Assembly: GCF_024359545.1 (NCBI RefSeq)
Contig: NZ_JAKQZG010000002.1
Coordinates: 310,001 to 374,000, forward strand
Direction: 5' to 3'
Length of the DNA stretch: 64,000 bases
DNA from: Jiella marina
Lineage (GTDB): Bacteria; Pseudomonadota; Alphaproteobacteria; Rhizobiales; Rhizobiaceae
Part shown: positions 1 through 64,000 of the stretch, one piece after another
Layout of the letters: each line of letters starts with the position of its first letter
Numbering within the stretch: position 1 is the stretch's first letter
Translations under genes and position numbers: made by a program
The notes under the pieces: generated by a model
What the model was told of the DNA's origin: nothing
The model's database searches: none
What the model saw: only the letters and a program-made list of their open reading frames with translations

Positions 1-330
1 ACGACCGCCGGCATCGCGACGTTCCAGCTTCATCTTGCCCTTCTGCGCTATTTCCAGCAGCTCCAGGCCATGCGCGAGACCGTCGAGCGACGCGGCGAAA
101 CGGTCGCCCGCGCCGTCGAACGACGCCGCCCGCATTTCCGCCGCCGGCACGCAATGGAAACCGCGCTCGGCGCCTGGACCCTTTCGGCGATCGGCGATCG
201 GTTGCAGGCAATCGAGGCCGACATCCTGCAAAGCCGCAAGGAGGCTGCGCTAGCGCTCACCATCACCCACAAGACGCTACTCGACACCGCCGTCGAGGCC
301 GCGCGTCTGAAGGCGCGGCGCCTGAGCTGA
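1..330 (+). CDS. holA: DNA polymerase III delta subunit HolA, C-terminal part (5' end outside window)
   Basis: The frame is open from base 1 to the TGA ending at 330, giving about 109 residues of a C-terminus. HolA opens the beta clamp as part of the clamp-loader complex. The visible part fits the HolA C-terminal helical collar domain: a segment reading LHLALLRYFQQLQAMRETV, then ERRRPHFRRRHAMETALGAW, then a long helix with QAIEADILQSRKEAALA. This matches the family pattern of a conserved aromatic/leucine helix, a P-x-HF-(K/R) turn and a helix with acidic and RK residues. In Hyphomicrobiales holA lies beside parB and points toward it, which agrees with the parB gene here. A start at base 70 would give only 86 residues and cut the conserved helix, so the gene is taken as 5'-truncated by the window edge. 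Confidence 0.75.
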   Translation, partial: TTAGIATFQLHLALLRYFQQLQAMRETVERRGETVARAVERRRPHFRRRHAMETALGAWTLSAIGDRLQAIEADILQSRKEAALALTITHKTLLDTAVEAARLKARRLS

Positions 331-521
331 GCGTTCTTGGGTCACCCGATCATCTGCTGGAGGGCGGCCGTGAAGCTGGCCCTCGCTCGAGCCCGGAGAC
401 GCTCTCACGCTTGACGCAGTCCGATGAACAAGACGCCTGACGAAGAAGATCCGACTACTTGTTCACTCGAGACGTGGCGTGCTACTTGACCAAACGTCAG
501 TCTCGCTTGGGAACATCGTGG

Positions 522-1046
522 ATGAAAATATCGCTTCTCATGGCCGCCTCAGTCGTCGCGGCCATTTTCGTCGCTCCCGCACAGGCACAGTCCATCGACA
601 TCTGGAGCTACAACACCCTTTCCACCGAATTTCGCGGGCCCAATATGCGGCTCGACGTCTATAATGGCGGCCCGAAGAACAACTTGACGCATCTGGCGCC
701 GGCCCAGGACGTGTCCGGCCAGTACTGGCGTTTTTCTCCGGCGGGAGGCGACTATTGGCGCCTGACCACCATGTTCCGCGGTCAGGACATGTGCCTCGAC
801 GTCTTCAATGGTGGTCCGCGGAACAACCAGGTCCATCTGGCGCCTTGCGGCAATTATACCGGCCAGTTCTGGTCGTTCCGCCCGGATGGCGGCGCGTACC
901 GCCTCGTGACCCAGTTCCGGGGACCGAACATGTGCCTGGACATCTTCAATGGCGGTCCCGACAACAACCAGCCGCATCTGACACGTTGCGACAACTATTC
1001 AGGCCAGTACTGGCAGGTTCGCTCGACCGGGCAACCGGTGGATTGA
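522..1046 (+). CDS. secreted (QxW)3 ricin-type beta-trefoil lectin-like protein
   Basis: This 174-residue protein has a signal peptide (MKISLLMAASVVAAIFVAPA, then AQAQ as likely cleavage region) followed by three repeats of about 47 residues. Each repeat has the core FRG-x2-M-x-LD-(V/I)-(Y/F)-NGGP-x-NN and ends in Q-x-W (residues 67-69, 115-117, 162-164), the hallmark of ricin B-type beta-trefoil lectins. Repeats 2 and 3 have a cysteine pair (91/109 and 138/156) expected to form a disulfide. Repeat 1 has Arg43 and Ala61 at these places, so both cysteines are gone together. The start at 522 was chosen because it begins the signal peptide; an upstream start at 459 would add a non-signal leader. 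It probably binds carbohydrate outside the cytoplasm; the ligand is unknown. It sits between holA and parB, which are normally neighbours, so it looks like an inserted gene. Confidence 0.8.
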   Translation: MKISLLMAASVVAAIFVAPAQAQSIDIWSYNTLSTEFRGPNMRLDVYNGGPKNNLTHLAPAQDVSGQYWRFSPAGGDYWRLTTMFRGQDMCLDVFNGGPRNNQVHLAPCGNYTGQFWSFRPDGGAYRLVTQFRGPNMCLDIFNGGPDNNQPHLTRCDNYSGQYWQVRSTGQPVD

Positions 1047-1181
1047 GACCGACGGCATCGGTCGTTGACCGGTGCCGCTCCTGTCCAATCCGCGGAGGCC
1101 GGAACGATCCAACGGCCGAGTGCGTCGGCACCCTCGGTCATTGCTACGGGACCGGCGAGAAATCTGCGGCCCGAACCGGTC

Positions 1182-2168
1182 TCAAACCGACCGGAGCCGC
1201 GGTCCCTGCTCGATATGACGCACCGCGCGGGAATCGGCATCCTGCAAGCGCTGAAGCAGGTTTTCCACGTCTCCCGGGCCAGAGAGGCTGAGTTCGACGC
1301 TGACGCCGCCGCCCTTGGTGCGGGAGACGGCAACCGGATGGCCCACCGCATCGCCAAGGCGCCGCTCCCAGTCGAGGATCTCCTCGCTCTTCTTCGTTTC
1401 GCGCGCCGCCCGTCCACGTCCTGAAGACACAGACTGACCCGCCGCGGGCTCGATCACCTCAGGATCGCGTGCCAGCGCTTCGGCCTCCCGCACCGAGAGG
1501 TTCTCCTTGACGATCCGCTGGGCGAGCGCCACCGGATCTTCGGCAGTGACGACGGTGCGCGCGGCGCCGGCCGAAAGGGCACCTTCCTCGACCATGGCGC
1601 GGACTTCCGGCGGAAGCTTCAGGAGCCGCAGCGTATTGGCCACATGGCTGCGGCTCTTGCCCAGGATCTCGGCCAGATCCGCCTGGGTGTAGCCATGCTC
1701 GTCGATCAGCGTCTGATAGCCCTGGGCCTCCTCGATCGCGTTGAGATCGGCCCGCTGGACGTTCTCGATGATGGCGATTTCGAGCGACTGCCGGTCGTTG
1801 ATCTCCCGCATGACCACAGGCACTTCGGCGAGGCCCGCGAGGCCCGCCGCCCGCCAGCGCCGTTCGCCGGCGACGATCTCGAAGCGCTCGCGTTGCCCGG
1901 GCTGAGGTCGCACCAGCAAGGGCTGGACGACGCCGTGCTGGCGGATCGAGGCGGCAAGTTCGTCGAGTTCGGCCTGGTTGAACACCCGGCGCGGATTGTG
2001 GGGGTTCGGCGCGATCCGGTCGATCGGCACCGAGCGCTCGGGCTGGATCGTGGGCGCGGCCGGCTGCGGATCGAACCCGGGAACCGGCCGGGCAGGGGCG
2101 GCGACGCCTGCCCCGATCAGCGAGGCGAGACCCCGCCCCAGTCTTTGCCGCGATCTGTCTTCGCTCAT
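1182..2168 (-). CDS. parB: chromosome partitioning protein ParB
   Basis: ParB binds parS sites, spreads on DNA as a CTP-dependent clamp and works with ParA to segregate the origin region. The 328-residue protein starts MSEDRSRQRLGRGLASLIG, the usual ParA-interacting N-terminus with the LGRGL(A/S)-L motif. The ParB/Sulfiredoxin domain follows with the NPxxPR box (NPHNPRRVF), the GERRWRAA motif of the CTP-binding pocket, and ENVQRADLNAIEEAQGYQ. A helix-turn-helix reads GYTQADLAEILGKSRSHVAN. The C-terminus has the dimerisation segment with LQDADSRAVRHIEQ. It lies 49 bp downstream of parA in the same direction, and three parS-like sites occur within 6 kb. Length and start agree with the family. 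Confidence 0.96.
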   Translation of the reverse strand: MSEDRSRQRLGRGLASLIGAGVAAPARPVPGFDPQPAAPTIQPERSVPIDRIAPNPHNPRRVFNQAELDELAASIRQHGVVQPLLVRPQPGQRERFEIVAGERRWRAAGLAGLAEVPVVMREINDRQSLEIAIIENVQRADLNAIEEAQGYQTLIDEHGYTQADLAEILGKSRSHVANTLRLLKLPPEVRAMVEEGALSAGAARTVVTAEDPVALAQRIVKENLSVREAEALARDPEVIEPAAGQSVSSGRGRAARETKKSEEILDWERRLGDAVGHPVAVSRTKGGGVSVELSLSGPGDVENLLQRLQDADSRAVRHIEQGPRLRSV

Positions 2169-2217
2169 GTCATTCTCCCATGCGGCCCGTCGCGAGGCCC
2201 CGGATTCTGCCGAAATC

Positions 2218-3003
2218 TCAGGCGGCGACCAGCCGGCGCTCGCGCTGGATCACCTCCGAGGCGAGCTGGATATAGGCCTGGCTGCCCGGGCATTTCATGT
2301 CGTAGAGGATCGCCGGCTTGCCATAGGATGGCGCCTCCGAGACCCGCACATTGCGGGGGATCACCGTGTCGTAGACATGCTCGCCCATATAGGCGCGCAC
2401 ATCCCGCACCACCTGCGTCGCAAGATTGTTGCGGCTGTCATACATGGTCAGGACAATGCCGTGGAGCCCGAGCATCGGGTTGAGGCTGTCACGCACCTGC
2501 TCGACCGTCTGCAGAAGCTGCGACAGGCCTTCCAGCGCGAAGAACTCGCATTGCAGCGGCACCAGGATCGCGTCGGCGGCCGCCATGGCATTGATGGTCA
2601 ACAGATTGAGGGAAGGGGGGCAGTCGATCAGCACGAAATCGAACTGTGCGCCTTCCTCCTGATGAAAGTGCAGGGCGTCGCGCAGCCGATAGGCGCGGCC
2701 ATTGACGCCGGAAATCTCCATCTCCAGCCCCAGAAGATCCATGGTGGAGGGGATGATCGAGAGATTGGGCACGACCGTCGGCTGCGCCGCATTGGTGATC
2801 GAGACCGTCTCCTTCAGGACATCGTAGGACGAGACCTCGCGATCGTCCTTGTCGATGCCGAGACCGGTCGAGGCGTTCCCTTGGGGATCGAGATCGATCA
2901 GGAGGGCGCGCTTGTCGATCGCGGCGAGCGCCGTCGCGAGATTGATCGCCGTCGTCGTCTTGCCGACGCCACCCTTCTGGTTGGCTATGGTGATGATCCG
3001 CAT
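2218..3003 (-). CDS. parA: chromosome partitioning ATPase ParA (Soj family)
   Basis: ParA is a nucleoid-bound ATPase that moves ParB-parS complexes. The deviant Walker A motif (NQKGGVGKTTTAINLATALA) lies right at the N-terminus. A DLDPQGNASTGLGI motif follows, then a Walker B/switch region with DFVLIDCPPSLNLLTINAMA. With the ATG at 3003 (MRIITIANQKGG) the protein is 261 residues, the normal size for chromosomal ParA. In-frame ATGs at 3027 and 3039 are also possible and would add 8 or 12 residues; none has a strong Shine-Dalgarno, but GAAGAG just before 3003 is the best. The gene lies between rsmG and parB as in other alphaproteobacteria and is probably co-transcribed with them. Confidence 0.96.
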   Translation of the reverse strand: MRIITIANQKGGVGKTTTAINLATALAAIDKRALLIDLDPQGNASTGLGIDKDDREVSSYDVLKETVSITNAAQPTVVPNLSIIPSTMDLLGLEMEISGVNGRAYRLRDALHFHQEEGAQFDFVLIDCPPSLNLLTINAMAAADAILVPLQCEFFALEGLSQLLQTVEQVRDSLNPMLGLHGIVLTMYDSRNNLATQVVRDVRAYMGEHVYDTVIPRNVRVSEAPSYGKPAILYDMKCPGSQAYIQLASEVIQRERRLVAA

Positions 3004-3132
3004 GGGCTCTTCGCTTGCCACATCCATCGGCTGAAACATCCGCTTGTCTTGTGGTCGGTCTGGGTCGAGCGGCCGCCGCGCTCCTCTTTCAGAACCGCGG
3101 TCCGGGCGGCGCTCACGCCGAATATCGCGCGC

Positions 3133-3912
3133 TCAGCCGTCTCGCGCGACGATCTCGGAGACTTCCAGCACGACCGAATCGTCTTCGACCTCCGATTCGT
3201 GAATTATCATGCTGAATCGCCAATGGGCAGCGGCATCGGAAATTTCCTGTTCATGACTGCGGCCCTTGGCGAAGAAACAGCGTGTTTCACGTGAAATATG
3301 CGGCGCGACGAGGCTCAACAGATCACCGAAAGGCGCCAGCGCCCGGGCCGTGACGATGTCCGCCGAACCAAGCACCCCTTCAGCATCCTCGATGCGCGCA
3401 GCGTGGACCCGGCCGCGAACCCCCATCTCGCGCTGTGCCGTCGCCAGAAACGCGGCCTTCTTGCCGCTCGACTCGATCATGTCGACCGCGGCCTCGGGTC
3501 GGCAAGCCGCGATGACCAAGGCCGGAAGCCCGCCACCCGAGCCGAGGTCAACGGCCTGCGAAAAGGCCGGCAGGCGGTGTTCCAGAGAGATCGCATCCGC
3601 GACATGCCGATGCCACACATCGCCGACCGTGGAGGGCGCCACGAGATTGATCCGCGCCTGCCACTCGGTCAGCAACCGGACGAACAGGTCGAGACGCGCC
3701 TGCGTTTCACGTGAAACGGCGAAGCGCTCCGTGAACCATTGCCGGCCTTCGGCTTGGGCGGACGCGATTTCGCTTGCGGACGGCTTCTTTGCTGTCGGCT
3801 TCGAGAAATTTTGCCCGGCGCGTGCTCGCGGATCGAAGCGACCGGCTCGGCCGTCTTCCCGGCCCCGTCCTTCATCGCGCGAGAAGCGGCCGCGAGGGCG
3901 ATCACGCCGCAT
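3133..3912 (-). CDS. rsmG: 16S rRNA (guanine-N7) methyltransferase RsmG
   Basis: RsmG (GidB) uses SAM to methylate G527 of 16S rRNA. The fold is clear: [20 protein letters not shown], the SAM-binding motif [16 protein letters not shown], then [20 protein letters not shown] and [20 protein letters not shown]. The ATG at 3912 overlaps the end of mnmG by 11 bases and gives 259 residues. The farther start at 3939 is TTG. About 50 N-terminal residues are basic and of low complexity, longer than in E. coli (207 residues), so the true start may be later. Two parS-like sites lie inside the gene; they encode the V/I-S-R-E-T peptides (bases 3703-3718 and 3283-3298). Confidence 0.93.
3283..3298. promoter_or_regulatory. 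parS site (ParB binding), 15/16 match, inside rsmG
   Basis: TGTTTCACGTGAAATA differs from the consensus 16-bp parS (TGTTTCACGTGAAACA) at one position. It lies in the coding sequence of rsmG and is translated as part of ISRET. The parA-parB operon is adjacent, so ParB loading here is expected. Confidence 0.85.
3703..3718. promoter_or_regulatory. parS site (ParB binding), 14/16 match, inside rsmG
   Basis: CGTTTCACGTGAAACG is a perfect palindrome that differs from the parS consensus only at the two outermost bases. It encodes VSRET in RsmG. It is 420 bp from the first site. Confidence 0.8.
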
Positions 3913-5806
3913 TGGCAAGAGCGCTCCGGCGGGTGGCAACGAGGATCAAGGCGAGGGCGGCCGGCGTCATCCCGTCGATGCGTTCGGCCTCCGCCACACT
4001 CGCGGGACGCCGCTCTGCGAGCTTCTGCTTGAGCTCGTTCGACAGGCCGGGGATGGCGGAGAAATCAAGCGTTGCAGGGATCTCGTGCGCTTCGTCCCGG
4101 CGAAGCTGTTCCTGGTCACGGCGCTGGCGCTCCAAATAGACGTCATAAGCCGCTTCGATCTTCACCCGCCCGAAGGTCCCGGGCGTGATCGTTTCCAGCT
4201 GCGGCCAGATGGACAGGAGCCGTGGCCGGTCGAGGCCGAGGTCGCTCTGGGCGAGAAGCTGCCAGGCGCTGCGGCGCCGGCCATCCTGATTGACGTTGAG
4301 ACCATGGCGCGCCGCCTCGGCCGGCGTCAGCGTGGCGGCCTCCAGCTCCCGGCGCGCCGCGAGGAAGGCCTTTTCGGTCTCGGCGAAGACCCGAGCCCGT
4401 TCGGACGAAGCAATGCCCCATTCGATCGCCGAAGGCGTCAGCCGGCGATCGGCATTGTCGGCCCTAAGCGACAGGCGGAATTCGGCCCGCGAGGTGAACA
4501 TGCGATAGGGCTCGCTGACGCCGGTTCGAGTCAGATCGTCGATCATCACGCCGATATAAGCGTCGGCCCGACCGATGATGACGGGTGCCGCGCCACCGGC
4601 CAGCCGCGCCGCGTTCAGCCCGGCGACGAGACCCTGGGCAGCCGCCTCCTCATAGCCGGTCGTGCCATTGATCTGGCCGGCGAGAAACAGGCCCGGCGCC
4701 TTGCGCACGGCGAGCGAGCGGTCGAGCTCGCGCGGATCGACATGATCATATTCGATGGCATAGCCGGGCTTCAGGATCGTAACCCGTTCGAGCCCCGGGA
4801 TCGAGCGCAGGAAAGCGTCCTGAACCTCTTCGGGAAGCGAGGTGGACAAGCCGTTCGGATAGACCGTGTCGTCGTCGAGGCCTTCCGGTTCCAGAAAGAT
4901 TTGATGCCCGTCGCGATCGCCGAACTTGACGATCTTGTCCTCGATCGACGGGCAGTAGCGCGGACCGACGCCCTCGATCTTGCCCGAATAGAGCGCCGAG
5001 CGGGAAAGGTTTTCGCGGATGATCGCATGGGTCGCAGGCGTCGTGCGGGTGATGCCGCAGTCGATCTGCCGGGTTTCGATGCGCTCGGTGAGGAAGGAGA
5101 AGGGGACCGGCTCGTCATCCGGTCGCTGCCGGTCGAGCGCGTCCCAGTCGATCGTCCGGCCGTCGAGGCGGGCGGGCGTGCCGGTCTTCAACCGGCCGAG
5201 TGCGAGCCCCAACCTGCGCAGCGTACCGGAAAGCCCGAGCGTGGGATCCTCGCCCATCCGCCCGGCCGGAATCTGGCGATCGCCGATATGGATCAGGCCG
5301 CCGAGGAAGGTTCCGGTCGTCAGCACAACGGCGCGGCAGGCGATCCGCCGTCCATCACCGAGGATGACGCCCGAGACCGCGCCCGCCGCATCCAGCTCCA
5401 GATCGAAGACATCGCCCTCGACGATCGAAAGCCCCGCCTGAGCGCGGATCAGCTCCTGCATGGCGGCGCGATAGAGCTTGCGGTCGGCCTGGGTGCGCGG
5501 GCCCCAGACCGCCGGCCCTTTGCGGCGGTTGAGCATGCGAAACTGAATGCCGCCGCGATCGGCCGCAAGCCCCATGAGCCCGCCCAGCGCATCGATCTCG
5601 CGCACCAGATGGCCCTTGCCGATCCCGCCGATCGCCGGATTGCAGCTCATGGCACCGATCGTGTCGAAGCGGTGAGTAACGAGCACGGTTTCGGCCCCCG
5701 CCCGTGCGGCCGCGCTCGCAGCTTCCGAGCCCGCATGGCCGCCGCCCACCACGACGACGTCGCAGGCGGCGGGGGAAGGGGATTGTGTCTGGTCGATGGC
5801 ACTCAT
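3902..5806 (-). CDS. mnmG: tRNA uridine-5-carboxymethylaminomethyl modification enzyme MnmG
   Basis: MnmG (GidA) is the FAD protein that works with MnmE to modify the wobble uridine (U34) of certain tRNAs. The FAD dinucleotide-binding motif is at the N-terminus ([20 protein letters not shown]). Family signatures follow: [40 protein letters not shown], and [17 protein letters not shown]. The ATG at 5806 gives 634 residues, close to the family's usual 620-630. An open frame extends to 5950 but would add 48 residues ahead of the FAD motif. It overlaps rsmG by 11 bases. In many relatives mnmE follows closely upstream; here about 1.3 kb with a repeat pair and a Uma2 gene separates them. Confidence 0.96.
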
Positions 5807-6159
5807 GGCAGCGAGATCGATCCGAAGTGTGTGGGTTTCAAGCGCCTTGTGACGGTTTGGGAGACTTGTCGGGCCTCTCAGACATGGCGCTCGCGCGCCA
5901 GTGCGCGGCAATTGTGACCTTGCTATAGAAGAAAGGCTGGCGGGGAACAATGATTAGCGGCTCGGAGCATCAGAACCGATCACCACAGGAGTATGGCGGG
6001 CACTTGCATCATGGCGGACGCTGACCTGCGCACCGCGCACGGTGTGGCATGCGCCCCGTCTATAAACAGAGCGCAGCCATGGACTGCGGTGTGGTGCTCA
6101 GTTGGCTCTTTTTTCAGCGCTCATCCCTTTGCGTCTCTCAGACGCCATCCCTCCGTGTC

Positions 6160-6188
6160 CGTCATTCTCGGGCTTGTCCCGAGAATCT
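6160..6188 (+). repeat. palindromic intergenic repeat, copy 1
   Basis: The core TTCTCGGG-CTTGT-CCCGAGAA (6165-6185) is a perfect 8-bp stem with a 5-base loop. Its flank is the reverse complement of copy 2. The CTTGTCCC(G/A)AG core resembles a dispersed palindrome often seen between genes in alphaproteobacteria. Confidence 0.75.
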
Positions 6189-6260
6189 ACCAAGGCTGTT
6201 TGTCGACCGCTCCGTGGGACGAAGAGTATCCGGGTACGGTTTTGGTGCGTCACCGGCAGT

Positions 6261-6290
6261 AGATCCTTGGGACAAGCCCAAGGATGACGA
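6261..6290 (-). repeat. palindromic intergenic repeat, copy 2 (opposite orientation)
   Basis: The core ATCCTTGGG-ACAAG-CCCAAGGAT (6263-6285) is a perfect 9-bp stem with a 5-base loop. Read on the minus strand it aligns with copy 1 over about 29 bases. The two copies, about 70 bp apart and inverted, form a REP/BIME-like unit. Confidence 0.75.
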
Positions 6291-6405
6291 TGCGTCAAAG
6301 GGTTAGAGAGTTTTCATCCGCTCGGCGCGGCGGCCTGGTTCTGTTGTGCGCGCTCTTCGCGACCACATCTGCTGGACTGGCTTAATACGTGAGGATCGAG
6401 GTAAA

Positions 6406-6999
6406 ATGGGCGCGGTTCAGCAAGGGACCGTTCCTATGAGCTTGTCCGACTATCAGCCCTGGACCGTCGCGGATTTCTTCTCCTGGCAGCAAGACCAGGA
6501 GGAACGCTATGAGTTGGTCGGCGGCTTTCCGAAGCTTCAGCCGTTTCGCAGGATGGGCCACAATCTCATCGTGACCAACGTTCTGACCAGTCTCGTCGAC
6601 CTCCTCCGAAAAACCCCGTTCAGACCTTTCTCGGCAAACATCGGGGTCGAAACCTTTCCCGGCCAGATCCGTCGACCGGATGCCGGTGTCGATTGCGGGG
6701 CGTTCGATCCGGACGGGTATCTCGCGGCGGAACCGGTCGTCGTCTTCGAAGTCCTCTCGCCGTCGACTCGGGATTTCGATCGGTTGCGCAAGGTCGAGGA
6801 ATACAAGGGCGTATCCTCCATGCGCCATATCGTCGTGGTCGAGCCGGAAGGGCCACAGGTGCTGGTCTGGAGCCGCGAGGAGCAAGGGGAATGGAGCGTC
6901 GAGATCATCACCGGGCTTGAGGCCAGTCTACCGCTTCCCGCACTCGCGATCGACCTGCCGATGGCCGAGCTCTACGACAGGCTGGACGTTTCCGACTGA
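6406..6999 (+). CDS. Uma2-family putative endonuclease (DUF820)
   Basis: This 197-residue protein has the Uma2/DUF820 layout, a PD-(D/E)xK nuclease fold. It has YELVGGFPKLQP, then HNLIVTNVLTSLVDLLRK, the acidic pair PD at residues 91-92 (RRPDAGVDCGAF), EVLSPST with Glu115, and the downstream basic/tyrosine stretch LRKVEEYKGV before the strand HIVVVEP. Family members are predicted nucleases of unknown biological role, often found as accessory genes in several copies. The ATG at 6406 has a GAGG-like Shine-Dalgarno upstream; ATG 6436 (MSLSDYQPW) is an alternative. The gene splits the usual mnmG-mnmE neighbourhood and follows a palindromic repeat pair, so it was probably acquired. Confidence 0.8.
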   Translation: MGAVQQGTVPMSLSDYQPWTVADFFSWQQDQEERYELVGGFPKLQPFRRMGHNLIVTNVLTSLVDLLRKTPFRPFSANIGVETFPGQIRRPDAGVDCGAFDPDGYLAAEPVVVFEVLSPSTRDFDRLRKVEEYKGVSSMRHIVVVEPEGPQVLVWSREEQGEWSVEIITGLEASLPLPALAIDLPMAELYDRLDVSD

Positions 7000-7093
7000 T
7001 CGGCCGTTGCCGGCTCGTTTACACCCTCCGCCTCGCGTGGCGGTGCTGCGCGAAGACGCGCCATCAGGAAAGTATCGACGAGCCTGCCATCGC

Positions 7094-8539
7094 TCACTTT
7101 CCGATGCAGAATTCGGAGAAGATCACGTCAAGGAGGTCTTCCACCCCGACCTGGCCGGTGATCGCGCCCAGCCGGTTGGACGCGCGGCGCAGCGTCTCGG
7201 CGCCGATCTCGGCCGGCTGATCGGCATTTTCGACAAACTCATCGAGGTTTCGGAGCGCATCGGCGACCAGCTCCTTCTGGCGCGTGCGCAGCGGGATCGC
7301 CTCGCCCAGGGAGCCGGCGCCATCGAGCCCGGCAGCCTCCGCCGCGAGTTCGGCAATCCTGTTCATCAGGGCGTCCAGACCCTCACCGGTCCTGGAGGAA
7401 ATCTGAAAGTCGAATTTGAAATCCGTCCATTCGTTTCCGAACCGGGCGACGAGGCCCCTGGGCTCCGCCTGGTCGGCTTTGGTGCGCACGGTGAGGATCC
7501 GGCGGCGTCCGCGTGCGGTGCCCTGATCGAGATCCTCCAGCGAGGCATCGGCGGCGAGCATCATCGGATGTTTCACGTGAGACAAAAGGTCGGTGATGCG
7601 AGCCAGCGGCCCATGACCATGCTGCGGGTCGACGAGGGCCAGAACCAGATCGGCCCGGGCCATCACCTCCCGCGCCCGCTCGACGCCGATGGCCTCGACC
7701 TTGTCGGATGTCTCGCGAATGCCGGCCGTGTCGGAAAAGCGGACCGGAATGCCGCCGAGATCGAGCGTCGCCTCGATCACGTCCCGCGTCGTTCCCGGAA
7801 CTTCGGTGACGATCGCCACCTCGCGATCGGCCAGCGCGTTCAGGAGGCTCGACTTGCCGGCATTCGGGGCACCGACGATCGCGACCTTGAAGCCGCTCTT
7901 CAGGATCTCGCCCCGGTCGGCACGTTGCAGATGCCGACGGATTTCCTTGATGAGGGACGTGATCTCGCCCGCGACGGCATCGGCGACGTCCTCGCCGACA
8001 TCGCCTTCGTCGGAAAAGTCGAAGGAGGCTTCGAGGCGAGCCCGGGCGTCGGTCAGGCGCTTCATCCAGCCTTCGTAGAGTGCCCGCAGCGCGCCGCCAG
8101 CCTGCGAGATCGCGGCCCTGTGCTGGCCTTCGGTCTCCGCCGCGATCAGATCGGCGAGGCCCTCGGCTTCGGTCAGATCGATCCGGCCGTTCTCGAAGGC
8201 ACGACGTGTGAACTCCCCGGCTTCGGCCAGTCGCACACCGACCGTTGCCGTGATGGCGTCGAGACAGGCCTCGACCACAGCCCGGCCGCCATGGAGATGA
8301 AATTCGGCGATATCCTCGCCGGTGACGCTGTTCGGCCCGGGAAAGAAGATCGCGATCCCCCGGTCGATGATGTCACCGGCCTCGTTGCGAAAGGCGCGCA
8401 GGCTCGCCCGCCGCGCCGGCGGCACGGCGCCGCAGAGGTTTTCGAGAACCGTCTTCGCATCCGCCCCGCTGACGCGCACCACCGCGACACCGGAGGGCAG
8501 GGCGCCAGAGGACAAGGCGGCAATGGTATCGGCGTGCAT
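7094..8539 (-). CDS. mnmE: tRNA modification GTPase MnmE
   Basis: MnmE (TrmE) is a G protein that forms a complex with MnmG for U34 tRNA modification. The 481-residue protein has the N-terminal folate-binding domain (MHADTIAALSSGALPSGVAV...). The inserted G domain has G1 (GAPNAGKSSLLNAL), the T-rich switch EVPGTTRDVIEA and G3 (DTAG). The C-terminal helical domain ends FCIGK, the invariant cysteine motif. All catalytic features and the length are typical. A parS-like site lies within the gene at 7569-7584. In relatives rho usually follows this cluster; it is not in this window. Confidence 0.96.
   Translation of the reverse strand: MHADTIAALSSGALPSGVAVVRVSGADAKTVLENLCGAVPPARRASLRAFRNEAGDIIDRGIAIFFPGPNSVTGEDIAEFHLHGGRAVVEACLDAITATVGVRLAEAGEFTRRAFENGRIDLTEAEGLADLIAAETEGQHRAAISQAGGALRALYEGWMKRLTDARARLEASFDFSDEGDVGEDVADAVAGEITSLIKEIRRHLQRADRGEILKSGFKVAIVGAPNAGKSSLLNALADREVAIVTEVPGTTRDVIEATLDLGGIPVRFSDTAGIRETSDKVEAIGVERAREVMARADLVLALVDPQHGHGPLARITDLLSHVKHPMMLAADASLEDLDQGTARGRRRILTVRTKADQAEPRGLVARFGNEWTDFKFDFQISSRTGEGLDALMNRIAELAAEAAGLDGAGSLGEAIPLRTRQKELVADALRNLDEFVENADQPAEIGAETLRRASNRLGAITGQVGVEDLLDVIFSEFCIGK
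7569..7584. promoter_or_regulatory. parS site (ParB binding), 15/16 match, inside mnmE
   Basis: TGTTTCACGTGAGACA differs from the parS consensus at one position. It lies in the reading frame of mnmE, about 3.9 kb from the sites in rsmG. It is the third site of the cluster. Confidence 0.82.
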
Positions 8540-8684
8540 GAAGCGCCCTTGGCAAGGTGGGGAGGGATCGACGGTCGTTCATCGGCCGCGGTCGGGCCGC
8601 TCCGGCAGAGCCTACGACATTGTGGTCGCAGTTGCGAACCGTCCCATGTGGAAATTGCGCTTTCCGTCCCGCAATCCCGGAACG

Positions 8685-9329
8685 TCAGACCCGCCGGAAG
8701 GCCGCATAGGCGGCCTCGCCAAGGATCAGGGCGCCGGCGCTGCCGATCGTGGCACCGGCCGCGCGGTTCAGCCGCTTCAGCGCCGCCGGCCGAGTCATCA
8801 GGCTGCGCGCCTTGGCTGCCAGAAGGGCGTAGGGTGCCAGGACGGCGAAAAGCACCAGCACCGTCACCACGGCAAGCAGCGTCCATTCGAACAGGCCGAC
8901 GGCGTTGAGATCGAGGACGGTCGGAAGGAGGGCAAGATAGAAGACGATCCTCTTCGGATTGCCGAGCGTCACGGTGAATCCCGCCAGAAAGGCCTTTCCA
9001 CCGCCCCGCGCCCTGGCGGTCCGGACACCCACGAGCCCCGCTCCGCTCGTCCAGAAAACCCATGCAAGATAGACGAGATAAAGACCGCCGATGATCTTCA
9101 CCACGAGAAAGGCCTCGGCAAAGAGCTCGGCCAGCGCCGCCAGACCGGCCACGGCAATCGAGAGGTAGACGAGGTCGCCCAGCGCCAGGCCCGCCAGGAA
9201 GAAAAAGGATGTCCGCAACCCGCTGCCCAGAGACTCTCCCACGAGCGCGGCGACACCCGGCCCGGGGATGAAGGCAGCAATGCCCAAGGCAGCGGCGTAG
9301 GCGAGGAGCGGGAGGAGGGAAGCGGCCAT
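8685..9329 (-). CDS. LysE/RhtB-family amino-acid exporter
   Basis: This inner-membrane protein of 214 residues has five to six hydrophobic segments and the LysE-type N-terminal signature: a first helix ending GIAAFIPGPGVAALVGESLG, matching the family's PGP motif, followed by GLRTSFFFLAGLALGDLVYL. A second conserved stretch reads KIIGGLYLVYLAWVFW, and GFTVTLGNPKRIVFYLALLP matches the family's N-P-K motif. Such proteins export amino acids such as lysine, threonine or homoserine lactones; the substrate here cannot be told. The ATG at 9329 is preferred to a TTG at 9338. Its upstream neighbour has its own terminator, so this gene is probably transcribed alone. Confidence 0.88.
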   Translation of the reverse strand: MAASLLPLLAYAAALGIAAFIPGPGVAALVGESLGSGLRTSFFFLAGLALGDLVYLSIAVAGLAALAELFAEAFLVVKIIGGLYLVYLAWVFWTSGAGLVGVRTARARGGGKAFLAGFTVTLGNPKRIVFYLALLPTVLDLNAVGLFEWTLLAVVTVLVLFAVLAPYALLAAKARSLMTRPAALKRLNRAAGATIGSAGALILGEAAYAAFRRV

Positions 9330-9363
9330 AGTAGCCAAATGCAGGCGGGTGGTTGGCGGGACG

Positions 9364-9387
9364 AAAAAACCCCGCAGAAGCGGGGTT
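9364..9387 (-). terminator. rho-independent terminator after the small HTH gene
   Basis: On the minus strand the sequence reads AACCCCGC-TTCT-GCGGGGTT followed by a run of T residues, a perfect 8-bp stem with a 4-base loop. It lies 24 bp past the stop codon of the 9411-9653 gene. Confidence 0.88.
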
Positions 9388-9410
9388 CTCTCGTAGATTT
9401 ACACGGGTAG

Positions 9411-9653
9411 CTATTGGGTCGTTCCGAACAGCAACGCTGTTGCCTTGGCCTCAGCTCCCATGTGCTTTTCGCCCCTGAACACCTCTCCCAAGCGGTGAGT
9501 GTTGGTGCCAAGATGCTGGGCAATGATATTGTACTTGCATCCTTGGGCGCGCAGCACGAACGCTGTTACAGCCTCCTCGTAAGTGAGGGCCTTACGTTCG
9601 ATCACCACGGGGTTCAGTTCTATTCCTGTCAAAGGATGAAGATAAGCAGCCAT
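9411..9653 (-). CDS. small helix-turn-helix protein of unknown function
   Basis: This 80-residue protein is not assigned to a named family. Its middle reads TYEEAVTAFVLRAQGCKYNI then IAQHLGTNTHRLGEVFRG, which has the spacing of a helix-turn-helix (homeodomain-like or sigma-region-4-like). It is probably a DNA-binding protein. The ATG at 9653 is preceded at good spacing by AGGAAGGG; an open frame extends to 9698 without such a site. A strong terminator follows. A perfect 12-bp palindrome, AAGTGATCACTT, lies about 70 bp upstream (9723-9734) and may be its operator. The surrounding DNA is poorer in GC than its neighbours, which suggests an acquired gene. Confidence 0.7.
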   Translation of the reverse strand: MAAYLHPLTGIELNPVVIERKALTYEEAVTAFVLRAQGCKYNIIAQHLGTNTHRLGEVFRGEKHMGAEAKATALLFGTTQ

Positions 9654-9722
9654 TAAGGGCCCTTCCTGAAAGAGCTGGCCGGACGGATTGACAAACACAA
9701 GAGATGACGTAAAACCATACCC

Positions 9723-9734
9723 AAGTGATCACTT
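9723..9734. promoter_or_regulatory. candidate operator palindrome upstream of the small HTH gene
   Basis: AAGTGATCACTT is a perfect 12-bp palindrome 70 bp upstream of the start of the HTH gene on the minus strand. The position suits an autoregulatory operator, but binding is inferred. Confidence 0.4.
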
Positions 9735-9770
9735 AACCCGCCGGCCAGCGGGAAACCAGACAATCCAGAA

Positions 9771-9803
9771 GCCGAGGCGTCCTACCGCCTCGGCTTTGTC
9801 TTT
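9771..9803 (+). terminator. hairpin with T-rich tail on the plus strand
   Basis: GCCGAGGCG, six bases, then CGCCTCGGC is a perfect 9-bp stem followed by TTTGTCTTT. It looks like a rho-independent terminator, yet no gene ends just before it on the plus strand. It may close a small untranslated transcript or be a relic. Confidence 0.6.
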
Positions 9804-10111
9804 GGTGCTGGTGATTCCAAAGACCCTTGAGAATTCGGAATTTGCCTGTTGCGAGTCAAGTCGATTTCAGTCTTTGACTTCTGCTATGCACGGAAAAACG
9901 CAAAAACTGGCGATTTTGGAAGCACATCAGCGAAAGCTAGCATGGTTTCATGAGCCCGCTGACAGAATCGCCGCTCGCATTGGCTTTACCCATTGGCGGA
10001 AATGCCAGAAGTAAAACCACGCCGATTCGTCATTTTATCCATCGAACTCTCCCGCCAATGCACTAGCCTCCGTCCAAATCAAGCAATGTATCGCTGATTA
10101 CGGAGGCCGCG

Positions 10112-12136
10112 ATGATCGAAGGCAACCAGCTCGCCGAAGCCGTGAGCCCCTATCTCCTGCAGCACAGGGACAATCCCGTCCATTGGCGGGAGTGGTCCGA
10201 TGCAGCCCGCGAGGAGGCGAAGACGCGTGACTGCCCGATCCTTCTCTCGGTCGGCTATGCCGCCTGCCACTGGTGCCATGTGATGGCCCATGAGAGCTTC
10301 GAGGACGACGGCGTTGCGGCGGTGATGAACCGGCTGTTCGTCAATGTGAAGGTCGACCGGGAAGAACGGCCGGATATCGACCATCTCTACATGACCGCAC
10401 TCCACGCGCTCGGCGAGCAGGGCGGCTGGCCGATGACCATGTTCCTCACGCCCGACGGCCGGCCGTTCTTTGGCGGCACCTATTACCCGAAAGAACCGCG
10501 CTACGGCCGTCCGGGCTTCGTCCAGGTGCTGGAGGCCGTCGCCAAGGCCTGGAACGAGCGCCGCGCCGAGATCGACCAGAGCGCCGGCACCATCGCCGAG
10601 CGGCTTCAGTCGGTGATCGGCGGTGCCGGGGCGAACGGGCCGCTGGAAGCGCTGGATCTGGAAAAAAGCGCCGCGCGGATCGCCCAGATCGTCGATCCGG
10701 TCCAGGGCGGGCTGTCCGGTGCGCCGAAATTCCCGAACGCGCCCCACATGGAAATCCTTGCCCGCTCGGCCTTCGAGACCGGCAACGAGGCCCATCGCGA
10801 CGGCTTTCTCAAGACGGTGCGGGCGCTTTCGAGCGGCGGCATCTACGATCATCTCGGCGGCGGGCTCCACCGCTATTCCACCGACGATCGCTGGCTGGTG
10901 CCGCATTTCGAGAAAATGCTCTACGACAACGCCCAGTTCCTGCGGCATCTCGGTTGGGCGTATCGGGCGACCGGGGACACGCTCTATCGCGAGCGCATGG
11001 AAGAGACCATCGGCTGGCTCGACCGCGAGATGCTAACGACCGGCGGCGGCTTCGCGTCCTCGCTGGATGCCGACAGCCTCAATGCCGACGGTCATTCGGA
11101 GGAGGGCGCCTTCTATGTCTGGCGTGAAGACGAGGTCGATGCCCTGCTCGGCCGCGACGCGGCCGAGTTCAAACGCGCCTATGACGTCAGTGCGGAGGGC
11201 AATTGGGAGGGCAAGTCGATCCTCCATCGCCTGCATCCCGGTGCCCGAACCGGCGATCCCGATTTCGGCGAAGCCCGCACCCGACTGCTGGATGCGCGCG
11301 AAGAGCGGCCCTGGCCCGGACGCGACGACAAGGTGCTCGCCGACTGGAACGGCATGACGATCCGCGCTCTCGCGGAAAGCTCGGCGATCCTCGGACACAC
11401 ACGGGCATTAGATATGGCGAAAGGCGCCTTCGCCTTCGTCATGGACGCGATGGTGGTGGACGGAAGGCTTCACCACGCGACGCGCGACGGCCGCATCGCC
11501 GGGCTGGGACTGTCATCCGACTATGGCGCTCTGATCCACGCGGCGGTCGCGCTCTTCGCTCAAACCCTCGACCGGACTTATGTGGATCAAGCGCTCTGGC
11601 TCGCCGAAGAGCTCGCGAAATGGCATGGCGACGGGGCCGACGGGCACATGCTGACGAGCCGCGATGCGACCGATGTCCTCTTCAGCCTGCGCGGCGACCA
11701 GGACGATGCGGTTCCGAGCGGAACGTCGCTGGTGATCGAAGGCCTGTCGTTGCTGGGCCAGGTCTCGGGCTCGATCGCCATCGGCGAACAGGCCGAGCGC
11801 GCCGCCATGGCAGCAGCCGGCCGCGTTGGTGAAGCGGCAGTCAATCACCCGGGCATCGTCACCGCAGCCAGTCGCATCCGCCGCGGCAGCGAGCTTTGCA
11901 TCATAGCCGAGGAAGGAGACGAGACCGGTCAGGCGATGCGCGAAGCCGCATGGAGCGCCGTCGATCTCGATCGCCTCGACCTCTTCGCGAACGATCTGTC
12001 GGGGCTTCCGGAAGAGCTGCCGATCGCATCGATGAAGCCGGCAAAGAAACCCGCTGCGTTCCTCTGCCGCTCCCGCGTTTGCGAGGCGCCGACATACGAT
12101 GCAACGGAGCTGAAACGCCGGCTTATTAAGATTTAG
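10112..12136 (+). CDS. thioredoxin-domain (DUF255) protein, YyaL/SSP411 family
   Basis: This 674-residue cytoplasmic protein has the DUF255 thioredoxin-like domain at the N-terminus: NQLAEAVSPYLLQHRDNPVH, then PILLSVGYAACHWCHVMAHE with its CHWC motif, and VKVDREERPDID. A large (alpha/alpha)6-barrel region resembling N-acylglucosamine 2-epimerase follows, with GGIYDHLGGGLHRYSTD and VPHFEKMLYDNAQ. Length and motifs match bacterial YyaL and the eukaryotic SPATA20 proteins. The family's biochemical role is not established. A strong GGAGG precedes the ATG at 10112. It appears to be a single-gene transcription unit, convergent with the next gene. Confidence 0.92.
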   Translation: MIEGNQLAEAVSPYLLQHRDNPVHWREWSDAAREEAKTRDCPILLSVGYAACHWCHVMAHESFEDDGVAAVMNRLFVNVKVDREERPDIDHLYMTALHALGEQGGWPMTMFLTPDGRPFFGGTYYPKEPRYGRPGFVQVLEAVAKAWNERRAEIDQSAGTIAERLQSVIGGAGANGPLEALDLEKSAARIAQIVDPVQGGLSGAPKFPNAPHMEILARSAFETGNEAHRDGFLKTVRALSSGGIYDHLGGGLHRYSTDDRWLVPHFEKMLYDNAQFLRHLGWAYRATGDTLYRERMEETIGWLDREMLTTGGGFASSLDADSLNADGHSEEGAFYVWREDEVDALLGRDAAEFKRAYDVSAEGNWEGKSILHRLHPGARTGDPDFGEARTRLLDAREERPWPGRDDKVLADWNGMTIRALAESSAILGHTRALDMAKGAFAFVMDAMVVDGRLHHATRDGRIAGLGLSSDYGALIHAAVALFAQTLDRTYVDQALWLAEELAKWHGDGADGHMLTSRDATDVLFSLRGDQDDAVPSGTSLVIEGLSLLGQVSGSIAIGEQAERAAMAAAGRVGEAAVNHPGIVTAASRIRRGSELCIIAEEGDETGQAMREAAWSAVDLDRLDLFANDLSGLPEELPIASMKPAKKPAAFLCRSRVCEAPTYDATELKRRLIKI

Positions 12137-12167
12137 ATTAGTCGGCGTATTTAAGCTGCAGAAACGA

Positions 12168-12647
12168 TCAGCGCACCGGCCCGACGGTTGCGCCCGTCGC
12201 GCTGCGGAGCTGAAGCGGCACGACTTCGAAGACGTGGTTCGGCGAGCCGGCTGCCGCCCAGACCGTTGCGTATGCGAAGAGATCCTCGTCCATATAGACG
12301 ACCGCCTCTCCGGTCCCGCCGATCGGGGCGACCCCGCCAATGGCAAAGCCCGTCACCTCGCGCACGAAGTCGGCGTTCGGCCGCTCGAGCGCTTCGCCCA
12401 GCGCGCCCATCACCGCCGTCTCTTCCACCCGGTTGGCCCCGGAAACCAGGAGGAGATAGGGCTTGCCACTGTCGACGCCCCGGAACACCAGCGACTTGAC
12501 GATCTGGCCGACCTCGGCGCCGACAGCCGCGGCGGCCTCCTCGGCCGAGCGGGCCGTCTTCTCGGTTCTGACGATCTTGATCTTGAGGCCCTTGGCTTCG
12601 GCTGCCTCGGCGACGCGCGCGACAGCGGGCGGTTGCTTCTCCGTCAT
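12168..12647 (-). CDS. YbaK/EbsC-family aminoacyl-tRNA deacylase
   Basis: This 159-residue protein belongs to the YbaK/ProX family, which hydrolyses mis-charged tRNA such as Cys-tRNA(Pro) in trans. Family features are the basic strand-rich start (KGLKIKIVRTEKTARSAEEA), the conserved lysine in VGQIVKSLVFRG, VSGANRV, and the glycine-rich loop GFAIGGVAPIGGTG. That loop is typical of this family (GxxxGGVxPxG). The length is normal. It is convergent with the YyaL gene, 31 bp away, with no clear terminator. Which amino acid it removes cannot be read from the sequence. Confidence 0.9.
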   Translation of the reverse strand: MTEKQPPAVARVAEAAEAKGLKIKIVRTEKTARSAEEAAAAVGAEVGQIVKSLVFRGVDSGKPYLLLVSGANRVEETAVMGALGEALERPNADFVREVTGFAIGGVAPIGGTGEAVVYMDEDLFAYATVWAAAGSPNHVFEVVPLQLRSATGATVGPVR

Positions 12648-12824
12648 GATCGCTCCGTTCGATGTTCTGCCGCGTTCCGTGATGCCCGCGCCAGATGCCG
12701 CGGGTCAAACGACAATGTGACCGCCAAGCGTTCCGTCAACGGGTTTTTGCCGTGCCCGATCCCTGTGCGGCTTCGAAAAGCTGGGGTATAGCATGTCTTC
12801 CCTAACGGAAGCATGGAGGCAGGC

Positions 12825-13151
12825 ATGCGCAGTTTTCGCTATGGTCTCGCCGCAATTTCACTGACTCTTGCCGCCACTGCCGCAACAGGCGCCGCGACCG
12901 CCCATGACTGGCGGTCCCATTTCGCCACCGAGATTCCCTATCGCGTCACCGGCATCGCCTATAACGACGTTCTCAATGTCCGCGAGGGACCCGGCACCGA
13001 CTACCGGATCATCGACGGGCTTCATGACGGTGACAGCGGGATCTTCATCGAACGTTGCGTGCGGCATGCAAGCTGGTGCCTGATCAATTATGGCGGCGAT
13101 GGGCGTCGTGGCTGGGTGGCGTCGCGCTTCCTGAGCGGTTACGCGACCTGA
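12825..13151 (+). CDS. exported bacterial SH3-domain protein
   Basis: A 108-residue protein with a signal peptide (MRSFRYGLAAISLTLAATAA) and one bacterial SH3 (SH3_3) domain. The domain is recognised by the NVREGPGTDYRIIDGL turn and a terminal GWVASRFL strand. Two cysteines (in ERCVRHASWC) may form a disulfide in the periplasm. Such proteins are thought to bind cell-wall peptides. The ATG at 12825 starts the signal peptide; an in-frame start at 12813 adds four residues. Function is otherwise unknown. Confidence 0.82.
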   Translation: MRSFRYGLAAISLTLAATAATGAATAHDWRSHFATEIPYRVTGIAYNDVLNVREGPGTDYRIIDGLHDGDSGIFIERCVRHASWCLINYGGDGRRGWVASRFLSGYAT

Positions 13152-13196
13152 CGCCGCCCGATCCTGCCGACGGCGACGCCCCGGACGCCACGTTCC

Positions 13197-14090
13197 TTAT
13201 GCGACTGCCCGATCTCTGCGAGCGGATGCCATGCTCCGTGTCGCTTCCTGCCCCGAAAGAGCAGCCGGATCCCTGTCGGGCGCGAAGGGCGCAATGGTCA
13301 TCCGACCGTCCGGCCAGACCGAGAGCACGGAGGAGGGCGGCACGATCGTCCACGCCTCGTCTGCCGCGTCGTAGGGCTCGGAGGCGATCACCACACCGGC
13401 TCCCGCCGCATGGTTGAGCCGCCGCCAATAGAGCGAGGGAGGCTGCCCGCGATCGGACCAGCGAAAGGCGATCAGCCGCTCGCCGTCGCAATAGGTCGCG
13501 GCGAAGGAGAGGTGGCCGTCCTCGCACCCTTCCGACTGGCTGTTCGTTCCATCCAGGCCGGCTTCAGCGACGATGGAAGCGATGGCGGCCAGGGTCTTGG
13601 AAAGGGCGGCGATGGGGTCGTTCTGCAGCCCGCGGCCGCAGGCCGACAGGAAGATCGCCTCGGAGTCGCAGCTTCCTCGGCGCAAAGGTGCATGATCCTT
13701 GCCGATCAGGGCATCGATCCGGTTGTGGAGGCGCTCATAGTTCCGAACCTGGCCATTGTGCATGAAGAGTTGCCGCCCCTCGCCAAAGGGATGGCAGTTT
13801 TCGGGAGAGACCGCGCCACTGGTCGCCGCGCGCACATGGGCGAGAAACAGCGGCGACGAGGTCTGGCGGGCAAACGCCAGGAGTTCGTTGTCCGACCAGG
13901 CCGGCCGCGTGCCCCGGTAGAGCTCGGGTTCAGGCCGGGCGCCGTACCAGCCGACGCCGCTGCCATCGCCATTGACCGGCGTCTTCGCCAGCCGCGCCGC
14001 CCGCGACTGGGCGATCAACGACCACTCCGGCTCCACCAGAAGCTGGTGCAGGCAGATCGGCGATCCGGCATAGGCAAGCTGGCGGCACAT
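13197..14090 (-). CDS. class II glutamine amidotransferase (YafJ/EgtC-like)
   Basis: The 297-residue protein starts MCRQLAYAG, so after Met removal Cys2 is the N-terminal nucleophile of class II (Ntn) amidotransferases. Other motifs are GDGSGVGWYG, FLAHVRAATSGAVSPENCHP (the conserved R and substrate loop), FMHNGQVRNY, and SDSEAIF-type CDSEAIFLSACG. It probably hydrolyses a gamma-glutamyl amide bond, either in glutamine or in a peptide as in EgtC. The ergothioneine genes egtB and egtD are not nearby, so EgtC function is not supported. It is convergent with the SH3 gene. Confidence 0.9.
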   Translation of the reverse strand: MCRQLAYAGSPICLHQLLVEPEWSLIAQSRAARLAKTPVNGDGSGVGWYGARPEPELYRGTRPAWSDNELLAFARQTSSPLFLAHVRAATSGAVSPENCHPFGEGRQLFMHNGQVRNYERLHNRIDALIGKDHAPLRRGSCDSEAIFLSACGRGLQNDPIAALSKTLAAIASIVAEAGLDGTNSQSEGCEDGHLSFAATYCDGERLIAFRWSDRGQPPSLYWRRLNHAAGAGVVIASEPYDAADEAWTIVPPSSVLSVWPDGRMTIAPFAPDRDPAALSGQEATRSMASARRDRAVA

Positions 14091-14300
14091 GGGCGAACGA
14101 CGAAAGGCTCCGAAACCAAGGGGCTGCCCCTCGGAATGGAAACGCCAGGGGCCTGCTGGACGATCTTCGTCGGTATCGATGGCGCCGGGCTGACGTCACG
14201 CGGTACGGGCTCTTTGCCCAGGGCGGCGGACGAATGTCGCGATTGACTTGCCCCCGCGATTCAAGCGAGGACGAAGCGCAACCCGCCGCTGGAAGACCGC

Positions 14301-14801
14301 ATGAAGAATGCCCTGATCGCCCTCGCCATCACCGTCGTCCTGGCGGCGCTGATGTTCCTCCTGATTCCGGCTTCCGCCTATCTGTGGGTCAAGGTCGTTC
14401 ACCTCTTCGCGGTGATCGCCTGGATGGCCGGCATGCTCTATCTGCCGCGGCTCTTCGTCTATCATGCCGAGGCCGGCCCCCACACGCCGCAGTCGGAGAC
14501 CTTCAAGGTCATGGAGCGGCGGCTTCTCAAGGGCATCATCAATCCGTCGATGATCGCGACCTGGGTTGCCGGCCTCTGGCTCGGCGTCTTCGGCGGCTGG
14601 TTCACAGGCGGCGCGTGGCTCCACGCCAAGATCGTGCTCGTCCTGATCCTGTCCGGCATCCACGGCATCCTGTCGGCCGCCGTCCGCCGCTTCGCCGAAG
14701 ACCGCAACACCAAATCCTCGCGCTATTGGCGCATCCTCAACGAAGTGCCGGCGGTACTTCTCGCCTTCATCCTCATCCTGGTGGTGGTGAAGCCGTTCTG
14801 A
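14301..14801 (+). CDS. hemJ: protoporphyrinogen IX oxidase HemJ
   Basis: HemJ is the membrane enzyme that oxidises protoporphyrinogen IX in many alphaproteobacteria lacking HemY/HemG. The 166-residue protein has four membrane helices. Conserved features are the histidine in YLWVKVVHLFAVIAWMAGML, YLPRLFVYHAE, the arginine/lysine motif MERRLLKGIINPSMIATW, and WLHAKIVLVLILSGIHG with its second histidine. Length is about 20 residues longer at the N-terminus than some homologues. In relatives it is close to hemE and rho; here hemE is 17 kb away. Confidence 0.92.
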   Translation: MKNALIALAITVVLAALMFLLIPASAYLWVKVVHLFAVIAWMAGMLYLPRLFVYHAEAGPHTPQSETFKVMERRLLKGIINPSMIATWVAGLWLGVFGGWFTGGAWLHAKIVLVLILSGIHGILSAAVRRFAEDRNTKSSRYWRILNEVPAVLLAFILILVVVKPF

Positions 14802-14880
14802 GGGTCAGAGCGCATGCGGTCTCTGAGGCTCGGCGCGCCGCGCATACTCTTGCACTGGCAGCGTTCCGAAGGCGGAGTGG

Positions 14881-16371
14881 CTACTCCCGCCGCTCGTCCT
14901 CGTCGTTCCGCTCGTTCCCATTGGAGCGAACCGGCTCGTGACCGCCAGTCGTCTCCTCGTCGAGACTGTCTTCGCCCTCAAGCGTGTCCAGGAATTCCCG
15001 AGCCGAAAAATCCTCGTCCGTCATGGGCTCGCCCTGCGCCTCGCCGCCGAGGACGGCCGCGGCGATCGCGGTCTGGGCCATGACCGGCTTCTTGGGCGGT
15101 ACGAGCACGGTCGCCGGGCGGATGCGCAGCTTGGAGATACGGTTCTTCTCACGCTTCAGGACGGTGAAGCGCTTGTTGAAGAAGGTGAAGGCCTGGCGTT
15201 CCTCGGGGATCGTCTGGGTCTCGTGGATGACAAGACCGGCGATCGTCACCGCCTCGTCGTCCGGCAGGTTCCAGTCGAGTGCGCGGTTGAGGTCGCGGAT
15301 CGGCACCTGACCGTCCACCACCACCGAACCGTCGGCCTCGGTCTTCACGCCCTCCATCTCGAGGTCGTGTTCGTCGGCGATGTTGCCGACGATCTCCTCC
15401 AGAATATCTTCCAGCGTGATCAGGCCTTCGACTTCGCCATATTCGTCGACGACGATGGCGAAATGGCTCTTGCGACGCAGAAAGGCGTTGAGCTGGTCCT
15501 GAAGCGTCGTCGTCTCGGGAACGAACCAGGGCCGGGCGCAGATCTTCATGATGTTGATCTTGCTCGGATCGTTGTCGACCTCGTGCAAGGCGCGCAGGAG
15601 GTCCTTGGCGTGGACGACGCCGACGATGTTGTCGTAGTGGCCGCGCCAGATCGGCATGCGGGTATAGGGGCTTTCGAGGATCTGCTTGACGATGTCGGCG
15701 GGCGGATCGTCGGCATTGACCTGCCGCATCCCCGTGCGATGGACCATCACGTCGGAGACTTCGAGCTCGTGCAGGTCGAGAAGGCCGCCGAGCCGGTTGC
15801 GATCGGCATTGACCAGCGAGCCCTCGCGGTGAAGCACCTCCACGGCGCCGCGCAGCTCTTCGTGTGCCGTCAGCAGCGAGGCGTCGGAGTCGAGGCCGAA
15901 ACGGAACAGCGCCAGGATGCGCCGGACGATGAAGTTCACACCCGCCGTCAGCGGCCCGAGCACCGCGACGACGATCGAGACCGGCCGGGCCACCGTGAGC
16001 GCAAAGCCGTCCGGGCGCGCGATGGCGGCCGATTTCGGCAGCACCTCGGCGAAGATGACGACGAGGATCGTCATGCCGACGGTCGCATAGACGACGCCCG
16101 TCTCGCCGAAGAGGCCGATGAAGGCGGTCGTAGCGAGCGAGGAGGCGAGGATGTTGACGAGATTGTTGCCGATCAGGAGCGCGCCGATCAGCCGGTCCTT
16201 CTTCTCGATCAGGCTCTGAACGATGCCGGCGCGCTTGTCGCCATTCTTCTCATAGCTCATCAGCCGCGCCCGCGAGACGGCGGTCAGCGCCGTCTCCGAG
16301 CCCGAGAAGAAGGACGAGACACAGATCAGGGCGAGAACGATCGCCAGGTAGATCCACAGCGCCGTCGTCAT
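14881..16371 (-). CDS. HlyC/CorC (CNNM-like) family transporter with CBS pair
   Basis: This 496-residue membrane protein has an N-terminal DUF21 (CNNM) domain with four hydrophobic segments (signature SSFFSGSETALTAVSRARLM, GNNLVNILAS, IFAEVLPKSAAIARP). Two CBS domains follow (VMVHRTGMRQVNADDP; VVDEYGEVEGLITLEDILEE) and a C-terminal CorC_HlyC domain (DLNRALDWNLPDDEAVTIAG). The family is linked to magnesium or cobalt efflux and ion homeostasis. The start overlaps the end of aroB by four bases, so it is translated from the aroK-aroB operon, an arrangement conserved in the Hyphomicrobiales. Confidence 0.93.
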   Translation of the reverse strand: MTTALWIYLAIVLALICVSSFFSGSETALTAVSRARLMSYEKNGDKRAGIVQSLIEKKDRLIGALLIGNNLVNILASSLATTAFIGLFGETGVVYATVGMTILVVIFAEVLPKSAAIARPDGFALTVARPVSIVVAVLGPLTAGVNFIVRRILALFRFGLDSDASLLTAHEELRGAVEVLHREGSLVNADRNRLGGLLDLHELEVSDVMVHRTGMRQVNADDPPADIVKQILESPYTRMPIWRGHYDNIVGVVHAKDLLRALHEVDNDPSKINIMKICARPWFVPETTTLQDQLNAFLRRKSHFAIVVDEYGEVEGLITLEDILEEIVGNIADEHDLEMEGVKTEADGSVVVDGQVPIRDLNRALDWNLPDDEAVTIAGLVIHETQTIPEERQAFTFFNKRFTVLKREKNRISKLRIRPATVLVPPKKPVMAQTAIAAAVLGGEAQGEPMTDEDFSAREFLDTLEGEDSLDEETTGGHEPVRSNGNERNDEDERRE

Positions 16372-17513
16372 CGGGCGAGTTCCTCGTCGAGAAAGGATTC
16401 AACTTCAGCCGGCTCGACATCCCTGGCGATGAAGGACTGGCCGATGCCGCGGGTAAGGATGAAGACGAGCTGCCCGCGCGAGACCTTCTTGTCCTGGGCG
16501 ATCGCGTCCATCAGGGTTTGGCGGTCGAAGCGCTCGCCGGGAATCTCGGCAAGACTGGTCGGCAAACCGACGGCACGAAGATGGGCCGTCACGCGGCCGG
16601 CGTCCTGGCCGGTGCAAAGGCCGCGCCTGACGGAAAAGCGATGGGCCATCGCCATACCGATCGCCACACCTTCGCCATGGACGAGCCGGGCCGCGTCGTA
16701 GCCGACGGCGGCTTCCAGCGCATGGCCAAAGGTATGGCCGAGATTGAGAAGCGCCCGCGCGCCCGTCTCCCGCTCGTCCGCCGCGACCACCGCCGCTTTC
16801 GCCTCGCAGGATGTGGCGATCGCCTCGACCCGCTGCGGCCCGCCGGCGAAGACCTCGCGCCAGTTCTCTTCCAGAAAGGCGAAGAAGTCCGGCCGGTCGA
16901 TCAGCCCGTATTTCGCGACTTCCGCATAGCCGGCGGCGAATTCGCGCGGGGTCAGCGTGTCGAGCAGCGCCGTGTCGGCAAGGACGAGGGCAGGCTGATG
17001 AAAGGCGCCAACGAGGTTCTTGCCGCGATGGGTGTTGATGCCGGTCTTGCCGCCGACGGACGAATCGACCTGGGCGAGCAGTGTCGTCGGGATCTGGACG
17101 AAGCGGGTGCCGCGCTTGACAATGGCCGAGGCAAAACCGGCGAGATCGCCGATGACACCGCCCCCGAAGGCGATCACCGCGTCACCGCGTTCGAGGCGGG
17201 CGGCAAGAATGGCGTCGACCGTCTGTTCCAGATGCGCGAAGGACTTGGTCTTCTCGCCAGCCGGCAGGCGGACCACGGACCAGTCGATCCCGGCGGCGCG
17301 CAGCGCGATTTCGAGGCGCTCCAGATGCAGCCCCGCCACCGTTTCGTCGGTGACGACGACGGCGCGGATGCCCGGGAGCCGCTCGGCGAACTCTTCGCCC
17401 GCCCGGTCGATCAGGCCGGGGCCGATCAGAATGTCGTAGGCGCGCTCGCCCAGCGCGACCCGCACTTGCCGTTCCTCGCCGGCCTTGCGCGCCGGCGTCG
17501 TCAGCGAACTCAT
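16368..17513 (-). CDS. aroB: 3-dehydroquinate synthase AroB
   Basis: AroB makes 3-dehydroquinate from DAHP in the shikimate pathway and uses NAD and zinc. The 381-residue protein shows the NAD-binding region VIAFGGGVIGDLAGFASAIV, then RGTRFVQIPTTLLAQVDSSV and GGKTGINTHRGKNLVGAFHQ. The zinc ligands are in the ALLNLGHTFGHALEAAVG and HGEGVAIGMAMAHR segments. It shares four-base overlaps with aroK upstream and the CorC-like gene downstream. Confidence 0.97.
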   Translation of the reverse strand: MSSLTTPARKAGEERQVRVALGERAYDILIGPGLIDRAGEEFAERLPGIRAVVVTDETVAGLHLERLEIALRAAGIDWSVVRLPAGEKTKSFAHLEQTVDAILAARLERGDAVIAFGGGVIGDLAGFASAIVKRGTRFVQIPTTLLAQVDSSVGGKTGINTHRGKNLVGAFHQPALVLADTALLDTLTPREFAAGYAEVAKYGLIDRPDFFAFLEENWREVFAGGPQRVEAIATSCEAKAAVVAADERETGARALLNLGHTFGHALEAAVGYDAARLVHGEGVAIGMAMAHRFSVRRGLCTGQDAGRVTAHLRAVGLPTSLAEIPGERFDRQTLMDAIAQDKKVSRGQLVFILTRGIGQSFIARDVEPAEVESFLDEELAR

Positions 17514-18091
17514 CGCTCGGACCTTTCGGATAGATACTCCTCGATCGCCTGGATCACCTCGGCGGCGACCACCTCGCGCTTGACCGCGCGCGACTGCACG
17601 GTGACATCGGCCTCGCCATAGACCGGATAACGAACCGCCATGAGATCCTGCATAACCTGCCGCGGATTCTCCGCCTTCAGGAGTGGCCGATCGCCGCGCC
17701 GTCCGACCCGCTCCATCAACGTGTCGAGATCGGCCTTCAGCCAGACGGTGACGGCGCTGTCGGCGAGGAGCGACCGGGTTTCGGCATTCATGAAGGCGCC
17801 GCCGCCGGTGGCGATCACCTGCGGCCCTTCCTGGGCGAGCCGCGCGATCACCCGGGCTTCCAGCGCCCGGAACTCCGGCTCGCCATAGGCTTCGAAGAGT
17901 TCGGGGACGGACATGGTCGAAACCTGTTCGATCTCCGCATCGCTGTCGACGAAGGGCAGGGACAGGAGCGTCGCGACGCGCCGCCCGACCGTCGTCTTGC
18001 CGGCCCCCATCAGGCCGACGAGCACGATCGAGCGGTCGCCGAGCCGCTCCTGGATCGAAGCCCTGTTGTTCGACGCGATATCCGTTTCCAT
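17510..18091 (-). CDS. aroK: shikimate kinase AroK
   Basis: AroK phosphorylates shikimate with ATP. This 193-residue protein has the P-loop [15 protein letters not shown], the shikimate-binding DSDAEIEQ motif, the ATGGGAF motif, and an R-x-x-RPLL lid ([14 protein letters not shown]). The ATG at 18091 gives a short leader before the P-loop, which is common in the rhizobial enzymes. It is the first gene of a three-gene operon with aroB and the CorC-like transporter. Confidence 0.96.
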
Positions 18092-18264
18092 GCGCTCAAG
18101 CCCGCGCCCGCAAGCGGAGCCCTTCCCCTCATTCCTCGTTTGCGGCGGGCCTCAGCGGCCTCCACGCGTGTTCATCCGTTGGTTCGGCTTGCGTCTTTCG
18201 CCACAGCCGGTAGAAGCAGGCATCAGGGACGCCGGCCTAGCCGCCAAACGAGTCAACGCCCTTA

Positions 18265-18453
18265 ATGCCGACCCTGACACGCCTTTTGACGATCCTCGCC
18301 GTTCTTGCCGGCATCATCTACGGCATCATGGCCGCCCTCGTCTACTTGGTCGAGCCGGTCCGCCGCGAGGTGACAGTGCCGATCGAACTGCCCGAACCAG
18401 ATGGTGCGGCCCGCCAGATCGACACCGAAGGCCTGTCGGAACTGCGCCGATGA
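18265..18453 (+). CDS. small single-pass membrane protein upstream of xerD
   Basis: A 62-residue protein with one N-terminal membrane segment ([20 protein letters not shown]) followed by a short, charged, proline-rich tail. Its stop codon overlaps the start of xerD (ATGA). A small protein of this kind in front of xerD recurs in related genomes, which supports it as real. Function is unknown. Confidence 0.75.
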
Positions 18454-19436
18454 GCGGCAAACCCCGACCCCAGACGGGTGTGCCCGGCCGACGGGGCGCG
18501 GCGATGGCAGCCGACATCGAGGCGTTCCTGGAGATGATGGCGGTGGAGCGCGGCGCTTCGGAAAACACGCTTGCCGCCTATCGACGCGATCTGGAGGACG
18601 CGAGCGGCCATCTCGCCCGCCGCGGCACCTCGCTGAAGCGGGCCGATACGGACGCGATCCGCTCCTATGTAGCTGCGCTGGCCGCCGAGGGGCTGGCCGA
18701 GTCGAGCCGGGCCCGGCGGCTTTCGGCGCTTCGCCAGTTCTACCGCTTTCTCTACACTGAGGGTCTGCGCGGCGACGACCCGACTGGGCCGATCGAAGGT
18801 GCCAGGAAGAAGCGGCCGCTGCCCAAGGTGATGAGCGAGGAGGAGGTCGATCGGCTGATCGATCTCGCCGCCGCCGAGGCCGCCAACACAGCCCTCTCGC
18901 CCTCAGCACGGCTACGGGCCGCGCGCCTGCATGCGCTGGTCGAGCTTCTCTATGCGACGGGCCTGCGCGTTTCGGAGCTCGTCTCGCTGCCCCGCTCGGT
19001 GCTGCGCACGACCGGCCAGGCGATCGTCGTGCGCGGCAAGGGCAACAAGGAGCGGATGGTGCCGATCGGCGACGCGGCCGAAGACGCGATCCGGCGCTTT
19101 GCCGAGGTGGCGAAGGAAACCAGGAAGACCGGGGACGAGCGCTTCCTGTTTCCTGCCGATTCCGAAGCCGGCCACCTGACGCGGCAGGCCTTTGCCCGCG
19201 ATCTCAAGGCGCTCGCCGCCCGCGCCGGCATCGCGTCGGCGAAGATCTCGCCGCATGTGCTGCGCCATGCCTTCGCCAGCCACCTCCTGAAACACGGGGC
19301 GGATCTGCGCGCCGTGCAGGAGCTTCTCGGCCACAGCGATATCTCGACCACGCAGATCTACACCCATGTGCTCGAAGAGCGTCTCATCCGCCTCGTCAGC
19401 GATCATCACCCGCTATCGCCAGCGAGCCGGGAATAG
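18450..19436 (+). CDS. xerD: site-specific tyrosine recombinase XerD
   Basis: XerD with XerC resolves chromosome dimers at dif near the terminus. The 328-residue protein has the N-terminal core-binding SAM-like domain ([20 protein letters not shown]) and the catalytic domain. The catalytic residues are present: Arg173 (GLRVSEL), Lys197 (VRGKGNKER), His269 and Arg272 ([10 protein letters not shown]), His295 ([10 protein letters not shown]) and the nucleophile Tyr304. The start overlaps the stop of the small membrane protein (ATGA). An open frame to 17913 upstream is not part of the gene. In relatives accA lies near xerD; here 6.6 kb of other genes lies between. Confidence 0.94.
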
Positions 19437-19458
19437 CGGCCGACGTTCGATCGCGGAA

Positions 19459-20166
19459 TCAGGCGTGCCCGATCCAGCCGCGCCAGGTGAAGGCGGCGTA
19501 GAAAAGGGCGGCATCCGCGAAGCCGCCATCCCGCAGGATTGCTTCGTCCTGTTCGGGGGCGAAGCTGTTCAGGCTGGCAGCGACCGCGGCGCGGGCCTTA
19601 TGCACGTCGGCCGGTTCCGCTCCCATGGCGATCGGATAGGCGGCGTAGCGATCGAGCCAGATGTCACGCTCGGCGGCGTCTTGGGGAAAACTCGCATGGG
19701 CGGCCACGAACGGCGCGCCAGGGCGCAGCCTGCGATGGATTTCCCGGACCGTGCGGGTTCGCTCCGGCTTCTCGAGAAAATGCAGCGTCAACAGGCAGGT
19801 TGCCGCATGGAAGGGGCCCTCCGGCGCATCGTCGATATAACCCTCGAGGAGTTCGACCCGCTCCATCAGCGGTCCCAGCACCCGTTCGGCAAGACCCAGC
19901 ATCTCTCCGGCGGGATCGACCCCGACGAACCGCCATCCCGGATGGGCCTCGGCCAGCGCCTTGAGTTCGCTGCCGCCGCCCGCCCCGAGGACCAGCACCC
20001 TGGCGTCTTCGGGGGCGCATTCGGCCAGCATCAAACCCGTCATGCGATGCAGCGCTTCGAGGCCGGGCACGAAGCGGCGCGGGCCTTCGGAGTACCGCGC
20101 AACGGCGGCAGGATCGTTGAAACTTTTGAGAAACATCTCCTGGCCAGGCTGGACATCAATGCTCAT
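19459..20166 (-). CDS. class I SAM-dependent methyltransferase
   Basis: A 235-residue protein with a Rossmann-type SAM site: VLVLGAGGGSELKALAEAHP (motif I) and FVGVDPAGEMLGLAERV (motif II with the ribose-binding acid). A later motif is TCLLTLHFLEKPERTRTVRE. The substrate cannot be identified. Its start overlaps the 3' end of the Rrf2 gene by 11 bases, so the two form an operon under Rrf2 control, and the methyltransferase is the likely regulated function. Confidence 0.85.
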   Translation of the reverse strand: MSIDVQPGQEMFLKSFNDPAAVARYSEGPRRFVPGLEALHRMTGLMLAECAPEDARVLVLGAGGGSELKALAEAHPGWRFVGVDPAGEMLGLAERVLGPLMERVELLEGYIDDAPEGPFHAATCLLTLHFLEKPERTRTVREIHRRLRPGAPFVAAHASFPQDAAERDIWLDRYAAYPIAMGAEPADVHKARAAVAASLNSFAPEQDEAILRDGGFADAALFYAAFTWRGWIGHA

Positions 20167-20659
20167 GGCGATCTCCGGACGGCGTGTGTTTCGTATCGGG
20201 ATGGTGTGCGGTGGAGGCGCTGTTCCACTCCGGGTGCGCCGCGAGACGCCGGTGGAAACTCGCGCTCAACTGCGCGAGCGTGACCGTGCCGAAGGAATCG
20301 AGAAGCAGCGTCTCGGCTTCCTGCAGCCTTTGATCGAGCGCTTCGTTGACGGCCTGCTCGACAGCGCAGCCCGGCGCCTCATGGCGATGGCCGATCGCAA
20401 ACAGCGATGGCGAGCCAATGCCGCGATAGATGTCGAGCAGGGTGAGGGTGGAAAGATCGCGGGCGAGCGACCAGCCGCCGCCATGCCCTCGTTCCGAACG
20501 TACATAGCCCTGGTCGCGCAGTCCCGCCATGACGCGTCGGATGACGACCGGATTGGTTCGCATCATGCGCGCGAGCGCTTCGGAGGTCACCGGCCCCTCC
20601 TGCTCGGCCATGTGCAACAGGACGTGCAGGACACCGGACAGTTTGCTGTCCCGATTCAT
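20156..20659 (-). CDS. Rrf2-family transcriptional regulator
   Basis: This 167-residue regulator has the Rrf2 winged helix-turn-helix: SGVLHVLLHMAEQEGPVTSE, LARMMRTNPVVIRRVMAGLR, then the wing YVRSERGHGGGWSLARDLST. Only one cysteine (in APGCAVEQAV) is visible, so it lacks the three-cysteine iron-sulfur ligand set of IscR, NsrR and RirA. It fits the YwnA-like branch, which responds to other signals. The C-terminal 30 residues are polar and histidine-rich (SASTAHHPDTKHTP). An inverted repeat overlaps its own start codon, so it probably represses itself and the methyltransferase. Confidence 0.9.
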   Translation of the reverse strand: MNRDSKLSGVLHVLLHMAEQEGPVTSEALARMMRTNPVVIRRVMAGLRDQGYVRSERGHGGGWSLARDLSTLTLLDIYRGIGSPSLFAIGHRHEAPGCAVEQAVNEALDQRLQEAETLLLDSFGTVTLAQLSASFHRRLAAHPEWNSASTAHHPDTKHTPSGDRHEH

Positions 20660-20677
20660 GTAACTTCATATGTTACA
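20659..20677. promoter_or_regulatory. inverted repeat, probable Rrf2 operator
   Basis: TGTAAC-TTCATAT-GTTACA is a perfect 6-bp inverted repeat with a 7-bp centre. It begins at the start codon of the Rrf2 gene (minus strand). Its place and form suit an autoregulatory operator; binding is inferred. Confidence 0.65.
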
Positions 20678-20758
20678 ATTCGGGCCATGCGTCAAGCGGC
20701 GGGCTCGAGGACATCCGCCTGCCGCAACGGATCAGCTCATGAAGGTCAGGCCGGCCCT

Positions 20759-21565
20759 TTATCGCTGGCTGAGTTCTGATCTGAGTTGGGCCATCTCCGC
20801 ACGGAGGGCCCGCACCTCTTCGAGCACATGCCCTGTCTCGTTCATCATCGCCTCGCGCTCGGCATGGGCGTCGGTCTGGTGCTGGCTCTGCATCGCGTCG
20901 ACGATGATGCCGACGAACAGGTTCAGGACGGCGAAGGTGGTGATCACGATGAAGGGCACGAAGAACGCCCAGGCATAGGGGAACGCTTCCATCACCGGCC
21001 GCACGATGCCCATCGACCAGCTCTCCAGTGTCATGATCTGGAACAGCGAATAGGCCGAGCCCCCAAGCGTGCCGAACCAGTCAGGGAAGGCGGCGCCGAA
21101 GAGCTTCGTCGCCATCACGGCGAAGACGTAGAAGATCAGCGCCAGAAGCAGCGCGATGGAGCCCATGCCAGGGATCGCCTTCAAAAGGCCGGCGACGACG
21201 CGGCGCATGGAGGGGATCGTGCCGATCAGACGCAGAACCCGCAGAATGCGGAAGGCGCGCAGGATGGAAAGATTGCCCGTCGCCGGCAGCAGCGCGATCC
21301 CGACGACGACCAGATCGAACACCCGCCAGGGATCCCGGAAGAAGGCGAGCCTGCGAACATAGAAGCGGATCGCGAGTTCGATGACGAAGATGGCCAGGAT
21401 CAGGCGATCCACGGCGATCAGGAGCGGGCCGGCCGCCGCCATGGCCCGCTCGCTGGTCTCAAGACCCAAAGTGACGGCGTTCAGGATGATGAGTGCCATG
21501 ATCGCGCGCTCGAAGGCGCTCGTCTCGATCAGGGCGCGAAGGCGCTCGCGAAGGGAAGGATGCAT
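20759..21565 (-). CDS. voltage-gated sodium channel, BacNav (NaChBac-like) type
   Basis: A 268-residue six-helix ion channel subunit. S4 is visible as SILRAFRILRVLRLIG with arginines at 103, 106, 109 and 112, spaced every third residue. The pore selectivity filter is TLESWSMG (179-186), which matches the LESW sequence of bacterial sodium channels and differs from the potassium GYG filter. S6 reads FFVPFIVITTFAVLNLFVGI, followed by a coiled coil to the C-terminus (VLEEVRALRAEMAQLRSELS) that would hold the tetramer together. Such channels serve sodium-linked motility and pH behaviour in marine and alkaliphilic species. Confidence 0.93.
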   Translation of the reverse strand: MHPSLRERLRALIETSAFERAIMALIILNAVTLGLETSERAMAAAGPLLIAVDRLILAIFVIELAIRFYVRRLAFFRDPWRVFDLVVVGIALLPATGNLSILRAFRILRVLRLIGTIPSMRRVVAGLLKAIPGMGSIALLLALIFYVFAVMATKLFGAAFPDWFGTLGGSAYSLFQIMTLESWSMGIVRPVMEAFPYAWAFFVPFIVITTFAVLNLFVGIIVDAMQSQHQTDAHAEREAMMNETGHVLEEVRALRAEMAQLRSELSQR

Positions 21566-21956
21566 CGGGGGTCAGTCTGTCTCTGGCTGATCTCGCGGTG
21601 ACGACGCTCGCAGTGGGACGCCTCCGATTCCCCTCCGGGGTGTCGGCAGCGGTCCATCGGTGACGCCGCCGCAAATCTGATGTCTGCGACGCTCCTCGGC
21701 AAGCGATTTGCGCTGAACGGTCTGCAGACAATCGCCGGCAATGCGCTCGATCGAGCGAAAACGGAAAGGTGGCCGCTGACCAGATGAGGAGCGAGGAGTT
21801 CCGACGGCGGCCGTCATCCCGCCCTTGCGACGACCAACCGATAGCATCCGCGCCGGGTTCAGAATCACCCGCGCCCAGAGCGAAGCTTCGCAGCGACCAA
21901 TGGGCAAGGCAAAAAGCGGGCTTCTCGTCAGAGCGCCGCCCCGGCTGCGGCCGCGC
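21566..21956. other. intergenic stretch without recognisable features
   Basis: About 390 bases between the sodium channel and DUF2252 genes, both on the minus strand. Frames that cross it are antisense to, or extensions of, the neighbours. No terminator, RNA gene or clear promoter was seen. Confidence 0.5.
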
Positions 21957-23381
21957 TCAGCGATAGACCATGTCGATACTGTCGAAGGCCCCCTGGGCAT
22001 GGTCCTGGCGGAAGAAGGCGTGATCGGCTTCGAGCCGGTCGGCGGCCTCCTCGGCAAAGCGCATGATGTCGGCGACGAAGAGCCCCCGCGGACTCGCGGC
22101 CGCAATGATCGAGGGTTCCACGTCGTAGTCGATCTGGCCGAGATCGTCGGAAAGCGCGTGGGCCTGGGCCAAGGCTGCTCCGCAGGTTCGTGCGTATTCC
22201 TTCCAGGTGCCGTAGCTGAGCTCGTCCAGATCGATGTCGTCGCGAAACGGGGCGCGTTCCCGGCTCATGAAGCTCTCGCCGTCGATCTCGACGGCGCCAT
22301 AGAAAATGTCGCCCCTGGCGAGCTGCACCGCCTGGCCATGCGCGATCCGGTCGGCCTTGTCACCGGCATTGAAGTCCGATGGCGGGGACAGGCCGTCGAG
22401 CGCCGAGCGCCGGGCACGCTTGAACTCGATGATCAGGTCGTCGGTTGCGTCCTTCGAAGGTCCCTCGAGCAGGACGTAATAGCGCGGCAGGCCGAGCGAG
22501 GCCGTTCCCTGGCCGTGGCGGACGCAGACATCCTTGACCTTGAGTTCGCCCGTCCGCTCGGGCGCGTCGATCCCGTTGGATTTTGCCAGATCGTCGATGG
22601 CCTTCTGGAACTTCTCCACCTGGTTGGTGATCGGCTGCAGCTCGTCACTGGCCTTGAAGCCCCGTCCCGAAGGCTTGAGATAGTCATCCCACAGCCATGT
22701 CTGCCGTTCTTCCCAAGCTTCCTTGAAAAGCCGCTGGACCACCTCGGGGGAGTTGTCCATCCGGTAGTTGTCGTTCTTCTCGGTGGCATGTTCGGCATAG
22801 GCCTCCATCGCCTCGAGATAGCCCTTCACGAACTTCTTGACGATCTTGCGCCGCTTCTTGCGCGTGAAACCGGCCTCCTCGCCGGCTCCGATCCAGAAGC
22901 CCACGGCACCGCGCTTGAGGTCCCAGGTGAAGGGGGCATAGACGGTCTCGTCGAAATCGTTGACGCCGAAGATCGGCGTCCCGTGCGCGTCCGGCATTAC
23001 CCCGAAATTCTCGGGATGAACGTCCCCCAGCGCCATCACGGAGGGCATGTTGGAATCCTGCCCCACCATGTCACGGTAGAACAGGAGGGCGGTGCCGCGA
23101 AAGAACTTGAAGAGATTGTCGGCCAGCTTGTCGAACTTTTCCTCCGCGCCATGGCTGCGCTGTTCGATCCGTTGGGCATGGTCCTCGCGCAACGTCGAGC
23201 GAACATGCTCGCGACGCGCCTGGCCGGTCAGAAGAACAGGCGGGATGACCTCTTCCCCGGCGGCGATACGCTGGGAGAGTTCGCGAAACGCATCGACCCG
23301 GCCGCTCGCCTTGCGGGACGGCTTGATGTCGGCTGGCTGCGCTTCCGTGTCCGTCGCCTTCTTCTTCTGTCCTGCGGCCAT
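21957..23381 (-). CDS. DUF2252 family protein (kinase-like fold)
   Basis: A 474-residue protein of the DUF2252 family. The motif VMALGDVHPENFGVM resembles the catalytic loop of aminoglycoside-phosphotransferase/kinase-like proteins, and FGVNDFDETVYAPFTWDLKR lies where a DFG-like metal motif would be. A second block reads CVRHGQGTASLGLPRYYVLL. The function is not known; a phosphotransferase activity is an inference from these motifs. The ATG at 23381 has an AAAGGATC upstream; the open frame to 23603 has no such site. The N-terminal 40 residues are polar and lysine-rich. Confidence 0.82.
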   Translation of the reverse strand: MAAGQKKKATDTEAQPADIKPSRKASGRVDAFRELSQRIAAGEEVIPPVLLTGQARREHVRSTLREDHAQRIEQRSHGAEEKFDKLADNLFKFFRGTALLFYRDMVGQDSNMPSVMALGDVHPENFGVMPDAHGTPIFGVNDFDETVYAPFTWDLKRGAVGFWIGAGEEAGFTRKKRRKIVKKFVKGYLEAMEAYAEHATEKNDNYRMDNSPEVVQRLFKEAWEERQTWLWDDYLKPSGRGFKASDELQPITNQVEKFQKAIDDLAKSNGIDAPERTGELKVKDVCVRHGQGTASLGLPRYYVLLEGPSKDATDDLIIEFKRARRSALDGLSPPSDFNAGDKADRIAHGQAVQLARGDIFYGAVEIDGESFMSRERAPFRDDIDLDELSYGTWKEYARTCGAALAQAHALSDDLGQIDYDVEPSIIAAASPRGLFVADIMRFAEEAADRLEADHAFFRQDHAQGAFDSIDMVYR

Positions 23382-23695
23382 GAGCACTGATCCTTTCCCG
23401 TTATCACGGCAACGCGGCGCAAAGCACTGCCGTTCCGTCATCCCGCGCGATCCTTCCGGGCGCAGTCCGGACCGGAGTTGGAGGCTGAGGTTCAAGAGCA
23501 GCACCAGGACGTGACGAGAAGGATCAGAAAGGGGTGGATATGGAAGCGAGCCGAGCGCAGCACGATGAAGACGACGCGGCAAACATCGCGCGAAAGGGGC
23601 CATGGCCAGGCCTTCACTGGCTATGGCCGGTCAGGACCGGCGGCGTCCGAAGCCCTCCGATCCTTGAGCGGCCGAACGCCGGTGCCGTCCATCGT

Positions 23696-23860
23696 TCATT
23701 CGGATGCCCTGGCGCCATCGACAGAGCGCTGCTGATCGCGCGATCGGGACCGAAGGGTTTCGAAGAGTTTTCTCAGGAAGGACTTGGTTCCGCATGATGT
23801 CTTCGCTGGCGTCTCGTCGATGCCGTCAAAATATTTCTCAAGTTCCGTCATGTTGATCAT
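23696..23860 (-). CDS. small hypothetical protein (54 residues)
   Basis: An ATG at 23860, preceded by GAAAGGA, opens a 54-codon frame ending in TGA at 23696. It begins MINMTELEKYFDGIDETPAK and continues with SCGTKSFLRKLFETLRSRSR, which looks like an amphipathic helix rich in arginine. The composition is protein-like and unlike a shadow frame. No family is recognised. It sits alone between the DUF2252 and LCAT-like genes, same strand. Confidence 0.45.
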   Translation of the reverse strand: MINMTELEKYFDGIDETPAKTSCGTKSFLRKLFETLRSRSRDQQRSVDGARASE

Positions 23861-24043
23861 CGGTCCTTTCACCGCTTTCTTGCTTGGGAATCGTGCCGCG
23901 TTTCCTTGGCGAGGTCCGGTTTAGGCGGCTCGAGGCGGGCCGGCTGTGTCGCGGGTCACAGGGAAGCGGGTTCAGGATTTGCGCTGACGCTACCGCCGAT
24001 GGACAGGGTGCGCGATCGGTGTTCGGGGGGTTATCCCTCCGGC

Positions 24044-25594
24044 TTACCGCGACTGTCGTTTCGCGATGACAGGAACGGTCGCGATCGCTTCGCGCGGTTT
24101 TCCGTCTCTGCCTTCGATGGTCGCTGTCAGGACCAGCTTGCCGGGCCGTATCCCCGTATCGAAGCTTGCCGAGAACGACTGCTCGTACGGGTTTGTGGGA
24201 TCGGACGCGCTCTCGTCTCTTTCCAGACGCAGCGGAATCGGAGCTTCGCCGGGCCTCGCCAGTGTCAGGTGGATCCGGCCGGCATCGACCGCCGCCATCG
24301 TGTCCGGGCGGATGTGAAGGAGCGCCTTGGCCTGCTGGCCCGTCCGAAAGATCGGCTGCTCGGGCTGAAGGCTCACGCCGACAAGCGAGACGAAGTCGCC
24401 GAGCGATGTCAGGATCGACGTTCTCTCGCGAACCGGAACCCGGTGCAGGGCCTCCTGCGGGCCATGGGCCAGCGCGGCGACGACGAAATCCTGCGCCGAC
24501 GACTCATTAAGGATGCCCTGATGGGTGGCAAAGCTCGTCCGGAAGACATGGCGGCCGTCGAGCATGGCGCTGTCGCGGATGACCACGCCGTCGCCGTTCC
24601 AGCTCGTCTTGATCAGAAGCTCCGCCTCCTCGGCCTCGAAATCGAGGGCATATTGTTCGGGCGTGCGTTGATCGACGCCAATGATGATCGCCTCCTCGAT
24701 CCCGGCCGGGAGCGGGCGCTCGAGGATCTGTCGGAGCCTCATCTGGCGTTCGCGAACCGCTTCGGGATCAGGCAGGCTCTCCTCGTTTACACCCGTCCAA
24801 TTGAGCGCGACCCAGGTCTTGAGATCGTTCGGATCGAACTCCGAGCCGGCGGCAGCTGCGTGAGCGTAAGATCCCGCATAGCGGGGCGTGAGATCGAAGG
24901 TCGAGGGAAATGTCAGGACGGTGCGTCGGAAGGTCTCCAGGCCGCCCATGAAGACATTGGCAAGGCCCCAGCCATTCTCGATCTGGTCGAACACCTCGAC
25001 CGAGCCGCGCAATGGCGCGCCGGCGCTCATCAGCTGCGCGATCCGGTCCGTTCCCCCTTCTTCGAGCGCATAGATGCGGGCGATCAAACCGCCCATGCTG
25101 TGTGCGACGATATCGATCTTGCGATCTTCGGGGACGTTTTCGTCGACGAATTCGGCGAGCTTCCTGGCATTGTCGAAGACGCTGAGCCGCCAGTCATAGT
25201 CGAAAAGGAAGAGCGTCTTGCCTTCGACGTAACCGTCGCTCTCCAGCCGCTCGACGAAGCCGGAATAAACCGCCTGACTGTAGACGCCGAGATAGGAGAT
25301 TTCACGGATGAGGCCGCACGGGTAGACCTCGCCCGGGGCGGAGCCAAGCGCCAGCGCCGGGAATTCGGTGATCGCGCCGACCGTGCCCCAGACGATCTCC
25401 TCGTCGCCCGAGTCCGTCTTGCGGCACAGTTTCGAGCCGAGGAGACCCGGCACCATCACCACGGGTCTCTTATCCGCTGCGGCGGCACTCGTCTTCGCGG
25501 CGGCGGCATTCGTGTTCGCGATGCTGCCGGCCAGGGCGATCCCGAGGGCCAGCAGGAGATGGCAGACCGGGTTGGAAAAACTGAACTGTCTCAT
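24044..25594 (-). CDS. exported LCAT/PGAP1-like alpha/beta-hydrolase
   Basis: A 516-residue protein with a signal peptide (hydrophobic VCHLLLALGIALAGSIA) and the lecithin:cholesterol acyltransferase-like fold. Seen in order are the oxyanion loop PVVMVPGLLGSKL (44-56), FDYDWRLSVFDNARKLAEFV (typical LCAT YDWR block), and the nucleophile elbow DIVAHSMGGL with Ser166. It is probably a periplasmic or secreted lipase, phospholipase or acyltransferase. The last 150 residues (PVRERTSILTSLGDFVSLVG onward) resemble a beta-sandwich extension. No chaperone gene is next to it. Confidence 0.85.
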   Translation of the reverse strand: MRQFSFSNPVCHLLLALGIALAGSIANTNAAAAKTSAAAADKRPVVMVPGLLGSKLCRKTDSGDEEIVWGTVGAITEFPALALGSAPGEVYPCGLIREISYLGVYSQAVYSGFVERLESDGYVEGKTLFLFDYDWRLSVFDNARKLAEFVDENVPEDRKIDIVAHSMGGLIARIYALEEGGTDRIAQLMSAGAPLRGSVEVFDQIENGWGLANVFMGGLETFRRTVLTFPSTFDLTPRYAGSYAHAAAAGSEFDPNDLKTWVALNWTGVNEESLPDPEAVRERQMRLRQILERPLPAGIEEAIIIGVDQRTPEQYALDFEAEEAELLIKTSWNGDGVVIRDSAMLDGRHVFRTSFATHQGILNESSAQDFVVAALAHGPQEALHRVPVRERTSILTSLGDFVSLVGVSLQPEQPIFRTGQQAKALLHIRPDTMAAVDAGRIHLTLARPGEAPIPLRLERDESASDPTNPYEQSFSASFDTGIRPGKLVLTATIEGRDGKPREAIATVPVIAKRQSR

Positions 25595-26015
25595 CTGACG
25601 TCTACTTCTGAACTCTGCCGTGCTGAGAAGGATCTCCTGATCTCTGAGCTTGTCGCGAGACGATCCTTCCGGACATTCGGCTGCTATCGGTTGCGCTGTC
25701 CTCCATCGGCGATGCGTGGAGGAGCAATCTCGGTGAGCGAATAGCCGAGCGGCCGAGCGGCATCTGTGACGCGCGTTACACCGACTTTCCCGTCGGTCGC
25801 CGAAAATGGATCGTCGGCCTCCGGCCGGGCGAAGCGTTCCCTTCTATCGCCTTGCTTGACATTGCCCCGCCCCATCGCCAGTTTCCGCCGCGATTGAATT
25901 CCCGCCGCAGGCGGGGCGGTGCCGGGTCGAGCGGTGCTGCCGAAACCGCCTTGCGGTCGGCCTGCCGGCGTTCACCCTTATCCCTTTGCCGGAACGGCCT
26001 CACGCCGCAGGACGC
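25595..26015. other. divergent promoter region between LCAT-like gene and accA
   Basis: About 420 bases. It must hold promoters for both neighbours. A TTGACA at 25857-25862 on the plus strand could be an accA -35 element, but a matching -10 is not clear. No RNA gene or hairpin was recognised. Confidence 0.45.
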
Positions 26016-26969
26016 ATGCACAACTATCTGGATTTCGAAAAACCGGTCGCCGATCTGGAAGGCCAGATCTTCGAATTGAAGAAGATCGAGACGGGCGAGG
26101 ACGCCGTCGACGTGACCGAAGAGGTCCAGCGCCTGGAAAAGCGCTCCCGCGACGCGCTGGAAGACCTCTACAAGAAGCTTACCCCCTGGCAGAAGACCCA
26201 GGTCGCCCGCCATCCCGACCGGCCCCATTGCCTCGACTATATCGGACGGCTGATCACCGATTTCGTGCCGCTGGCCGGCGATCGCTATTTCGCCGAGGAC
26301 TACGCCATCATCGCCGGCTTCGGCCGCTTCGACGGGCAGTCCGTCGCGGTGATTGGCCAGGAGAAGGGCAACGACACCCAGACCCGGCTGAAGCACAATT
26401 TCGGCATGGCGCGGCCTGAGGGCTATCGCAAGGCGGTCCGCATCATGGAGCTTGCCGAGCGCTTCGACATTCCGGTGCTCACCCTGGTCGACACGGCCGG
26501 CGCCTATCCCGGCATCGGCGCCGAGGAGCGCGGCCAGGCCGAAGCGATCGCCCGTTCGATCGAAGCCTGCCTCAATCTCAAGGTGCCGCTGGTCTCGCTG
26601 GTGATCGGCGAGGGCGGCTCGGGCGGGGCGATGGCGATCGCCGCCGCCAACCGCGTCCTGATGATGGAACACGCAATCTACAACGTGATCGCGCCGGAAG
26701 CCGGCGCCTCGATCCTTTACCGCGACTCGACCCGCGCCCGCGACGTCGCCCAGGCGATGAAGATGACCGCCCAGGATCTGAAGGGCTTCGGCATCGTCGA
26801 CACCATCGTCCAGGAACCGATGGGCGGCGCCCATCGCGACCCGGACGCGGCGATGGAACAGGCCGCCGAGGAGGTCCGCGGGGCTCTCGCGGAACTCGCC
26901 GGCAAGGACGGCCCGACGCTGCGCAAGGAGCGGCGGGAGAAGTTCCTCGCCATCGGCCGCAATCTCTGA
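26016..26969 (+). CDS. accA: acetyl-CoA carboxylase carboxyltransferase alpha subunit AccA
   Basis: AccA with AccD transfers the carboxyl group to acetyl-CoA in the first step of fatty-acid synthesis. The 317-residue protein starts MHNYLDFEKPVADLEGQIFE, the usual start. It has the crotonase-like core with HPDRPHCLDYIGRL, IGQEKGNDTQTRLKHNFGMA, RPEGYRKAVRIMELAERF, VDTAGAYPGIGAEERGQAEA and GEGGSGGAMAIA. A start at 25986 would add ten residues without family support. Confidence 0.97.
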   Translation: MHNYLDFEKPVADLEGQIFELKKIETGEDAVDVTEEVQRLEKRSRDALEDLYKKLTPWQKTQVARHPDRPHCLDYIGRLITDFVPLAGDRYFAEDYAIIAGFGRFDGQSVAVIGQEKGNDTQTRLKHNFGMARPEGYRKAVRIMELAERFDIPVLTLVDTAGAYPGIGAEERGQAEAIARSIEACLNLKVPLVSLVIGEGGSGGAMAIAAANRVLMMEHAIYNVIAPEAGASILYRDSTRARDVAQAMKMTAQDLKGFGIVDTIVQEPMGGAHRDPDAAMEQAAEEVRGALAELAGKDGPTLRKERREKFLAIGRNL

Positions 26970-27314
26970 TCCGAATAGCCACGAGGAGTTGCCCGTCTGC
27001 CACAGACTCGCGCTTCCCTTCCCGAGAGTCATTTGCCAGAATATCGCCATCGTCTCGGGAGATGATCCCGATCGACACAAGGCATGGCATGCGGCCGATC
27101 GCGAAAGGGGAGCGAGAGGCCGTCGAGGGGGCGAAACGGTTTACGGCTGTTTAAGAAAACCGTGACAAAATCGCCTGCAAGCAGGCGCCGCGGCGATCGA
27201 TCTTGAGATCGCCCAGGGCGTGAAGGAGGGCGATGCATCGTTTCGGCATCGTCGTTCGATTGGGGGCGGTGAGCCGCTTTGGCGGTTCCCGCAAGGCGAT
27301 GGGGACTTGAGGGG
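26970..27314. other. intergenic stretch with inverted repeats upstream of the L,D-transpeptidase
   Basis: About 345 bases between accA and the transpeptidase gene. Two structures are visible: ACGGTTT (27136-27142) with AAACCGT (27157-27163), 14 bases apart, and a tight hairpin CGCCTGC-AA-GCAGGCG (27172-27187). Neither has a T-run, so they may be regulatory or 5'-UTR structures. Confidence 0.45.
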
Positions 27315-28307
27315 ATGTTCGTCCGACGTATCGTGACGGCCGCGGCTCTGGCCACGGCACTTTTGACCGTTTCCGCCTGTCAGTACGAAGACATGATTCC
27401 GGCCGATGCGCCGCTTCCGGCCGACCTTGTTCGCGCCATGAAGGCGAACGGCATGGGCGAGAACTCGCCGATCCTGGTCCGGCTGTTCAAGGAAGAGTCG
27501 GATCTGGAAATCTGGAAGCAGAAGACCGACGGCACTTACGCGCTTCTGAAGACCTACGAGATCTGCGCCTGGTCGGGCAAGCTCGGGCCGAAGAAGAAGG
27601 AAGGCGACCGGCAGGCGCCCGAGGGCTTCTACACCGTGACGCCGGCGCAGCTGAACCCGAATTCGAACTACCATCTCGCCATCAACATGGGCTATCCGAA
27701 CGCCTATGACCGGGCGAACGGGCGCACCGGCAGCCATCTGATGATCCACGGATCGTGCAACTCGTCCGGCTGCTACGCCATGGACGACGAGCAGGTTCAG
27801 GAGATCTACGCGCTCGCCCGCCATTCGTTCGAAGGCGGCCAGCGCGCCTTCCAGATCCAGGCCTATCCCTTCCGGATGACACCGAAGAACATGGCCCGGC
27901 ACAAGAATTCCGAGCATTACGACTTCTGGAAGATGCTGAAGAAGGGCTCGGATCATTTCGAGATCACCCAGCGCCCGCCGAATGTCGGCGTGTGCGAGCG
28001 CGGCTACATCTTCGACCAGACGGCCGAGACGGTGGCGGGCCTGCGTCCGAACGGACCGTGCCCCGAAGTCGAAATGGCCCCGCAGATCGCCGCCAAGCAC
28101 CACGCGGAAGAGGCCGAGGCGGAGAAGATCGCCGCGCGCATGGCGCCCAGCGAGTTCGCGACCTCTTCGACCTTCACCTACCGCACCGGCCAGCCGATTT
28201 CGGCCGAAGCCTACGCCCAGGAACAGCATCGCCGCGAGGGCTATGACCGCGACGGCAACCGGGTTGGCGGCGCGCAGGGCTCGATCTTCTCGAGCTTCTT
28301 CGACTGA
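27315..28307 (+). CDS. L,D-transpeptidase lipoprotein (YkuD/ErfK family)
   Basis: A 330-residue cell-wall enzyme. The N-terminus is a lipoprotein signal peptide with the lipobox LTVSAC, so Cys22 should be acylated. The YkuD catalytic motif is H145-GSCNSSG-C153 (HGSCNSSGCYAM), with Cys153 as the nucleophile that makes 3-3 cross-links or attaches proteins to peptidoglycan. LAINMGYPNAYDRANGRTGS is the conserved substrate loop. GAGGGG just before the ATG at 27315 sets the start. The C-terminus is long, basic and polar (HHAEEAEAEKIAARMAPSEF). The accA-to-transpeptidase order is conserved in relatives. Confidence 0.92.
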   Translation: MFVRRIVTAAALATALLTVSACQYEDMIPADAPLPADLVRAMKANGMGENSPILVRLFKEESDLEIWKQKTDGTYALLKTYEICAWSGKLGPKKKEGDRQAPEGFYTVTPAQLNPNSNYHLAINMGYPNAYDRANGRTGSHLMIHGSCNSSGCYAMDDEQVQEIYALARHSFEGGQRAFQIQAYPFRMTPKNMARHKNSEHYDFWKMLKKGSDHFEITQRPPNVGVCERGYIFDQTAETVAGLRPNGPCPEVEMAPQIAAKHHAEEAEAEKIAARMAPSEFATSSTFTYRTGQPISAEAYAQEQHRREGYDRDGNRVGGAQGSIFSSFFD

Positions 28308-28346
28308 TGAGGCAAGGCGGCGCGTGCGAGATTGCGTCGCCTTCAC

Positions 28347-28946
28347 TCACCCACCGGAGACATCTTCGGCCTTGAGCATCCTTACGATCGCGCCGACCTG
28401 TCGGCGCGCGTCATCAAGGCCGGTCCCGGTGTCGATCAGGTAATCAGCGCGGGCGCGTTTTTCGGCGTCGGGCACCTGCTTTTCCAGGATCTGCCGAAAT
28501 TTCTCCTCGCTCATGCCGGGCCGCGCCAGAACCCGCCGGCGCTGCACGTCTTCGGGCGCCGAGACGACCACGATCCGGTCGCAACGGCGATCGGCGCCGG
28601 TTTCGAACAGAAGCGGAATGTCGAGAATGGCAGCGGGTGCGCCGGCCGCTCTCGCTTCTTCGACGAAAGCAAGCTCCACTTCGCCGACGAGCGGGTGGAC
28701 GATGGCTTCGAGCCGCTTCAGAGCCTCCCGGTCTACCAGCACCTGCCGACCCAGCCGATCCCGGTCGACGACACCATCGATCACCGTTCCCGGAAAGGCC
28801 GCCTCGATCTGAGGCGCCGCGGCCCCCGCGTAGAGCCGGTGCACGGCAGCGTCGGCGGAATGCACCGGCAGGCCGGCTTCGGAAAAGAGTTCGGCGGTGG
28901 TCGACTTGCCCATGCCGATCGAGCCGGTGAGACCGACGATGATCAT
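28347..28946 (-). CDS. coaE: dephospho-CoA kinase CoaE
   Basis: CoaE phosphorylates dephospho-CoA, the last step of CoA synthesis. The 199-residue protein begins [20 protein letters not shown] with the P-loop at the N-terminus. It then shows [11 protein letters not shown] (the D-x-x-VH motif), [12 protein letters not shown] and [20 protein letters not shown] (the conserved IPLLFE). The ATG at 28946 overlaps the stop of the upstream NTF2-like gene by four bases. In relatives dnaQ and secB follow coaE; here it is convergent with the L,D-transpeptidase instead. Confidence 0.95.
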
Positions 28947-29443
28947 GGCGCTCCGTCCCAATTCCCGTCGGTCGCTTCGCTGCCGTCCCACTCTTCGTCT
29001 TCGAGTTCGTCCTCGCCCGGCTCCTCATTGACAGCCAGGACGATCCGCCAGCTCTCGCCGAGAGAACCACCGCGCCGCAGCGTATAGCGGCAGACGAATT
29101 CCATCGCCGCATCGCCGTCGATCCGCTCCTGCCGCCATGCGAGCGTCACCAGCGCCGTATTGCCGCTGATCGCAGCATCCAGCGCGGCGAAATCCGAGCG
29201 CACGATGCCCTCGGTCTCGTAGACGGCGAGAAGCGCCTCGATGTTCTCGGCAAGTTCTTCCTCGTCGACAAAGATATTGCCCTTGTCGAGCTGCCAGATC
29301 GTGACGGGATAGGCGAAGCAGCCCAGGATCCTGTCCGCATCGAAATCGTCGAAACCCTCGGCATAGGCCCGAAAGACCGCCTCGATCGCGACGGGCAGAG
29401 AGGCGGCCTCGACGGCCTCGAACGGAGCTTCGCCTTCGCTCAT
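28943..29443 (-). CDS. NTF2/SnoaL-like acidic protein of unknown function
   Basis: A 166-residue acidic protein. The segment [30 protein letters not shown] and later [20 protein letters not shown] fit the cone-shaped NTF2-like (SnoaL/DUF4440) fold. The C-terminal 30 residues are almost all acidic or polar ([20 protein letters not shown]). It is three bases downstream of aroE and overlaps coaE by four bases, so it is translated within the maf-aroE-coaE operon. No catalytic role can be read. Confidence 0.7.
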
Positions 29444-29446
29444 GTC

Positions 29447-30430
29447 TTACAGACCGCTTTCGATATCCGCGACGATCGCCTGGCGCAGCGCGTCGCTGAC
29501 GGTCGGCGTCTGTCCGAACCAGCGCTCGAAGCCCGGCACCGCCTGGTGCAGCAGCATGCCGAGCCCATCGGCAAACTTCAGGCCGCGCTTTTCGGCGGCC
29601 TGAAGCGTCGGCGTCATCAGCGGCGTGTAGACGATGTCGGTCACCAGCGCGTGGTCCGGCAGGGCGGAGAGATCCGGCAGTTTCGGCGGGAACCAGTCCG
29701 GCGTCTCGTCGTCCGGGTCGCGCGGCGGGATCGGTACGGTGTTCACCAGAAGGTCGGTGCGTGCCAGGAGAGCCTCCCGCTCCTCTTCGCCATGGGCCGT
29801 GGCGCCGCGGCCAGAAAACATGCCGTCGAAGCGTGCCGCGAGTTCTTCGGCCCGGGCCCTGGTGCGATTGACGATCGCCACCTCTTTGACGCCGCGTTTC
29901 AGCAAAGCGTAGACGACCGCCCGCGCCGCGCCGCCGGCGCCAAGCACCAGCGCGGTCTCGGCATCGGCCCAGCCGGCAAGACGTTCGTCGAGATTGGCGG
30001 AAAAGCCATGGGAATCGGTGTTGCCGCCGACGAGCCGACCGGATTTGTCGAACCAGACGGTGTTGACTGCCCCGATCGCCTCGGCCGCGGCGTTGCGGCG
30101 TGACACGGCCTCAAAGGCTGCGACCTTGTGCGGGATGGTGACATTGCCGCCGACGAAACCGCTCTTGCGCAGCGATTTCAGAAACTCGTCGATCTCTTCG
30201 GGCGGCACGCCCTTGCGCACATAGGAGCCGGCGATCCCCAGCTCCTTCAGCCAGGTCGTATGGATCTTCGGCGAGCGCGAATGCCAGACCGGCCAGCCGG
30301 TAACGAAGGCCTTCGGTCCCTCGGTCTCGGCCGCATTCCGGTTCGGATCGAAGATCGAACCTTCGCCGCGGGGCCGCTCGGCGCCGCTGACATAGGGCGT
30401 CGGCGTCCAGTCCTCCTCCCGCTCAGCCAT
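29447..30430 (-). CDS. aroE: shikimate dehydrogenase AroE
   Basis: AroE reduces 3-dehydroshikimate with NADPH. The 327-residue protein has the shikimate-binding motif [36 protein letters not shown] (with the catalytic lysine of the NxTxPxK motif), GAVNTVW and NTDSHGF with the conserved aspartate. The nucleotide-binding loop is [19 protein letters not shown] and the NADPH phosphate motif is NRTRARA. The first 40 residues are an extension not present in most homologues; no internal Met offers a shorter start. It overlaps maf by eight bases. Confidence 0.95.
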
Positions 30431-31022
30431 CGATCTCGCCTCGTTCGCGCAGCTCTTTCAAGAGGGGCAGAAGCGGCAGGCCGATGATGGTGAAATAATC
30501 TCCCTCGATCTTCTCCATCAGCTGCGCCCCCTCGCGTTCGATCTGATAGGCGCCGACGCTGGTCAGCGCGCGCGGTCCCACCATGGCGAGATAGCGGCCG
30601 ATAAAACCGGGATCGAGCTTGCGAAGAGTGATCTCGGCAACCGCCACATGGCGCCATGTGACGTTACCGTCCTCGACGAGCACGACCGCGCTGTTCAAGG
30701 TGTGCGTCTTGCCGGACAGGGCGAGAAGCGTGCGCCGCGCCTCCTCCATCGAGGCCGGCTTGTGGAAGACGTCCTCGCCCAGCGCCAGCGTCTGGTCGGC
30801 GCCGATGACGACTTCACCGGGATGGTTTTCGGAAACATCCGTCGCCTTCGCCTCGGCGAGCACCTGGGCGACGTCGCCCGGAGTGGCGCCGGAATTGACC
30901 AGCGGCGCCTCGATCGCCCGCTCGTCGAGGTCCGAAGGTCGGACGGTGCAGTCGACGCCGGCATTCTTCAAGAGTTCGCGGCGATGGACGCTGCCCGATG
31001 CGAGCACGATGCCTTTGGGCAT
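30423..31022 (-). CDS. Maf family nucleotide pyrophosphatase
   Basis: Maf proteins hydrolyse non-canonical nucleoside triphosphates. The 199-residue protein begins [20 protein letters not shown], the family's substrate-binding N-terminus (LASxSxxR), and continues with the catalytic [20 protein letters not shown] motif and [20 protein letters not shown] near the C-terminus. The ATG at 31022 was chosen because the family motif begins at once; the frame is open to 31148. It is the first gene of the maf-aroE-NTF2-coaE operon and faces away from hemE across the putative oriC. Confidence 0.94.
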
Positions 31023-31234
31023 GATTCCTCCGGATTTTAACGAAGTCTTTAATGGTCCGGCCGTTTGATAGCGATGGACGCTTCGAATGGCTACCGGGTG
31101 CGGATTCGATTCGCGACGGCAATACAAGCCATCGGTCGCGAAACGCACGGGATTCTCGCCGGGCTGTGGGCGACGGACTCATAAATGGGAGAGGCCCGCG
31201 ATGGCGGGGCTCAGCCTGTTCATGAAACTGTCAT

Positions 31235-31243
31235 CTATCCACA
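31235..31243 (+). promoter_or_regulatory. DnaA box (8/9 match)
   Basis: CTATCCACA differs from the high-affinity DnaA box TTATCCACA at the first base. It is the best match in the maf-hemE gap. Confidence 0.6.
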
Positions 31244-31506
31244 AACGGTCGCAGACCGGGCTTGTGAATCGACTCGGCTCATATTGTGGCAAAGTCGCGC
31301 GGGCGGAGCGTTTTTCTCCCAAGCCGAACCCCATGCTTCGATCGACCCTGTGCCGGCGGAAGTATCTTTCCTGCCTGAGAGAATCCCGACCGTCCCCAGA
31401 CTTCACGGGCCCCCTCACAGCCATTCTGCGTCGATGATCGGACGGATGGCCGATGCAATCGGGATTTGGTGTTGGGTGTGGATTCCGGCTATCCACCGAT
31501 TCATAG

Positions 31507-31543
31507 AATCAAGAATCCTTTTAAGAGAGATTCTTATTTGATT
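31507..31543 (+). promoter_or_regulatory. hairpin in the hemE leader / AT-rich block
   Basis: AAGAATC (31511-31517) pairs with GATTCTT (31529-31535) around an 11-base loop. The stem can be extended by AATC and TTTGATT with a bulge. It lies just before the hemE ribosome-binding site (GGGAG, 31544-31548), and four GANTC sites fall in or beside it. It could be a leader structure or part of the origin's unwinding element. Confidence 0.45.
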
Positions 31544-31558
31544 GGGAGAACCGGACGG

Positions 31559-32578
31559 ATGGATCAGCGCAAGCTTCTCCGCGTGCTCGATGGCGAGCGG
31601 GTGTTTCCCCCACCCGTTTGGCTGATGCGCCAGGCCGGCCGCTATCTGCCGGAATATCGCGAAGTCCGGGCGAAGGCCGGCGGCTTCCTCGATCTCTGCT
31701 ATGATCCGGATCTTGCGACCGAAGTCACGCTGCAGCCCATCCGCCGCTTCGGCTTCGACGCGGCGATCCTGTTCTCCGACATTCTTGTGATCCCGGATGC
31801 GCTCGATCGCGGTCTGCACTTCGTCACCGGCGAGGGGCCGAAGCTGACGCCGATCCGTGAGGACGAGATCGGCGCGCTCGAACCCGGACGGGCCGAGACG
31901 CATCTGGCACCGGTCATCGCGACGGTCGGACGGCTTCGAGAGGAGCTCCCCCCGGAGACGACGTTGATCGGCTTCTGCGGGGCGCCCTGGACCGTGGCGA
32001 CCTATATGATCGCCGGTCACGGCACACCAGACCAGGCGCCGGCGCGGATGTTCGGCTATCAGCATCCCGAAGCGATGGAGAAGCTCCTCTACATCCTCGC
32101 CGAGATGAGCGCCGACTATCTGATCCGCCAGCTCACAGCCGGGGCCGATTGCGTGCAGATCTTCGATTCCTGGGCGGGCGTTCTCGACGAGGCTTCGTTC
32201 GAGGCCTATGCGATCGGTCCGGTCAAGCGCATGGTCGACAAGGTCCGCGCCGCCGTGCCCAATGCCAAGATCATCGGCTTTGCCAAAGGGGCCGGGCCGT
32301 TCCTGTCCACCTATCGCGAGAAAACCGGTGTCGATGCGGTCGGCCTCGATTGGGGGGTGCCGATGGATTTCGCCAAGGGTCTGCAGAAGGGTGGCGCGAT
32401 CCAGGGCAATCTCGACCCGCTTCGGCTGATCGCAGGGGGCAGGGCGCTCGAGGAAGGCGTCGACCGCATTCTCGAACACCTCTCCGACGGCCCGCTGATC
32501 TTCAATCTCGGCCATGGCATCACGCCGAACGCGCCGATCGAGCATGTCGAGGCGCTGCTCAAACGAATCCGAGGCTGA
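31559..32578 (+). CDS. hemE: uroporphyrinogen decarboxylase HemE
   Basis: HemE removes four carboxyl groups from uroporphyrinogen III to give coproporphyrinogen III. The 339-residue protein has the signature [20 protein letters not shown] at its N-terminus, [36 protein letters not shown] (the second signature) and [20 protein letters not shown] at the end. The ATG at 31559 ([10 protein letters not shown]) is preceded by GGGAG; a frame open to 31466 reads through the AT-rich leader and is not coding. It marks the origin side in alphaproteobacteria. Confidence 0.97.
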
Positions 32579-32785
32579 GAGCGGCTCTCAGACCGACAGG
32601 GCAAGCGGCCGCGGCGTGATTTCCTCTGTTGCTGTGCCGATGGTGAAACCGTAGACGCGCCTTGTCGCCGTTGACTGCGCCGTACAAGGAGACTTGCGAA
32701 GACCCCGAGCGAGCCTCTAGAGTTTCCACTCATAACCCCGTGTTGCCGCGGCTGCTGAACCACGCGCAAACACGGAGATACTCCC

Positions 32786-34237
32786 ATGTTCACGGACAAT
32801 CAGTCCGCGATCCGCCACGCCATAGCCGGCGGACACGACGTCGTTCAGGTTCTGGCCGACGGCGAGAGCGATCGGCAGATCGCGCGGGCGGTGGCCGATC
32901 TCGAAGCGGCCCTGCCCGAGCCGGAGGCGCTCACCGCTGCGGATGCCGCCATTCGCCGGATCGCGACCACGCCCGATTTCCATCCCGGCAAGCCGGTGCC
33001 TGTCGGCGTGGTCGTCGACGTAGAAGGCGCGATCCTGCCGCATCTCGTCGGCAACGACATCGGCTGCGGCATGCGGCTCGTCGTGCTCGACGGGCTGACC
33101 CGCGATGACATCGAGGCCGCCGGCGATCTCGAAGCCCATCTGCGCCACGTCTTCTTCCAGGGCGGGCGCGATCTCGCCATGACCGGGCGGGATCGCCGCG
33201 CCATTCTGGAGGCCGGCGTGCCGGGCCTGATCGAATCCCTCGAAAGCGGACAGCCGAAAGGCCTGCTCGCGCGCCAGTCGATCGCCGATCTCTGGCACGA
33301 CGCCGACCGCATGGCGGAGGCCGGGGTCTTCGAGAGCAAGGGGCTGGAGCCGGGCTTTGCTGATTACGGCCGGATGGACGATGACCACCGCCATGACGCG
33401 ATCATGGGCACGATCGGCGGCGGCAATCATTTCGTCGAGATCGGCGTCGTCGACGAGATCCGCGACGGCGCTTTCGCCAATCATTGCGGGCTGAAGGCCG
33501 GCACGGTCTGCCTCGTCGTCCATTCCGGCTCTCTCGATTTCGGCCAGCGGGTGGGCTCGACGACCGCCGAGAAGATGGCGGCAGAGCCCGGCGAGGGCGA
33601 TCGGCGGATCGTCTCCTTCGCGCACCGTCCGGCGCTTGCCGAGCGCTACCGGGTCGGTCTGGCGAACGCGACTAATGCCGCCTTCGTCAACCGGATGACC
33701 ATTGCCATGGCCGGTATCATGGTCATGGAGCGCGCGACGGGGCGGGAGATCCACGGGCGGCTCGTCTATGACGCGCCCCACAACGTGGCCTGGATCGATC
33801 CGTCCGGCGTGACCCGCCACCGCAAGGGGGCGTGCCCCGCGCGGGGATCGGACGCCATGGCGGGGACGCCCTATGCGTGGTTCGGCGAGCCGGTGATCCT
33901 GCCAGGCTCGATGGGCGACGGCACCTGGCTCTTGGTGGGCACCGGCCATGCGGCGACGCTGGAATCCTCGGCCCATGGGGCCGGCCGGCGCCTGTCGCGC
34001 GGCGAGGCGCGGCTCGAGGCGGTCGTTCCGGGTGCGTTGCGGGTGGTGGGGCCGGTCGATTTCGCCGCCCCGCAACTGGCGGGGCGCCGGGACGTGCTCG
34101 ACGATGCCGAGGCGAGGCTCCGCGAGGAGGCGCCCGGCGCCTATCGCCCGCTGGAACGGGTCGCCGAACCCATGGAGCGGGCCGGCATGGCCCGGCGGGC
34201 GGCCCGCATCCGGCCGCTCCTGACCGTGAAGGGCTGA
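32786..34237 (+). CDS. rtcB: RtcB family RNA ligase
   Basis: RtcB joins RNA 2',3'-cyclic phosphate or 3'-phosphate ends to 5'-OH ends using GTP and manganese. In this 483-residue protein the metal and GTP sites are visible: DVEGAILPHLVGNDIGCGM with Cys94, GGGNHF (211-216), HSGS (246-249), PHN with His332, HRKGA (345-349), PGSMGD (373-378), and HGAGR with His397, the expected guanylated histidine. HSGS is followed by Leu where most RtcB proteins have Arg. GGAG precedes the ATG. No rtcA cyclase, rtcR regulator or archease gene is near, so its trigger is unknown. Confidence 0.92.
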   Translation: MFTDNQSAIRHAIAGGHDVVQVLADGESDRQIARAVADLEAALPEPEALTAADAAIRRIATTPDFHPGKPVPVGVVVDVEGAILPHLVGNDIGCGMRLVVLDGLTRDDIEAAGDLEAHLRHVFFQGGRDLAMTGRDRRAILEAGVPGLIESLESGQPKGLLARQSIADLWHDADRMAEAGVFESKGLEPGFADYGRMDDDHRHDAIMGTIGGGNHFVEIGVVDEIRDGAFANHCGLKAGTVCLVVHSGSLDFGQRVGSTTAEKMAAEPGEGDRRIVSFAHRPALAERYRVGLANATNAAFVNRMTIAMAGIMVMERATGREIHGRLVYDAPHNVAWIDPSGVTRHRKGACPARGSDAMAGTPYAWFGEPVILPGSMGDGTWLLVGTGHAATLESSAHGAGRRLSRGEARLEAVVPGALRVVGPVDFAAPQLAGRRDVLDDAEARLREEAPGAYRPLERVAEPMERAGMARRAARIRPLLTVKG

Positions 34238-34276
34238 GAACGAGCGAGCCTGCGGCGGGCCAAAAGGTCCGCCGCC

Positions 34277-35161
34277 TCAGCCCTGGCCGGAAAGATGCCG
34301 GACGGCGATGGCGGTGGCGGCGGCGCGGTTTTCGACGCCGAGTTTGCGAAAGACGACTTCCAGATGCTTGTTCACCGTGCGCGGGCTGAGCTTCAGGATT
34401 TCCGCGATGTCGCGATTGGCCTTGCCGCGGGCCAGCCACAACAGCACTTCCGCTTCCCTTGCGGTGATGTTGAGATGGCCCTGCAGCGTCTCGATTTCCT
34501 GGCGGGAGCCCTCCCGGGTAATGCGCAGGAGGAACTCCTTCGGCCCCAGCCGGCCGATGACGGCCGCCGAGAGGTCCTGCGAAAGAGACAGCGTCGCGCC
34601 GATGCGCAGCTTGTCGGCTGAAACCGCAAGGGCCGCGTCATGGGCGTCCTCGTCGTCGGCGAGGAGTTCGCGCGCCTGGCGCGTCGCCCAGAGGATCTCG
34701 CCGGTGCCGTTGGTGGCGAAGAGATGCCGGCCCGTGGTGTCGAGCGCCATCTTGGTGCTGCGGCTGACCTTGGCGTTCTGGCTGTGGACGCCGATCCTCG
34801 CGACCAGTTCCTCGGGCTTGATCGGCTTGGTCACATAGTCGACGCCGCCGACGGCGAAGGCGCGCACGATGTGCTCGGTCTCGCTCAGGCCGGTCATGAA
34901 GATGATCGGAATGTCGGAGACCTTGTCGTTGGCCTTCATGCCCAGCGTGGCGGAAAACCCGTCCATGCCGGGCATGATCGCGTCCATCAGGATCAGGTCG
35001 GGCGCGGTGCGTTCGGCGATCGTGATGGCGCGGGCGCCGTCGGTCGCGACCAGCACCGACATGCCGTTGGCTTCGAGCGTCGCGACCAGGAAGCTCGCCT
35101 CCTCGGGCGAATCGTCGACCACCAGCACCACCAGCCCCGTCTCGGCCCGATCAGTCGCCAT
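34277..35161 (-). CDS. LuxR-type response regulator of the amide locus
   Basis: A 294-residue response regulator. The receiver domain has the acidic pair DD (16-17), phosphoacceptor Asp60 (LILMDAIMPGMDGF), the conserved Thr in FMTGLSE and Lys in VTKPIKPEEL. After a linker of about 100 residues (a PAS-like stretch, GEILWATRQARELL) the LuxR helix-turn-helix ends the protein (LNITAREAEVLLWLARGKAN, then SPRTVNKHLEVVFRKLGVEN). The ATG at 35161 overlaps the end of the hybrid kinase gene by 11 bases, so the two are co-translated and most likely form one phosphorelay acting on the divergent amide/urea genes. Confidence 0.9.
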   Translation of the reverse strand: MATDRAETGLVVLVVDDSPEEASFLVATLEANGMSVLVATDGARAITIAERTAPDLILMDAIMPGMDGFSATLGMKANDKVSDIPIIFMTGLSETEHIVRAFAVGGVDYVTKPIKPEELVARIGVHSQNAKVSRSTKMALDTTGRHLFATNGTGEILWATRQARELLADDEDAHDAALAVSADKLRIGATLSLSQDLSAAVIGRLGPKEFLLRITREGSRQEIETLQGHLNITAREAEVLLWLARGKANRDIAEILKLSPRTVNKHLEVVFRKLGVENRAAATAIAVRHLSGQG

Positions 35162-38100
35162 CCCCGTCTCCTTCGAGGATGCGGAGACAGGCGCGGAAGT
35201 CGAGGCGCTCGAGATGCTCGCGAAGTCGGCAGACCACGGGGCCGGCATCGGCCTGGCCGGTTGCGATAGCGTCGAGTTTTGCATGGATTCCCCTCACATA
35301 TCCGATGTCGAGCAGGGTGATCAGTTCGGCGCGATCGGCCTTGGACAGGCGCGTGCTGGCGGCCAGCTTCACCGCATCCTGGCCGCCGATCGGGGCGGGC
35401 GCTTCCTGGTTTTCGAAGCGCCATTTCACCGCGAGCGCACGGGCGATCACGTCGAGCAGGGCCGCGATCGACAGGGGTTTGGCGATCCAGTCGTCATAGA
35501 GATGGCGGTCGCGCGCCGGCGGGCGGGCACTCGCCGAAAGCATGACGATGGGAACGCCTGGGCTCTGCTCGCGCGCCGCCCGCGCGACCGCCCAGCCGTC
35601 GATGCCCGGCATGTTGATGTCGAGCAGGAACAAGTCCGGCTTGCAGAGCTTGGCCATGCGCAGGCAGGTCTCGCCGCCGTCGGCCGTCAGCACCTTGAAG
35701 CCGAGCGGCGTCAGGATCTCCTCGACCAGTTGCCGGTGCACCGGCTCGTCGTCGGCAGACAGGATCGTCAGGCGCGGGCCGTCATAGCCGACGATGCGCT
35801 GCTTCTTCTCCTCGGCCGCCGTATCGTCGGTCACCGAGCCCAGCATCAGCCGCACATGGAAGGCCGAGCCCTTGCCGAGTTCGCTTTCGACCTGGATGTC
35901 GCCGCCGAGGATTTCGGCGAACAGCTTGGTGATGGTCAGCCCCAGCCCCATGCCGGGCGTTGTGCGCGCGCCCTCGATCCGCTCGAAGGGCTCGAAGATG
36001 CGTTCGAGATCCGGCGCGGAGATGCCGGGTCCGGTGTCGATCACCGAGAAGCTGGCGATCTGGTTGCGGTAGCGCACCCGGAAGCGGACGCTGCCCGTCT
36101 CGGTGAACTTGATCGCGTTCGACAGAAGATTGATCAGGATCTGGCGCACCCGCTTCTCGTCGCCCCTCACATGGGAGGGCAGGAGGCCGTCGGCCTCGTA
36201 GACGAAGTCGAGCCCTGCATTGCCGGCCTGCAGGCGGAACATCTCGACGATCTGATTGAGAAGCTGGGCGAAGGAGAAGACGTCGTTATAGACCTCGATC
36301 TTGCCGGCCTCGATGCGCGAAATGTCGAGCAGCCCGTCGATCAGACCGGCCAGATGCTCGCCGCTGCGGCGGATGACGCTGAGGCCTTCGCGATGCTTGC
36401 CGATGGTGGCGGGATCGTCCTCCAGGATCTGGGCGAAGCCGAGGATCGAGTTGAGCGGGGTGCGCAGTTCGTGGCTCATGCCGACCACGAAGCGCGTCTT
36501 GGCGAGGCTCGCCGCCTCGGCCTTCTCCTTGGCGAGCTGCAATTCGGCGTCGGTCGCCTGGTGGGCCTCGATCTCCTGGGTGAGGAGCAGGGTCTGGCGG
36601 CTCGATTCCTCCTGCGCCACGCGCCGGCTTTCATGGGCGAGCACGAGCAGCCAGGAGGCGATGCCGATCAGGATGACCAGGACGATGAAGACCTGGACGA
36701 GGACGAGGGCCGAGGTTCCCGCATCCGCCTGCCGTGACAGGGTGGTCTGGAAATGGATGAGCGAGAGCGCCGCTGCGCTCAGCCCGATCAGGATGGTGAA
36801 GATCGCCAGATAATGCCCTTGAGGCGAATCGACGAAGGTCGCCAGCCGCTCCGACACGGCCCGCCGCAACCCGCCGACGATCTGTTCGCGCACCCGGCTG
36901 CCGGTCTTGCAGAGATCGTGGCAGCGCGCGTCGAGCGAACAACAGAGCGAACAGATCGGGCCGGAATAGGCCGGGCAGAAGGCCATGTCCTCGGGCTCGA
37001 AATGATGCTCGCAGATACAGCAGGCGATCGTCTCGAGCCCCGCCCAGTCCTGGCGCGGGCGCCGGGCGATGTAGAAGCGGCCGCGGGTCCACAGCGCGAT
37101 CAGCGGGGCGGCGAGGAACGCGGTAATCAGCGAGGCGTAGACGGCGAGCGCGGCGGCTTCCTCGCCGAAGAGGCCCGTGTGCAGGGTCACGCCGACGAAA
37201 ATGCCGGCGCCCATGGCTCCGAAGCCGACCGGATTGATGTCGTAGAGATGGGCGCGCTTGAACTCGATATGCCGGGGCGAGAGCCGCAGCGGCTTGTTGA
37301 CGACGAGATCGGCGCAGAGCGGCGCGACCCAGGAGACGGCGAGAATGGCATAGAGGCCGAGGATTTCCTCGAGCGCCTGCAGGATGCCCATTTCCATCAG
37401 CAGGATGGCGATGGCGACGTTGAAGACCAGCCAGACGACGCGGCCGGGATGGCTGTGGGTCAGGCGCGAGAAGAAGTTCGACCAGGCGATCGAGCCGGCA
37501 TAGGCGTTGGTGACGTTGATCTTCATCTGGGCGATGACGACGAACAGCGCCATCAGGACGAGCGCCAGCCCGGGATTGGCGAAGACGCGCTGGTAGAGCG
37601 CCTCGTACATGGCTGTCGGCTGCTGGGCGTACCAGGGCGCCGCACCCGCTTCGAGGAGAAGCACGGCGAGGATCGAGCCGAGGAGGATCTTGACGGCGCC
37701 GATCACGGTCCAGCCCGGGCCGCCGGCGATCAGCGCGCTCCACCAGCCGAGATGATGGCCAGGCTTGCGGCGCGGCAGGAAGCGCAGATAGTCCACCTGC
37801 TCGCCGATCTGGGCCGTCAGGGCGAACAGGATCGCCGAGGCGCCGCCGAACATCACCAGGTCGAAGCCGCCATCGCCGCCATTCACGCCGGGATAGGCGG
37901 CCCATTCGTCGATCGGCAGCTCGCCCCGCCAGGCGAGATAGGCGAAGGGCAGGAAATTGAGGGCGAGCCAGAGGGGTTGGGTGATGGCCTGGAACCGGCT
38001 GATCAGCCCGATGCCGAGGGTGACGATCGGGATAACCACCACTGCGGAGACGATGTAGCCGATCCACAAGGGCAGGGCGAACAGCATCTGCAGCGCCATC

Positions 38101-38513
38101 GCCATGATGGCCGCCTCGATCGCCAGGAAGATGAAGGTGAAACAGGCGTAGATCAGCGAGGTGACGGTGGAGCCGAGATAGCCGAAGCCGGCCCCGCGGG
38201 TCAGAAGGTCGATGTCGACGCCGTATTTCGCGGCGTTGTAGCAGATCGGCAGGGCGGCGGCGAAGATCATCACGCCGGTGACCAGCAGCGCGACCATCAT
38301 GTTGGTGAAGCCGTAGCTCAGGATCACCGAGCCGCCGATCGCTTCGAGCGCGAGGAAGGAAATGCCGCCGCAGGCGGTGGTCGCGATCTGGAAGGGGGTG
38401 AAGCGGCGCGCGCGCTTGGCCGTGAAGCGCAGCGCGAAATCCTCCAGCGTCTCGTCCGCGACCCACTGGTTATAGCTGCGGCGGACCCGCAGGATGCGTT
38501 GCGGGGCCGTCAC
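35151..38513 (-). CDS. hybrid sensor histidine kinase with NCS1-like permease sensor domain
   Basis: A 1120-residue membrane protein, start GTG. Residues 30-480 form a transporter of about 12 helices resembling the NCS1 purine/cytosine/allantoin permeases (RFTPFQIATTACGGISFLAL, KYGVDIDLLTRGAGFGYLGS). Next is a cysteine-rich block with nine Cys (498, 499, 501, 513, 521, 524, 525, 531, 535), two more helices (about 567-586, 600-626), and a coiled linker. The kinase has the DHp box with His681 (MSHELRTPLNSILGF), the ATPase motifs NLLSNA, DTGPG and GMGLGLTI. A receiver domain (about 915-1030) has Asp965 (LLDINMPGIDGW), and an Hpt-like tail follows. It is divergent from the urea/amide transporter operon. 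I infer that the permease part senses, or transports, the amide or urea ligand. Confidence 0.93.
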   Translation of the reverse strand: MTAPQRILRVRRSYNQWVADETLEDFALRFTAKRARRFTPFQIATTACGGISFLALEAIGGSVILSYGFTNMMVALLVTGVMIFAAALPICYNAAKYGVDIDLLTRGAGFGYLGSTVTSLIYACFTFIFLAIEAAIMAMALQMLFALPLWIGYIVSAVVVIPIVTLGIGLISRFQAITQPLWLALNFLPFAYLAWRGELPIDEWAAYPGVNGGDGGFDLVMFGGASAILFALTAQIGEQVDYLRFLPRRKPGHHLGWWSALIAGGPGWTVIGAVKILLGSILAVLLLEAGAAPWYAQQPTAMYEALYQRVFANPGLALVLMALFVVIAQMKINVTNAYAGSIAWSNFFSRLTHSHPGRVVWLVFNVAIAILLMEMGILQALEEILGLYAILAVSWVAPLCADLVVNKPLRLSPRHIEFKRAHLYDINPVGFGAMGAGIFVGVTLHTGLFGEEAAALAVYASLITAFLAAPLIALWTRGRFYIARRPRQDWAGLETIACCICEHHFEPEDMAFCPAYSGPICSLCCSLDARCHDLCKTGSRVREQIVGGLRRAVSERLATFVDSPQGHYLAIFTILIGLSAAALSLIHFQTTLSRQADAGTSALVLVQVFIVLVILIGIASWLLVLAHESRRVAQEESSRQTLLLTQEIEAHQATDAELQLAKEKAEAASLAKTRFVVGMSHELRTPLNSILGFAQILEDDPATIGKHREGLSVIRRSGEHLAGLIDGLLDISRIEAGKIEVYNDVFSFAQLLNQIVEMFRLQAGNAGLDFVYEADGLLPSHVRGDEKRVRQILINLLSNAIKFTETGSVRFRVRYRNQIASFSVIDTGPGISAPDLERIFEPFERIEGARTTPGMGLGLTITKLFAEILGGDIQVESELGKGSAFHVRLMLGSVTDDTAAEEKKQRIVGYDGPRLTILSADDEPVHRQLVEEILTPLGFKVLTADGGETCLRMAKLCKPDLFLLDINMPGIDGWAVARAAREQSPGVPIVMLSASARPPARDRHLYDDWIAKPLSIAALLDVIARALAVKWRFENQEAPAPIGGQDAVKLAASTRLSKADRAELITLLDIGYVRGIHAKLDAIATGQADAGPVVCRLREHLERLDFRACLRILEGDGDGD

Positions 38514-38856
38514 GGAGCCACTCTCGGGCGTGTCGTCGGCGCGGCGAGACTTGCGCCGGTTGGCGTTTCTCGCCTCGAAGAGACAATCAAGACGCGATCC
38601 CGCTCAGTTCGATCCCCTGTCGTCTTTGCGAAGGAAAGTTGATGTCCGCGCCAGTGCTTAGGAGCATTTCGGCGGCATCTGACGGTCCGTCGCGCAGGTC
38701 TTCAGACGGGAGTCTCGCCTGCTTCCTGCATCCAGAACATACGCATTTTGACGTATTGTTGCTCCGCAGCATCCGCCGCCATGCTCCCCCCTGTCAATCG
38801 CCGGGCTTCGCTCGGTTGGCAATCGTCCCGGCAACCCAATTCGACAGGGGGTTTTC
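38514..38856. other. divergent regulatory region between the hybrid kinase and the amide operon
   Basis: About 340 bases that must hold promoters for both operons. The clearest element is the inverted repeat ATACG-CATTTTGA-CGTAT at 38739-38756. No convincing sigma-54 element was found. No small gene is supported. Confidence 0.55.
38739..38756. promoter_or_regulatory. inverted repeat, candidate response-regulator operator
   Basis: ATACG and CGTAT flank an 8-bp centre; extended arms are AACATACG and (reverse complement) AACAATACG. It lies about 100 bp ahead of the transporter operon, a usual place for a LuxR-type activator site. Binding is inferred. Confidence 0.45.
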
Positions 38857-40128
38857 ATGAAAACCAACGACAAGGGCGCGGCACCGCGCTCGATGCTGCG
38901 CCGCAAACTGATGATCGGCTCCGCCGCTCTGGCGCTCTCTCTCGCCATGGCGCCGCGTCCCGGTCTGGCGCAGTCGCCGCCCACCAGCGAGGTCAACACG
39001 ACGGGTCTCGCCGTCACCGACGACACGGTCACGGTCGGCATTCTCCACTCGATCACCGGCACCATGGCGATCTCCGAGACCGGTTCGGTGCAGGCGGAAA
39101 AGCTCGCCATCGAACAGATCAACGAGATGGGCGGCGTTCTCGGCCGCAAGATCGAGTACATCCAGGAGGACGGCGCATCCGACTGGCCGACCTTCGCCGA
39201 AAAGGCCAAGAAGCTGCTGGTTCAGGACAAGGTCGCGGCGGTCTTCGGCTGCTGGACCTCGGCCTCGCGCAAGGCGGTGCTGCCGGTGTTCGAGCAGTAT
39301 AACGGCATGCTCTACTACCCGACCTTCTACGAGGGTCTCGAAGAGTCGCCGAACGTGATCTACACGGGCCAGGAAGCGACCCAGCAGATCATCGCCGGCC
39401 TCAACTGGGTGGCCGAGGAAAAGGGCGCCGAGACCTTCTATCTTCTCGGCTCGGACTACATCTGGCCGCGCACCTCGAACAAGATCGCGCGCAAGCATAT
39501 CGAGGACAAGCTGGGCCTCAAGGTCGTCGGCGAGGAGTATTACCCGCTCGGCCACACCCAGTTCAATTCGGTGATCAACAAGATCAAGCTCAGAAAGCCC
39601 GACGTGATCTACGCGATCGTCGTCGGCGGGTCGAACGTCGCCTTCTACAAGCAGCTCAAGGCGGCCGGCATCGACATGACCCAGGAAAAGCCGATCGTCA
39701 TGACGATCTCGGTGACCGAGGACGAGATCCGCGGCATCGGCGGCGAGAACATCGAGGGCGCCTACGCCACGATGAAGTACTTCCAGTCGCTCGAAAACGA
39801 GAACAACCAGGAATTCGTCTCCGCCTTCAAGGCGATGTGGGGCGAGGACATGGTCATCGGTGACGTCACCCAGGCCGCCTATCTCGGGCCCTGGCTGTGG
39901 AAGGCCGCGGTCGAAAAGGCCGGCAGCTTCGACATCGACAAGGTCCGGGAGGCCTCGCCGGGCATCGAGCTGACCACCGCGCCGGAAGGCTATGTCCGGA
40001 TCCACGAGAACCATCACCTCTGGTCCAAGACCCGCGTCGGCCACGCCAAGGCGGATGGCCAGTACGAGGTGGTCTACGAGACGACGGATCTGATGGAGCC
40101 CGATCCGTTCCCGGAAGGCTATCAATAA
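38857..40128 (+). CDS. urtA: urea/short-chain amide ABC transporter, substrate-binding protein (UrtA/FmdD-like)
   Basis: A 423-residue periplasmic binding protein with a twin-arginine-like or Sec signal (LRRKLMIGSAALALSLAMAP, cleavage near GLAQS). The mature part follows UrtA closely: VTVGILHSITGTMAISETGS, EDGASDWPTFAEKAKKLLVQ, and AAVFGCWTSASRKAVLPVFE with the tryptophan/cysteine block. The same family includes FmdD of Methylophilus, which serves amide and urea uptake. It is the first gene of an operon with permeases, ATPases and formamidase. A hairpin after the gene could keep its transcript more abundant than the rest. Confidence 0.92.
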   Translation: MKTNDKGAAPRSMLRRKLMIGSAALALSLAMAPRPGLAQSPPTSEVNTTGLAVTDDTVTVGILHSITGTMAISETGSVQAEKLAIEQINEMGGVLGRKIEYIQEDGASDWPTFAEKAKKLLVQDKVAAVFGCWTSASRKAVLPVFEQYNGMLYYPTFYEGLEESPNVIYTGQEATQQIIAGLNWVAEEKGAETFYLLGSDYIWPRTSNKIARKHIEDKLGLKVVGEEYYPLGHTQFNSVINKIKLRKPDVIYAIVVGGSNVAFYKQLKAAGIDMTQEKPIVMTISVTEDEIRGIGGENIEGAYATMKYFQSLENENNQEFVSAFKAMWGEDMVIGDVTQAAYLGPWLWKAAVEKAGSFDIDKVREASPGIELTTAPEGYVRIHENHHLWSKTRVGHAKADGQYEVVYETTDLMEPDPFPEGYQ

Positions 40129-40140
40129 GCCAACTAAGCT

Positions 40141-40170
40141 GGAGCCGTGCGGCACGGATCGCGCGGCTCC
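40141..40170 (+). terminator. hairpin after the binding-protein gene (partial terminator/stabiliser)
   Basis: GGAGCCG (40141-40147) pairs with CGGCTCC (40164-40170) across a 16-base loop, 13 bases after the stop codon. There is no T-run. Such hairpins after a binding-protein gene often raise its expression above the permease genes. Confidence 0.45.
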
Positions 40171-40218
40171 TTCCTGCCTCCAAGCCCTTTCCCGTCATGC
40201 TCACCTTCGGAGCATCCC

Positions 40219-41145
40219 ATGTTCGCGGACTACACCTGGAGCGAGCTCGGATCGATCTTCGCCATGCAGGGCTTTGCCGGCCTGGTCTTGTTTTCGGTCT
40301 TCGTGCTCATGGCCCTCGGCCTTGCCATCATCTTCGGCCAGATGGGCGTCATCAACATGGCGCATGGCGAGTTCATGATCCTCGGCGCCTACGTCACCTA
40401 CATGTGCTCGAACTTCTTCCAGAGCGCGGCGCCGGCGCTGATGCCGATCTCGTTCTTCGTGGCGATGGTCCTGGCCTTCTTCGCGTCCGGGGCGCTTGGC
40501 ATGCTGGTCGAGATGGGGCTCATCCGCTTCCTCTACAAACGTCCGCTCGACACGCTGCTCGCGACCTGGGGCCTGTCGCTCATCCTCCAGCAGACCTACC
40601 GCACGATCTTCGGCGCGCGTGAGGTGGGCGTCACGCTGCCCGACTGGATGATGGGTTCGCTCCCCCTGACCGATCTCGTCGAGATCCCGATCAACGGCCT
40701 GATCGTCATGGCGATCACCCTTTCGATCACGGTGGCGGTGGCGATCGTGATGTTTCGCTCGCGCTTCGGGGCGCAGGTGCGCGCCGTCGTCCAGAACCGG
40801 CAGATGGCCGGTGCCGTCGGCATCGACACCGAAAAGGTCGACCGTTTCACCTTCGGCCTCGGCTGCGGCATCGCCGGCGTGGCGGGCTCGGCCTTCACCA
40901 TGATCGGCTCGACCGGTCCGAGTTCGGGCCAGCTCTACATCGTCGACACCTTCCTCGTCGTCGTCTTCGGCGGCGCCACCAGCCTGATCGGCACCGTCGC
41001 CTCGGCCTTCACCATCTCCCAGGCCCAGTCGACCATGGAATTCTTCCTGTCCGGATCGATGGCGAAGGTTCTCACCCTCCTGACCGTGGTCGGCATCCTG
41101 ATGCTGCGCCCGCAGGGTCTCTTCGTCCTCAAAGTCCGCCGCTGA
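40219..41145 (+). CDS. urtB: urea/amide ABC transporter permease (UrtB/FmdE-like)
   Basis: A 308-residue inner-membrane permease of the LivH type. It has eight or so helices and the family motif LGLAIIFGQMGVINMAHGEFMI with later signature motifs GLGCGIAGVAGSAFTMIG and VVVFGGATSLIGTV. The starting ATG at 40219 comes after the hairpin and a short gap; the open frame to 40147 includes the hairpin and is not coding. It pairs with the next permease gene to form the channel. Next gene starts ten bases after its stop. Confidence 0.92.
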   Translation: MFADYTWSELGSIFAMQGFAGLVLFSVFVLMALGLAIIFGQMGVINMAHGEFMILGAYVTYMCSNFFQSAAPALMPISFFVAMVLAFFASGALGMLVEMGLIRFLYKRPLDTLLATWGLSLILQQTYRTIFGAREVGVTLPDWMMGSLPLTDLVEIPINGLIVMAITLSITVAVAIVMFRSRFGAQVRAVVQNRQMAGAVGIDTEKVDRFTFGLGCGIAGVAGSAFTMIGSTGPSSGQLYIVDTFLVVVFGGATSLIGTVASAFTISQAQSTMEFFLSGSMAKVLTLLTVVGILMLRPQGLFVLKVRR

Positions 41146-41155
41146 GGAGGCCGCC

Positions 41156-42292
41156 ATGACACCCATGCTCACATCCGCCAGGAAGACCGAACTCATCGGC
41201 TTCGTCATCGTCGCTGCGGTCATCCTCCTTCTTCTGCCGGCGGTGACCGACGCCTTCCGCCTCAACCTCGTCGGCAAATATCTGACCTACGCCTTTGTCG
41301 CCGTCGGCCTGGTGCTGTGCTGGGGCTCGGCCGGTATCCTCTCGCTCGGCCAGGGCATCTTCTTCGGCCTCGGCGGCTACTGCATGGCGATGTTCCTCAA
41401 GCTCGAGGCTTCGACCCCGGAGGCGACGAGCATCCAGTCGACGCCCGGCATTCCGGACTTCATGGACTGGAACCAGATCACCGCGCTGCCCTGGTTCTGG
41501 GAGCCGTTCCATTCCTTCGGCTTCACCCTCGTCGCCGTCGTCGTGGTGCCCGCGATCCTCGCCTTCATCATCGGCTTTGCGATGTTCACGCGGCGGGTCG
41601 GCGGCGTCTACTTCGCCATCATCACCCAGGCCATCGCCGCGATCCTAACCATCCTGATCATCGGTCAGCAGGGCTATACGGGCGGCGTCAACGGCATCAC
41701 CGATCTGCGCACGCTGCTCGGCTGGGACATCCGCACCGACTCCGCCAAGACGATCCTCTATTTCGTCAACGCCTTCCTGCTCCTGGCGGTGATCGCCCTG
41801 TCGATGGCAGTGCGCTCCTCCAAGCTGGGGCGCATTCTGGTGGCGCTGCGCGACAAGGAGGACCGGGTCCGCTTCTCCGGCTACGACGTCGCGGCCTTCA
41901 AGATCTTCGTCTTCTGCTTCGCCGCGGCGATCTCGGGCATCGGCGGTGCCATGTTCACCCTTCAGGTGGGCTTCATGTCGCCCTCCTTCGTCGGCATCGT
42001 GCCCTCGATCGAGATGGTGATCTTCTGCGCCGTCGGTGGTCGCCATTCGCTGATCGGGGCGGTCTACGGCACGCTGCTCGTCAACTGGGCGAAGACGAGC
42101 TTTTCCGAAAGCTTCCCCGAACTCTGGCTGTTCGCCATGGGCGCCCTGTTCATCGCCGTCGTCATGGCGTTCCCGAACGGTCTCGCCGGTCTCTACACCA
42201 GCCATGTCCAGCCGCTTTTCAAGCGGTTCGGCCGGAAATCTGCCGGCCGGTCCGCCGCAAGCGGCACCGAAACCCCCGCCATTGCCGAGTGA
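41156..42292 (+). CDS. urtC: urea/amide ABC transporter permease (UrtC/FmdF-like)
   Basis: A 378-residue permease of the LivM type. Family motifs are LVLCWGSAGILSLGQGIFFG near the N-terminus, and ITQAIAAILTILIIGQQGYT followed by GGVNGITDL. A third is LRDKEDRVRFSGYDVAAFKI, the EAA-like loop that touches the ATPase. GAGGAGG precedes the ATG. About 25 polar residues end the protein. It should pair with UrtB and be driven by UrtD and UrtE. Confidence 0.92.
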   Translation: MTPMLTSARKTELIGFVIVAAVILLLLPAVTDAFRLNLVGKYLTYAFVAVGLVLCWGSAGILSLGQGIFFGLGGYCMAMFLKLEASTPEATSIQSTPGIPDFMDWNQITALPWFWEPFHSFGFTLVAVVVVPAILAFIIGFAMFTRRVGGVYFAIITQAIAAILTILIIGQQGYTGGVNGITDLRTLLGWDIRTDSAKTILYFVNAFLLLAVIALSMAVRSSKLGRILVALRDKEDRVRFSGYDVAAFKIFVFCFAAAISGIGGAMFTLQVGFMSPSFVGIVPSIEMVIFCAVGGRHSLIGAVYGTLLVNWAKTSFSESFPELWLFAMGALFIAVVMAFPNGLAGLYTSHVQPLFKRFGRKSAGRSAASGTETPAIAE

Positions 42293-42304
42293 GGAGAGGC
42301 CGTC

Positions 42305-43051
42305 ATGACCACCAACAACGACTTTCTTCTCTCGGTCGAAGGGCTCACCGTCTCCTTCGACGGCTTCAAGGCGGTGGACGATCTGTCCTTCTACGTCGAC
42401 CCCAACGAAATCCACGTCATCATCGGCCCGAACGGGGCCGGCAAGACGACGGCGCTCGATCTGATCTGCGGCAAGACCCGCGCCACCTCCGGCTCGATCC
42501 GCTTCCGGGGCAAGGAACTGACCGAGATGAAGGAGCATCAGATCGTCCATGCCGGCGTCGGGCGGAAGTTCCAGAACCCTTCGATCTACGAGGACCTGAC
42601 GGTTTTCGAGAATCTGGAAATCTCCTTTCCGCGCGGCCGCAGCGTCTTCGGCGCGCTCGCCTTCAAGCGTGACAAGGAGGTGAGGGAGCGGGTGGCGGAG
42701 ATCGCCGAGATGATCTTCCTCGAAGACCATCTGGAGGAGCGGGCCGAATATCTCAGCCACGGCCAGAAGCAGTGGCTGGAGATCGGCATGCTGCTCATCC
42801 AGAACCCCGAACTCCTGATGCTCGACGAGCCGGTGGCCGGCATGAGCGTCTCGGAACGGGTGAAGACCGCCGAACTCCTCAACCGGATCATCCAGGGCCG
42901 CGCGGTCATCGTCATCGAGCACGACATGAAGTTCGTCGAGGACATCGCCCACAAGGTGACCGTGCTGCACCAGGGCAAGGTGCTCTCCGAGGGCTCCATG
43001 ACTCACGTGAAATCCGACCCGAAGGTCGTCGAAGTCTATCTCGGTCATTGA
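42305..43051 (+). CDS. urtD: urea/amide ABC transporter ATP-binding protein (UrtD-like)
   Basis: A 248-residue ABC ATPase of the LivG type. Walker A is GPNGAGKTTALDL, the Q-loop lies in VGRKFQNPSIYEDLTVFENL, the signature is LSHGQKQWLEIG, Walker B is LLMLDEPVAGMS and the H-loop VIVIEHDMKFVEDIA. The LivG class has the long insert after the Q-loop seen here (FPRGRSVFGALAFKRDKEVR). Twelve bases separate it from urtC and ten from urtE. Confidence 0.93.
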   Translation: MTTNNDFLLSVEGLTVSFDGFKAVDDLSFYVDPNEIHVIIGPNGAGKTTALDLICGKTRATSGSIRFRGKELTEMKEHQIVHAGVGRKFQNPSIYEDLTVFENLEISFPRGRSVFGALAFKRDKEVRERVAEIAEMIFLEDHLEERAEYLSHGQKQWLEIGMLLIQNPELLMLDEPVAGMSVSERVKTAELLNRIIQGRAVIVIEHDMKFVEDIAHKVTVLHQGKVLSEGSMTHVKSDPKVVEVYLGH

Positions 43052-43061
43052 GGACACCGCC

Positions 43062-43751
43062 ATGCTGAACGTCTCGGGTCTGCACGTCGCCTATGGATCG
43101 AGCGAGGTGCTGCACGGCCTCAACTTCAATGTCGCGCCGGGGGAGATCGTCGCGATCATGGGCCGCAACGGCATGGGCAAGACGACGCTCATGAAGTCGC
43201 TGATGGGGCTGGTGCCGACGAAATCCGGCCGGGTGAATGTCGATGGGGCGGACATCACCAGCGCCAAGAGCCACGAGCGGGTGAAGGGCGGGGTCGGCTA
43301 CGTGCCCCAGGGGCGGATGATCTTCTCCACCATGACGGTGCGGGAGAATATCGAGACGGGGCTCACCGTCACCGGCGAGACCGCGGTGCCGGGCGACATC
43401 TACGAGCTGTTTCCCGTGCTTCTGGAAATGAAGAAGCGCCGCGGCGGCAATCTCTCGGGCGGCCAGCAGCAGCAGCTCGCCGTCGCCCGGGCGCTCGCCT
43501 CGCGGCCGAAAGTGCTTCTCCTCGACGAGCCGACCGAGGGCATCCAGCCTTCGATCATTCGCGACATGGGCCGCACGCTGAAGAAGATCCGCGACGAGAA
43601 GGGCCTGTCCATCGTCGTCTCGGAACAGGTCCTCTCCTTCGCCCTCGACATCGCCGACCGGGTTCTCGTCCTGGAGAACGGCGAACTCGTCCATGACGAG
43701 CCGATCGCCGAAGTCGATGAGGCGAAGGTCGCCAAATACCTGTCGGTCTGA
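43062..43751 (+). CDS. urtE: urea/amide ABC transporter ATP-binding protein (UrtE-like)
   Basis: A 229-residue ABC ATPase of the LivF type. Walker A is GRNGMGKTTLMKS, the Q-loop VGYVPQGRMIFSTMTVREN, the signature LSGGQQQQLAVARALA, Walker B LLLDEPTEGIQPS and the H-loop is replaced by Gln (VVSEQVLSFALDIA), as is common in the LivF/UrtE class. It is the last transporter gene and is followed after 71 bp by formamidase. Confidence 0.93.
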   Translation: MLNVSGLHVAYGSSEVLHGLNFNVAPGEIVAIMGRNGMGKTTLMKSLMGLVPTKSGRVNVDGADITSAKSHERVKGGVGYVPQGRMIFSTMTVRENIETGLTVTGETAVPGDIYELFPVLLEMKKRRGGNLSGGQQQQLAVARALASRPKVLLLDEPTEGIQPSIIRDMGRTLKKIRDEKGLSIVVSEQVLSFALDIADRVLVLENGELVHDEPIAEVDEAKVAKYLSV

Positions 43752-43822
43752 CCGGCTCCCGTTCTCGCGGGCCCTTCGATCGACAGCTTCGTTCCCAAAA
43801 GCCGCCAAAGGAGTGAAACGGC

Positions 43823-45052
43823 ATGACCGACACATTGATCAAGGTCGACCTCAAGACCTCGCCCCACGACAACGAGATGGTCCACAATCGCTGGCATCCG
43901 GACATTCCGATGGCCTGCTGGGTGGAACCGGGCGACGACTTCAAGATCGAGACCTATGACTGGACCGGCGGCCAGATCAAGAACGACGATTCGGCCGAGG
44001 ACGTCCGCGACGTGGAGCTGGAGCAGGTCCACTATCTCTCTGGCCCGATCGGCGTGAAGGGCGCGGAACCCGGCGATCTCCTGGTGGTCGACATTCTCGA
44101 CATCGGCGCCAAGGACGACAGCCTCTGGGGCTTCAACGGCTTCTTCTCCAAGCAGAATGGCGGCGGCTTCCTGACCGAGCATTTCCCCGAGGCCCAGAAG
44201 TCAATCTGGGACATCGAGGGCATGTTCACCAAGTCCCGTCACGTGCCGGGCGTGCGCTATGCGGGCCTGATCCATCCGGGCCTCATCGGCTGCCTGCCGA
44301 GCCGCGACATGCTGGACATGTGGAACACCCGCGAAAAGGCGCTGTTCGACACCGATCCCGAGCGCGTTCCGCAGCTTGCGGCCCTGCCCACCACCCAGTC
44401 CGCCCACATGGGCAAGATGAAGGGCGAGGCCCGCGACAAGGCGGCGGCCGAAGGCGCGCGCACCGTGCCGCCGCGCGAACATGGCGGCAATTGCGACATC
44501 AAGGACCTGTCGCGCGGCTCGAAGATCTATTTCCCGGTCTACGTCGACGGCGCCGGGCTCTCCATGGGCGATCTGCACTTCTCCCAGGGCGACGGCGAGA
44601 TCACCTTTTGCGGCGCGATCGAGATGGCCGGCTGGCTGCATCTGAAAGTCACGCTGATCAAGGACGGCATGGCGAAATACGGGATCAAGAACCCGATCTT
44701 CCGCCCTTCGCCGATCGCGCCGAAATATGACGACTACCTGATCTTCGAAGGCATTTCCGTCGACGAGGCCGGCAAGCAGCATTATCTCGACGTCCACATC
44801 GCCTATCGCCAGGCCTGCCTCAACGCCATCGAATATCTGAAGAAGTTCGGCTTCTCCGGCGCCCAGGCCTATGCGATCCTCGGCACCGCGCCGGTGCAGG
44901 GGCATATCTCCGGCGTGGTCGACATTCCGAACGCCTGCGCGACGCTCTGGCTGCCGACCGACATCTTCGAGTTCGATGTCATGCCCGGATCGGATGGGCC
45001 GACCAAGTTCCTCGACGGCTCCATCGACGTGCCGCTCGCCAAGGATCTGTGA
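43823..45052 (+). CDS. fmdA: formamidase FmdA (acetamidase/formamidase family)
   Basis: This 409-residue enzyme should hydrolyse formamide (and perhaps other short amides) to ammonia and formate. Family motifs are DWTGGQIKNDDSAEDVRDVE, GPIGVKGAEPGDLLVVDILD, the central HGGNCDIKDLSRGSKIYFPV, then GAGLSMGDLHFSQGDGEITF and CGAIEMAG. GGAG stands nine bases before the ATG. The pairing with a Urt/Fmd-type ABC importer and FmdB is the fmd operon layout known from Methylophilus, so the imported substrate is likely a short amide. No urease genes are in the window. Confidence 0.95.
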   Translation: MTDTLIKVDLKTSPHDNEMVHNRWHPDIPMACWVEPGDDFKIETYDWTGGQIKNDDSAEDVRDVELEQVHYLSGPIGVKGAEPGDLLVVDILDIGAKDDSLWGFNGFFSKQNGGGFLTEHFPEAQKSIWDIEGMFTKSRHVPGVRYAGLIHPGLIGCLPSRDMLDMWNTREKALFDTDPERVPQLAALPTTQSAHMGKMKGEARDKAAAEGARTVPPREHGGNCDIKDLSRGSKIYFPVYVDGAGLSMGDLHFSQGDGEITFCGAIEMAGWLHLKVTLIKDGMAKYGIKNPIFRPSPIAPKYDDYLIFEGISVDEAGKQHYLDVHIAYRQACLNAIEYLKKFGFSGAQAYAILGTAPVQGHISGVVDIPNACATLWLPTDIFEFDVMPGSDGPTKFLDGSIDVPLAKDL

Positions 45053-45060
45053 GGCGATCG

Positions 45061-45393
45061 ATGCCCTTCTACGACTATGCCTGCGACGATTGCGGGCCCT
45101 TCACCAGCCTGCGCCCCATGGCGCAGGCTTCCGAGCCCTGCGATTGCCCCGCCTGCGGGGAAAGCGCCCGGCGGGTCATCCTGACGGCGCCGCGCCTGTC
45201 GATCATGGACGGGGCCAAGCGCTCGGCCTTCGCCACCAACGAGCAAAGCGCCAACGCGCCAAAACTCGCCTCGAAGGGGCATGGCGCCGGGTGCAGTTGC
45301 TGCGGACCGGCCCGGCCGAAAGCGGCGACGACCGCCGCACCGCTGGCGGCCAAATCCTTCGCCGGAAAGCGGCCGTGGATGATCAGTCACTGA
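45061..45393 (+). CDS. fmdB: FmdB-type zinc-ribbon protein
   Basis: A 110-residue protein starting MPFYDYACDDCGPFTSLRPM. The two C-x2-C knuckles (CDDC and CPAC) form the zinc ribbon typical of FmdB, a protein first seen as a putative regulator of formamidase expression. A second cysteine group, CSCC, lies near residue 82. GAGGCGATCG precedes the ATG at 45061; an earlier in-frame start at 45049 overlaps fmdA by four bases and is less likely. It closes the operon, before a terminator-like hairpin. Confidence 0.88.
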   Translation: MPFYDYACDDCGPFTSLRPMAQASEPCDCPACGESARRVILTAPRLSIMDGAKRSAFATNEQSANAPKLASKGHGAGCSCCGPARPKAATTAAPLAAKSFAGKRPWMISH

Positions 45394-45413
45394 TCACAAG
45401 AGAGATCCGCGGC

Positions 45414-45475
45414 GCCTGAGCAGGGGCCGGGCCGGAACCGCAGCGTGCGCGGGGCCGGCTCGGCCTCAGGCTTTT
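45414..45475 (+). terminator. terminator-like hairpin after fmdB
   Basis: GCCTGAG (45414-45420) pairs with CTCAGGC (45465-45471), with inner GGGGCCGG pairing possible, and is followed by TTTT. It lies 21 bases past the fmdB stop, between convergent fmdB and tonB. Confidence 0.55.
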
Positions 45476-45510
45476 GCACGGAAAGCCGCGATGGCATTCC
45501 CTTGGCGAAC

Positions 45511-46554
45511 TCAGCGGAAGCGGACCGGAACCGTGAGCGAAACGCGGCGGCGGTTCGGGGGCGCCGGGAACGGACTCGCCCGTCTGACCAGCGAGACCGC
45601 TGCAGAATCCAGCGCCCGACTCCCGCTCGAGCCGGTGACACGGGCGCCGAGGACACGGCCGTTTCCATCCATGGTGAAGGCCACGCGCACCGTGCCGCGA
45701 CCGCCGCCCGCGGGCGTGCGCTTGTAGCGGTTGAGCCGCGCCTGCACCCGCGACTGCCAGGAGGCTATGGCCGCGCGTGACACCTGCGCTCCTTGCGAGG
45801 CCTTGCGCTGGCGCTGACCCTGCGAGGCCGCCGAGGGAGCCGGAGAGCGACGCTGCTGGCGCGCGGCCTCCTTCTTGCGGGTCTGCCGTTTCTGGGCGGT
45901 GGCCTTCTTCCGCTTCGGGGCAGGCTGCGCCGTCTGCTTCTTCCGCGGCTCGCGCTTGACCTCCCGCACCGGCGGGGGCGGATCCGGCCGCGCCGTCGGG
46001 ATCGGCACATTGGCGACGGCGGTCGCTTCCGGCGGTTCCGGAGCGGCGACGGGCAGCGGCACCTCGTCGGGCGGGGGAGCGACGCTCTCCTGTGGTTGCG
46101 GGGCAGGTTCCGGTTCGGCGATGGGCTCAGGTTCGGGCTCGGCGACCGGTTCGGGGACAGGCTCCGGCTCCGTGACAGGCTCCGGCGGCGTCTCGGGCTG
46201 CGGCTCGGCCACCGGTTCCGGCTCGGGCTCCGGCGTTGGTTCCGGCTCGGGTTCGTCGGGGGGCGGTGGCGCCTCGTCGACGGCCGGTTCCGGCGTGTCG
46301 ATCGGCTCCGGGGCCGGTGCGGCCTGATCCAGCGCTGCCACTTGCTCGGAGGCCGCCGGCGGGGCGAGATCGATCAGGATCGGGGCCGCCGGGGCACCCT
46401 GGGGCGGGCTGTCAGGACTCTGGGACATGATCGCATAGGCCGCCGTGCCATGGGCGAGAAGCACGACCAGACCCGCCACGAGCCAGCGGTGACCGCCGGC
46501 GAACCGGGATGAGCCGCCGTGTATGTCGAAGCCGCTTGGGGGTCGCGACGCCAT
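45511..46554 (-). CDS. tonB: energy transducer TonB
   Basis: TonB transmits proton-motive energy from ExbBD to outer-membrane siderophore receptors. The 347-residue protein has one N-terminal membrane anchor ([20 protein letters not shown], with the conserved histidine). A long proline/glutamate-rich periplasmic spacer follows ([12 protein letters not shown] type repeats, about 75-185), then a lysine/arginine-rich part. The C-terminal TonB domain has [40 protein letters not shown] and a final SLTVPVRFR. No TonB-dependent receptor gene is in the window. It follows exbD by five bases. Confidence 0.94.
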
Positions 46555-46559
46555 GTCCG

Positions 46560-47039
46560 TTACTCGCCAGCCGTGGAGCCCGGCGCCGAAGCCGCTTCGG
46601 CGGCGGACTGCTGCGCCTGGGCCGGGTCTTCGAGCCCCACCAGCGCGATCTTCAGATAGCCCGAGCGGCGCAGGAGGTTCATCACATCCATGATGTCGGA
46701 ATAGGGAACGGCGCCGTCGGCGCGCAGGAAGATGCGTTCCTCGTGATCGGCTTCCGTCAGCCCGTCGAGCCGGCTGGCGAGCGCCTCGCGGGCGACCGGG
46801 TCCTCGCCCAGCGTCAGGGACAGATCCTCCTGGACGGTCAGATAGACCGGCTCGTCCGGCCGTTCCTGCGGTTCGGCATTGGAGGTCGGCAGGTCGACCG
46901 GCACGTCGACCGTGGAAAGCGGCGCCGCCACCATGAAGATGATCAGAAGCACCAGCATCACGTCGATGAAGGGCGTGACGTTGATTTCCGAGAGCTCGCC
47001 GGTCGCGTCGTCGTCGCCGCTGTTCAGATTGACGCCCAT
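46560..47039 (-). CDS. exbD: TonB-system biopolymer transport protein ExbD
   Basis: ExbD is the small stator subunit. The 159-residue protein has the family start [20 protein letters not shown], then [20 protein letters not shown], the single helix with the essential aspartate. The periplasmic domain follows ([20 protein letters not shown] and [20 protein letters not shown]). It lies seven bases after exbB and five before tonB. Confidence 0.95.
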
Positions 47040-47046
47040 TTTTCCG

Positions 47047-48285
47047 CTACTCCGCCGCTTGCGCCAGGGGGACGTTGCGATCGCGATGAAGCCGCTCGCG
47101 CTCCAGGTCGCGGGACAGATGCTGCATGACCAGAGCCGAGGCGTCCGACAATACCGCCTTGTAGCCGGCGATCGACCGGGCGAAGACGTTGTAGATGATC
47201 ACGGCCGGGATCGCGGCGACGAGGCCGATCGCGGTGGCGAGCAGCGCTTCGGCGATGCCCGGCGCGACCACGGCGAGATTGGTGGTGTTCGCCTCCGAGA
47301 TGCCGATGAAGGAGTTCATGATTCCCCAGACGGTGCCGAACAGACCGACGAAGGGGGCGGTCGAGCCGATCGTGGCGAGGAAGCCCGTACCTCGCGCGAT
47401 CGAACGACCGGCATGGGCCTCGATACGGGCAAGCCCCATCGCCACCCGCTCCTTGACCCCGTTGGCCGACAGGGCGCCCGAACGGGTGTGCTCGTATTCG
47501 GCGGATTTCGCCAGCGCCGCGACCGGGCCGCGCCAGCGTTTGGCCTGACGTTCGCTGCCGATCGCCTCCGATAGCGATCCCGCTTCGGCGAGGCGCTTCA
47601 CGCCGGAGCGCGCGCGCCATTTGGCCAGCATCACCTCCAAGCCCTTCACCAGAAGGATCGTCCAGGTGACCAGGGAGGCGAGCGCCAGCCCGATCATCAC
47701 GCTCTTCACCACCCAGTCGGCGGCCATGAACATGCCCATCGGCGAAAGATCGTGGGGCAGCCGCACGTCCCGGTCATCGCCCGTGACCGGGTCCGGGTTC
47801 GCGGTTCCCGGCACGGGGGACTCCTCCGCCTCGGATGCGGTGCCTTCGGCCGAACCCGACCCTGCCGCGCCAGCACCCGCCGATGCTGCGTCGGACGGGT
47901 TTTCCGAAGCCGAGCCGACGGCGCTGCCGGCAGCCGCGTCTGCGGTGCCCTCGCTCGCCGTGCCGCCTTCGGCAGATGGCGTTTCGCCAGGAGACGCCGC
48001 CGTACCGGCGGGCGCCGGCTCGGCGCCGGCGGGCGTGACCGTCTCCTGATCGGAGTTGTCGGAAGCCCCGGAGGCCGCTTGCGCTGGGCGCACCCGCTCG
48101 CTGGTTTCGCCTGCAGAGGAATCCGGGGCCGCGGTCTCGGGGCCGGCGGCCTCTGTCGCCGACGTTTCGGGCTCGGGCGTTCCGGTCTGCGCCATCGCGG
48201 CGCCGCTGGTCAGGGCGCCCCAGGAAAGTGCAAAGGCCAGCAGGAGAGGCCCGAAGCGGGTCTGGTGGGCGGAAGAAAGTGTCAT
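47047..48285 (-). CDS. exbB: TonB-system proton channel protein ExbB
   Basis: ExbB forms the proton channel with ExbD. The 412-residue protein has a signal peptide ([20 protein letters not shown]), an extended alanine/serine/glutamate/glycine-rich periplasmic segment of about 130 residues. The MotA/TolQ/ExbB domain follows: [40 protein letters not shown], and [20 protein letters not shown]. The long low-complexity segment is typical of alphaproteobacterial ExbB. It is the first gene of exbB-exbD-tonB, with an iron-operator candidate upstream. Confidence 0.95.
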
Positions 48286-48375
48286 GAAAGGCCGATCTCG
48301 TCCGCGTCCCGGCGGGCGCGCAAGGCGCCTGCGACCGGTGAAGTGGCTATGGTCATCGCCTCCTTTATGAAAACA

Positions 48376-48390
48376 TGACCATGAATGTCA
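48376..48390 (-). promoter_or_regulatory. iron-responsive operator TGA-N9-TCA in the exbB promoter
   Basis: On the minus strand TTGACATTCATGGTCATG contains TGA-N9-TCA, the known RirA iron-responsive operator pattern. TTGACA would serve as the -35 element, with CATAAA 16 bp away as a possible -10. A repressor bound here would block exbB-exbD-tonB transcription when iron is plentiful. Confidence 0.65.
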
Positions 48391-48451
48391 ATTTTATATG
48401 CGCGAAGAACGTCTTGCCGGCAAGGTGAGGGCCGCGGGGCCACTCTCCCCG

Positions 48452-49486
48452 TTACGCCGTCCAGTATGCCGAGATGTAGGATTCGCGCGCGGTCAGGCGG
48501 AGATGGTCGCGGAAATGCCGCCGCGCCTTCGTCGCGAGCGCCCGCTCGGCCGCGATCCAGACGAAGCGGCTCGATCCAGCCGGCGGCAGGTCGACGGCTG
48601 AGAGCCGATCCCAGAGCCCCGATCCTTCGCCTCGCTGCAACCATTCCACATTCATTCCAGAAGGTGCGGCCAGCGGCATCTGGTCGCCCGGATCGCCGAT
48701 CTCGAGGAAGACATGGCCGCGCCGGTCGGCTGGTGACAATTCGAGGATGCGCCGGATCGCCGGCAATGCCGTCTCGTCGCCGGCGATCAGCAGGAAATCG
48801 CTCTCCGGCGGTTTGCCGCCCCCGGGCCCCATGATTCCGATCACGTCTCCGACCTGGGCTGTCTGGGCCCAGCGCGTCGCAAGGCCGCCTTCGTGGACGA
48901 ACAGATCGAAGCTGAACCGACGCTCATCCGGCTCGATGGCGACGAAGGTGTAGGCGGGGTTGTGCAGCGCGTCGTCGCCCTTGGGCCATTGGGTCCGGCC
49001 GGCCTCGTCGAGACGCGGCCAGATCGGCTCGCGGCCTTGAGGAGGAAGGGCAAGCCGGAAATGCATGCCCCCCTCGCGAAAATCCTCGACCTTATCGGCT
49101 TCGAGCGTGACCCGCAGGAAATTGCGGGAGACAGGTTCGGCCGCGACGAACCGGGCCTTGCGAAAGTTCGGCGGATAGGTGGTCTTCGCAACGTCGCCCT
49201 CCCATCGCATTCGGCCCGAGACGCCGGGAGCGGCATCGTCGAGGACATGCAGGAAGGCTTCGCGGATCATGTGGAGTTCGGCCGACCCGGCGGCCCCGAT
49301 CGTGACGGTCAGCCCGTCCTCGTCGAGCCGTGCTTCGAGACGGCCTTCGGGGGCGGAGACGACCAGACCAGCGGTCTCTTGGGCCACGGGATAGCCATGC
49401 TCGGCGATGGTTTGGGCGAGGCCGGGGACGAGCCCATCCGGCAATGCGCCGGTCGTCTTGCCGATGGCTTGCGTCTGATTGCTCAT
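48452..49486 (-). CDS. siderophore-interacting protein (ferric-siderophore reductase) with N-terminal DUF2218
   Basis: A 344-residue cytoplasmic flavoprotein that should release iron from imported siderophores. It has an N-terminal DUF2218 domain (GRLEARLDEDGLTVTIGAAG, HMIREAFLHVLD), then the SIP FAD-binding domain (RFVAAEPVSRNFLRVTLEAD, YTFVAIEPDERRFSFDLFVH, ATRWAQTAQVGDVIGIMGPG) and the SIP C-terminal NAD(P)H domain (FLLIAGDETALPAIRRILEL, WIAAERALATKARRHFRDHL). The ATG at 49486 has AGAG upstream; ATG at 49510 would add eight residues. It lies in the same direction as, and just upstream of, exbB-exbD-tonB, with its own iron-operator candidate. Confidence 0.92.
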   Translation of the reverse strand: MSNQTQAIGKTTGALPDGLVPGLAQTIAEHGYPVAQETAGLVVSAPEGRLEARLDEDGLTVTIGAAGSAELHMIREAFLHVLDDAAPGVSGRMRWEGDVAKTTYPPNFRKARFVAAEPVSRNFLRVTLEADKVEDFREGGMHFRLALPPQGREPIWPRLDEAGRTQWPKGDDALHNPAYTFVAIEPDERRFSFDLFVHEGGLATRWAQTAQVGDVIGIMGPGGGKPPESDFLLIAGDETALPAIRRILELSPADRRGHVFLEIGDPGDQMPLAAPSGMNVEWLQRGEGSGLWDRLSAVDLPPAGSSRFVWIAAERALATKARRHFRDHLRLTARESYISAYWTA

Positions 49487-49899
49487 GGAAACACTCTGCG
49501 CGGCCGGCATGGGACAGCTGCCGGACCCTTGATCGACGAAGGGCGGGAAAGGATGAGGCCGAAGCCCGTCGCGCCTCGGTGAAGCGGTTTCTATTTTTCA
49601 TGATAAAATGAGTCAAGTATTGGGGCGCGTCCAGTCGACCGGGCCCGGACTCCGGCCCTTGGACCGGTATCGTTGCTGAAAGTCCGATCCTGAGGACCTC
49701 GACTATGCAGAGCCCAGGATCTAGGGCTTCTGTCCGAAGGCCGTCGTATTCGGCCAATCCTGCAGCTGGGCGGGACGAATGACGGCCATTCCGGTCGACG
49801 GTGCATCGTTCCTCGACCATATCGGGTTCCAACCCCCCGGGCGGGCCTGAAACGAAGGATGCGGGTATACGCATCGAAGAAGATAGAGAAGAGTGTGGA
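49487..49899. other. divergent gap between the siderophore reductase and zinc exporter genes
   Basis: About 410 bases. It contains the TGA-N9-TCA operator at 49601-49615 near the reductase side. On the exporter side no MerR, Fur/Zur or SmtB type operator could be recognised by eye. No gene is supported. Confidence 0.5.
49601..49615 (-). promoter_or_regulatory. iron-responsive operator TGA-N9-TCA upstream of the siderophore reductase
   Basis: On the minus strand TTGACTCATTTTATCATG contains TGA-N9-TCA. TTGACT can act as -35 and TAGAAA, 17 bp away, as -10. It shares TTGAC and TCATG with the exbB operator. Confidence 0.65.
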
Positions 49900-50931
49900 A
49901 TGGCGTCCACGGCCTCGCAACCATCAAACCACGCGCATGGGCATCACCACGATCATGACGATGGTCACCATCATCATGCGCCGACCGTTTCGCGAAACAA
50001 CGAGCGGGCGGTCTTCTTCGGCTTTCTCCTCACCTTCGGCTTCATGATCGCCGAAGTCGTCGGCGGTCTCGTCTCCGGCTCGCTGGCGCTGATCGCCGAC
50101 GCAGGGCACATGCTGACCGACGCTGCCGCGTTGGCGCTGGCCTGGGCGGGGTTCCGCTTCGGCCGCCGGGGGGCCGACAGCAAGCGCACCTTCGGCTACA
50201 TGCGCTTCGAAATCCTGGCGGGTTTCGTCAACGCCCTGGCGCTGATCCTGCTCATCCTCTGGATCGCCTATGAGGCGGTGATGCGCCTGATCGAGCCGGG
50301 GCCGGTGCTCGCCGGGCCGATGTTGATCATCGCCGTCCTCGGCCTTCTGGTGAATATCGGCGTCTTCTTCATGCTGCGCCAGGGCGACCAGGAGCATGTG
50401 AACATCAAGGGCGCGATGCTCCACGTCCTCGGCGATCTGCTGGGCTCCGTCGCCGCCATTCTCGCCGCGATCATCATCTATTTCACGGACTTCACGCCGG
50501 TCGATCCGATCCTCTCGCTGCTCCTGTCGGCGCTGATCCTCAGAAGCGCCTGGGCCCTCCTCAAGAACTCGCTCAACATCCTCATGGAAGGCACGCCGAG
50601 CGGCCTCGTGCTCGACGAGATCCGCGCCGATCTATGCCGAAAGGTGCCGGGCGTGACGGCGGTCAACCATCTCCATGTCTGGTCGATCACCTCCGGCCAG
50701 CCCCTGGCGACCATGGAGGTGCAGATCGCCGACGAAGCCAATGCGAGAGGGGTTGTTTCACAGGTCAAGCAGCGCCTCGCGGCGGATTTCGGCATCGGCC
50801 ACTCTACCATCGAGATCGATTTCGAAGGCACGCCCGACCGTTGCACGCTCGATCCGCACGAGCATGAACATGACGATCACGAACATCACGACGAGGCGCA
50901 TCACGCCGCTCACGCTCCTGCGACGGCTTGA
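49900..50931 (+). CDS. cation diffusion facilitator (zinc/cobalt/cadmium) exporter
   Basis: A 343-residue CDF antiporter of the CzcD/ZitB type. It has a histidine-rich N-terminus (HGHHHDHDDGHHHHA, metal-binding), six membrane helices with the paired metal sites HxxxD in ADAGHMLTDAAALALAW (helix 2) and HVLGDLLGSVAA (helix 5), and a C-terminal cytoplasmic domain (GVTAVNHLHVWSITSGQPLA). The end has a second His/Asp/Glu-rich tail (HEHEHDDHEHHDEAHH). HxxxD in both helices fits zinc selectivity. It exports excess metal in exchange for protons. The ATG at 49900 begins the His-rich region. Confidence 0.93.
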   Translation: MASTASQPSNHAHGHHHDHDDGHHHHAPTVSRNNERAVFFGFLLTFGFMIAEVVGGLVSGSLALIADAGHMLTDAAALALAWAGFRFGRRGADSKRTFGYMRFEILAGFVNALALILLILWIAYEAVMRLIEPGPVLAGPMLIIAVLGLLVNIGVFFMLRQGDQEHVNIKGAMLHVLGDLLGSVAAILAAIIIYFTDFTPVDPILSLLLSALILRSAWALLKNSLNILMEGTPSGLVLDEIRADLCRKVPGVTAVNHLHVWSITSGQPLATMEVQIADEANARGVVSQVKQRLAADFGIGHSTIEIDFEGTPDRCTLDPHEHEHDDHEHHDEAHHAAHAPATA

Positions 50932-50957
50932 GGGGTATGGGGCCGGCCGGGACGCTC

Positions 50958-51082
50958 CTTTCTCCCCCCTTGTGGGGGAGATGCCGGCAGGCAGAGGGGG
51001 GTATCCTCGCGCAAACCCTCAAACGCCGGCGCCGCACCCCCCTCTGGGTTGCCACCCATCTCCCCCGCAAGGGGGGAGAAAG
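50958..51082. repeat. large intergenic inverted repeat
   Basis: The left arm (50958-51000, with CTTTCTCCCCC, TGTGGGGGAGATG and GCAGAGGGGG) is the imperfect reverse complement of the right arm (51036-51082, with ACCCCCCTCTGGG, CATCTCCCCCGC and GGGGGGAGAAAGG). Each arm also folds on itself. It fills the gap between the CDF gene and the SDHAF4 gene. It resembles dispersed intergenic repeats of alphaproteobacteria. Confidence 0.75.
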
Positions 51083-51114
51083 GCTTGTCGCGCTGCTTGG
51101 GCGCTCTTCAGCCG

Positions 51115-51321
51115 TCAAAAATCGGAGATGATGCCGTTCTTCTCCCAATCGCCGAAGCGGGTGGGTTCGGGGCCGTCGCGGCCGTTCACTTCGGCAGGGC
51201 GTTCCGCGGCTTCGCGCTTGGCTTCGGCACGGCGGCGTTCCTCGGCTTCGGCGAGCGCGCGCTTGGCGGCGGCTGAGAGCTCGCGGGGAGCTTCGGATTG
51301 TTGTTCCGGGGCGTCAGTCAT
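51115..51321 (-). CDS. DUF1674 protein, SDHAF4 (succinate dehydrogenase assembly factor 4) homologue
   Basis: A 68-residue soluble protein. After a charged helical N-terminus (ELSAAAKRALAEAEERRRAE) it ends with the family's C-terminal signature, NGRDGPEPTRFGDWEKNGIISDF seen as GPEPTRFGDWEKNGIISDF. The mitochondrial relative SDHAF4 helps insert FAD-loaded SdhA into succinate dehydrogenase. The same role here is inferred. It is alone on its strand, downstream of a dihydroorotase-like gene. Confidence 0.88.
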   Translation of the reverse strand: MTDAPEQQSEAPRELSAAAKRALAEAEERRRAEAKREAAERPAEVNGRDGPEPTRFGDWEKNGIISDF

Positions 51322-51424
51322 GGGCGCGCTCCTGATCGGGGAACGAAGAAGAGGGTCAAAATCGCTATGGCCCTGATGTGGGTGGCAGGAGCGGGTTTCG
51401 CCAATCCGGCGAAGCCGCCCGCCC

Positions 51425-52765
51425 TCAGCCGCTGATCGGCGCCAGCGTCTCGACGAATTCGGCTGGTGCCCCGGTCGAGGGCGTCACGATCTCGCTTTCC
51501 CACATCACCCTGGTCCCCCGCACGAAGGTGCCGACCGGCCAGCCGGTGACGCGCTTGCCGTCATAGGGCGTCCATTGCGACTTCGAGCCGATCCAGGCGT
51601 TCTCGATCACGGTCTCGCGCTTCAGATCGACGACCGTGAAATCCGCATCGTAGCCGAGTGCGATACGGCCTTTTCGCGACAGGCCGAAGATGCGCTGCGG
51701 GCCGGCCGAGGTGAGATCGACGAAGCGGGCAAGCGACAGCCGGCCATTCGCCACATGGTCGAGCATGATCGGCACCAGCGTCTGCACCCCGGTCATGCCT
51801 GATGGCGACTTCGGATAGGCTTGCGCCTTTTCCTCGAGCGTATGCGGCGCGTGGTCGGAGCCCAGCACGTCGACGACGCCCTCGGCGATCCCGCGCCAGA
51901 TGCCGTCGCGGTGGCGGCCTTCGCGCACCGGCGGGTTCATCTGCAGCCTGGTGCCGAGCGTCGCATAGTCGTCGGCGGTCATCGTCAGATGATGCGGCGT
52001 CGCCTCGCAGGTGGCATTGCGCTTGTGATGGGCGAGGAACTCGATCTCTTCGGCCGTCGAGATGTGCAGCACATGGATGCGCGCGCCGGTTTCCTCGGCG
52101 ATCCGCACGAGACGCTCGGTGCAGGTGAGCGCGGCGATCTCGTCGCGCCAGACCGGGTGGGAGGAGGGGTCGTTTTCCAATCTCTCCGAAAGACGCTCGC
52201 GCAGACGGTATTCGTCCTCGGAATGGAAGGCGGCGCGGCGGCGGGTGCGCTTCAGGATCTCGGTGACGCCCTGATCGTCTTCGACCAGCAGGGAGCCGGT
52301 GGAGGAGCCCATGAACACCTTGATGCCGGCCGCACCGGGCAGGCGTTCCAGTTCGGCGACATCGGCGGCGTTCTCGCGCGTGCCGCCCACCCAGAAGGCG
52401 AAATCGCAATGCATGCGGTTCCGCCCGCGCTTCACCTTGTCGGCCAGCGCCGCCTCGGTGATGGTGAGCGGGTTGGTGTTCGGCATTTCGAAGACACAGG
52501 TGACGCCCCCCAGAACCGCGGCGCGCGAGCCCGATTCCAGATCTTCCTTGTGCTCGGCGCCGGGCTCGCGAAAGTGCACCTGGCTATCGATCACGCCGGG
52601 CAGGATGGTGAGGCCGGTGCAGTCGATCGTCTCGCCTGCGCTGGCGGACGACAGATCGCCGATGGCGGCGATCCGGCCCTCCTTGATGCCGACGTCGCGC
52701 GGGCCGATGCCGTCCTGATTGACCAGCGTGCCGTTCTTCAGAACCGTGTCGAAAGTCTGGGGCAT
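51425..52765 (-). CDS. dihydroorotase-type amidohydrolase (one metal His replaced)
   Basis: A 446-residue cyclic amidohydrolase that matches dihydroorotase most closely: LTILPGVIDSQVHFREPGAE, then FEMPNTNPLT, the metal-bridging lysine Lys149 (GIKVFMGSSTGS), His181 (AAFHSEDEYRLR), His234 (HVLHISTAEE) and Asp304 (GSDHAPHTLEE). The first metal motif, normally D-x-H-x-H, is D60-S-Q62-V-H64, so one histidine ligand is glutamine. A divergent but conserved rhizobial branch shows this change. Its activity may be altered. It is divergent from the ygfZ operon. Confidence 0.87.
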   Translation of the reverse strand: MPQTFDTVLKNGTLVNQDGIGPRDVGIKEGRIAAIGDLSSASAGETIDCTGLTILPGVIDSQVHFREPGAEHKEDLESGSRAAVLGGVTCVFEMPNTNPLTITEAALADKVKRGRNRMHCDFAFWVGGTRENAADVAELERLPGAAGIKVFMGSSTGSLLVEDDQGVTEILKRTRRRAAFHSEDEYRLRERLSERLENDPSSHPVWRDEIAALTCTERLVRIAEETGARIHVLHISTAEEIEFLAHHKRNATCEATPHHLTMTADDYATLGTRLQMNPPVREGRHRDGIWRGIAEGVVDVLGSDHAPHTLEEKAQAYPKSPSGMTGVQTLVPIMLDHVANGRLSLARFVDLTSAGPQRIFGLSRKGRIALGYDADFTVVDLKRETVIENAWIGSKSQWTPYDGKRVTGWPVGTFVRGTRVMWESEIVTPSTGAPAEFVETLAPISG

Positions 52766-52868
52766 CGTTTCCTGTCCGCTTGTCGGTGTGGTGGCTCCGG
52801 CTTACGTAAACCTTCGGGCGACCTCAAGCCTGCCTCGAATCGACACCCCTTCGACCAAGAGCCGCGCC

Positions 52869-53723
52869 ATGCCCTTTGCACCCCTCTCCGATCGCGCCGT
52901 TCTGACCCTCACGGGAGAAGAAACGGAAGAATTTCTGCAAGGCCTCGTCACCGCCGACATGGCGCCGATGAGCGCCGATTCCGTCCGCCCGGCGGCGCTT
53001 TTGACGCCCCAGGGCAAGGTGATGTTCGAATTCCTCATGAGCCGCATCGAGGGCGGCGTGCGGATCGACTGCCCGGCCGCGATGCGGGCCGATTTCAAGA
53101 AGCGCCTCACGCTCTATCGCCTGCGCCGCAAGATCGAGATCGCCGAGAGCGAGGATAAGGTCTTCGCCGTCTGGGGCGAGGGGGCGACCGGTTTAGTCGA
53201 CAGTCGCTTTCCCGATGAAGACGTCACCCGAGCCTATGGCGCGGCACCGGCCGGGCTGGAAGAGGTGGATGCGGAAGAGTTTCGGGCGCTGCGCATTGCC
53301 CAGGGCGTCGCCGAGATCGGCGCCGACTACGCAGCCTCGGACGTGTTCCCTCACGATGTCCTGATGGACTTCAACGGCGCGGTCTCCTTCAAGAAGGGCT
53401 GTTTCGTCGGTCAGGAGGTGGTGTCGCGCATGCAGCATCGCGGCACGGCGCGGCGGCGGCTGATGCTCGTTTCCGCCGCGACCCCGCTGATGGCCAATGC
53501 CGACATCATGGCCGGCGAAAAGAGCGTCGGACAAATCCTGTCGATCGCGGACGAAAACGGTCTGGCCTTGGTGCGGATCGACCGGCTGGCGAATGCCGCC
53601 GCGAAGGACGCGGCGCTCACCGTCGACGGCGTGCCCGTGGCGCTCGAAATCCCCGCCTTTGCCGGCTACGTGATCCCCGAACGCCAGGGCGACGACACCG
53701 GAGAGGCCGGCGACGCGGCATGA
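52869..53723 (+). CDS. ygfZ: folate-binding iron-sulfur maturation protein YgfZ
   Basis: YgfZ helps maintain certain Fe-S enzymes, among them the radical-SAM protein MiaB. The 284-residue protein has the aminomethyltransferase-like fold with FLQGLVTADMAPMSADSVRP, TPQGKVMFEFLMSR, and the diagnostic motif KGCFVGQEVVSRMQHRG with the conserved cysteine. The ATG at 52869 begins MPFAPLSDRAVLTLTG, typical of the family; the frame is open to 52719. The next gene starts inside its stop codon (four-base overlap). Confidence 0.92.
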   Translation: MPFAPLSDRAVLTLTGEETEEFLQGLVTADMAPMSADSVRPAALLTPQGKVMFEFLMSRIEGGVRIDCPAAMRADFKKRLTLYRLRRKIEIAESEDKVFAVWGEGATGLVDSRFPDEDVTRAYGAAPAGLEEVDAEEFRALRIAQGVAEIGADYAASDVFPHDVLMDFNGAVSFKKGCFVGQEVVSRMQHRGTARRRLMLVSAATPLMANADIMAGEKSVGQILSIADENGLALVRIDRLANAAAKDAALTVDGVPVALEIPAFAGYVIPERQGDDTGEAGDAA

Positions 53724-54388
53724 GGCAGCCGGCCAGGAAAGCCGCCGCGAAGGCGCCGCCGCGCGTCTGGCAGCGCATGCTGTCGGGCCGGCGGCTCGAT
53801 CTGATCGACCCCTCGCCCCTCGATGTGGAGATCACCGACATCGCCCATGGCCTCGCCCGCGTCGCCCGCTGGAACGGCCAGACGCGGGGCGATTTCGCCT
53901 TTTCCGTCGCCCAGCATTCGCTGATCGTCGAAGAAATCGTTGCGGAAAGGGAGCCGGACCCGCGCTGGCGGTTGGCGGCGCTGCTTCACGATGCGCCGGA
54001 ATATGTGATCGGGGACATGATCTCGCCCTTCAAGACCGTGCTCGGCAGCGATTACAAGGCCGTGGAAAAGCGCCTGCAGGCGGCGGTGCATCTGCGCTTC
54101 GGCCTGCCCGGCGAACTGCCGCAGCGGATCGAAAAGGCGATCAAGGCCGCCGACCGTCTCTCGGCCTATCACGAGGCGACGCGGCTTGCCGGTTTCGCGG
54201 CAGGCGAGGCGGCGAAATTCTTTGGCGAACCGGGCCAGACCGGGTGCGACCTCGCCTGGTTCGACCCGCGGCCGGCGCGGGAGATGGAAGAGCGCTTCCT
54301 AGAGCGCTTCGAAGCCCTCGACGCTCGGCTGACCGGCGGCGAGAAGGAGATGATCGCGCAGCCAACGGATGGTAGCATCGGCCCATGA
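53720..54388 (+). CDS. HD-domain phosphohydrolase (YfbR-like)
   Basis: A 222-residue HD-superfamily metal-dependent phosphohydrolase. Metal ligands are visible: His in FSVAQHSLIVEE, the HD pair in RLAALLHDAPEYVIGDMISP, and Asp in IKAADRLSAYHEATRLAG. The domain is closest to 5'-deoxynucleotidases such as YfbR. The N-terminal 20 residues are basic (MRQPARKAAAKAPPRVW). It overlaps ygfZ and the next phosphatase by four bases each, so the three are translationally coupled. Confidence 0.87.
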   Translation: MRQPARKAAAKAPPRVWQRMLSGRRLDLIDPSPLDVEITDIAHGLARVARWNGQTRGDFAFSVAQHSLIVEEIVAEREPDPRWRLAALLHDAPEYVIGDMISPFKTVLGSDYKAVEKRLQAAVHLRFGLPGELPQRIEKAIKAADRLSAYHEATRLAGFAAGEAAKFFGEPGQTGCDLAWFDPRPAREMEERFLERFEALDARLTGGEKEMIAQPTDGSIGP

Positions 54389-54900
54389 CCTATCTCGTCG
54401 TCTCCTCCCTCGCGGACATGCCCGAGACCGTTGCCAGCCACGGCGCTCTCGATCTCCTTACCCTGATCAACGCCGACACGCCGGTTCCGCGGCCGGCGAC
54501 GATCGAGGCGACGCGCCATCTCTTCATCGGCGTGAACGACATCGCCGCGCCGATGGAGGGCTACACCGCCCCTTCCGTCGACCATCTGGACCAGCTTCTC
54601 GATTTCGGCCGGCGCTGGAGCCGCGACGCGCCGCTCGCCGTCCATTGCTGGGCCGGCATCAGCCGCTCCACCGCCGCCGCCTATATCCTCGCACTCGCTA
54701 TCAATCCCGAGCTCGACGAGGAAGCGCTCGCGAAAGAGCTGCGCAGGCGCTCACCGTCCGCGACCCCCAACCCGATGCTGGTTGCCCTTGCCGATGAAAG
54801 ACTTGAGCGCGGCGGCCGCATGGTCACGGCGATCAAGGCCATCGGGCGGGGAGAGAATGCCTTTGCCGGCACGCCGTTCGTTCTGCCGCTGACGCTTTGA
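54385..54900 (+). CDS. dual-specificity/tyrosine phosphatase-like protein
   Basis: A 171-residue protein with the cysteine-phosphatase P-loop HCWAGISRSTAA (H-C-x5-R-S), which holds the catalytic Cys and Arg. Flanking parts fit the atypical DSP fold common in alphaproteobacteria (FIGVNDIAAPMEGYTAPSVD, with a likely general acid Asp). It is the last gene of a coupled operon with ygfZ and an HD phosphohydrolase. The substrate may be a phosphoprotein or a small phosphate ester. Confidence 0.88.
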   Translation: MTYLVVSSLADMPETVASHGALDLLTLINADTPVPRPATIEATRHLFIGVNDIAAPMEGYTAPSVDHLDQLLDFGRRWSRDAPLAVHCWAGISRSTAAAYILALAINPELDEEALAKELRRRSPSATPNPMLVALADERLERGGRMVTAIKAIGRGENAFAGTPFVLPLTL

Positions 54901-55065
54901 GAGGAAAGGAGACGGTGGGGCCTGAGGGGTGAAACGGCATTGATCATTCCCATCCCGAGGGCGTGCGTTTCGGCTGTGTCGCGCATCACCGAGAGGGGAG
55001 GGGCGGTTCGGTAGCTTCTGGACATTGGCGGTCGCAAGGAACTGCCGCAACCCAGAAGGAAACGA

Positions 55066-55122
55066 ATGATGATCCGCAACACCCTGTTTGCCCTTGCCGC
55101 TCTTGGCACTTCGCGCCGTTGA
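55066..55122 (+). pseudogene. 5' stub of a disrupted exported-protein gene
   Basis: AAGGA then ATGATG opens a frame that reads MMIRNTLFALAALGTSRR and stops after 18 residues. It has the start of a normal signal peptide but no mature protein. The break lies where the lower-GC module with the next gene begins, so the rest of the gene was probably lost by insertion or deletion. Confidence 0.5.
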
Positions 55123-55156
55123 TGTCAGTTCCTAGGCCCAAAGCGGTCATCGCAAC

Positions 55157-55720
55157 TTAGGAGCCCGCCCTGAGCGATCCGGTCTTCCCCGGGAACTGCG
55201 CCTTCGGATTCTGCCGCCACCAGAACTCCACCGAGACAGGGATGCGGTGGTGTTGCGCGAGGCGCGAGACTTCCTTCCACACGTCCGACGCGGACTGCCC
55301 CTGCACCGAGATGCCCAGGTCCTGGTGGTACTTGAAGCCGTCGTGCTCGTAACGCTCTGCCTTTGCCGGGACCCCGAGTTCACGGACCAGCTTGTCGCCC
55401 TCAAGGCCGGTCTTGTTCTTCACAGCCGCGATGGTCGTCAGCAGGATTGAGGACCAGCGAGGGCTCTGCAGGTTCTTGCCGTTGATTGTGACCTTCAGCG
55501 GCTTGGTGAAGGAAAGGCCGGGCGTGCTCTCGAAGTGCATAACGTTCCCGGTGGTCACCACCGCTTCGTCCCCTTCGTCGTCCTGCTCCAAGCCCAGTTG
55601 CTCCATGGTTTCGCGGATTACGCGATCCAGCGTCTCAGCGGGCGTCTTGGTGCCCCACCAGGTCGAGATTGACTTTAGGTTAGCGAACGCGGCGTCATTG
55701 ATACGTATGACAGGCATCAT
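55157..55720 (-). CDS. ribbon-helix-helix-like protein of unknown function with upstream inverted repeat
   Basis: A 187-residue protein I cannot assign to a characterised family. The N-terminus (MPVIRINDAAFANLKSIS, then TPAETLDRVIRETMEQLG) has the strand-helix-helix shape of a ribbon-helix-helix DNA-binding domain. A second domain (SFTKPLKVTINGKNLQSPRW, GLEGDKLVRELGVPAKAERY, HQDLGISVQGQSASDVWKEV) may be a ligand or protein-binding part, ending with VSVEFWWRQNPKAQFPGKTG. The ATG at 55720 is set by GGAGG six bases upstream. A large perfect inverted repeat 30-70 bp ahead is likely its operator. The gene lies in a lower-GC module beside a gene fragment. Confidence 0.72.
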   Translation of the reverse strand: MMPVIRINDAAFANLKSISTWWGTKTPAETLDRVIRETMEQLGLEQDDEGDEAVVTTGNVMHFESTPGLSFTKPLKVTINGKNLQSPRWSSILLTTIAAVKNKTGLEGDKLVRELGVPAKAERYEHDGFKYHQDLGISVQGQSASDVWKEVSRLAQHHRIPVSVEFWWRQNPKAQFPGKTGSLRAGS

Positions 55721-55749
55721 GTGATCCTCCATGGCTCGATGCAGGATCC

Positions 55750-55792
55750 ATGTTACATATCTCATTACTCATAGCAAGGAAATATGTAACAT
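55750..55792. promoter_or_regulatory. 11-bp inverted repeat, probable operator of the RHH-like gene
   Basis: ATGTTACATAT (55750-55760) and ATATGTAACAT (55782-55792) are perfect inverted arms, 21 bp apart, 30 bp upstream of the start at 55720. The arms share the GTTACA/TGTAAC core with the Rrf2 operator at 20659-20677, but in opposite order. Binding by the RHH-like protein is inferred. Confidence 0.6.
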
Positions 55793-55913
55793 CTTCCCTT
55801 GAAGGGTATGTTGCCGCAACTTCGACAGTCCTAGGCGCCACTGGCGAGCATTACGTCATGTGCCAGCTGCCTTGCCCTTCAAACGCAAAAATTTCCCAGT
55901 TAGCACCGTCTCC

Positions 55914-56669
55914 TCAAGCCGCCGTGCTATCCACGATCAGCACCGGCCTCCCCCGCGAACACCTCTCCACCCGCGCCTCCACCCGGTAAATCTCGCGCAG
56001 CATTTGCGGGGTGATCACCTCGGCGGTGGGGCCGCTCGCCTGCATGCGGCCGTCGGCGACGACGATGGTGTGGTCGCAATAGCGCAGGGCATGGTTGAGG
56101 TCGTGGAGGGCGATGAGGACGGCCATGCCTGCGGATCGCGCGCGGCGCTGCATGAAGGCCAGCACTTCGATCTGGCGATAGAGATCGAGCGCCGAAGTCG
56201 GCTCGTCCATCAGGAGAACTTCCGGCTTGCGGACGAGCGCCTGGGCGATGGCGACGAGCTGGCGTTGGCCGCCGGAGAGTTCGCCGAGTTCGCGAAAGGC
56301 CAGTGCCTTGATGTCGAGGGCGGCGAGGATCTCGTCGATCCCGGCGAGCTCCTGATCGCTGACCCGCCAGCCCGAGCCCTGCTTGGCGGCGAGAAGCACC
56401 GATTCATAGACGGTCAGCACCGCGTTGCCGCCGGTGTCCTGCGGCATGTAGCGGATCGCGTCCTTGCCGCTCGTGGCATTGGTCAGATGCACGGTGCCCG
56501 GCCCCGACAGCAGCCCGGCAATGCGCTTGAACAGCGTCGACTTGCCGGCGGCGTTCGGCCCGATCAACGCGGTGAGCGATCCGCCTTGCAGAAGTTCGGT
56601 GGTGATGCCGGAAACGATCGGCCGTTTGCCATAGGCGGCGCCGACGTCTTGGAGTGCGAGGGCTACCAT
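55914..56669 (-). CDS. iron-siderophore ABC transporter ATP-binding protein (FecE-type)
   Basis: A 251-residue ABC ATPase. Walker A is GPNAAGKSTLFKR, the Q-loop lies in RYMPQDTGGNAVLTVYESVL, the signature is LSGGQRQLVAIAQALV, Walker B LLMDEPTSALDLYRQ and the H-loop LIALHDLNHALRYCD. It overlaps the permease gene by seven bases. The frame is open far upstream, but the ATG at 56669 (MVALALQDVG) begins the domain. It powers the import of an iron-loaded siderophore with the next two genes. Confidence 0.93.
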   Translation of the reverse strand: MVALALQDVGAAYGKRPIVSGITTELLQGGSLTALIGPNAAGKSTLFKRIAGLLSGPGTVHLTNATSGKDAIRYMPQDTGGNAVLTVYESVLLAAKQGSGWRVSDQELAGIDEILAALDIKALAFRELGELSGGQRQLVAIAQALVRKPEVLLMDEPTSALDLYRQIEVLAFMQRRARSAGMAVLIALHDLNHALRYCDHTIVVADGRMQASGPTAEVITPQMLREIYRVEARVERCSRGRPVLIVDSTAA

Positions 56670-57730
56670 GCGCGCCTCCGGCTGCCGAAGATCAGGACGA
56701 AGAAAAACGGAACGCCGACGAGCGCGGTGATGACGCCGATGGGCAGGATCGCCCCGGGCAGGATCGTCTTCGAGACCACCGATGTGACGGAGAGAAGCAG
56801 CGCGCCGCACAGCACAGAGGCGGGCAGGAAGAAGCGCTGATCCTCGCCGACCAGCATGCGCGCCATGTGCGGGCCGACCAGCCCGACGAAGCCGATCGTG
56901 CCGACGAAGGAGACAGGGATCGCGGCGAGCAGGCTGACGGTCAGCATGGTCCTGAGGCGAAGACTGCGCACATTGACGCCGAAGCTCGCGGCCTTGTCCT
57001 CGCCGAGCCTGAGCGCCGTCAGCGCCCAGGCCTGGCGCGCGAACAGCGGGATGGTGGCGACCAGGACCGCAGCGGTGATCCAGACCTTCGGCCAGGTGGC
57101 CTTGGTGAGGCTTCCCATCGTCCAGAAGACGACGGCGGCGAGGGCCTGTTCGGAGGCGAGATACTGGAGGAGCGCGAGGAGCGCGTTGAAGGTGAAGACG
57201 AGCGCGATGCCGAGAAGCACGATGGTCTCGACCGTCACCCCCCGCAGGGTCGAGGCGAAATGGATGAACAGCGCCGCCGCCATCGCCATCGCGAAGGCAT
57301 TGATCGGCACCATGTAGTTCACGGCGATCGGCAGGATCGCCATGCCGGCGACGAGCGCCAGCGCCGCGCCGAAGGAGGCGGCGGCCGAAATGCCCAGGGT
57401 AAAGGGGCTGGCCAGCGGATTGGCGAGGATCGTCTGCATCTGCGCGCCGGCGACCGAGAGCGAGGCCCCGACCGTCACGGCCATCAACGCGATCGGCATG
57501 CGGATGTCCCAGACGACGACTCTGAGCTGGTCGCTGACCTGGTCCGCCTGGAACAGGGCCGAGAGCACTTCCCCGATCGTGTAGTTCGCCGGCCCGAGCG
57601 CCATGTCGACACAGACGCTGGCGAAGAGCGCCGCGGCTAGAAGCAGCAAGAGTGCAATGCGGCGAAGGGCGAGAACACGATAGTGTTCCCGCCCCACGTG
57701 AATCGTGGCTGGTGAAGTGAGAATGCTCAT
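56663..57730 (-). CDS. iron-siderophore ABC transporter permease (FecCD family)
   Basis: A 355-residue FecCD permease with about ten helices. Family motifs are VVVWDIRMPIALMAVTVGAS (R-x-PR-like start), AGAQMQTILANPLASPFTLG and ISAAASFGAALALVAGM, then FVGTIGFVGLVGPHMARMLV and LPIGVITALVGVPFFFVLIF near the end. The ATG at 57730 overlaps the stop of the binding-protein gene by four bases. Only one permease gene is present, so it should act as a homodimer. Confidence 0.94.
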   Translation of the reverse strand: MSILTSPATIHVGREHYRVLALRRIALLLLLAAALFASVCVDMALGPANYTIGEVLSALFQADQVSDQLRVVVWDIRMPIALMAVTVGASLSVAGAQMQTILANPLASPFTLGISAAASFGAALALVAGMAILPIAVNYMVPINAFAMAMAAALFIHFASTLRGVTVETIVLLGIALVFTFNALLALLQYLASEQALAAVVFWTMGSLTKATWPKVWITAAVLVATIPLFARQAWALTALRLGEDKAASFGVNVRSLRLRTMLTVSLLAAIPVSFVGTIGFVGLVGPHMARMLVGEDQRFFLPASVLCGALLLSVTSVVSKTILPGAILPIGVITALVGVPFFFVLIFGSRRRAW

Positions 57731-58860
57731 TCCTCGTTCGACAGCGAGACGAAGTAACCCGGCTTGTAGTCGAGCGGCAGGAAGCGCTCGTGCAGCTCCT
57801 TGAAGGTCGCTTCGGGATCGAGATCGGCGAAGAGATCCGGATGCAGCCATTTGGCGATCTGCTGGACCGCGACGAACTGGTAGGGGTTGTTGTAGAACTG
57901 GTGCCAGATCGCATGCACCTTGTCGTTCTCCACCGCCTTGATACCGGTGAAGGCCGGGCGCCTGGTCAGCGCTTCGAGCTTTTCGCGCGCCACCGAAACG
58001 TCGGCGCCGTAGCCGACGCCAACCCAGTTGCCGCCGGGCACATAGCCTTCCCAATTGCCGCCGGTGATGATCACCTGGTCGGGGTCGGAGGCGATGATCT
58101 GTTCGGGGTTCACAGTGCCGAAGGTGCCGGGAATGATGTCCTTGGCCATGTTGCTGCCCCCGGCGAGTTCGACCATCTTGCCGTAGTTCTCGTCGCCAAA
58201 TGACATGCAGCAATCGTCCGAATAGCCGCCGGCACGCTCCATGAAGACGAGGGGACGCTCGGGCTTCTCGCGCTCGATCACGTCCGTCACCTTCGCGATG
58301 CTCTCTTTGCGGAAGGCGATGAACTCCTCGGCGATCTCCTCCTTGCCGAACAGCTTGCCGAGAAGGCGCATGGAAGGCTCGGTGTTGACCATCGGCTCTT
58401 CGCGGAAATCGACATAGACAAGGGGAATGCCGACCTTCTCCAGCGTCTCGATGTAGCCGGATTCTTCCGTCGCGGTCTTGGCGTCGACATTCATGATGAT
58501 GACGTCGGGATCGAGCGCCACCGCCTGCTCCACGTCGAAGGTGCCGTCCTTCATGCCGCCGAAGGTCGGCAGATCGGCGATTTCGGGGTACTTCTCGAGA
58601 TAGGCCCTGTAGCTTTCCGGATCCGCCTTGGTCAGGTCGTCCCGCCAGCCGACGACCCGCTCGAACGGAGCTTCACGGTCGAGTGCGCCGACGAAATAGA
58701 TCTGCCGGCCTTCGCCGAGAATCACCCGCTCCACCGGCGTCTCGACCTCCACCTGCCGACCCGTGACATCGGTGACCGTCGTGGTCTCCGCTGCTGCGGA
58801 ATGAACACCGAAGACGAGCGCGACGGTGGAAATCGCGGCCAAGCGGCAGAAGGCATACAT
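57727..58860 (-). CDS. iron-siderophore ABC transporter substrate-binding protein
   Basis: A 377-residue periplasmic binding protein (FecB/FhuD class III fold). It has a signal peptide (LAAISTVALVFGVHSAAAE), DVTGRQVEVETPVERVILGE as the usual N-terminal strand, LDPDVIIMNVDAKTA, and an ERAGGYSDDCCMSFGDENYG block with a Cys pair. NPYQFVAVQQIAKWLHPDLF matches the conserved C-terminal helix. The metal-chelate specificity cannot be read. It is the first gene of the importer operon, with iron-operator candidates ahead. Confidence 0.93.
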   Translation of the reverse strand: MYAFCRLAAISTVALVFGVHSAAAETTTVTDVTGRQVEVETPVERVILGEGRQIYFVGALDREAPFERVVGWRDDLTKADPESYRAYLEKYPEIADLPTFGGMKDGTFDVEQAVALDPDVIIMNVDAKTATEESGYIETLEKVGIPLVYVDFREEPMVNTEPSMRLLGKLFGKEEIAEEFIAFRKESIAKVTDVIEREKPERPLVFMERAGGYSDDCCMSFGDENYGKMVELAGGSNMAKDIIPGTFGTVNPEQIIASDPDQVIITGGNWEGYVPGGNWVGVGYGADVSVAREKLEALTRRPAFTGIKAVENDKVHAIWHQFYNNPYQFVAVQQIAKWLHPDLFADLDPEATFKELHERFLPLDYKPGYFVSLSNEE

Positions 58861-58903
58861 GGTCGAATTCCTTTCGGATGGCTGATAGGCCTACTTGGAA
58901 TTC

Positions 58904-58920
58904 TTGATGCTTTCAGTCAA
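58904..58920 (-). promoter_or_regulatory. iron-responsive operator TGA-N9-TCA upstream of the siderophore importer
   Basis: On the minus strand TTGACTGAAAGCATCAA holds TGA-N9-TCA and is itself a partly palindromic 17-mer. It lies 44 bp before the binding-protein gene. It matches the exbB and siderophore-reductase operators in form. Confidence 0.65.
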
Positions 58921-58929
58921 TATTTATCT

Positions 58930-58946
58930 TTTAGAAGCTTTCAAAG
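58930..58946. promoter_or_regulatory. candidate Irr-type iron control element (ICE)
   Basis: TTTAGAA-GCT-TTCAAAG matches 12 of the 14 fixed bases of the Irr element TTTAGAA-N3-TTCTAAA. It is upstream of the TGA-N9-TCA operator and close to the divergent methyltransferase gene. Weak by itself; supported by context. Confidence 0.4.
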
Positions 58947-58967
58947 GCATGGAAGGCGACGAGGGGC

Positions 58968-59768
58968 ATGAACATGGTCGGGGCGAACTACACGTTGCGC
59001 GACGAGATCCGGGAGTACTGGTCGGAGCGCGCGGCGACCTTCGACGAGTCTCCGGGACACGGAATCTTTTCTGAAAGCGAGCGCATGGCCTGGCATGGGC
59101 TGTTCGCGCGACATCTCGGCCCTGCAGAAGGTCGCAGTGCCCTGGACCTCGCATCGGGAACCGGCGTCGTGTCGCATCTGCTCGATGAACTCGGCTTTCG
59201 GGTGACCGGCCTCGACTGGTCAGAGACGATGCTGGAGAGGGCGAAGGCGAAATCGGCGGTGCGCAAGAGCCGTATCGCCTTTCGGCTGGGGGATGCGGAA
59301 CGCATCATGGAGGAGGATGCGAGTTTCGACGTGATCGTGACCCGGCATCTGGTCTGGACGCTGGTCGATCCGGCCGCGGCCTTCGCCGAGTGGCTGAGGG
59401 TTCTGAAGCCCGGCGGGACGCTGATCGTGATCGACGGCGACTTCGTGAATCAGGGGCGGATCGAGCGACTGATCGTCAGGCTCGAAAGCCTGTTGGCGCG
59501 GCGCGGGAGAGGCGGCAACGGCACGGCACTTTCCGGCGATCTCGCCGAACGCCATCGCAGCATCCTGGCGCGTCTCCCGTTCCGCGAGGGCGCCCGCGCC
59601 GAGAAGGTCGCCGCGATGGTCGAACAGGCCGGCTTTTGCGATATCGCGATCGACCGGCGTCTCGGGGCGATCCACCGCGCCCAGGCTCGGCACATGTCGC
59701 TCACGAGAGGCCTCGTCCGCCAAGTGCAACACCGATATGCCATTAGGGCGGTGAAACCGGTCGATTAA
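58968..59768 (+). CDS. class I SAM-dependent methyltransferase, divergent from the siderophore importer
   Basis: A 266-residue methyltransferase. Motif I is ALDLASGTGVVSHLLDELGF, motif II TGLDWSETMLERAKAK, and later motifs are DAERIMEEDASFDVIVTRHL and RVLKPGGTLIVID. GAGGGG precedes the ATG at 58968. It shares its 107-bp upstream gap with the siderophore importer, so it may be iron-regulated and may modify a metallophore or another iron-related molecule, though this is inference. Confidence 0.85.
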   Translation: MNMVGANYTLRDEIREYWSERAATFDESPGHGIFSESERMAWHGLFARHLGPAEGRSALDLASGTGVVSHLLDELGFRVTGLDWSETMLERAKAKSAVRKSRIAFRLGDAERIMEEDASFDVIVTRHLVWTLVDPAAAFAEWLRVLKPGGTLIVIDGDFVNQGRIERLIVRLESLLARRGRGGNGTALSGDLAERHRSILARLPFREGARAEKVAAMVEQAGFCDIAIDRRLGAIHRAQARHMSLTRGLVRQVQHRYAIRAVKPVD

Positions 59769-59847
59769 GGCATCGGACCGAAAAGCGCAGCCGGCTTTCT
59801 GATGATCCGACGCGAAAACAAGGGCTGTAGCGCGGGCATCGAGTAGC

Positions 59848-59927
59848 CCCTCATCCTGAGCCTGTCGAAGGGCGCTTGGCGTCGGCGTTGCCTCTTCCCC
59901 CGTCCTTCGACAGGCTCAGGATGAGGG
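59848..59927. repeat. 24-bp inverted repeat of a dispersed alphaproteobacterial type
   Basis: CCCTCATCCTGAGCCTGTCG-AAGG (59848-59871) and its exact reverse complement (59904-59927) are separated by 32 bases. The CTTCGACAGGCTCAGGATGAG word is a common intergenic repeat in alphaproteobacteria. It fills the convergent gap between the methyltransferase and the cyclase and could act as a bidirectional terminator. Confidence 0.8.
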
Positions 59928-59985
59928 AAGAGGCGGAAGCGGCAAGTCTCGGGCGTTGTTCCGGCCACCGCGAGCCGCAGGCTGC

Positions 59986-61215
59986 CTACTCCGCCGCCGT
60001 CTTCAGCGCGGCGTCGCCGGCGTCGAGGGGGGTGAAGAGTTCCTTCGGCTCCTCGACGCCGTCGAGGCGGTGGGCGCCGACGGAGGCCCAGCGGCCCGGC
60101 ATCAGCCGGGCGACGTGGTCGGTGGCGAGGACATTGGTGTCCAGCGTCTTGGTCAGCTTCTCGATCCGCGCCACCTCGGTGACTGTCGGCCCGATGACGG
60201 TGAAGGCGAGGCGCTCGGGAACGCCGATATTGCCGAACACCACTTCGCCGACATTGAGACCGATGCCGAAATTGATCGTGTCGAGGCCCGCCTCGCGCCG
60301 TCTGGCATTGACCTGATCGCGCATGCGGAAGGATTCGGCGACCGCATCGAGGACGCAGGCCGTCAGGCATTCGCCCTCCGGCTTCTCCTCCAGCGGAAAG
60401 ATCACGAGAACCGCATCACCGATGAAGGCAAGTACCTCGCCGCCGACGCGGATCGCCGGCCGCGCGGCGCATTCGAAATAGTCGTTCAGAAGCGCAAGAT
60501 AGTCGTCGCTCGACAGAGAGCCGGTCAGATGGGTGGAATCGCGCAGGTCGGAATACCAGACGAGCGCGCGGGTCTTTGCCCCGTCGCCGAGCCGGATATT
60601 GCCTTCGAGCACGCTGCGGCCCGCCTGCCGGCCGAGATAGGTCTCGACGATGTTGGTGGTGATTTCCGCCTGGATCACCGATTTGCAGACGAGCGCCAGA
60701 CTGCGCTGGATCTGCTCCAGAATATCGATGTCCTCGTCGGTGAAGCCGGTCGGCCGGTCGGAGGTCCAGATGACGATGATCCCGGCGTGGCGCGAATTGA
60801 GGAACAGGCCCGGCTGCTCATAGCCCGACAGGAAGGCGACATAGTCGGTATAGCCCTCGTCGGCGAGTTCCTCCAGAATCGCGAAATCGGTCAGTTTCTC
60901 GGGACCGGCGAGCCTGCGCCGAAAGATCGGCAGAGCTTCGTCCACCATGTAGCGGAGCGGGCTTTTCTGCCAGGCGTCGGTGTTGGCGTCCTGGTGATGG
61001 AAATGATCGAGGCGCGCGCGCCTTTCGCCCCTGTGCCAGGAGATCATCTCCGCCCGGAAGAGGGGATGTAGCGTCGGCCAATTGAGGCGGGCCCGTGCGA
61101 CCGGCAGGCCGATGCCCGTCAGTCGGACGCAAAGCTTGTAGAACAGATCGTCGAGTCTCGGCTTGCCCATGGCCTCCGTCAGGAGCCATTCGCGGACGTG
61201 TTTCGCCATGGACAT
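59986..61215 (-). CDS. class III adenylate/guanylate cyclase
   Basis: A 409-residue soluble protein. The N-terminal 200 residues hold a conserved but unnamed sensor-like part (LNWPTLHPLFRAEMISWHRG, GYTDYVAFLSGYEQPG, then a coiled segment). The C-terminal class III cyclase domain has the first metal aspartate (ALVWYSDLRDSTHLTGSLSS), the second (RVGGEVLAFIGDAVLVIFP), and the nucleotide motif GLNVGEVVFGNIG. In FTVIGPTVTEVARIEKLTKT the catalytic Arg is present but the usual transition-state Asn is Thr. It probably makes cAMP. It is 54 bp downstream of the MBL gene on the same strand. ATG 61209 is an alternative start. Confidence 0.9.
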   Translation of the reverse strand: MSMAKHVREWLLTEAMGKPRLDDLFYKLCVRLTGIGLPVARARLNWPTLHPLFRAEMISWHRGERRARLDHFHHQDANTDAWQKSPLRYMVDEALPIFRRRLAGPEKLTDFAILEELADEGYTDYVAFLSGYEQPGLFLNSRHAGIIVIWTSDRPTGFTDEDIDILEQIQRSLALVCKSVIQAEITTNIVETYLGRQAGRSVLEGNIRLGDGAKTRALVWYSDLRDSTHLTGSLSSDDYLALLNDYFECAARPAIRVGGEVLAFIGDAVLVIFPLEEKPEGECLTACVLDAVAESFRMRDQVNARRREAGLDTINFGIGLNVGEVVFGNIGVPERLAFTVIGPTVTEVARIEKLTKTLDTNVLATDHVARLMPGRWASVGAHRLDGVEEPKELFTPLDAGDAALKTAAE

Positions 61216-61269
61216 CGGCTCGGGCCCTCGCTCGAAAGAATGCGCGAACGGCGGGCGGCGGCTTTTCGC

Positions 61270-62094
61270 TCAAATCGAGAGCGTCAGCCCCGTACGCGCC
61301 ACCATGGCGCCGGCGAACCGAGCCTTCGCTTCGGTCTCCAGCGCCTCCAGCCACTCGTCCGTTCGCAGGACGTCGTGGTGAGATATGATCAAGGAGGCGA
61401 CATTGCCAGCCTCGCAGATGCGAACGCCCTGTTGCCAGGTGGAGTGCCCGAAGCCGGCGTATCTTTCGAATTCGTCGTCCGTATAGGTGCTGTCGTAGAT
61501 CATCACCTCGGCGCCGGCGACGAAATCGCAGAGGTCGCGATCGAGCCTACCCGGCTCGTGCTCGGTATCGGTAATGTAACAGACCGAGCGGCCGGCATAT
61601 TCCACCCGAAAGCCGACGGCGCCATTGGGGTGATTGAGGCGGAACGTGCGGACCAGAATGCCGTCGCCGAGCTCGATCATCTCGGGCGGGCGGAAATCGC
61701 GATAGTCGATCCTGGCCGCGAACTGTTTCGGCGTGACCGGGAAATAGGGCGGCCGCATGAAGCGCTCGACCATGTTGCGGCAGGTGGTGGCGTCGAAGAA
61801 ATGGCCGGCGAAGATGCGGGTGCTGACATGATCCTTGTAGAGCGGGATCAGGAAGGGCAGCCCCATGATGTGGTCGAAATGGCAATGGGTGAGGAGGACG
61901 TCGAAGTCATGAACCTTCTCCTCGTAGAGCTTGCGGCCGCAAGGCACGATGCCGGTGCCGGCGTCGAGGAGGATCGTCCGCTCCCCGCATCGCAGCTCCA
62001 CGCAGCTCGTGTCGCTGCCGAACCGGGTGTTGGCCGCGGCCGGGGCGGGGATCGAGCCGCGCGCCCCCCAGACCGTCAGCTCGAAGCGGCTCAT
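61270..62094 (-). CDS. metallo-beta-lactamase-fold hydrolase
   Basis: A 274-residue MBL-fold enzyme. The motif is THCHFDHIMGLPF (H-x-H-x-D-H), with other ligands in TFRLNHPNGAVGFRVEYAG, CYITDTEHEPG (Asp) and the final SLIISHHDVLRTDEWLEAL (His). The N-terminal VWGARGSIPAPAAANTRFGS with CVELRCGERTILLDAGTG resembles the phosphodiesterase/RNase Z-like branch of the fold. It overlaps the cyclic-nucleotide-binding gene by four bases and precedes the cyclase. A role as a cyclic-nucleotide phosphodiesterase is attractive but unproven. Confidence 0.88.
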   Translation of the reverse strand: MSRFELTVWGARGSIPAPAAANTRFGSDTSCVELRCGERTILLDAGTGIVPCGRKLYEEKVHDFDVLLTHCHFDHIMGLPFLIPLYKDHVSTRIFAGHFFDATTCRNMVERFMRPPYFPVTPKQFAARIDYRDFRPPEMIELGDGILVRTFRLNHPNGAVGFRVEYAGRSVCYITDTEHEPGRLDRDLCDFVAGAEVMIYDSTYTDDEFERYAGFGHSTWQQGVRICEAGNVASLIISHHDVLRTDEWLEALETEAKARFAGAMVARTGLTLSI

Positions 62095-62561
62095 TGCGGT
62101 GCGCCTCGCCCGGCTGCCAGATTGCGGGCCCGCGCCAGCTCCTCATTGGTGTGGGACAGGCGTTCGGCGAGCCCGCGCATCACTTCGGTAGCGATCTCCG
62201 GAAACTGCCGGACGAGCTGCAGAAAGGCTTCCTTGCGCACCCTCAGCGCCGAAAGCTGCGAGGTGGCTGTGACGGTCGCGGTGCGCGGCACGTCGCACAG
62301 GATCGAGATCTCGCCGACCACGTCGCCATTCTTCAGATTGGCGACGGTGAAATCGCCGCCTTCGGTGGCGATCGAGACGGCCGCCTCGCCCTCCATGATC
62401 ACGAAGGCCGCATCGCCCGTCTCGCCCTGCCGGCACAGGATCTGGCCTTCCCGGTACGCCACGGTGTCGGCGGTATAGGCGATCAGCTTCAGCCGCTGGG
62501 GCTCGATACCGGCGAACAGCGGCACGGCGCGCAACAGGCCGATCTCCGACTTCAGCAGCAC
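62091..62561 (-). CDS. cyclic nucleotide-binding domain protein
   Basis: A 156-residue protein with a single cNMP-binding domain. FAGIEPQRLKLIAYTADTVA, YREGQILCRQGETGDAAFVI and the phosphate-binding cassette GDVVGEISILCDVPRTATVT (with the conserved Gly-Glu and Arg) are visible. The GTG at 62561 is set by a GGAGG nine bases upstream. The frame continues to 62879, but that extension lacks the domain's character. It overlaps the MBL gene by four bases. It has no DNA-binding domain, so it may act as an effector for the ABC protein upstream. Confidence 0.85.
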   Translation of the reverse strand: MLLKSEIGLLRAVPLFAGIEPQRLKLIAYTADTVAYREGQILCRQGETGDAAFVIMEGEAAVSIATEGGDFTVANLKNGDVVGEISILCDVPRTATVTATSQLSALRVRKEAFLQLVRQFPEIATEVMRGLAERLSHTNEELARARNLAAGRGAPQ

Positions 62562-62742
62562 CGTCCGCCACCTCCGTAGGCCGCGCGCCGCAGGGCGCCG
62601 CGACGCCAGTTCTTCGTCTTTTCGGGCATGAGAACCCTGAAACTCCACACTTGGCCCTGCCGCCGGACCGTGAAGCAAGCTTGGCACGGCTTTGTGGAAA
62701 GCATCAATAGCGCAAAGCGTCGAATTGTCGCCACGATCCGCC

Positions 62743-64000
62743 TCATGCCAGTTCCAGAGGTTCGGCGGGTTCGTTGCCCGCCTCGACCATCCGCCCCTCG
62801 CGGAACTCGATCGTTCGGTCGAAGGCGGCGGCATGATCGGGATTGCCGAGCACCCAGAGCACGACCTGCTCCGGAACACCCAGGGTCTGCCGTGCCTTCA
62901 GAACTGCCGCGATGATCCGCATCTGCGCCTCGCCATCGAGAGCGGCGAGGGGGCGATTGAGCACCAGGAGATCGGGACGCTTCAGCACGGCCCGGGCGAG
63001 TGTCAACTTCTGCTGCTGGCCGGAGGAGAGGCGCTTGGCGCCCGATCCGATATCGAAGGCGAGGCCAAGCTCGAAGACCAGCCCTGACAGCCCGGTCTCC
63101 TCCAGCGTTTCGGACAGGACCGTGTTGATGCGCGCCGGCGCTTCGGCATAGCGGGTGACGATACGCCCGAACAGGATGTTGTCCTGCAGGCTCGCTGACC
63201 GGTTGACGCCGTTCTCGTCATGGAGCGAGACCGCATCGGCGAGATCCGGATCGAGCCCGTCGGCGAAATGGGTTCGCGCCGCGACGATCGCCGTGCGCAG
63301 ATCGTCATCGAGAAGACCCAGGCGATCGCGCGGCTCGACATAGCCGAAAGCCAGAGTCTGGAATGCCTGGCGATCCGCCGGATCCATCTTGCCCTCGCCA
63401 TCGACCCGGCGGAGCGCCGAGCGGTAAACCTCGACTTCCTCCGGCGACATCAGGTCGATTTCGTCGAGAAGCGGATTGTCCGGCGCGAGATCACCGAAGA
63501 TCTCGATCAGCGTCTCGGCGATCTGCCGGCCCATCGTAAAGAGCCTCTCGTCGAGACCTGTCGCGGCCAGCACCTTCTGGACACCCGGGCGTGCGGCGAG
63601 CGGCCGTTCGGCTTCGGCCTCCTGATCGGCGATACCGAAGACCATGTTCTCGAAGACGGTGGCGTAGTCGGAATAACGGGTCTTGTCGAAACTCTCGAAA
63701 TAGTCCTCGTCGCCGCCTTCGATCAGGCGCTGGCGAAACCGTCTGCGCGCGGCAAGGATTTCCTCGACCGTCCCTTCCCCCACAGTCTCCGGCATGCGGC
63801 TCCTCAGGCCGAGGCGGGCGATCTCCGATTTCAGTTCGACGATCGAGAGAATCTCGGCAAGCCGCTCGTTCAATCTCGCGGGTTCGCTGACGCCGGCGGC
63901 CGTGTAGTCGTTCCAGTCGTCGCGAATATCGAGATCGATATTGCCCGCAAGTCGCGCCTCCATGAGCCGCGTTGCTTCGTCCTGCCCGCTGCGCTTCTGG
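62743..64000 (-). CDS. ABC transporter ATP-binding protein, C-terminal part (5' end outside window), degenerate Walker B
   Basis: The frame is open to base 64000, giving 419 residues of a longer protein. The C-terminal nucleotide-binding domain has the signature LSSGQQQKLTLARAVLKRPD, but Walker B reads LLVLNRPLAALD, with Asn-Arg in place of Asp-Glu. The H-loop region is VLWVLGNPDHAAAFDRTIEF, also without a usual His. About 250 residues of unassigned helical sequence precede it (SFDKTRYSDYATVFENMVFG). Such large proteins occur next to cNMP-binding, MBL and cyclase genes in relatives. It may be a regulatory half of a transporter. Confidence 0.85.
   Translation of the reverse strand, partial: QKRSGQDEATRLMEARLAGNIDLDIRDDWNDYTAAGVSEPARLNERLAEILSIVELKSEIARLGLRSRMPETVGEGTVEEILAARRRFRQRLIEGGDEDYFESFDKTRYSDYATVFENMVFGIADQEAEAERPLAARPGVQKVLAATGLDERLFTMGRQIAETLIEIFGDLAPDNPLLDEIDLMSPEEVEVYRSALRRVDGEGKMDPADRQAFQTLAFGYVEPRDRLGLLDDDLRTAIVAARTHFADGLDPDLADAVSLHDENGVNRSASLQDNILFGRIVTRYAEAPARINTVLSETLEETGLSGLVFELGLAFDIGSGAKRLSSGQQQKLTLARAVLKRPDLLVLNRPLAALDGEAQMRIIAAVLKARQTLGVPEQVVLWVLGNPDHAAAFDRTIEFREGRMVEAGNEPAEPLELA

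Follow-up and report, generated by a model that had tools for sequence, protein, structure and literature searches.

What is a histidine kinase with a permease for a head doing beside genes for the uptake and hydrolysis of amides and urea? The question is raised by positions 34277–45393 of the window, the 64,000-nucleotide stretch of Jiella marina DNA analysed here. The original prediction placed in it a hybrid kinase, a LuxR-type regulator and a divergent, full urtABCDE–fmdA–fmdB operon, and all are confirmed by Pfam, NCBIfam cut-offs and ORF coordinates. Three further features that appear below were not part of it: the eight-cysteine module, the two extra helices and the inverted repeat at 38740–38755.

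34277–35161, minus strand: partner response regulator, receiver and LuxR-type HTH (GerE) domains (Pfam; start revised to 35161)
35445–36503, minus strand: HisKA, HATPase_c and receiver domains of the hybrid kinase (Pfam)
36603–36824, minus strand: two further helices, residues 564–637, in the gap between cysteine module and kinase (predicted structure)
36909–37022, minus strand: eight-cysteine module, residues 498–535 (conserved cysteines, aligned heads)
37071–38513, minus strand: permease head of the kinase, residues 1–481, divergent NCS1 type (hhalign, Foldseek)
38740–38755, no strand: predicted operator TACGCATTTTGACGTA, an ATACGY-N6-RCGTAT inverted repeat (conserved in homologous intergenic regions)
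38780–38785, plus strand: predicted -10 element CATGCT of the urtA promoter (conserved columns after the repeat)
38857–40128, plus strand: urtA, periplasmic binding protein, amide/urea type (TIGR03407 above cut-off)
40147–41145, plus strand: urtB permease (TIGR03409 above cut-off)
41156–42292, plus strand: urtC permease (TIGR03408 above cut-off)
42305–43051, plus strand: urtD ATPase (TIGR03411 above cut-off)
43062–43751, plus strand: urtE ATPase (TIGR03410 above cut-off)
43823–45052, plus strand: fmdA formamidase (NF045496 equivalog, 778.8 bits against a cut-off of 500)
45049–45393, plus strand: fmdB, FmdB-type zinc ribbon protein (NF053663 and TIGR02605 above cut-off)

The locus and its relatives

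All five importer subunits (UrtABCDE/FmdDEF type, a urea/amide ABC importer) exceed curated NCBIfam cut-offs, and fmdA runs 4 bases into fmdB. For an importer of this type in B. japonicum, amides have been argued to be the substrate (PMC3098086; papers are cited by PMC number, each for the available part of its text). The importer's context in the window is a formamidase; elsewhere in the Jiella genome, on other contigs, lie UrtA-like proteins (42% and 38%) and a urease. An Rfam search of the window found no family. The kinase ORF (35151–38513, minus strand, GTG start) encodes 1120 residues, with HisKA at 671–737, HATPase_c at 784–891 and a single receiver at 917–1023 by Pfam. Its partner consists of a receiver and a GerE HTH, and so is a response regulator of the LuxR/NarL type; SLC5/STAC histidine kinases have the same combination of kinase domains and partner. 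The listed start of the regulator ORF, 35284, probably lies too far upstream: starting from the ATG at 35161 yields MATDRAETGLVVLVVDDS and makes the ORF overlap that of the kinase by 11 bases, and many relatives have overlaps of similar size.

Relatives were assembled in two samples, under census thresholds of our own setting. The best-match sample comprises 80 loci, the best 80 of 235 relatives. For the even sample, 57 of 398 evenly drawn Pseudomonadota genomes matched, and 52 of the 398, that of the Jiella window included, have the kinase with most of its head; set aside were three weak matches (G095, G248 and G429, the first two ordinary NCS1 proteins), a kinase without a permease (G341, locus L246) and a fragment (G290). 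Loci L245–L248 lie outside the 56 even-sample loci. The samples overlap little: 2 of the 56 heads are identical over residues 100–500 to a best-80 head or to that of the window, and many others are close kin. Kinase and regulator are conserved as a pair, with a relative of the regulator at 76 of the 80 best-match loci and 52 of the 56 even-sample loci.

The permease head and the cysteine module

Searches with single sequences did not place the head. No Pfam model, SSF included, matches residues 1–481 of the window's head at E 10, nor any NCBIfam model, TIGR00800 included, residues 1–638 at E 10, and single-sequence Pfam, NCBIfam and PDB searches with the head found nothing. An NCS1 relationship thus had to be sought by profile and fold comparison. 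The head alignment holds 47 sequences, the window's and those of 46 of the 80 loci (L049, which has a stop codon, and L055, L067, L071, L078, L083, L084 and L087 were left out); individually, 0 of the 47 match PF02133 at E 1, SSF likewise gives no match, and a PDB profile search with the alignment yields chance matches only. Profile against profile, hhalign gives a probability of 98.6 (E 6e-15) against 26 PF02133 proteins and of 0.1 against 21 SSS proteins. The head profile also matches one PF02133 protein at 4e-7, and a bridge protein, L245, matches both sides, at 4.8e-44 with the head profile and 2.5e-16 with TIGR00800. In the predicted structure the head is a many-helix domain, for which the top five Foldseek matches in the PDB are Mhp1/CodB (E 6e-8 to 4e-7; TM-scores 0.46–0.51 by query length), with SSS structures ranking below NCS1 ones. 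By profile comparison and predicted fold, then, the head is a divergent NCS1-type permease, and the NCS1-like sensor part of the original prediction is borne out on these grounds rather than by family HMMs. An SLC5/SSS head was also considered, and was rejected on the hhalign probability of 0.1 and the lack of any SSF Pfam match.

The head is strongly conserved, and its invariant polar residues sit in predicted helices; E57, E133, E238 and K331 are among its conserved polar positions. Among 115 ORFs picked by the head motif TRGAGFGY, a FLALE-type motif occurs in 106, QIGEQ in 98 and a KINVTN-type motif in 102; none of the three occurs in any of 26 ordinary NCS1 proteins. Free-standing relatives exist as well. 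L245 is one, and its neighbours are a carbon–nitrogen hydrolase, an AmiR_N/ANTAR protein and a Peripla_BP_5 protein that we take to be AmiC-like. Another, from Streptomyces, bears the annotation ‘allantoin permease’, with no amide genes annotated around it.

Behind the head lies a module of the pattern C-x2-C-x11-C-x7-C-x2-CC-x5-C-x3-C. All eight cysteines are invariant in the 47 aligned heads, and the module recurs in all 115 TRGAGFGY-selected ORFs and in 32 more without that exact motif. A Pfam search of the module found no significant family, and a fold search with it in isolation returned mainly zinc-binding fingers at a non-significant E of 0.43 or worse. The first five cysteines also occur in two free-standing permeases from Streptomyces, which suggests that the module is part of the permease's tail. 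Kinase L246 has no permease; it retains only the two helices and a short stretch containing cysteines. Across residues 472–671, the 200 residues in the position of STAC, Pfam gave only weak, unrelated matches (E 0.003 or worse), from a set in which a STAC model may or may not be present.

Gene neighbourhoods and a shared inverted repeat

Linkage to amide and urea genes is the rule. In the even sample, urt, fmd, amiE or urease genes accompany the kinase at 54 of 56 loci, and contig ends cut the two others short; such genes are present in 0 of 20 control regions, which were chosen at round coordinates in 13 carrier genomes rather than drawn at random. In the best-match sample the figure is 61 of 80, and 11 Azospirillum kinases there have no amide/urea neighbours (L061 is one such genome: there the inspected repeats of the type described below flank a TRAP transporter gene, and a urt gene was not found). 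The counts are not independent, because the homologues share kinship. With 54 of 56 and 61 of 80 loci linked, the objection that homologues lie apart from amide or urea genes fails. Over 136 loci the recognised shared neighbours are urt, fmd, amiE and urease genes; among gene families common to at least 5 loci, most of these families unannotated, no purine or allantoin genes were recognised. Five genomes have two kinases: in four, one copy lies near fmd and the other near urease genes, and in the fifth both lie near fmd.

The kinase–urtA intergenic regions share an inverted repeat, ATACGY-N6-RCGTAT, present in 64 of 74 (61 of 71 distinct ones), whereas shuffled regions carry it in 0.22 on average and in at most 2 of 74 (500 trials). 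When half-site spacings from 3 to 13 are scanned, spacing 8 emerges, and spacing 7 gives 0 of 74. Ten of the regions lack the repeat, and four of these come within one base. The Jiella genome as a whole has 9 places with TACGN8CGTA, and two of them fit Y-N6-R; the place in the window is the one examined. The columns that follow the start of the repeat are also conserved (column 41 is A in 37 of 56, column 45 is T in 40 of 56), and these -10-like columns would put the repeat at about -52 to -37 of the urtA transcription start. A sigma-70 consensus scan of 38500–38870 found no promoter.

The repeat is not confined to the kinase locus. Where fmdA is separate from the kinase (L033, L198, L202, L206 and L213), the repeat lies 95–109 bases ahead of the gene; L033 also has it at amiE, and ten urease-type loci have it in front of a canonical urtA (L073, L079, L081, L083, L086, L218, L223, L225, L231 and L233). 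In L089 and L090, whose kinase locus lacks such neighbours, it precedes a urtABCDE–ureD operon on another contig. Just 20 of 60 loci without fmd-type genes show it in the flank, a few of these copies being intragenic or GC-rich. A scan of eight genomes gave 38 sites; 12 of these, picked for their palindromy, were inspected, and 8 of those inspected lie before urtA. That one repeat is common to urt, fmdA and urt–urease promoters supports amide and urea genes as the regulatory target, as originally proposed. ATACGY-N6-RCGTAT is a probable operator, and is new here.

A proposed mechanism, its rivals and known systems

The reading we favour, with a probability of about three in four, is that kinase and regulator form a two-component system whose sensor would be a transporter-derived receptor for urea and/or short-chain amides, activating importer and hydrolase genes. 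We infer the following route. The NCS1-type head would bind, and perhaps carry, a urea or short-amide substrate; its change of conformation would reach the kinase by way of the cysteine module and the two extra helices; phosphate would move on to the LuxR-type regulator; and the regulator, bound to the repeat about 52 to 37 bases before the urtA transcription start, would activate the importer–formamidase operon. In relatives, the same pair may act on fmdA, amiE or canonical urt–urease operons. The kinase, a sensor of a type widespread in bacteria, probably switches on the genes beside it for uptake and breakdown of urea, formamide and related small amides. A wider proposal, tentative and to our minds somewhat short of even odds, is that these proteins are a new class of bacterial transceptor: an NCS1 carrier turned urea/short-amide receptor in many Alpha- and Gammaproteobacteria, its carrier cycle read via a metal-binding eight-cysteine tail to drive the kinase, with duplication and one shared operator having split the ancestral system into formamide and urea–urease branches.

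Typical NCS1 proteins carry nucleobase-like compounds, and the pair might control these same genes while the head senses allantoin, hydantoin or a pyrimidine, the urea and formamide genes being a downstream degradation route. The kinship of the head and the ‘allantoin permease’ of Streptomyces speak for this; the neighbours recognised in 136 loci, the want of recognised purine or allantoin genes among the common, mostly unannotated families, and head motifs foreign to all 26 ordinary NCS1 proteins speak against it, and we consider it improbable. Of the ligands originally suggested, urea and short amides would fit the fmd and urease contexts; purine-derived ureides find support in no recognised neighbourhood, the Streptomyces annotation being their sole hint.

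Less probable again is that the cysteine module senses an internal metal, redox or nitrogen state, with the head a mere anchor. The eight conserved cysteines would suit such a role, as would L246, yet strong conservation and invariant polar residues within helices are unlike an anchor, and the five cysteines of the Streptomyces permeases make the module look like permease tail. That the linkage is only a hitch-hiking gene cluster with no regulatory bond, as the location of some relatives on plasmids might suggest, we regard as very unlikely: the repeat precedes urt and fmdA genes even apart from the kinase, and in four of the five genomes with two kinases each pathway has its own copy.

On our preferred reading of a urea/amide sensor, the family has a stated operator and is therefore directly testable, also in a laboratory model, Sinorhizobium meliloti. 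Its member there is SMb20609/SMb20610, a pSymB kinase and regulator beside urtABCDE and dct genes (strain ml59 record); this locus differs in that its urt genes belong to the canonical type, not to the fmd type. PMC12542648 lists SMb20609 as a PhaR-controlled histidine kinase of unknown function, and the PhaR-site string printed for it there, 95 bases upstream, was recovered 95 bases upstream of the kinase. Plasmid records that matched number 520, of which four were opened, one of them unannotated. Relatives occur on Klebsiella plasmids, and in the single such record opened the kinase adjoins a urt–formamidase cluster. The words histidine kinase are absent from the available part of a preprint on such a urea transport cluster (PMC13060141), for which the plasmid-borne kinase is a candidate control.

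Among the matches listed in a literature search, which reached few subscription journals, there was no NCS1-headed kinase and no kinase regulator of urt or fmd. The Methylophilus methylotrophus fmdCABDEF genes likewise encode a formamidase and a binding-protein-dependent importer of short-chain amides and urea, inducible by formamide and urea; the available text names a putative positive regulator only and mentions no transporter-headed kinase (PMC10781810). Our family is a candidate sensor for that induction, reported without one in that text. A close parallel in architecture is CrbS/CrbR, in which an SLC5–STAC hybrid kinase and a LuxR-type partner control acetate genes through an imperfect inverted repeat, the ACTU motif, at -52 to -36 (PMC5715377), a position that the predicted -52 to -37 resembles. 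Here, the head is NCS1-like rather than SLC5, an eight-cysteine module and two helices are present, Pfam found no STAC domain (with the uncertainty over its model noted above), and repeat and targets are different. CbrA/CbrB is also a transporter–kinase fusion, CbrA having been termed a rare transceptor (PMC13022988), but CbrA has an SLC5 histidine transporter, STAC and PAS domains, and other targets. In Sinorhizobium fredii RpuS/RpuR, too, a transporter-headed kinase controls an uptake gene (PMC9100948), though with an SLC5/STAC head and a pyruvate symporter as target. The Kuenenia stuttgartiensis ammonium sensor kinase joins a nitrogen-compound transporter domain to a histidine kinase (PMC5764959), and its head is Amt/Rh. 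To the SLC5 and Amt heads of the transporter-headed kinases above, the Jiella family adds an NCS1 head.

The kinase pair and its neighbouring genes

The window contains both the hybrid histidine kinase, domains included, and a urtABCDE-fmdA-fmdB operon divergent from it, as the original prediction described them. The paired LuxR-type regulator most likely starts at 35161 rather than 35284; this start gives an 11-base overlap with the kinase reading frame, and such genes overlap in many relatives, too. The features are:

34277-35161 (minus strand), LuxR-type response regulator, from its most likely start
35151-38513 (minus strand), hybrid histidine kinase of 1120 aa, with an NCS1-like permease part (residues 1-481), the 'head'
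38740-38755, predicted operator, the inverted repeat ATACGY-N6-RCGTAT present in homologous intergenic regions
38857-45393 (plus strand), urtABCDE-fmdA-fmdB

The regulator is flanked by RtcB (32786-34237, plus strand), and fmdB is followed, on the opposite strand, by TonB- and ExbB/MotA-type genes (45511-48285, minus strand). A weak urease-alpha match (PF00449; 52652-52774, minus strand) falls within a 458-aa frame that is probably another amidohydrolase. A 1177-aa frame elsewhere in this genome, with a weak SSS-domain match (G000:C23:71956-72243, L126), is possibly an SLC5-headed kinase. The nearest head outside the genome is that of Jiella sonneratiae (Aurantimonadaceae; 89% identity).

Most homologues of the kinase lie beside urea or amide genes. 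Genome contigs gave 235 relatives, and among the best 80 of these, 61 have a urt, fmdA, amiE or urease gene in the flanks (fmdA in 34 of the 61); the other 19 comprise 11 Azospirillum loci, six whose flank is short on one or both sides, and two (L089 and L090) with full flanks. To guard against a bias towards best matches, a second sample of 398 genomes was drawn evenly across the phylum. A match was found in 57 of them, and 52 encode a kinase that includes the greater part of the head. The window apart, 54 of 56 kinase loci are linked to urt, fmd, amiE or urease genes, and the two exceptions (L196 and L243) are both cut by contig ends; none of 20 control stretches of 20 kb, from 13 carrier genomes, is so linked.

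Five genomes encode two kinases. In four of these (G212, G279, G299 and G431) the copies are divided between the two contexts, the first next to fmd genes and the second next to urease genes; G147, the remaining genome, has fmd genes beside both copies, one of which is an NtrB-like kinase without a receiver. In a tree made by a quick method that warned of long branches, fmd and urease contexts cluster; five switches between them are counted if rows with neither context are omitted. We regard the bond between the kinase–regulator pair and urea/amide genes as firm for the fmd-type branch, and as good for the urease branch. We infer that the ligand is urea or short amides from the common denominator of the two contexts, and from the one free-standing relative of the head that lies with amidase genes.

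The predicted operator

The core of the repeat, TACG-N8-CGTA, is present in 64 of 74 regions between the kinase and a divergent fmd-type urtA (61 of 71 distinct regions), and four of the ten regions without it are within one base of it. When spacings of 3 to 13 were scanned, any other than 8 occurred in at most one region; 500 block shuffles gave a mean of 0.22, and a maximum of 2, of the 74 regions. In the window's genome the core occurs at nine places. Two match Y-N6-R, and the A/T-rich centre typical of the family is seen in just one of the two, the site in the window. The repeat lies 95-109 bases upstream of fmdA in five loci where this gene stands apart (L033, L198, L202, L206 and L213), at or inside the start of an over-long fmdA reading frame in three (L214, L215 and L216), at amiE as well in L033 (Halomonas), and before canonical urtA in ten urease-type loci. 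Weighing the other way, loci that lack fmd-type genes contain it in the flank in just 20 of 60 cases (several have urtA itself outside the flank), compared with 66 of 76 for fmd-type loci. Kinase loci hold 48 sites in 1.08 Mb, versus 1 in 400 kb of control stretches, with at least one site in 39 of 56 loci. In two urease-type gammaproteobacteria, a porin-like gene (Porin_O_P; L288:7249-8415 and L289:4798-5961) stands between repeat and urtA, and recalls FmdC.

Sites were also sought in eight genomes in which the kinase is unlinked (L059, L061, L063, L089 and L090) or its flank lacks the repeat (L042, L066 and L074). Twelve of 38 sites, chosen for palindromy, were inspected; eight of them lie before a urtA gene, and all the genomes but one have such a site. 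A urt-ureD operon with the repeat lies on a different contig from the kinase in L089 and L090; such an operon is adjoined by a second kinase in L059 and L063, and in L042, L066 and L074 it probably forms the distal part of the kinase's own cluster. In the Azospirillum genome of L061, both inspected sites (L283:6205 and 10079) flank a DctM-type TRAP transporter gene, possibly another target.

The permease head and the cysteine module

No transporter model for the head was found among Pfam or NCBIfam models. Its structure, predicted from an alignment of 47 heads (mean pLDDT 79, pTM 0.81), matched NCS1 structures (Mhp1, CodB) at ranks 1-5 in a Foldseek search of the PDB (E 6e-8 to 4e-7); lower ranks went to proteins of the LeuT fold, SSS among them. 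In single profile comparisons, made without a database, the probability was 98.6% for 26 PF02133 proteins, spanning head-alignment columns 1-501, versus 0.1% for 21 SSS proteins, and a head profile search matched a PF02133 protein of another genome at 4e-7.

Between the permease and kinase parts lie eight cysteines, near-fixed in spacing, invariant in the 47 heads, and present in 115 of 115 reading frames picked by a head motif; two predicted helices follow, before the kinase. A Pfam search with this module returned no significant family, and a fold search mostly RING, FYVE and PHD fingers, all non-significant. The module likely binds metal, and we propose that the signal passes through it to the kinase. 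A 618-aa hybrid kinase (L246:8956-10812), adjoined by a relative of the regulator, lacks the permease head and has kept, of the family's features, just a small segment with cysteines and the helix pair. Head, module and helices are fused to an NtrB-like kinase without a receiver in L241:8254-10911 and L242:8275-10959, both adjoining a gene with receiver, HisKA and HATPase; these loci also contain fmdA. In Methylotuvimicrobium buryatense a further family copy, about 10 kb or less from the first, runs off the locus end (L050:19467-21905).

Free-standing relatives of the head are rare: one such permease (L245), used as query against the 398 genomes, returned kinases, itself and two proteins (24-27% identity, E 1e-20). 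It is matched by the head profile (4.8e-44), and also by PF02133 (3.6e-9) and TIGR00800 (2.5e-16), and its neighbours are a carbon-nitrogen hydrolase, an AmiR_N/ANTAR protein, and a Peripla_BP_5 protein that we take to be AmiC-like. Two Streptomyces plasmids encode a free-standing relative (39-40% identity) whose end is formed by the first five module cysteines; amide genes are absent from the annotation around it in the plasmid that is annotated.

Plasmid members and known systems

A relative of the head, at E 1e-50, occurs in 520 of 72,556 plasmid records, 340 of them from Klebsiella. In the one Klebsiella record opened, a conjugative Klebsiella pneumoniae plasmid (L314; NZ_CP058359.1, 59087-82985), the kinase is annotated only as an ATP-binding protein; urtABCDE-formamidase runs divergently from it, and the intervening DNA has the repeat. 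For Klebsiella lineage CG307, PMC13060141, the available portion of which does not contain the words 'histidine kinase', discusses UrtABC-AmiF as a cluster for urea transport; by inference, this is the L314 cluster.

Sinorhizobium meliloti strain ml59 has a family member on pSymB (L315), and its urtA is preceded by the repeat. In the sections available, PMC12542648 puts a PhaR-site string 95 bases before SMb20609, which it lists as of unknown function; because the same string lies 95 bases before the L315 kinase, the L315 pair is SMb20609/SMb20610. By position, we take SMb20602-SMb20605 for the urt genes; extracts of PMC2912261 report that mutation of tolC lowers these by a factor of 12 to 25, alongside nitrate transport genes.

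Our literature search found no description of this kinase family with a function. Transporter-headed kinases are already known, according to extracts of the literature: CbrA, CrbS and RpuS have SLC5 heads, and an ammonium sensor kinase has an Amt head. The fmd-type importer of B. japonicum (blr0968-blr0973) is argued, in part of PMC3098086, to carry amides. Finally, among 56 distinct sequences an A at column 41 and a T at column 45, counted from where the repeat begins, are conserved. This pattern is what a -10 element should show, and would place the predicted operator at about -52 to -37, close to the -52 to -36 given for the ACTU motif of CrbR in the excerpted PMC5715377.
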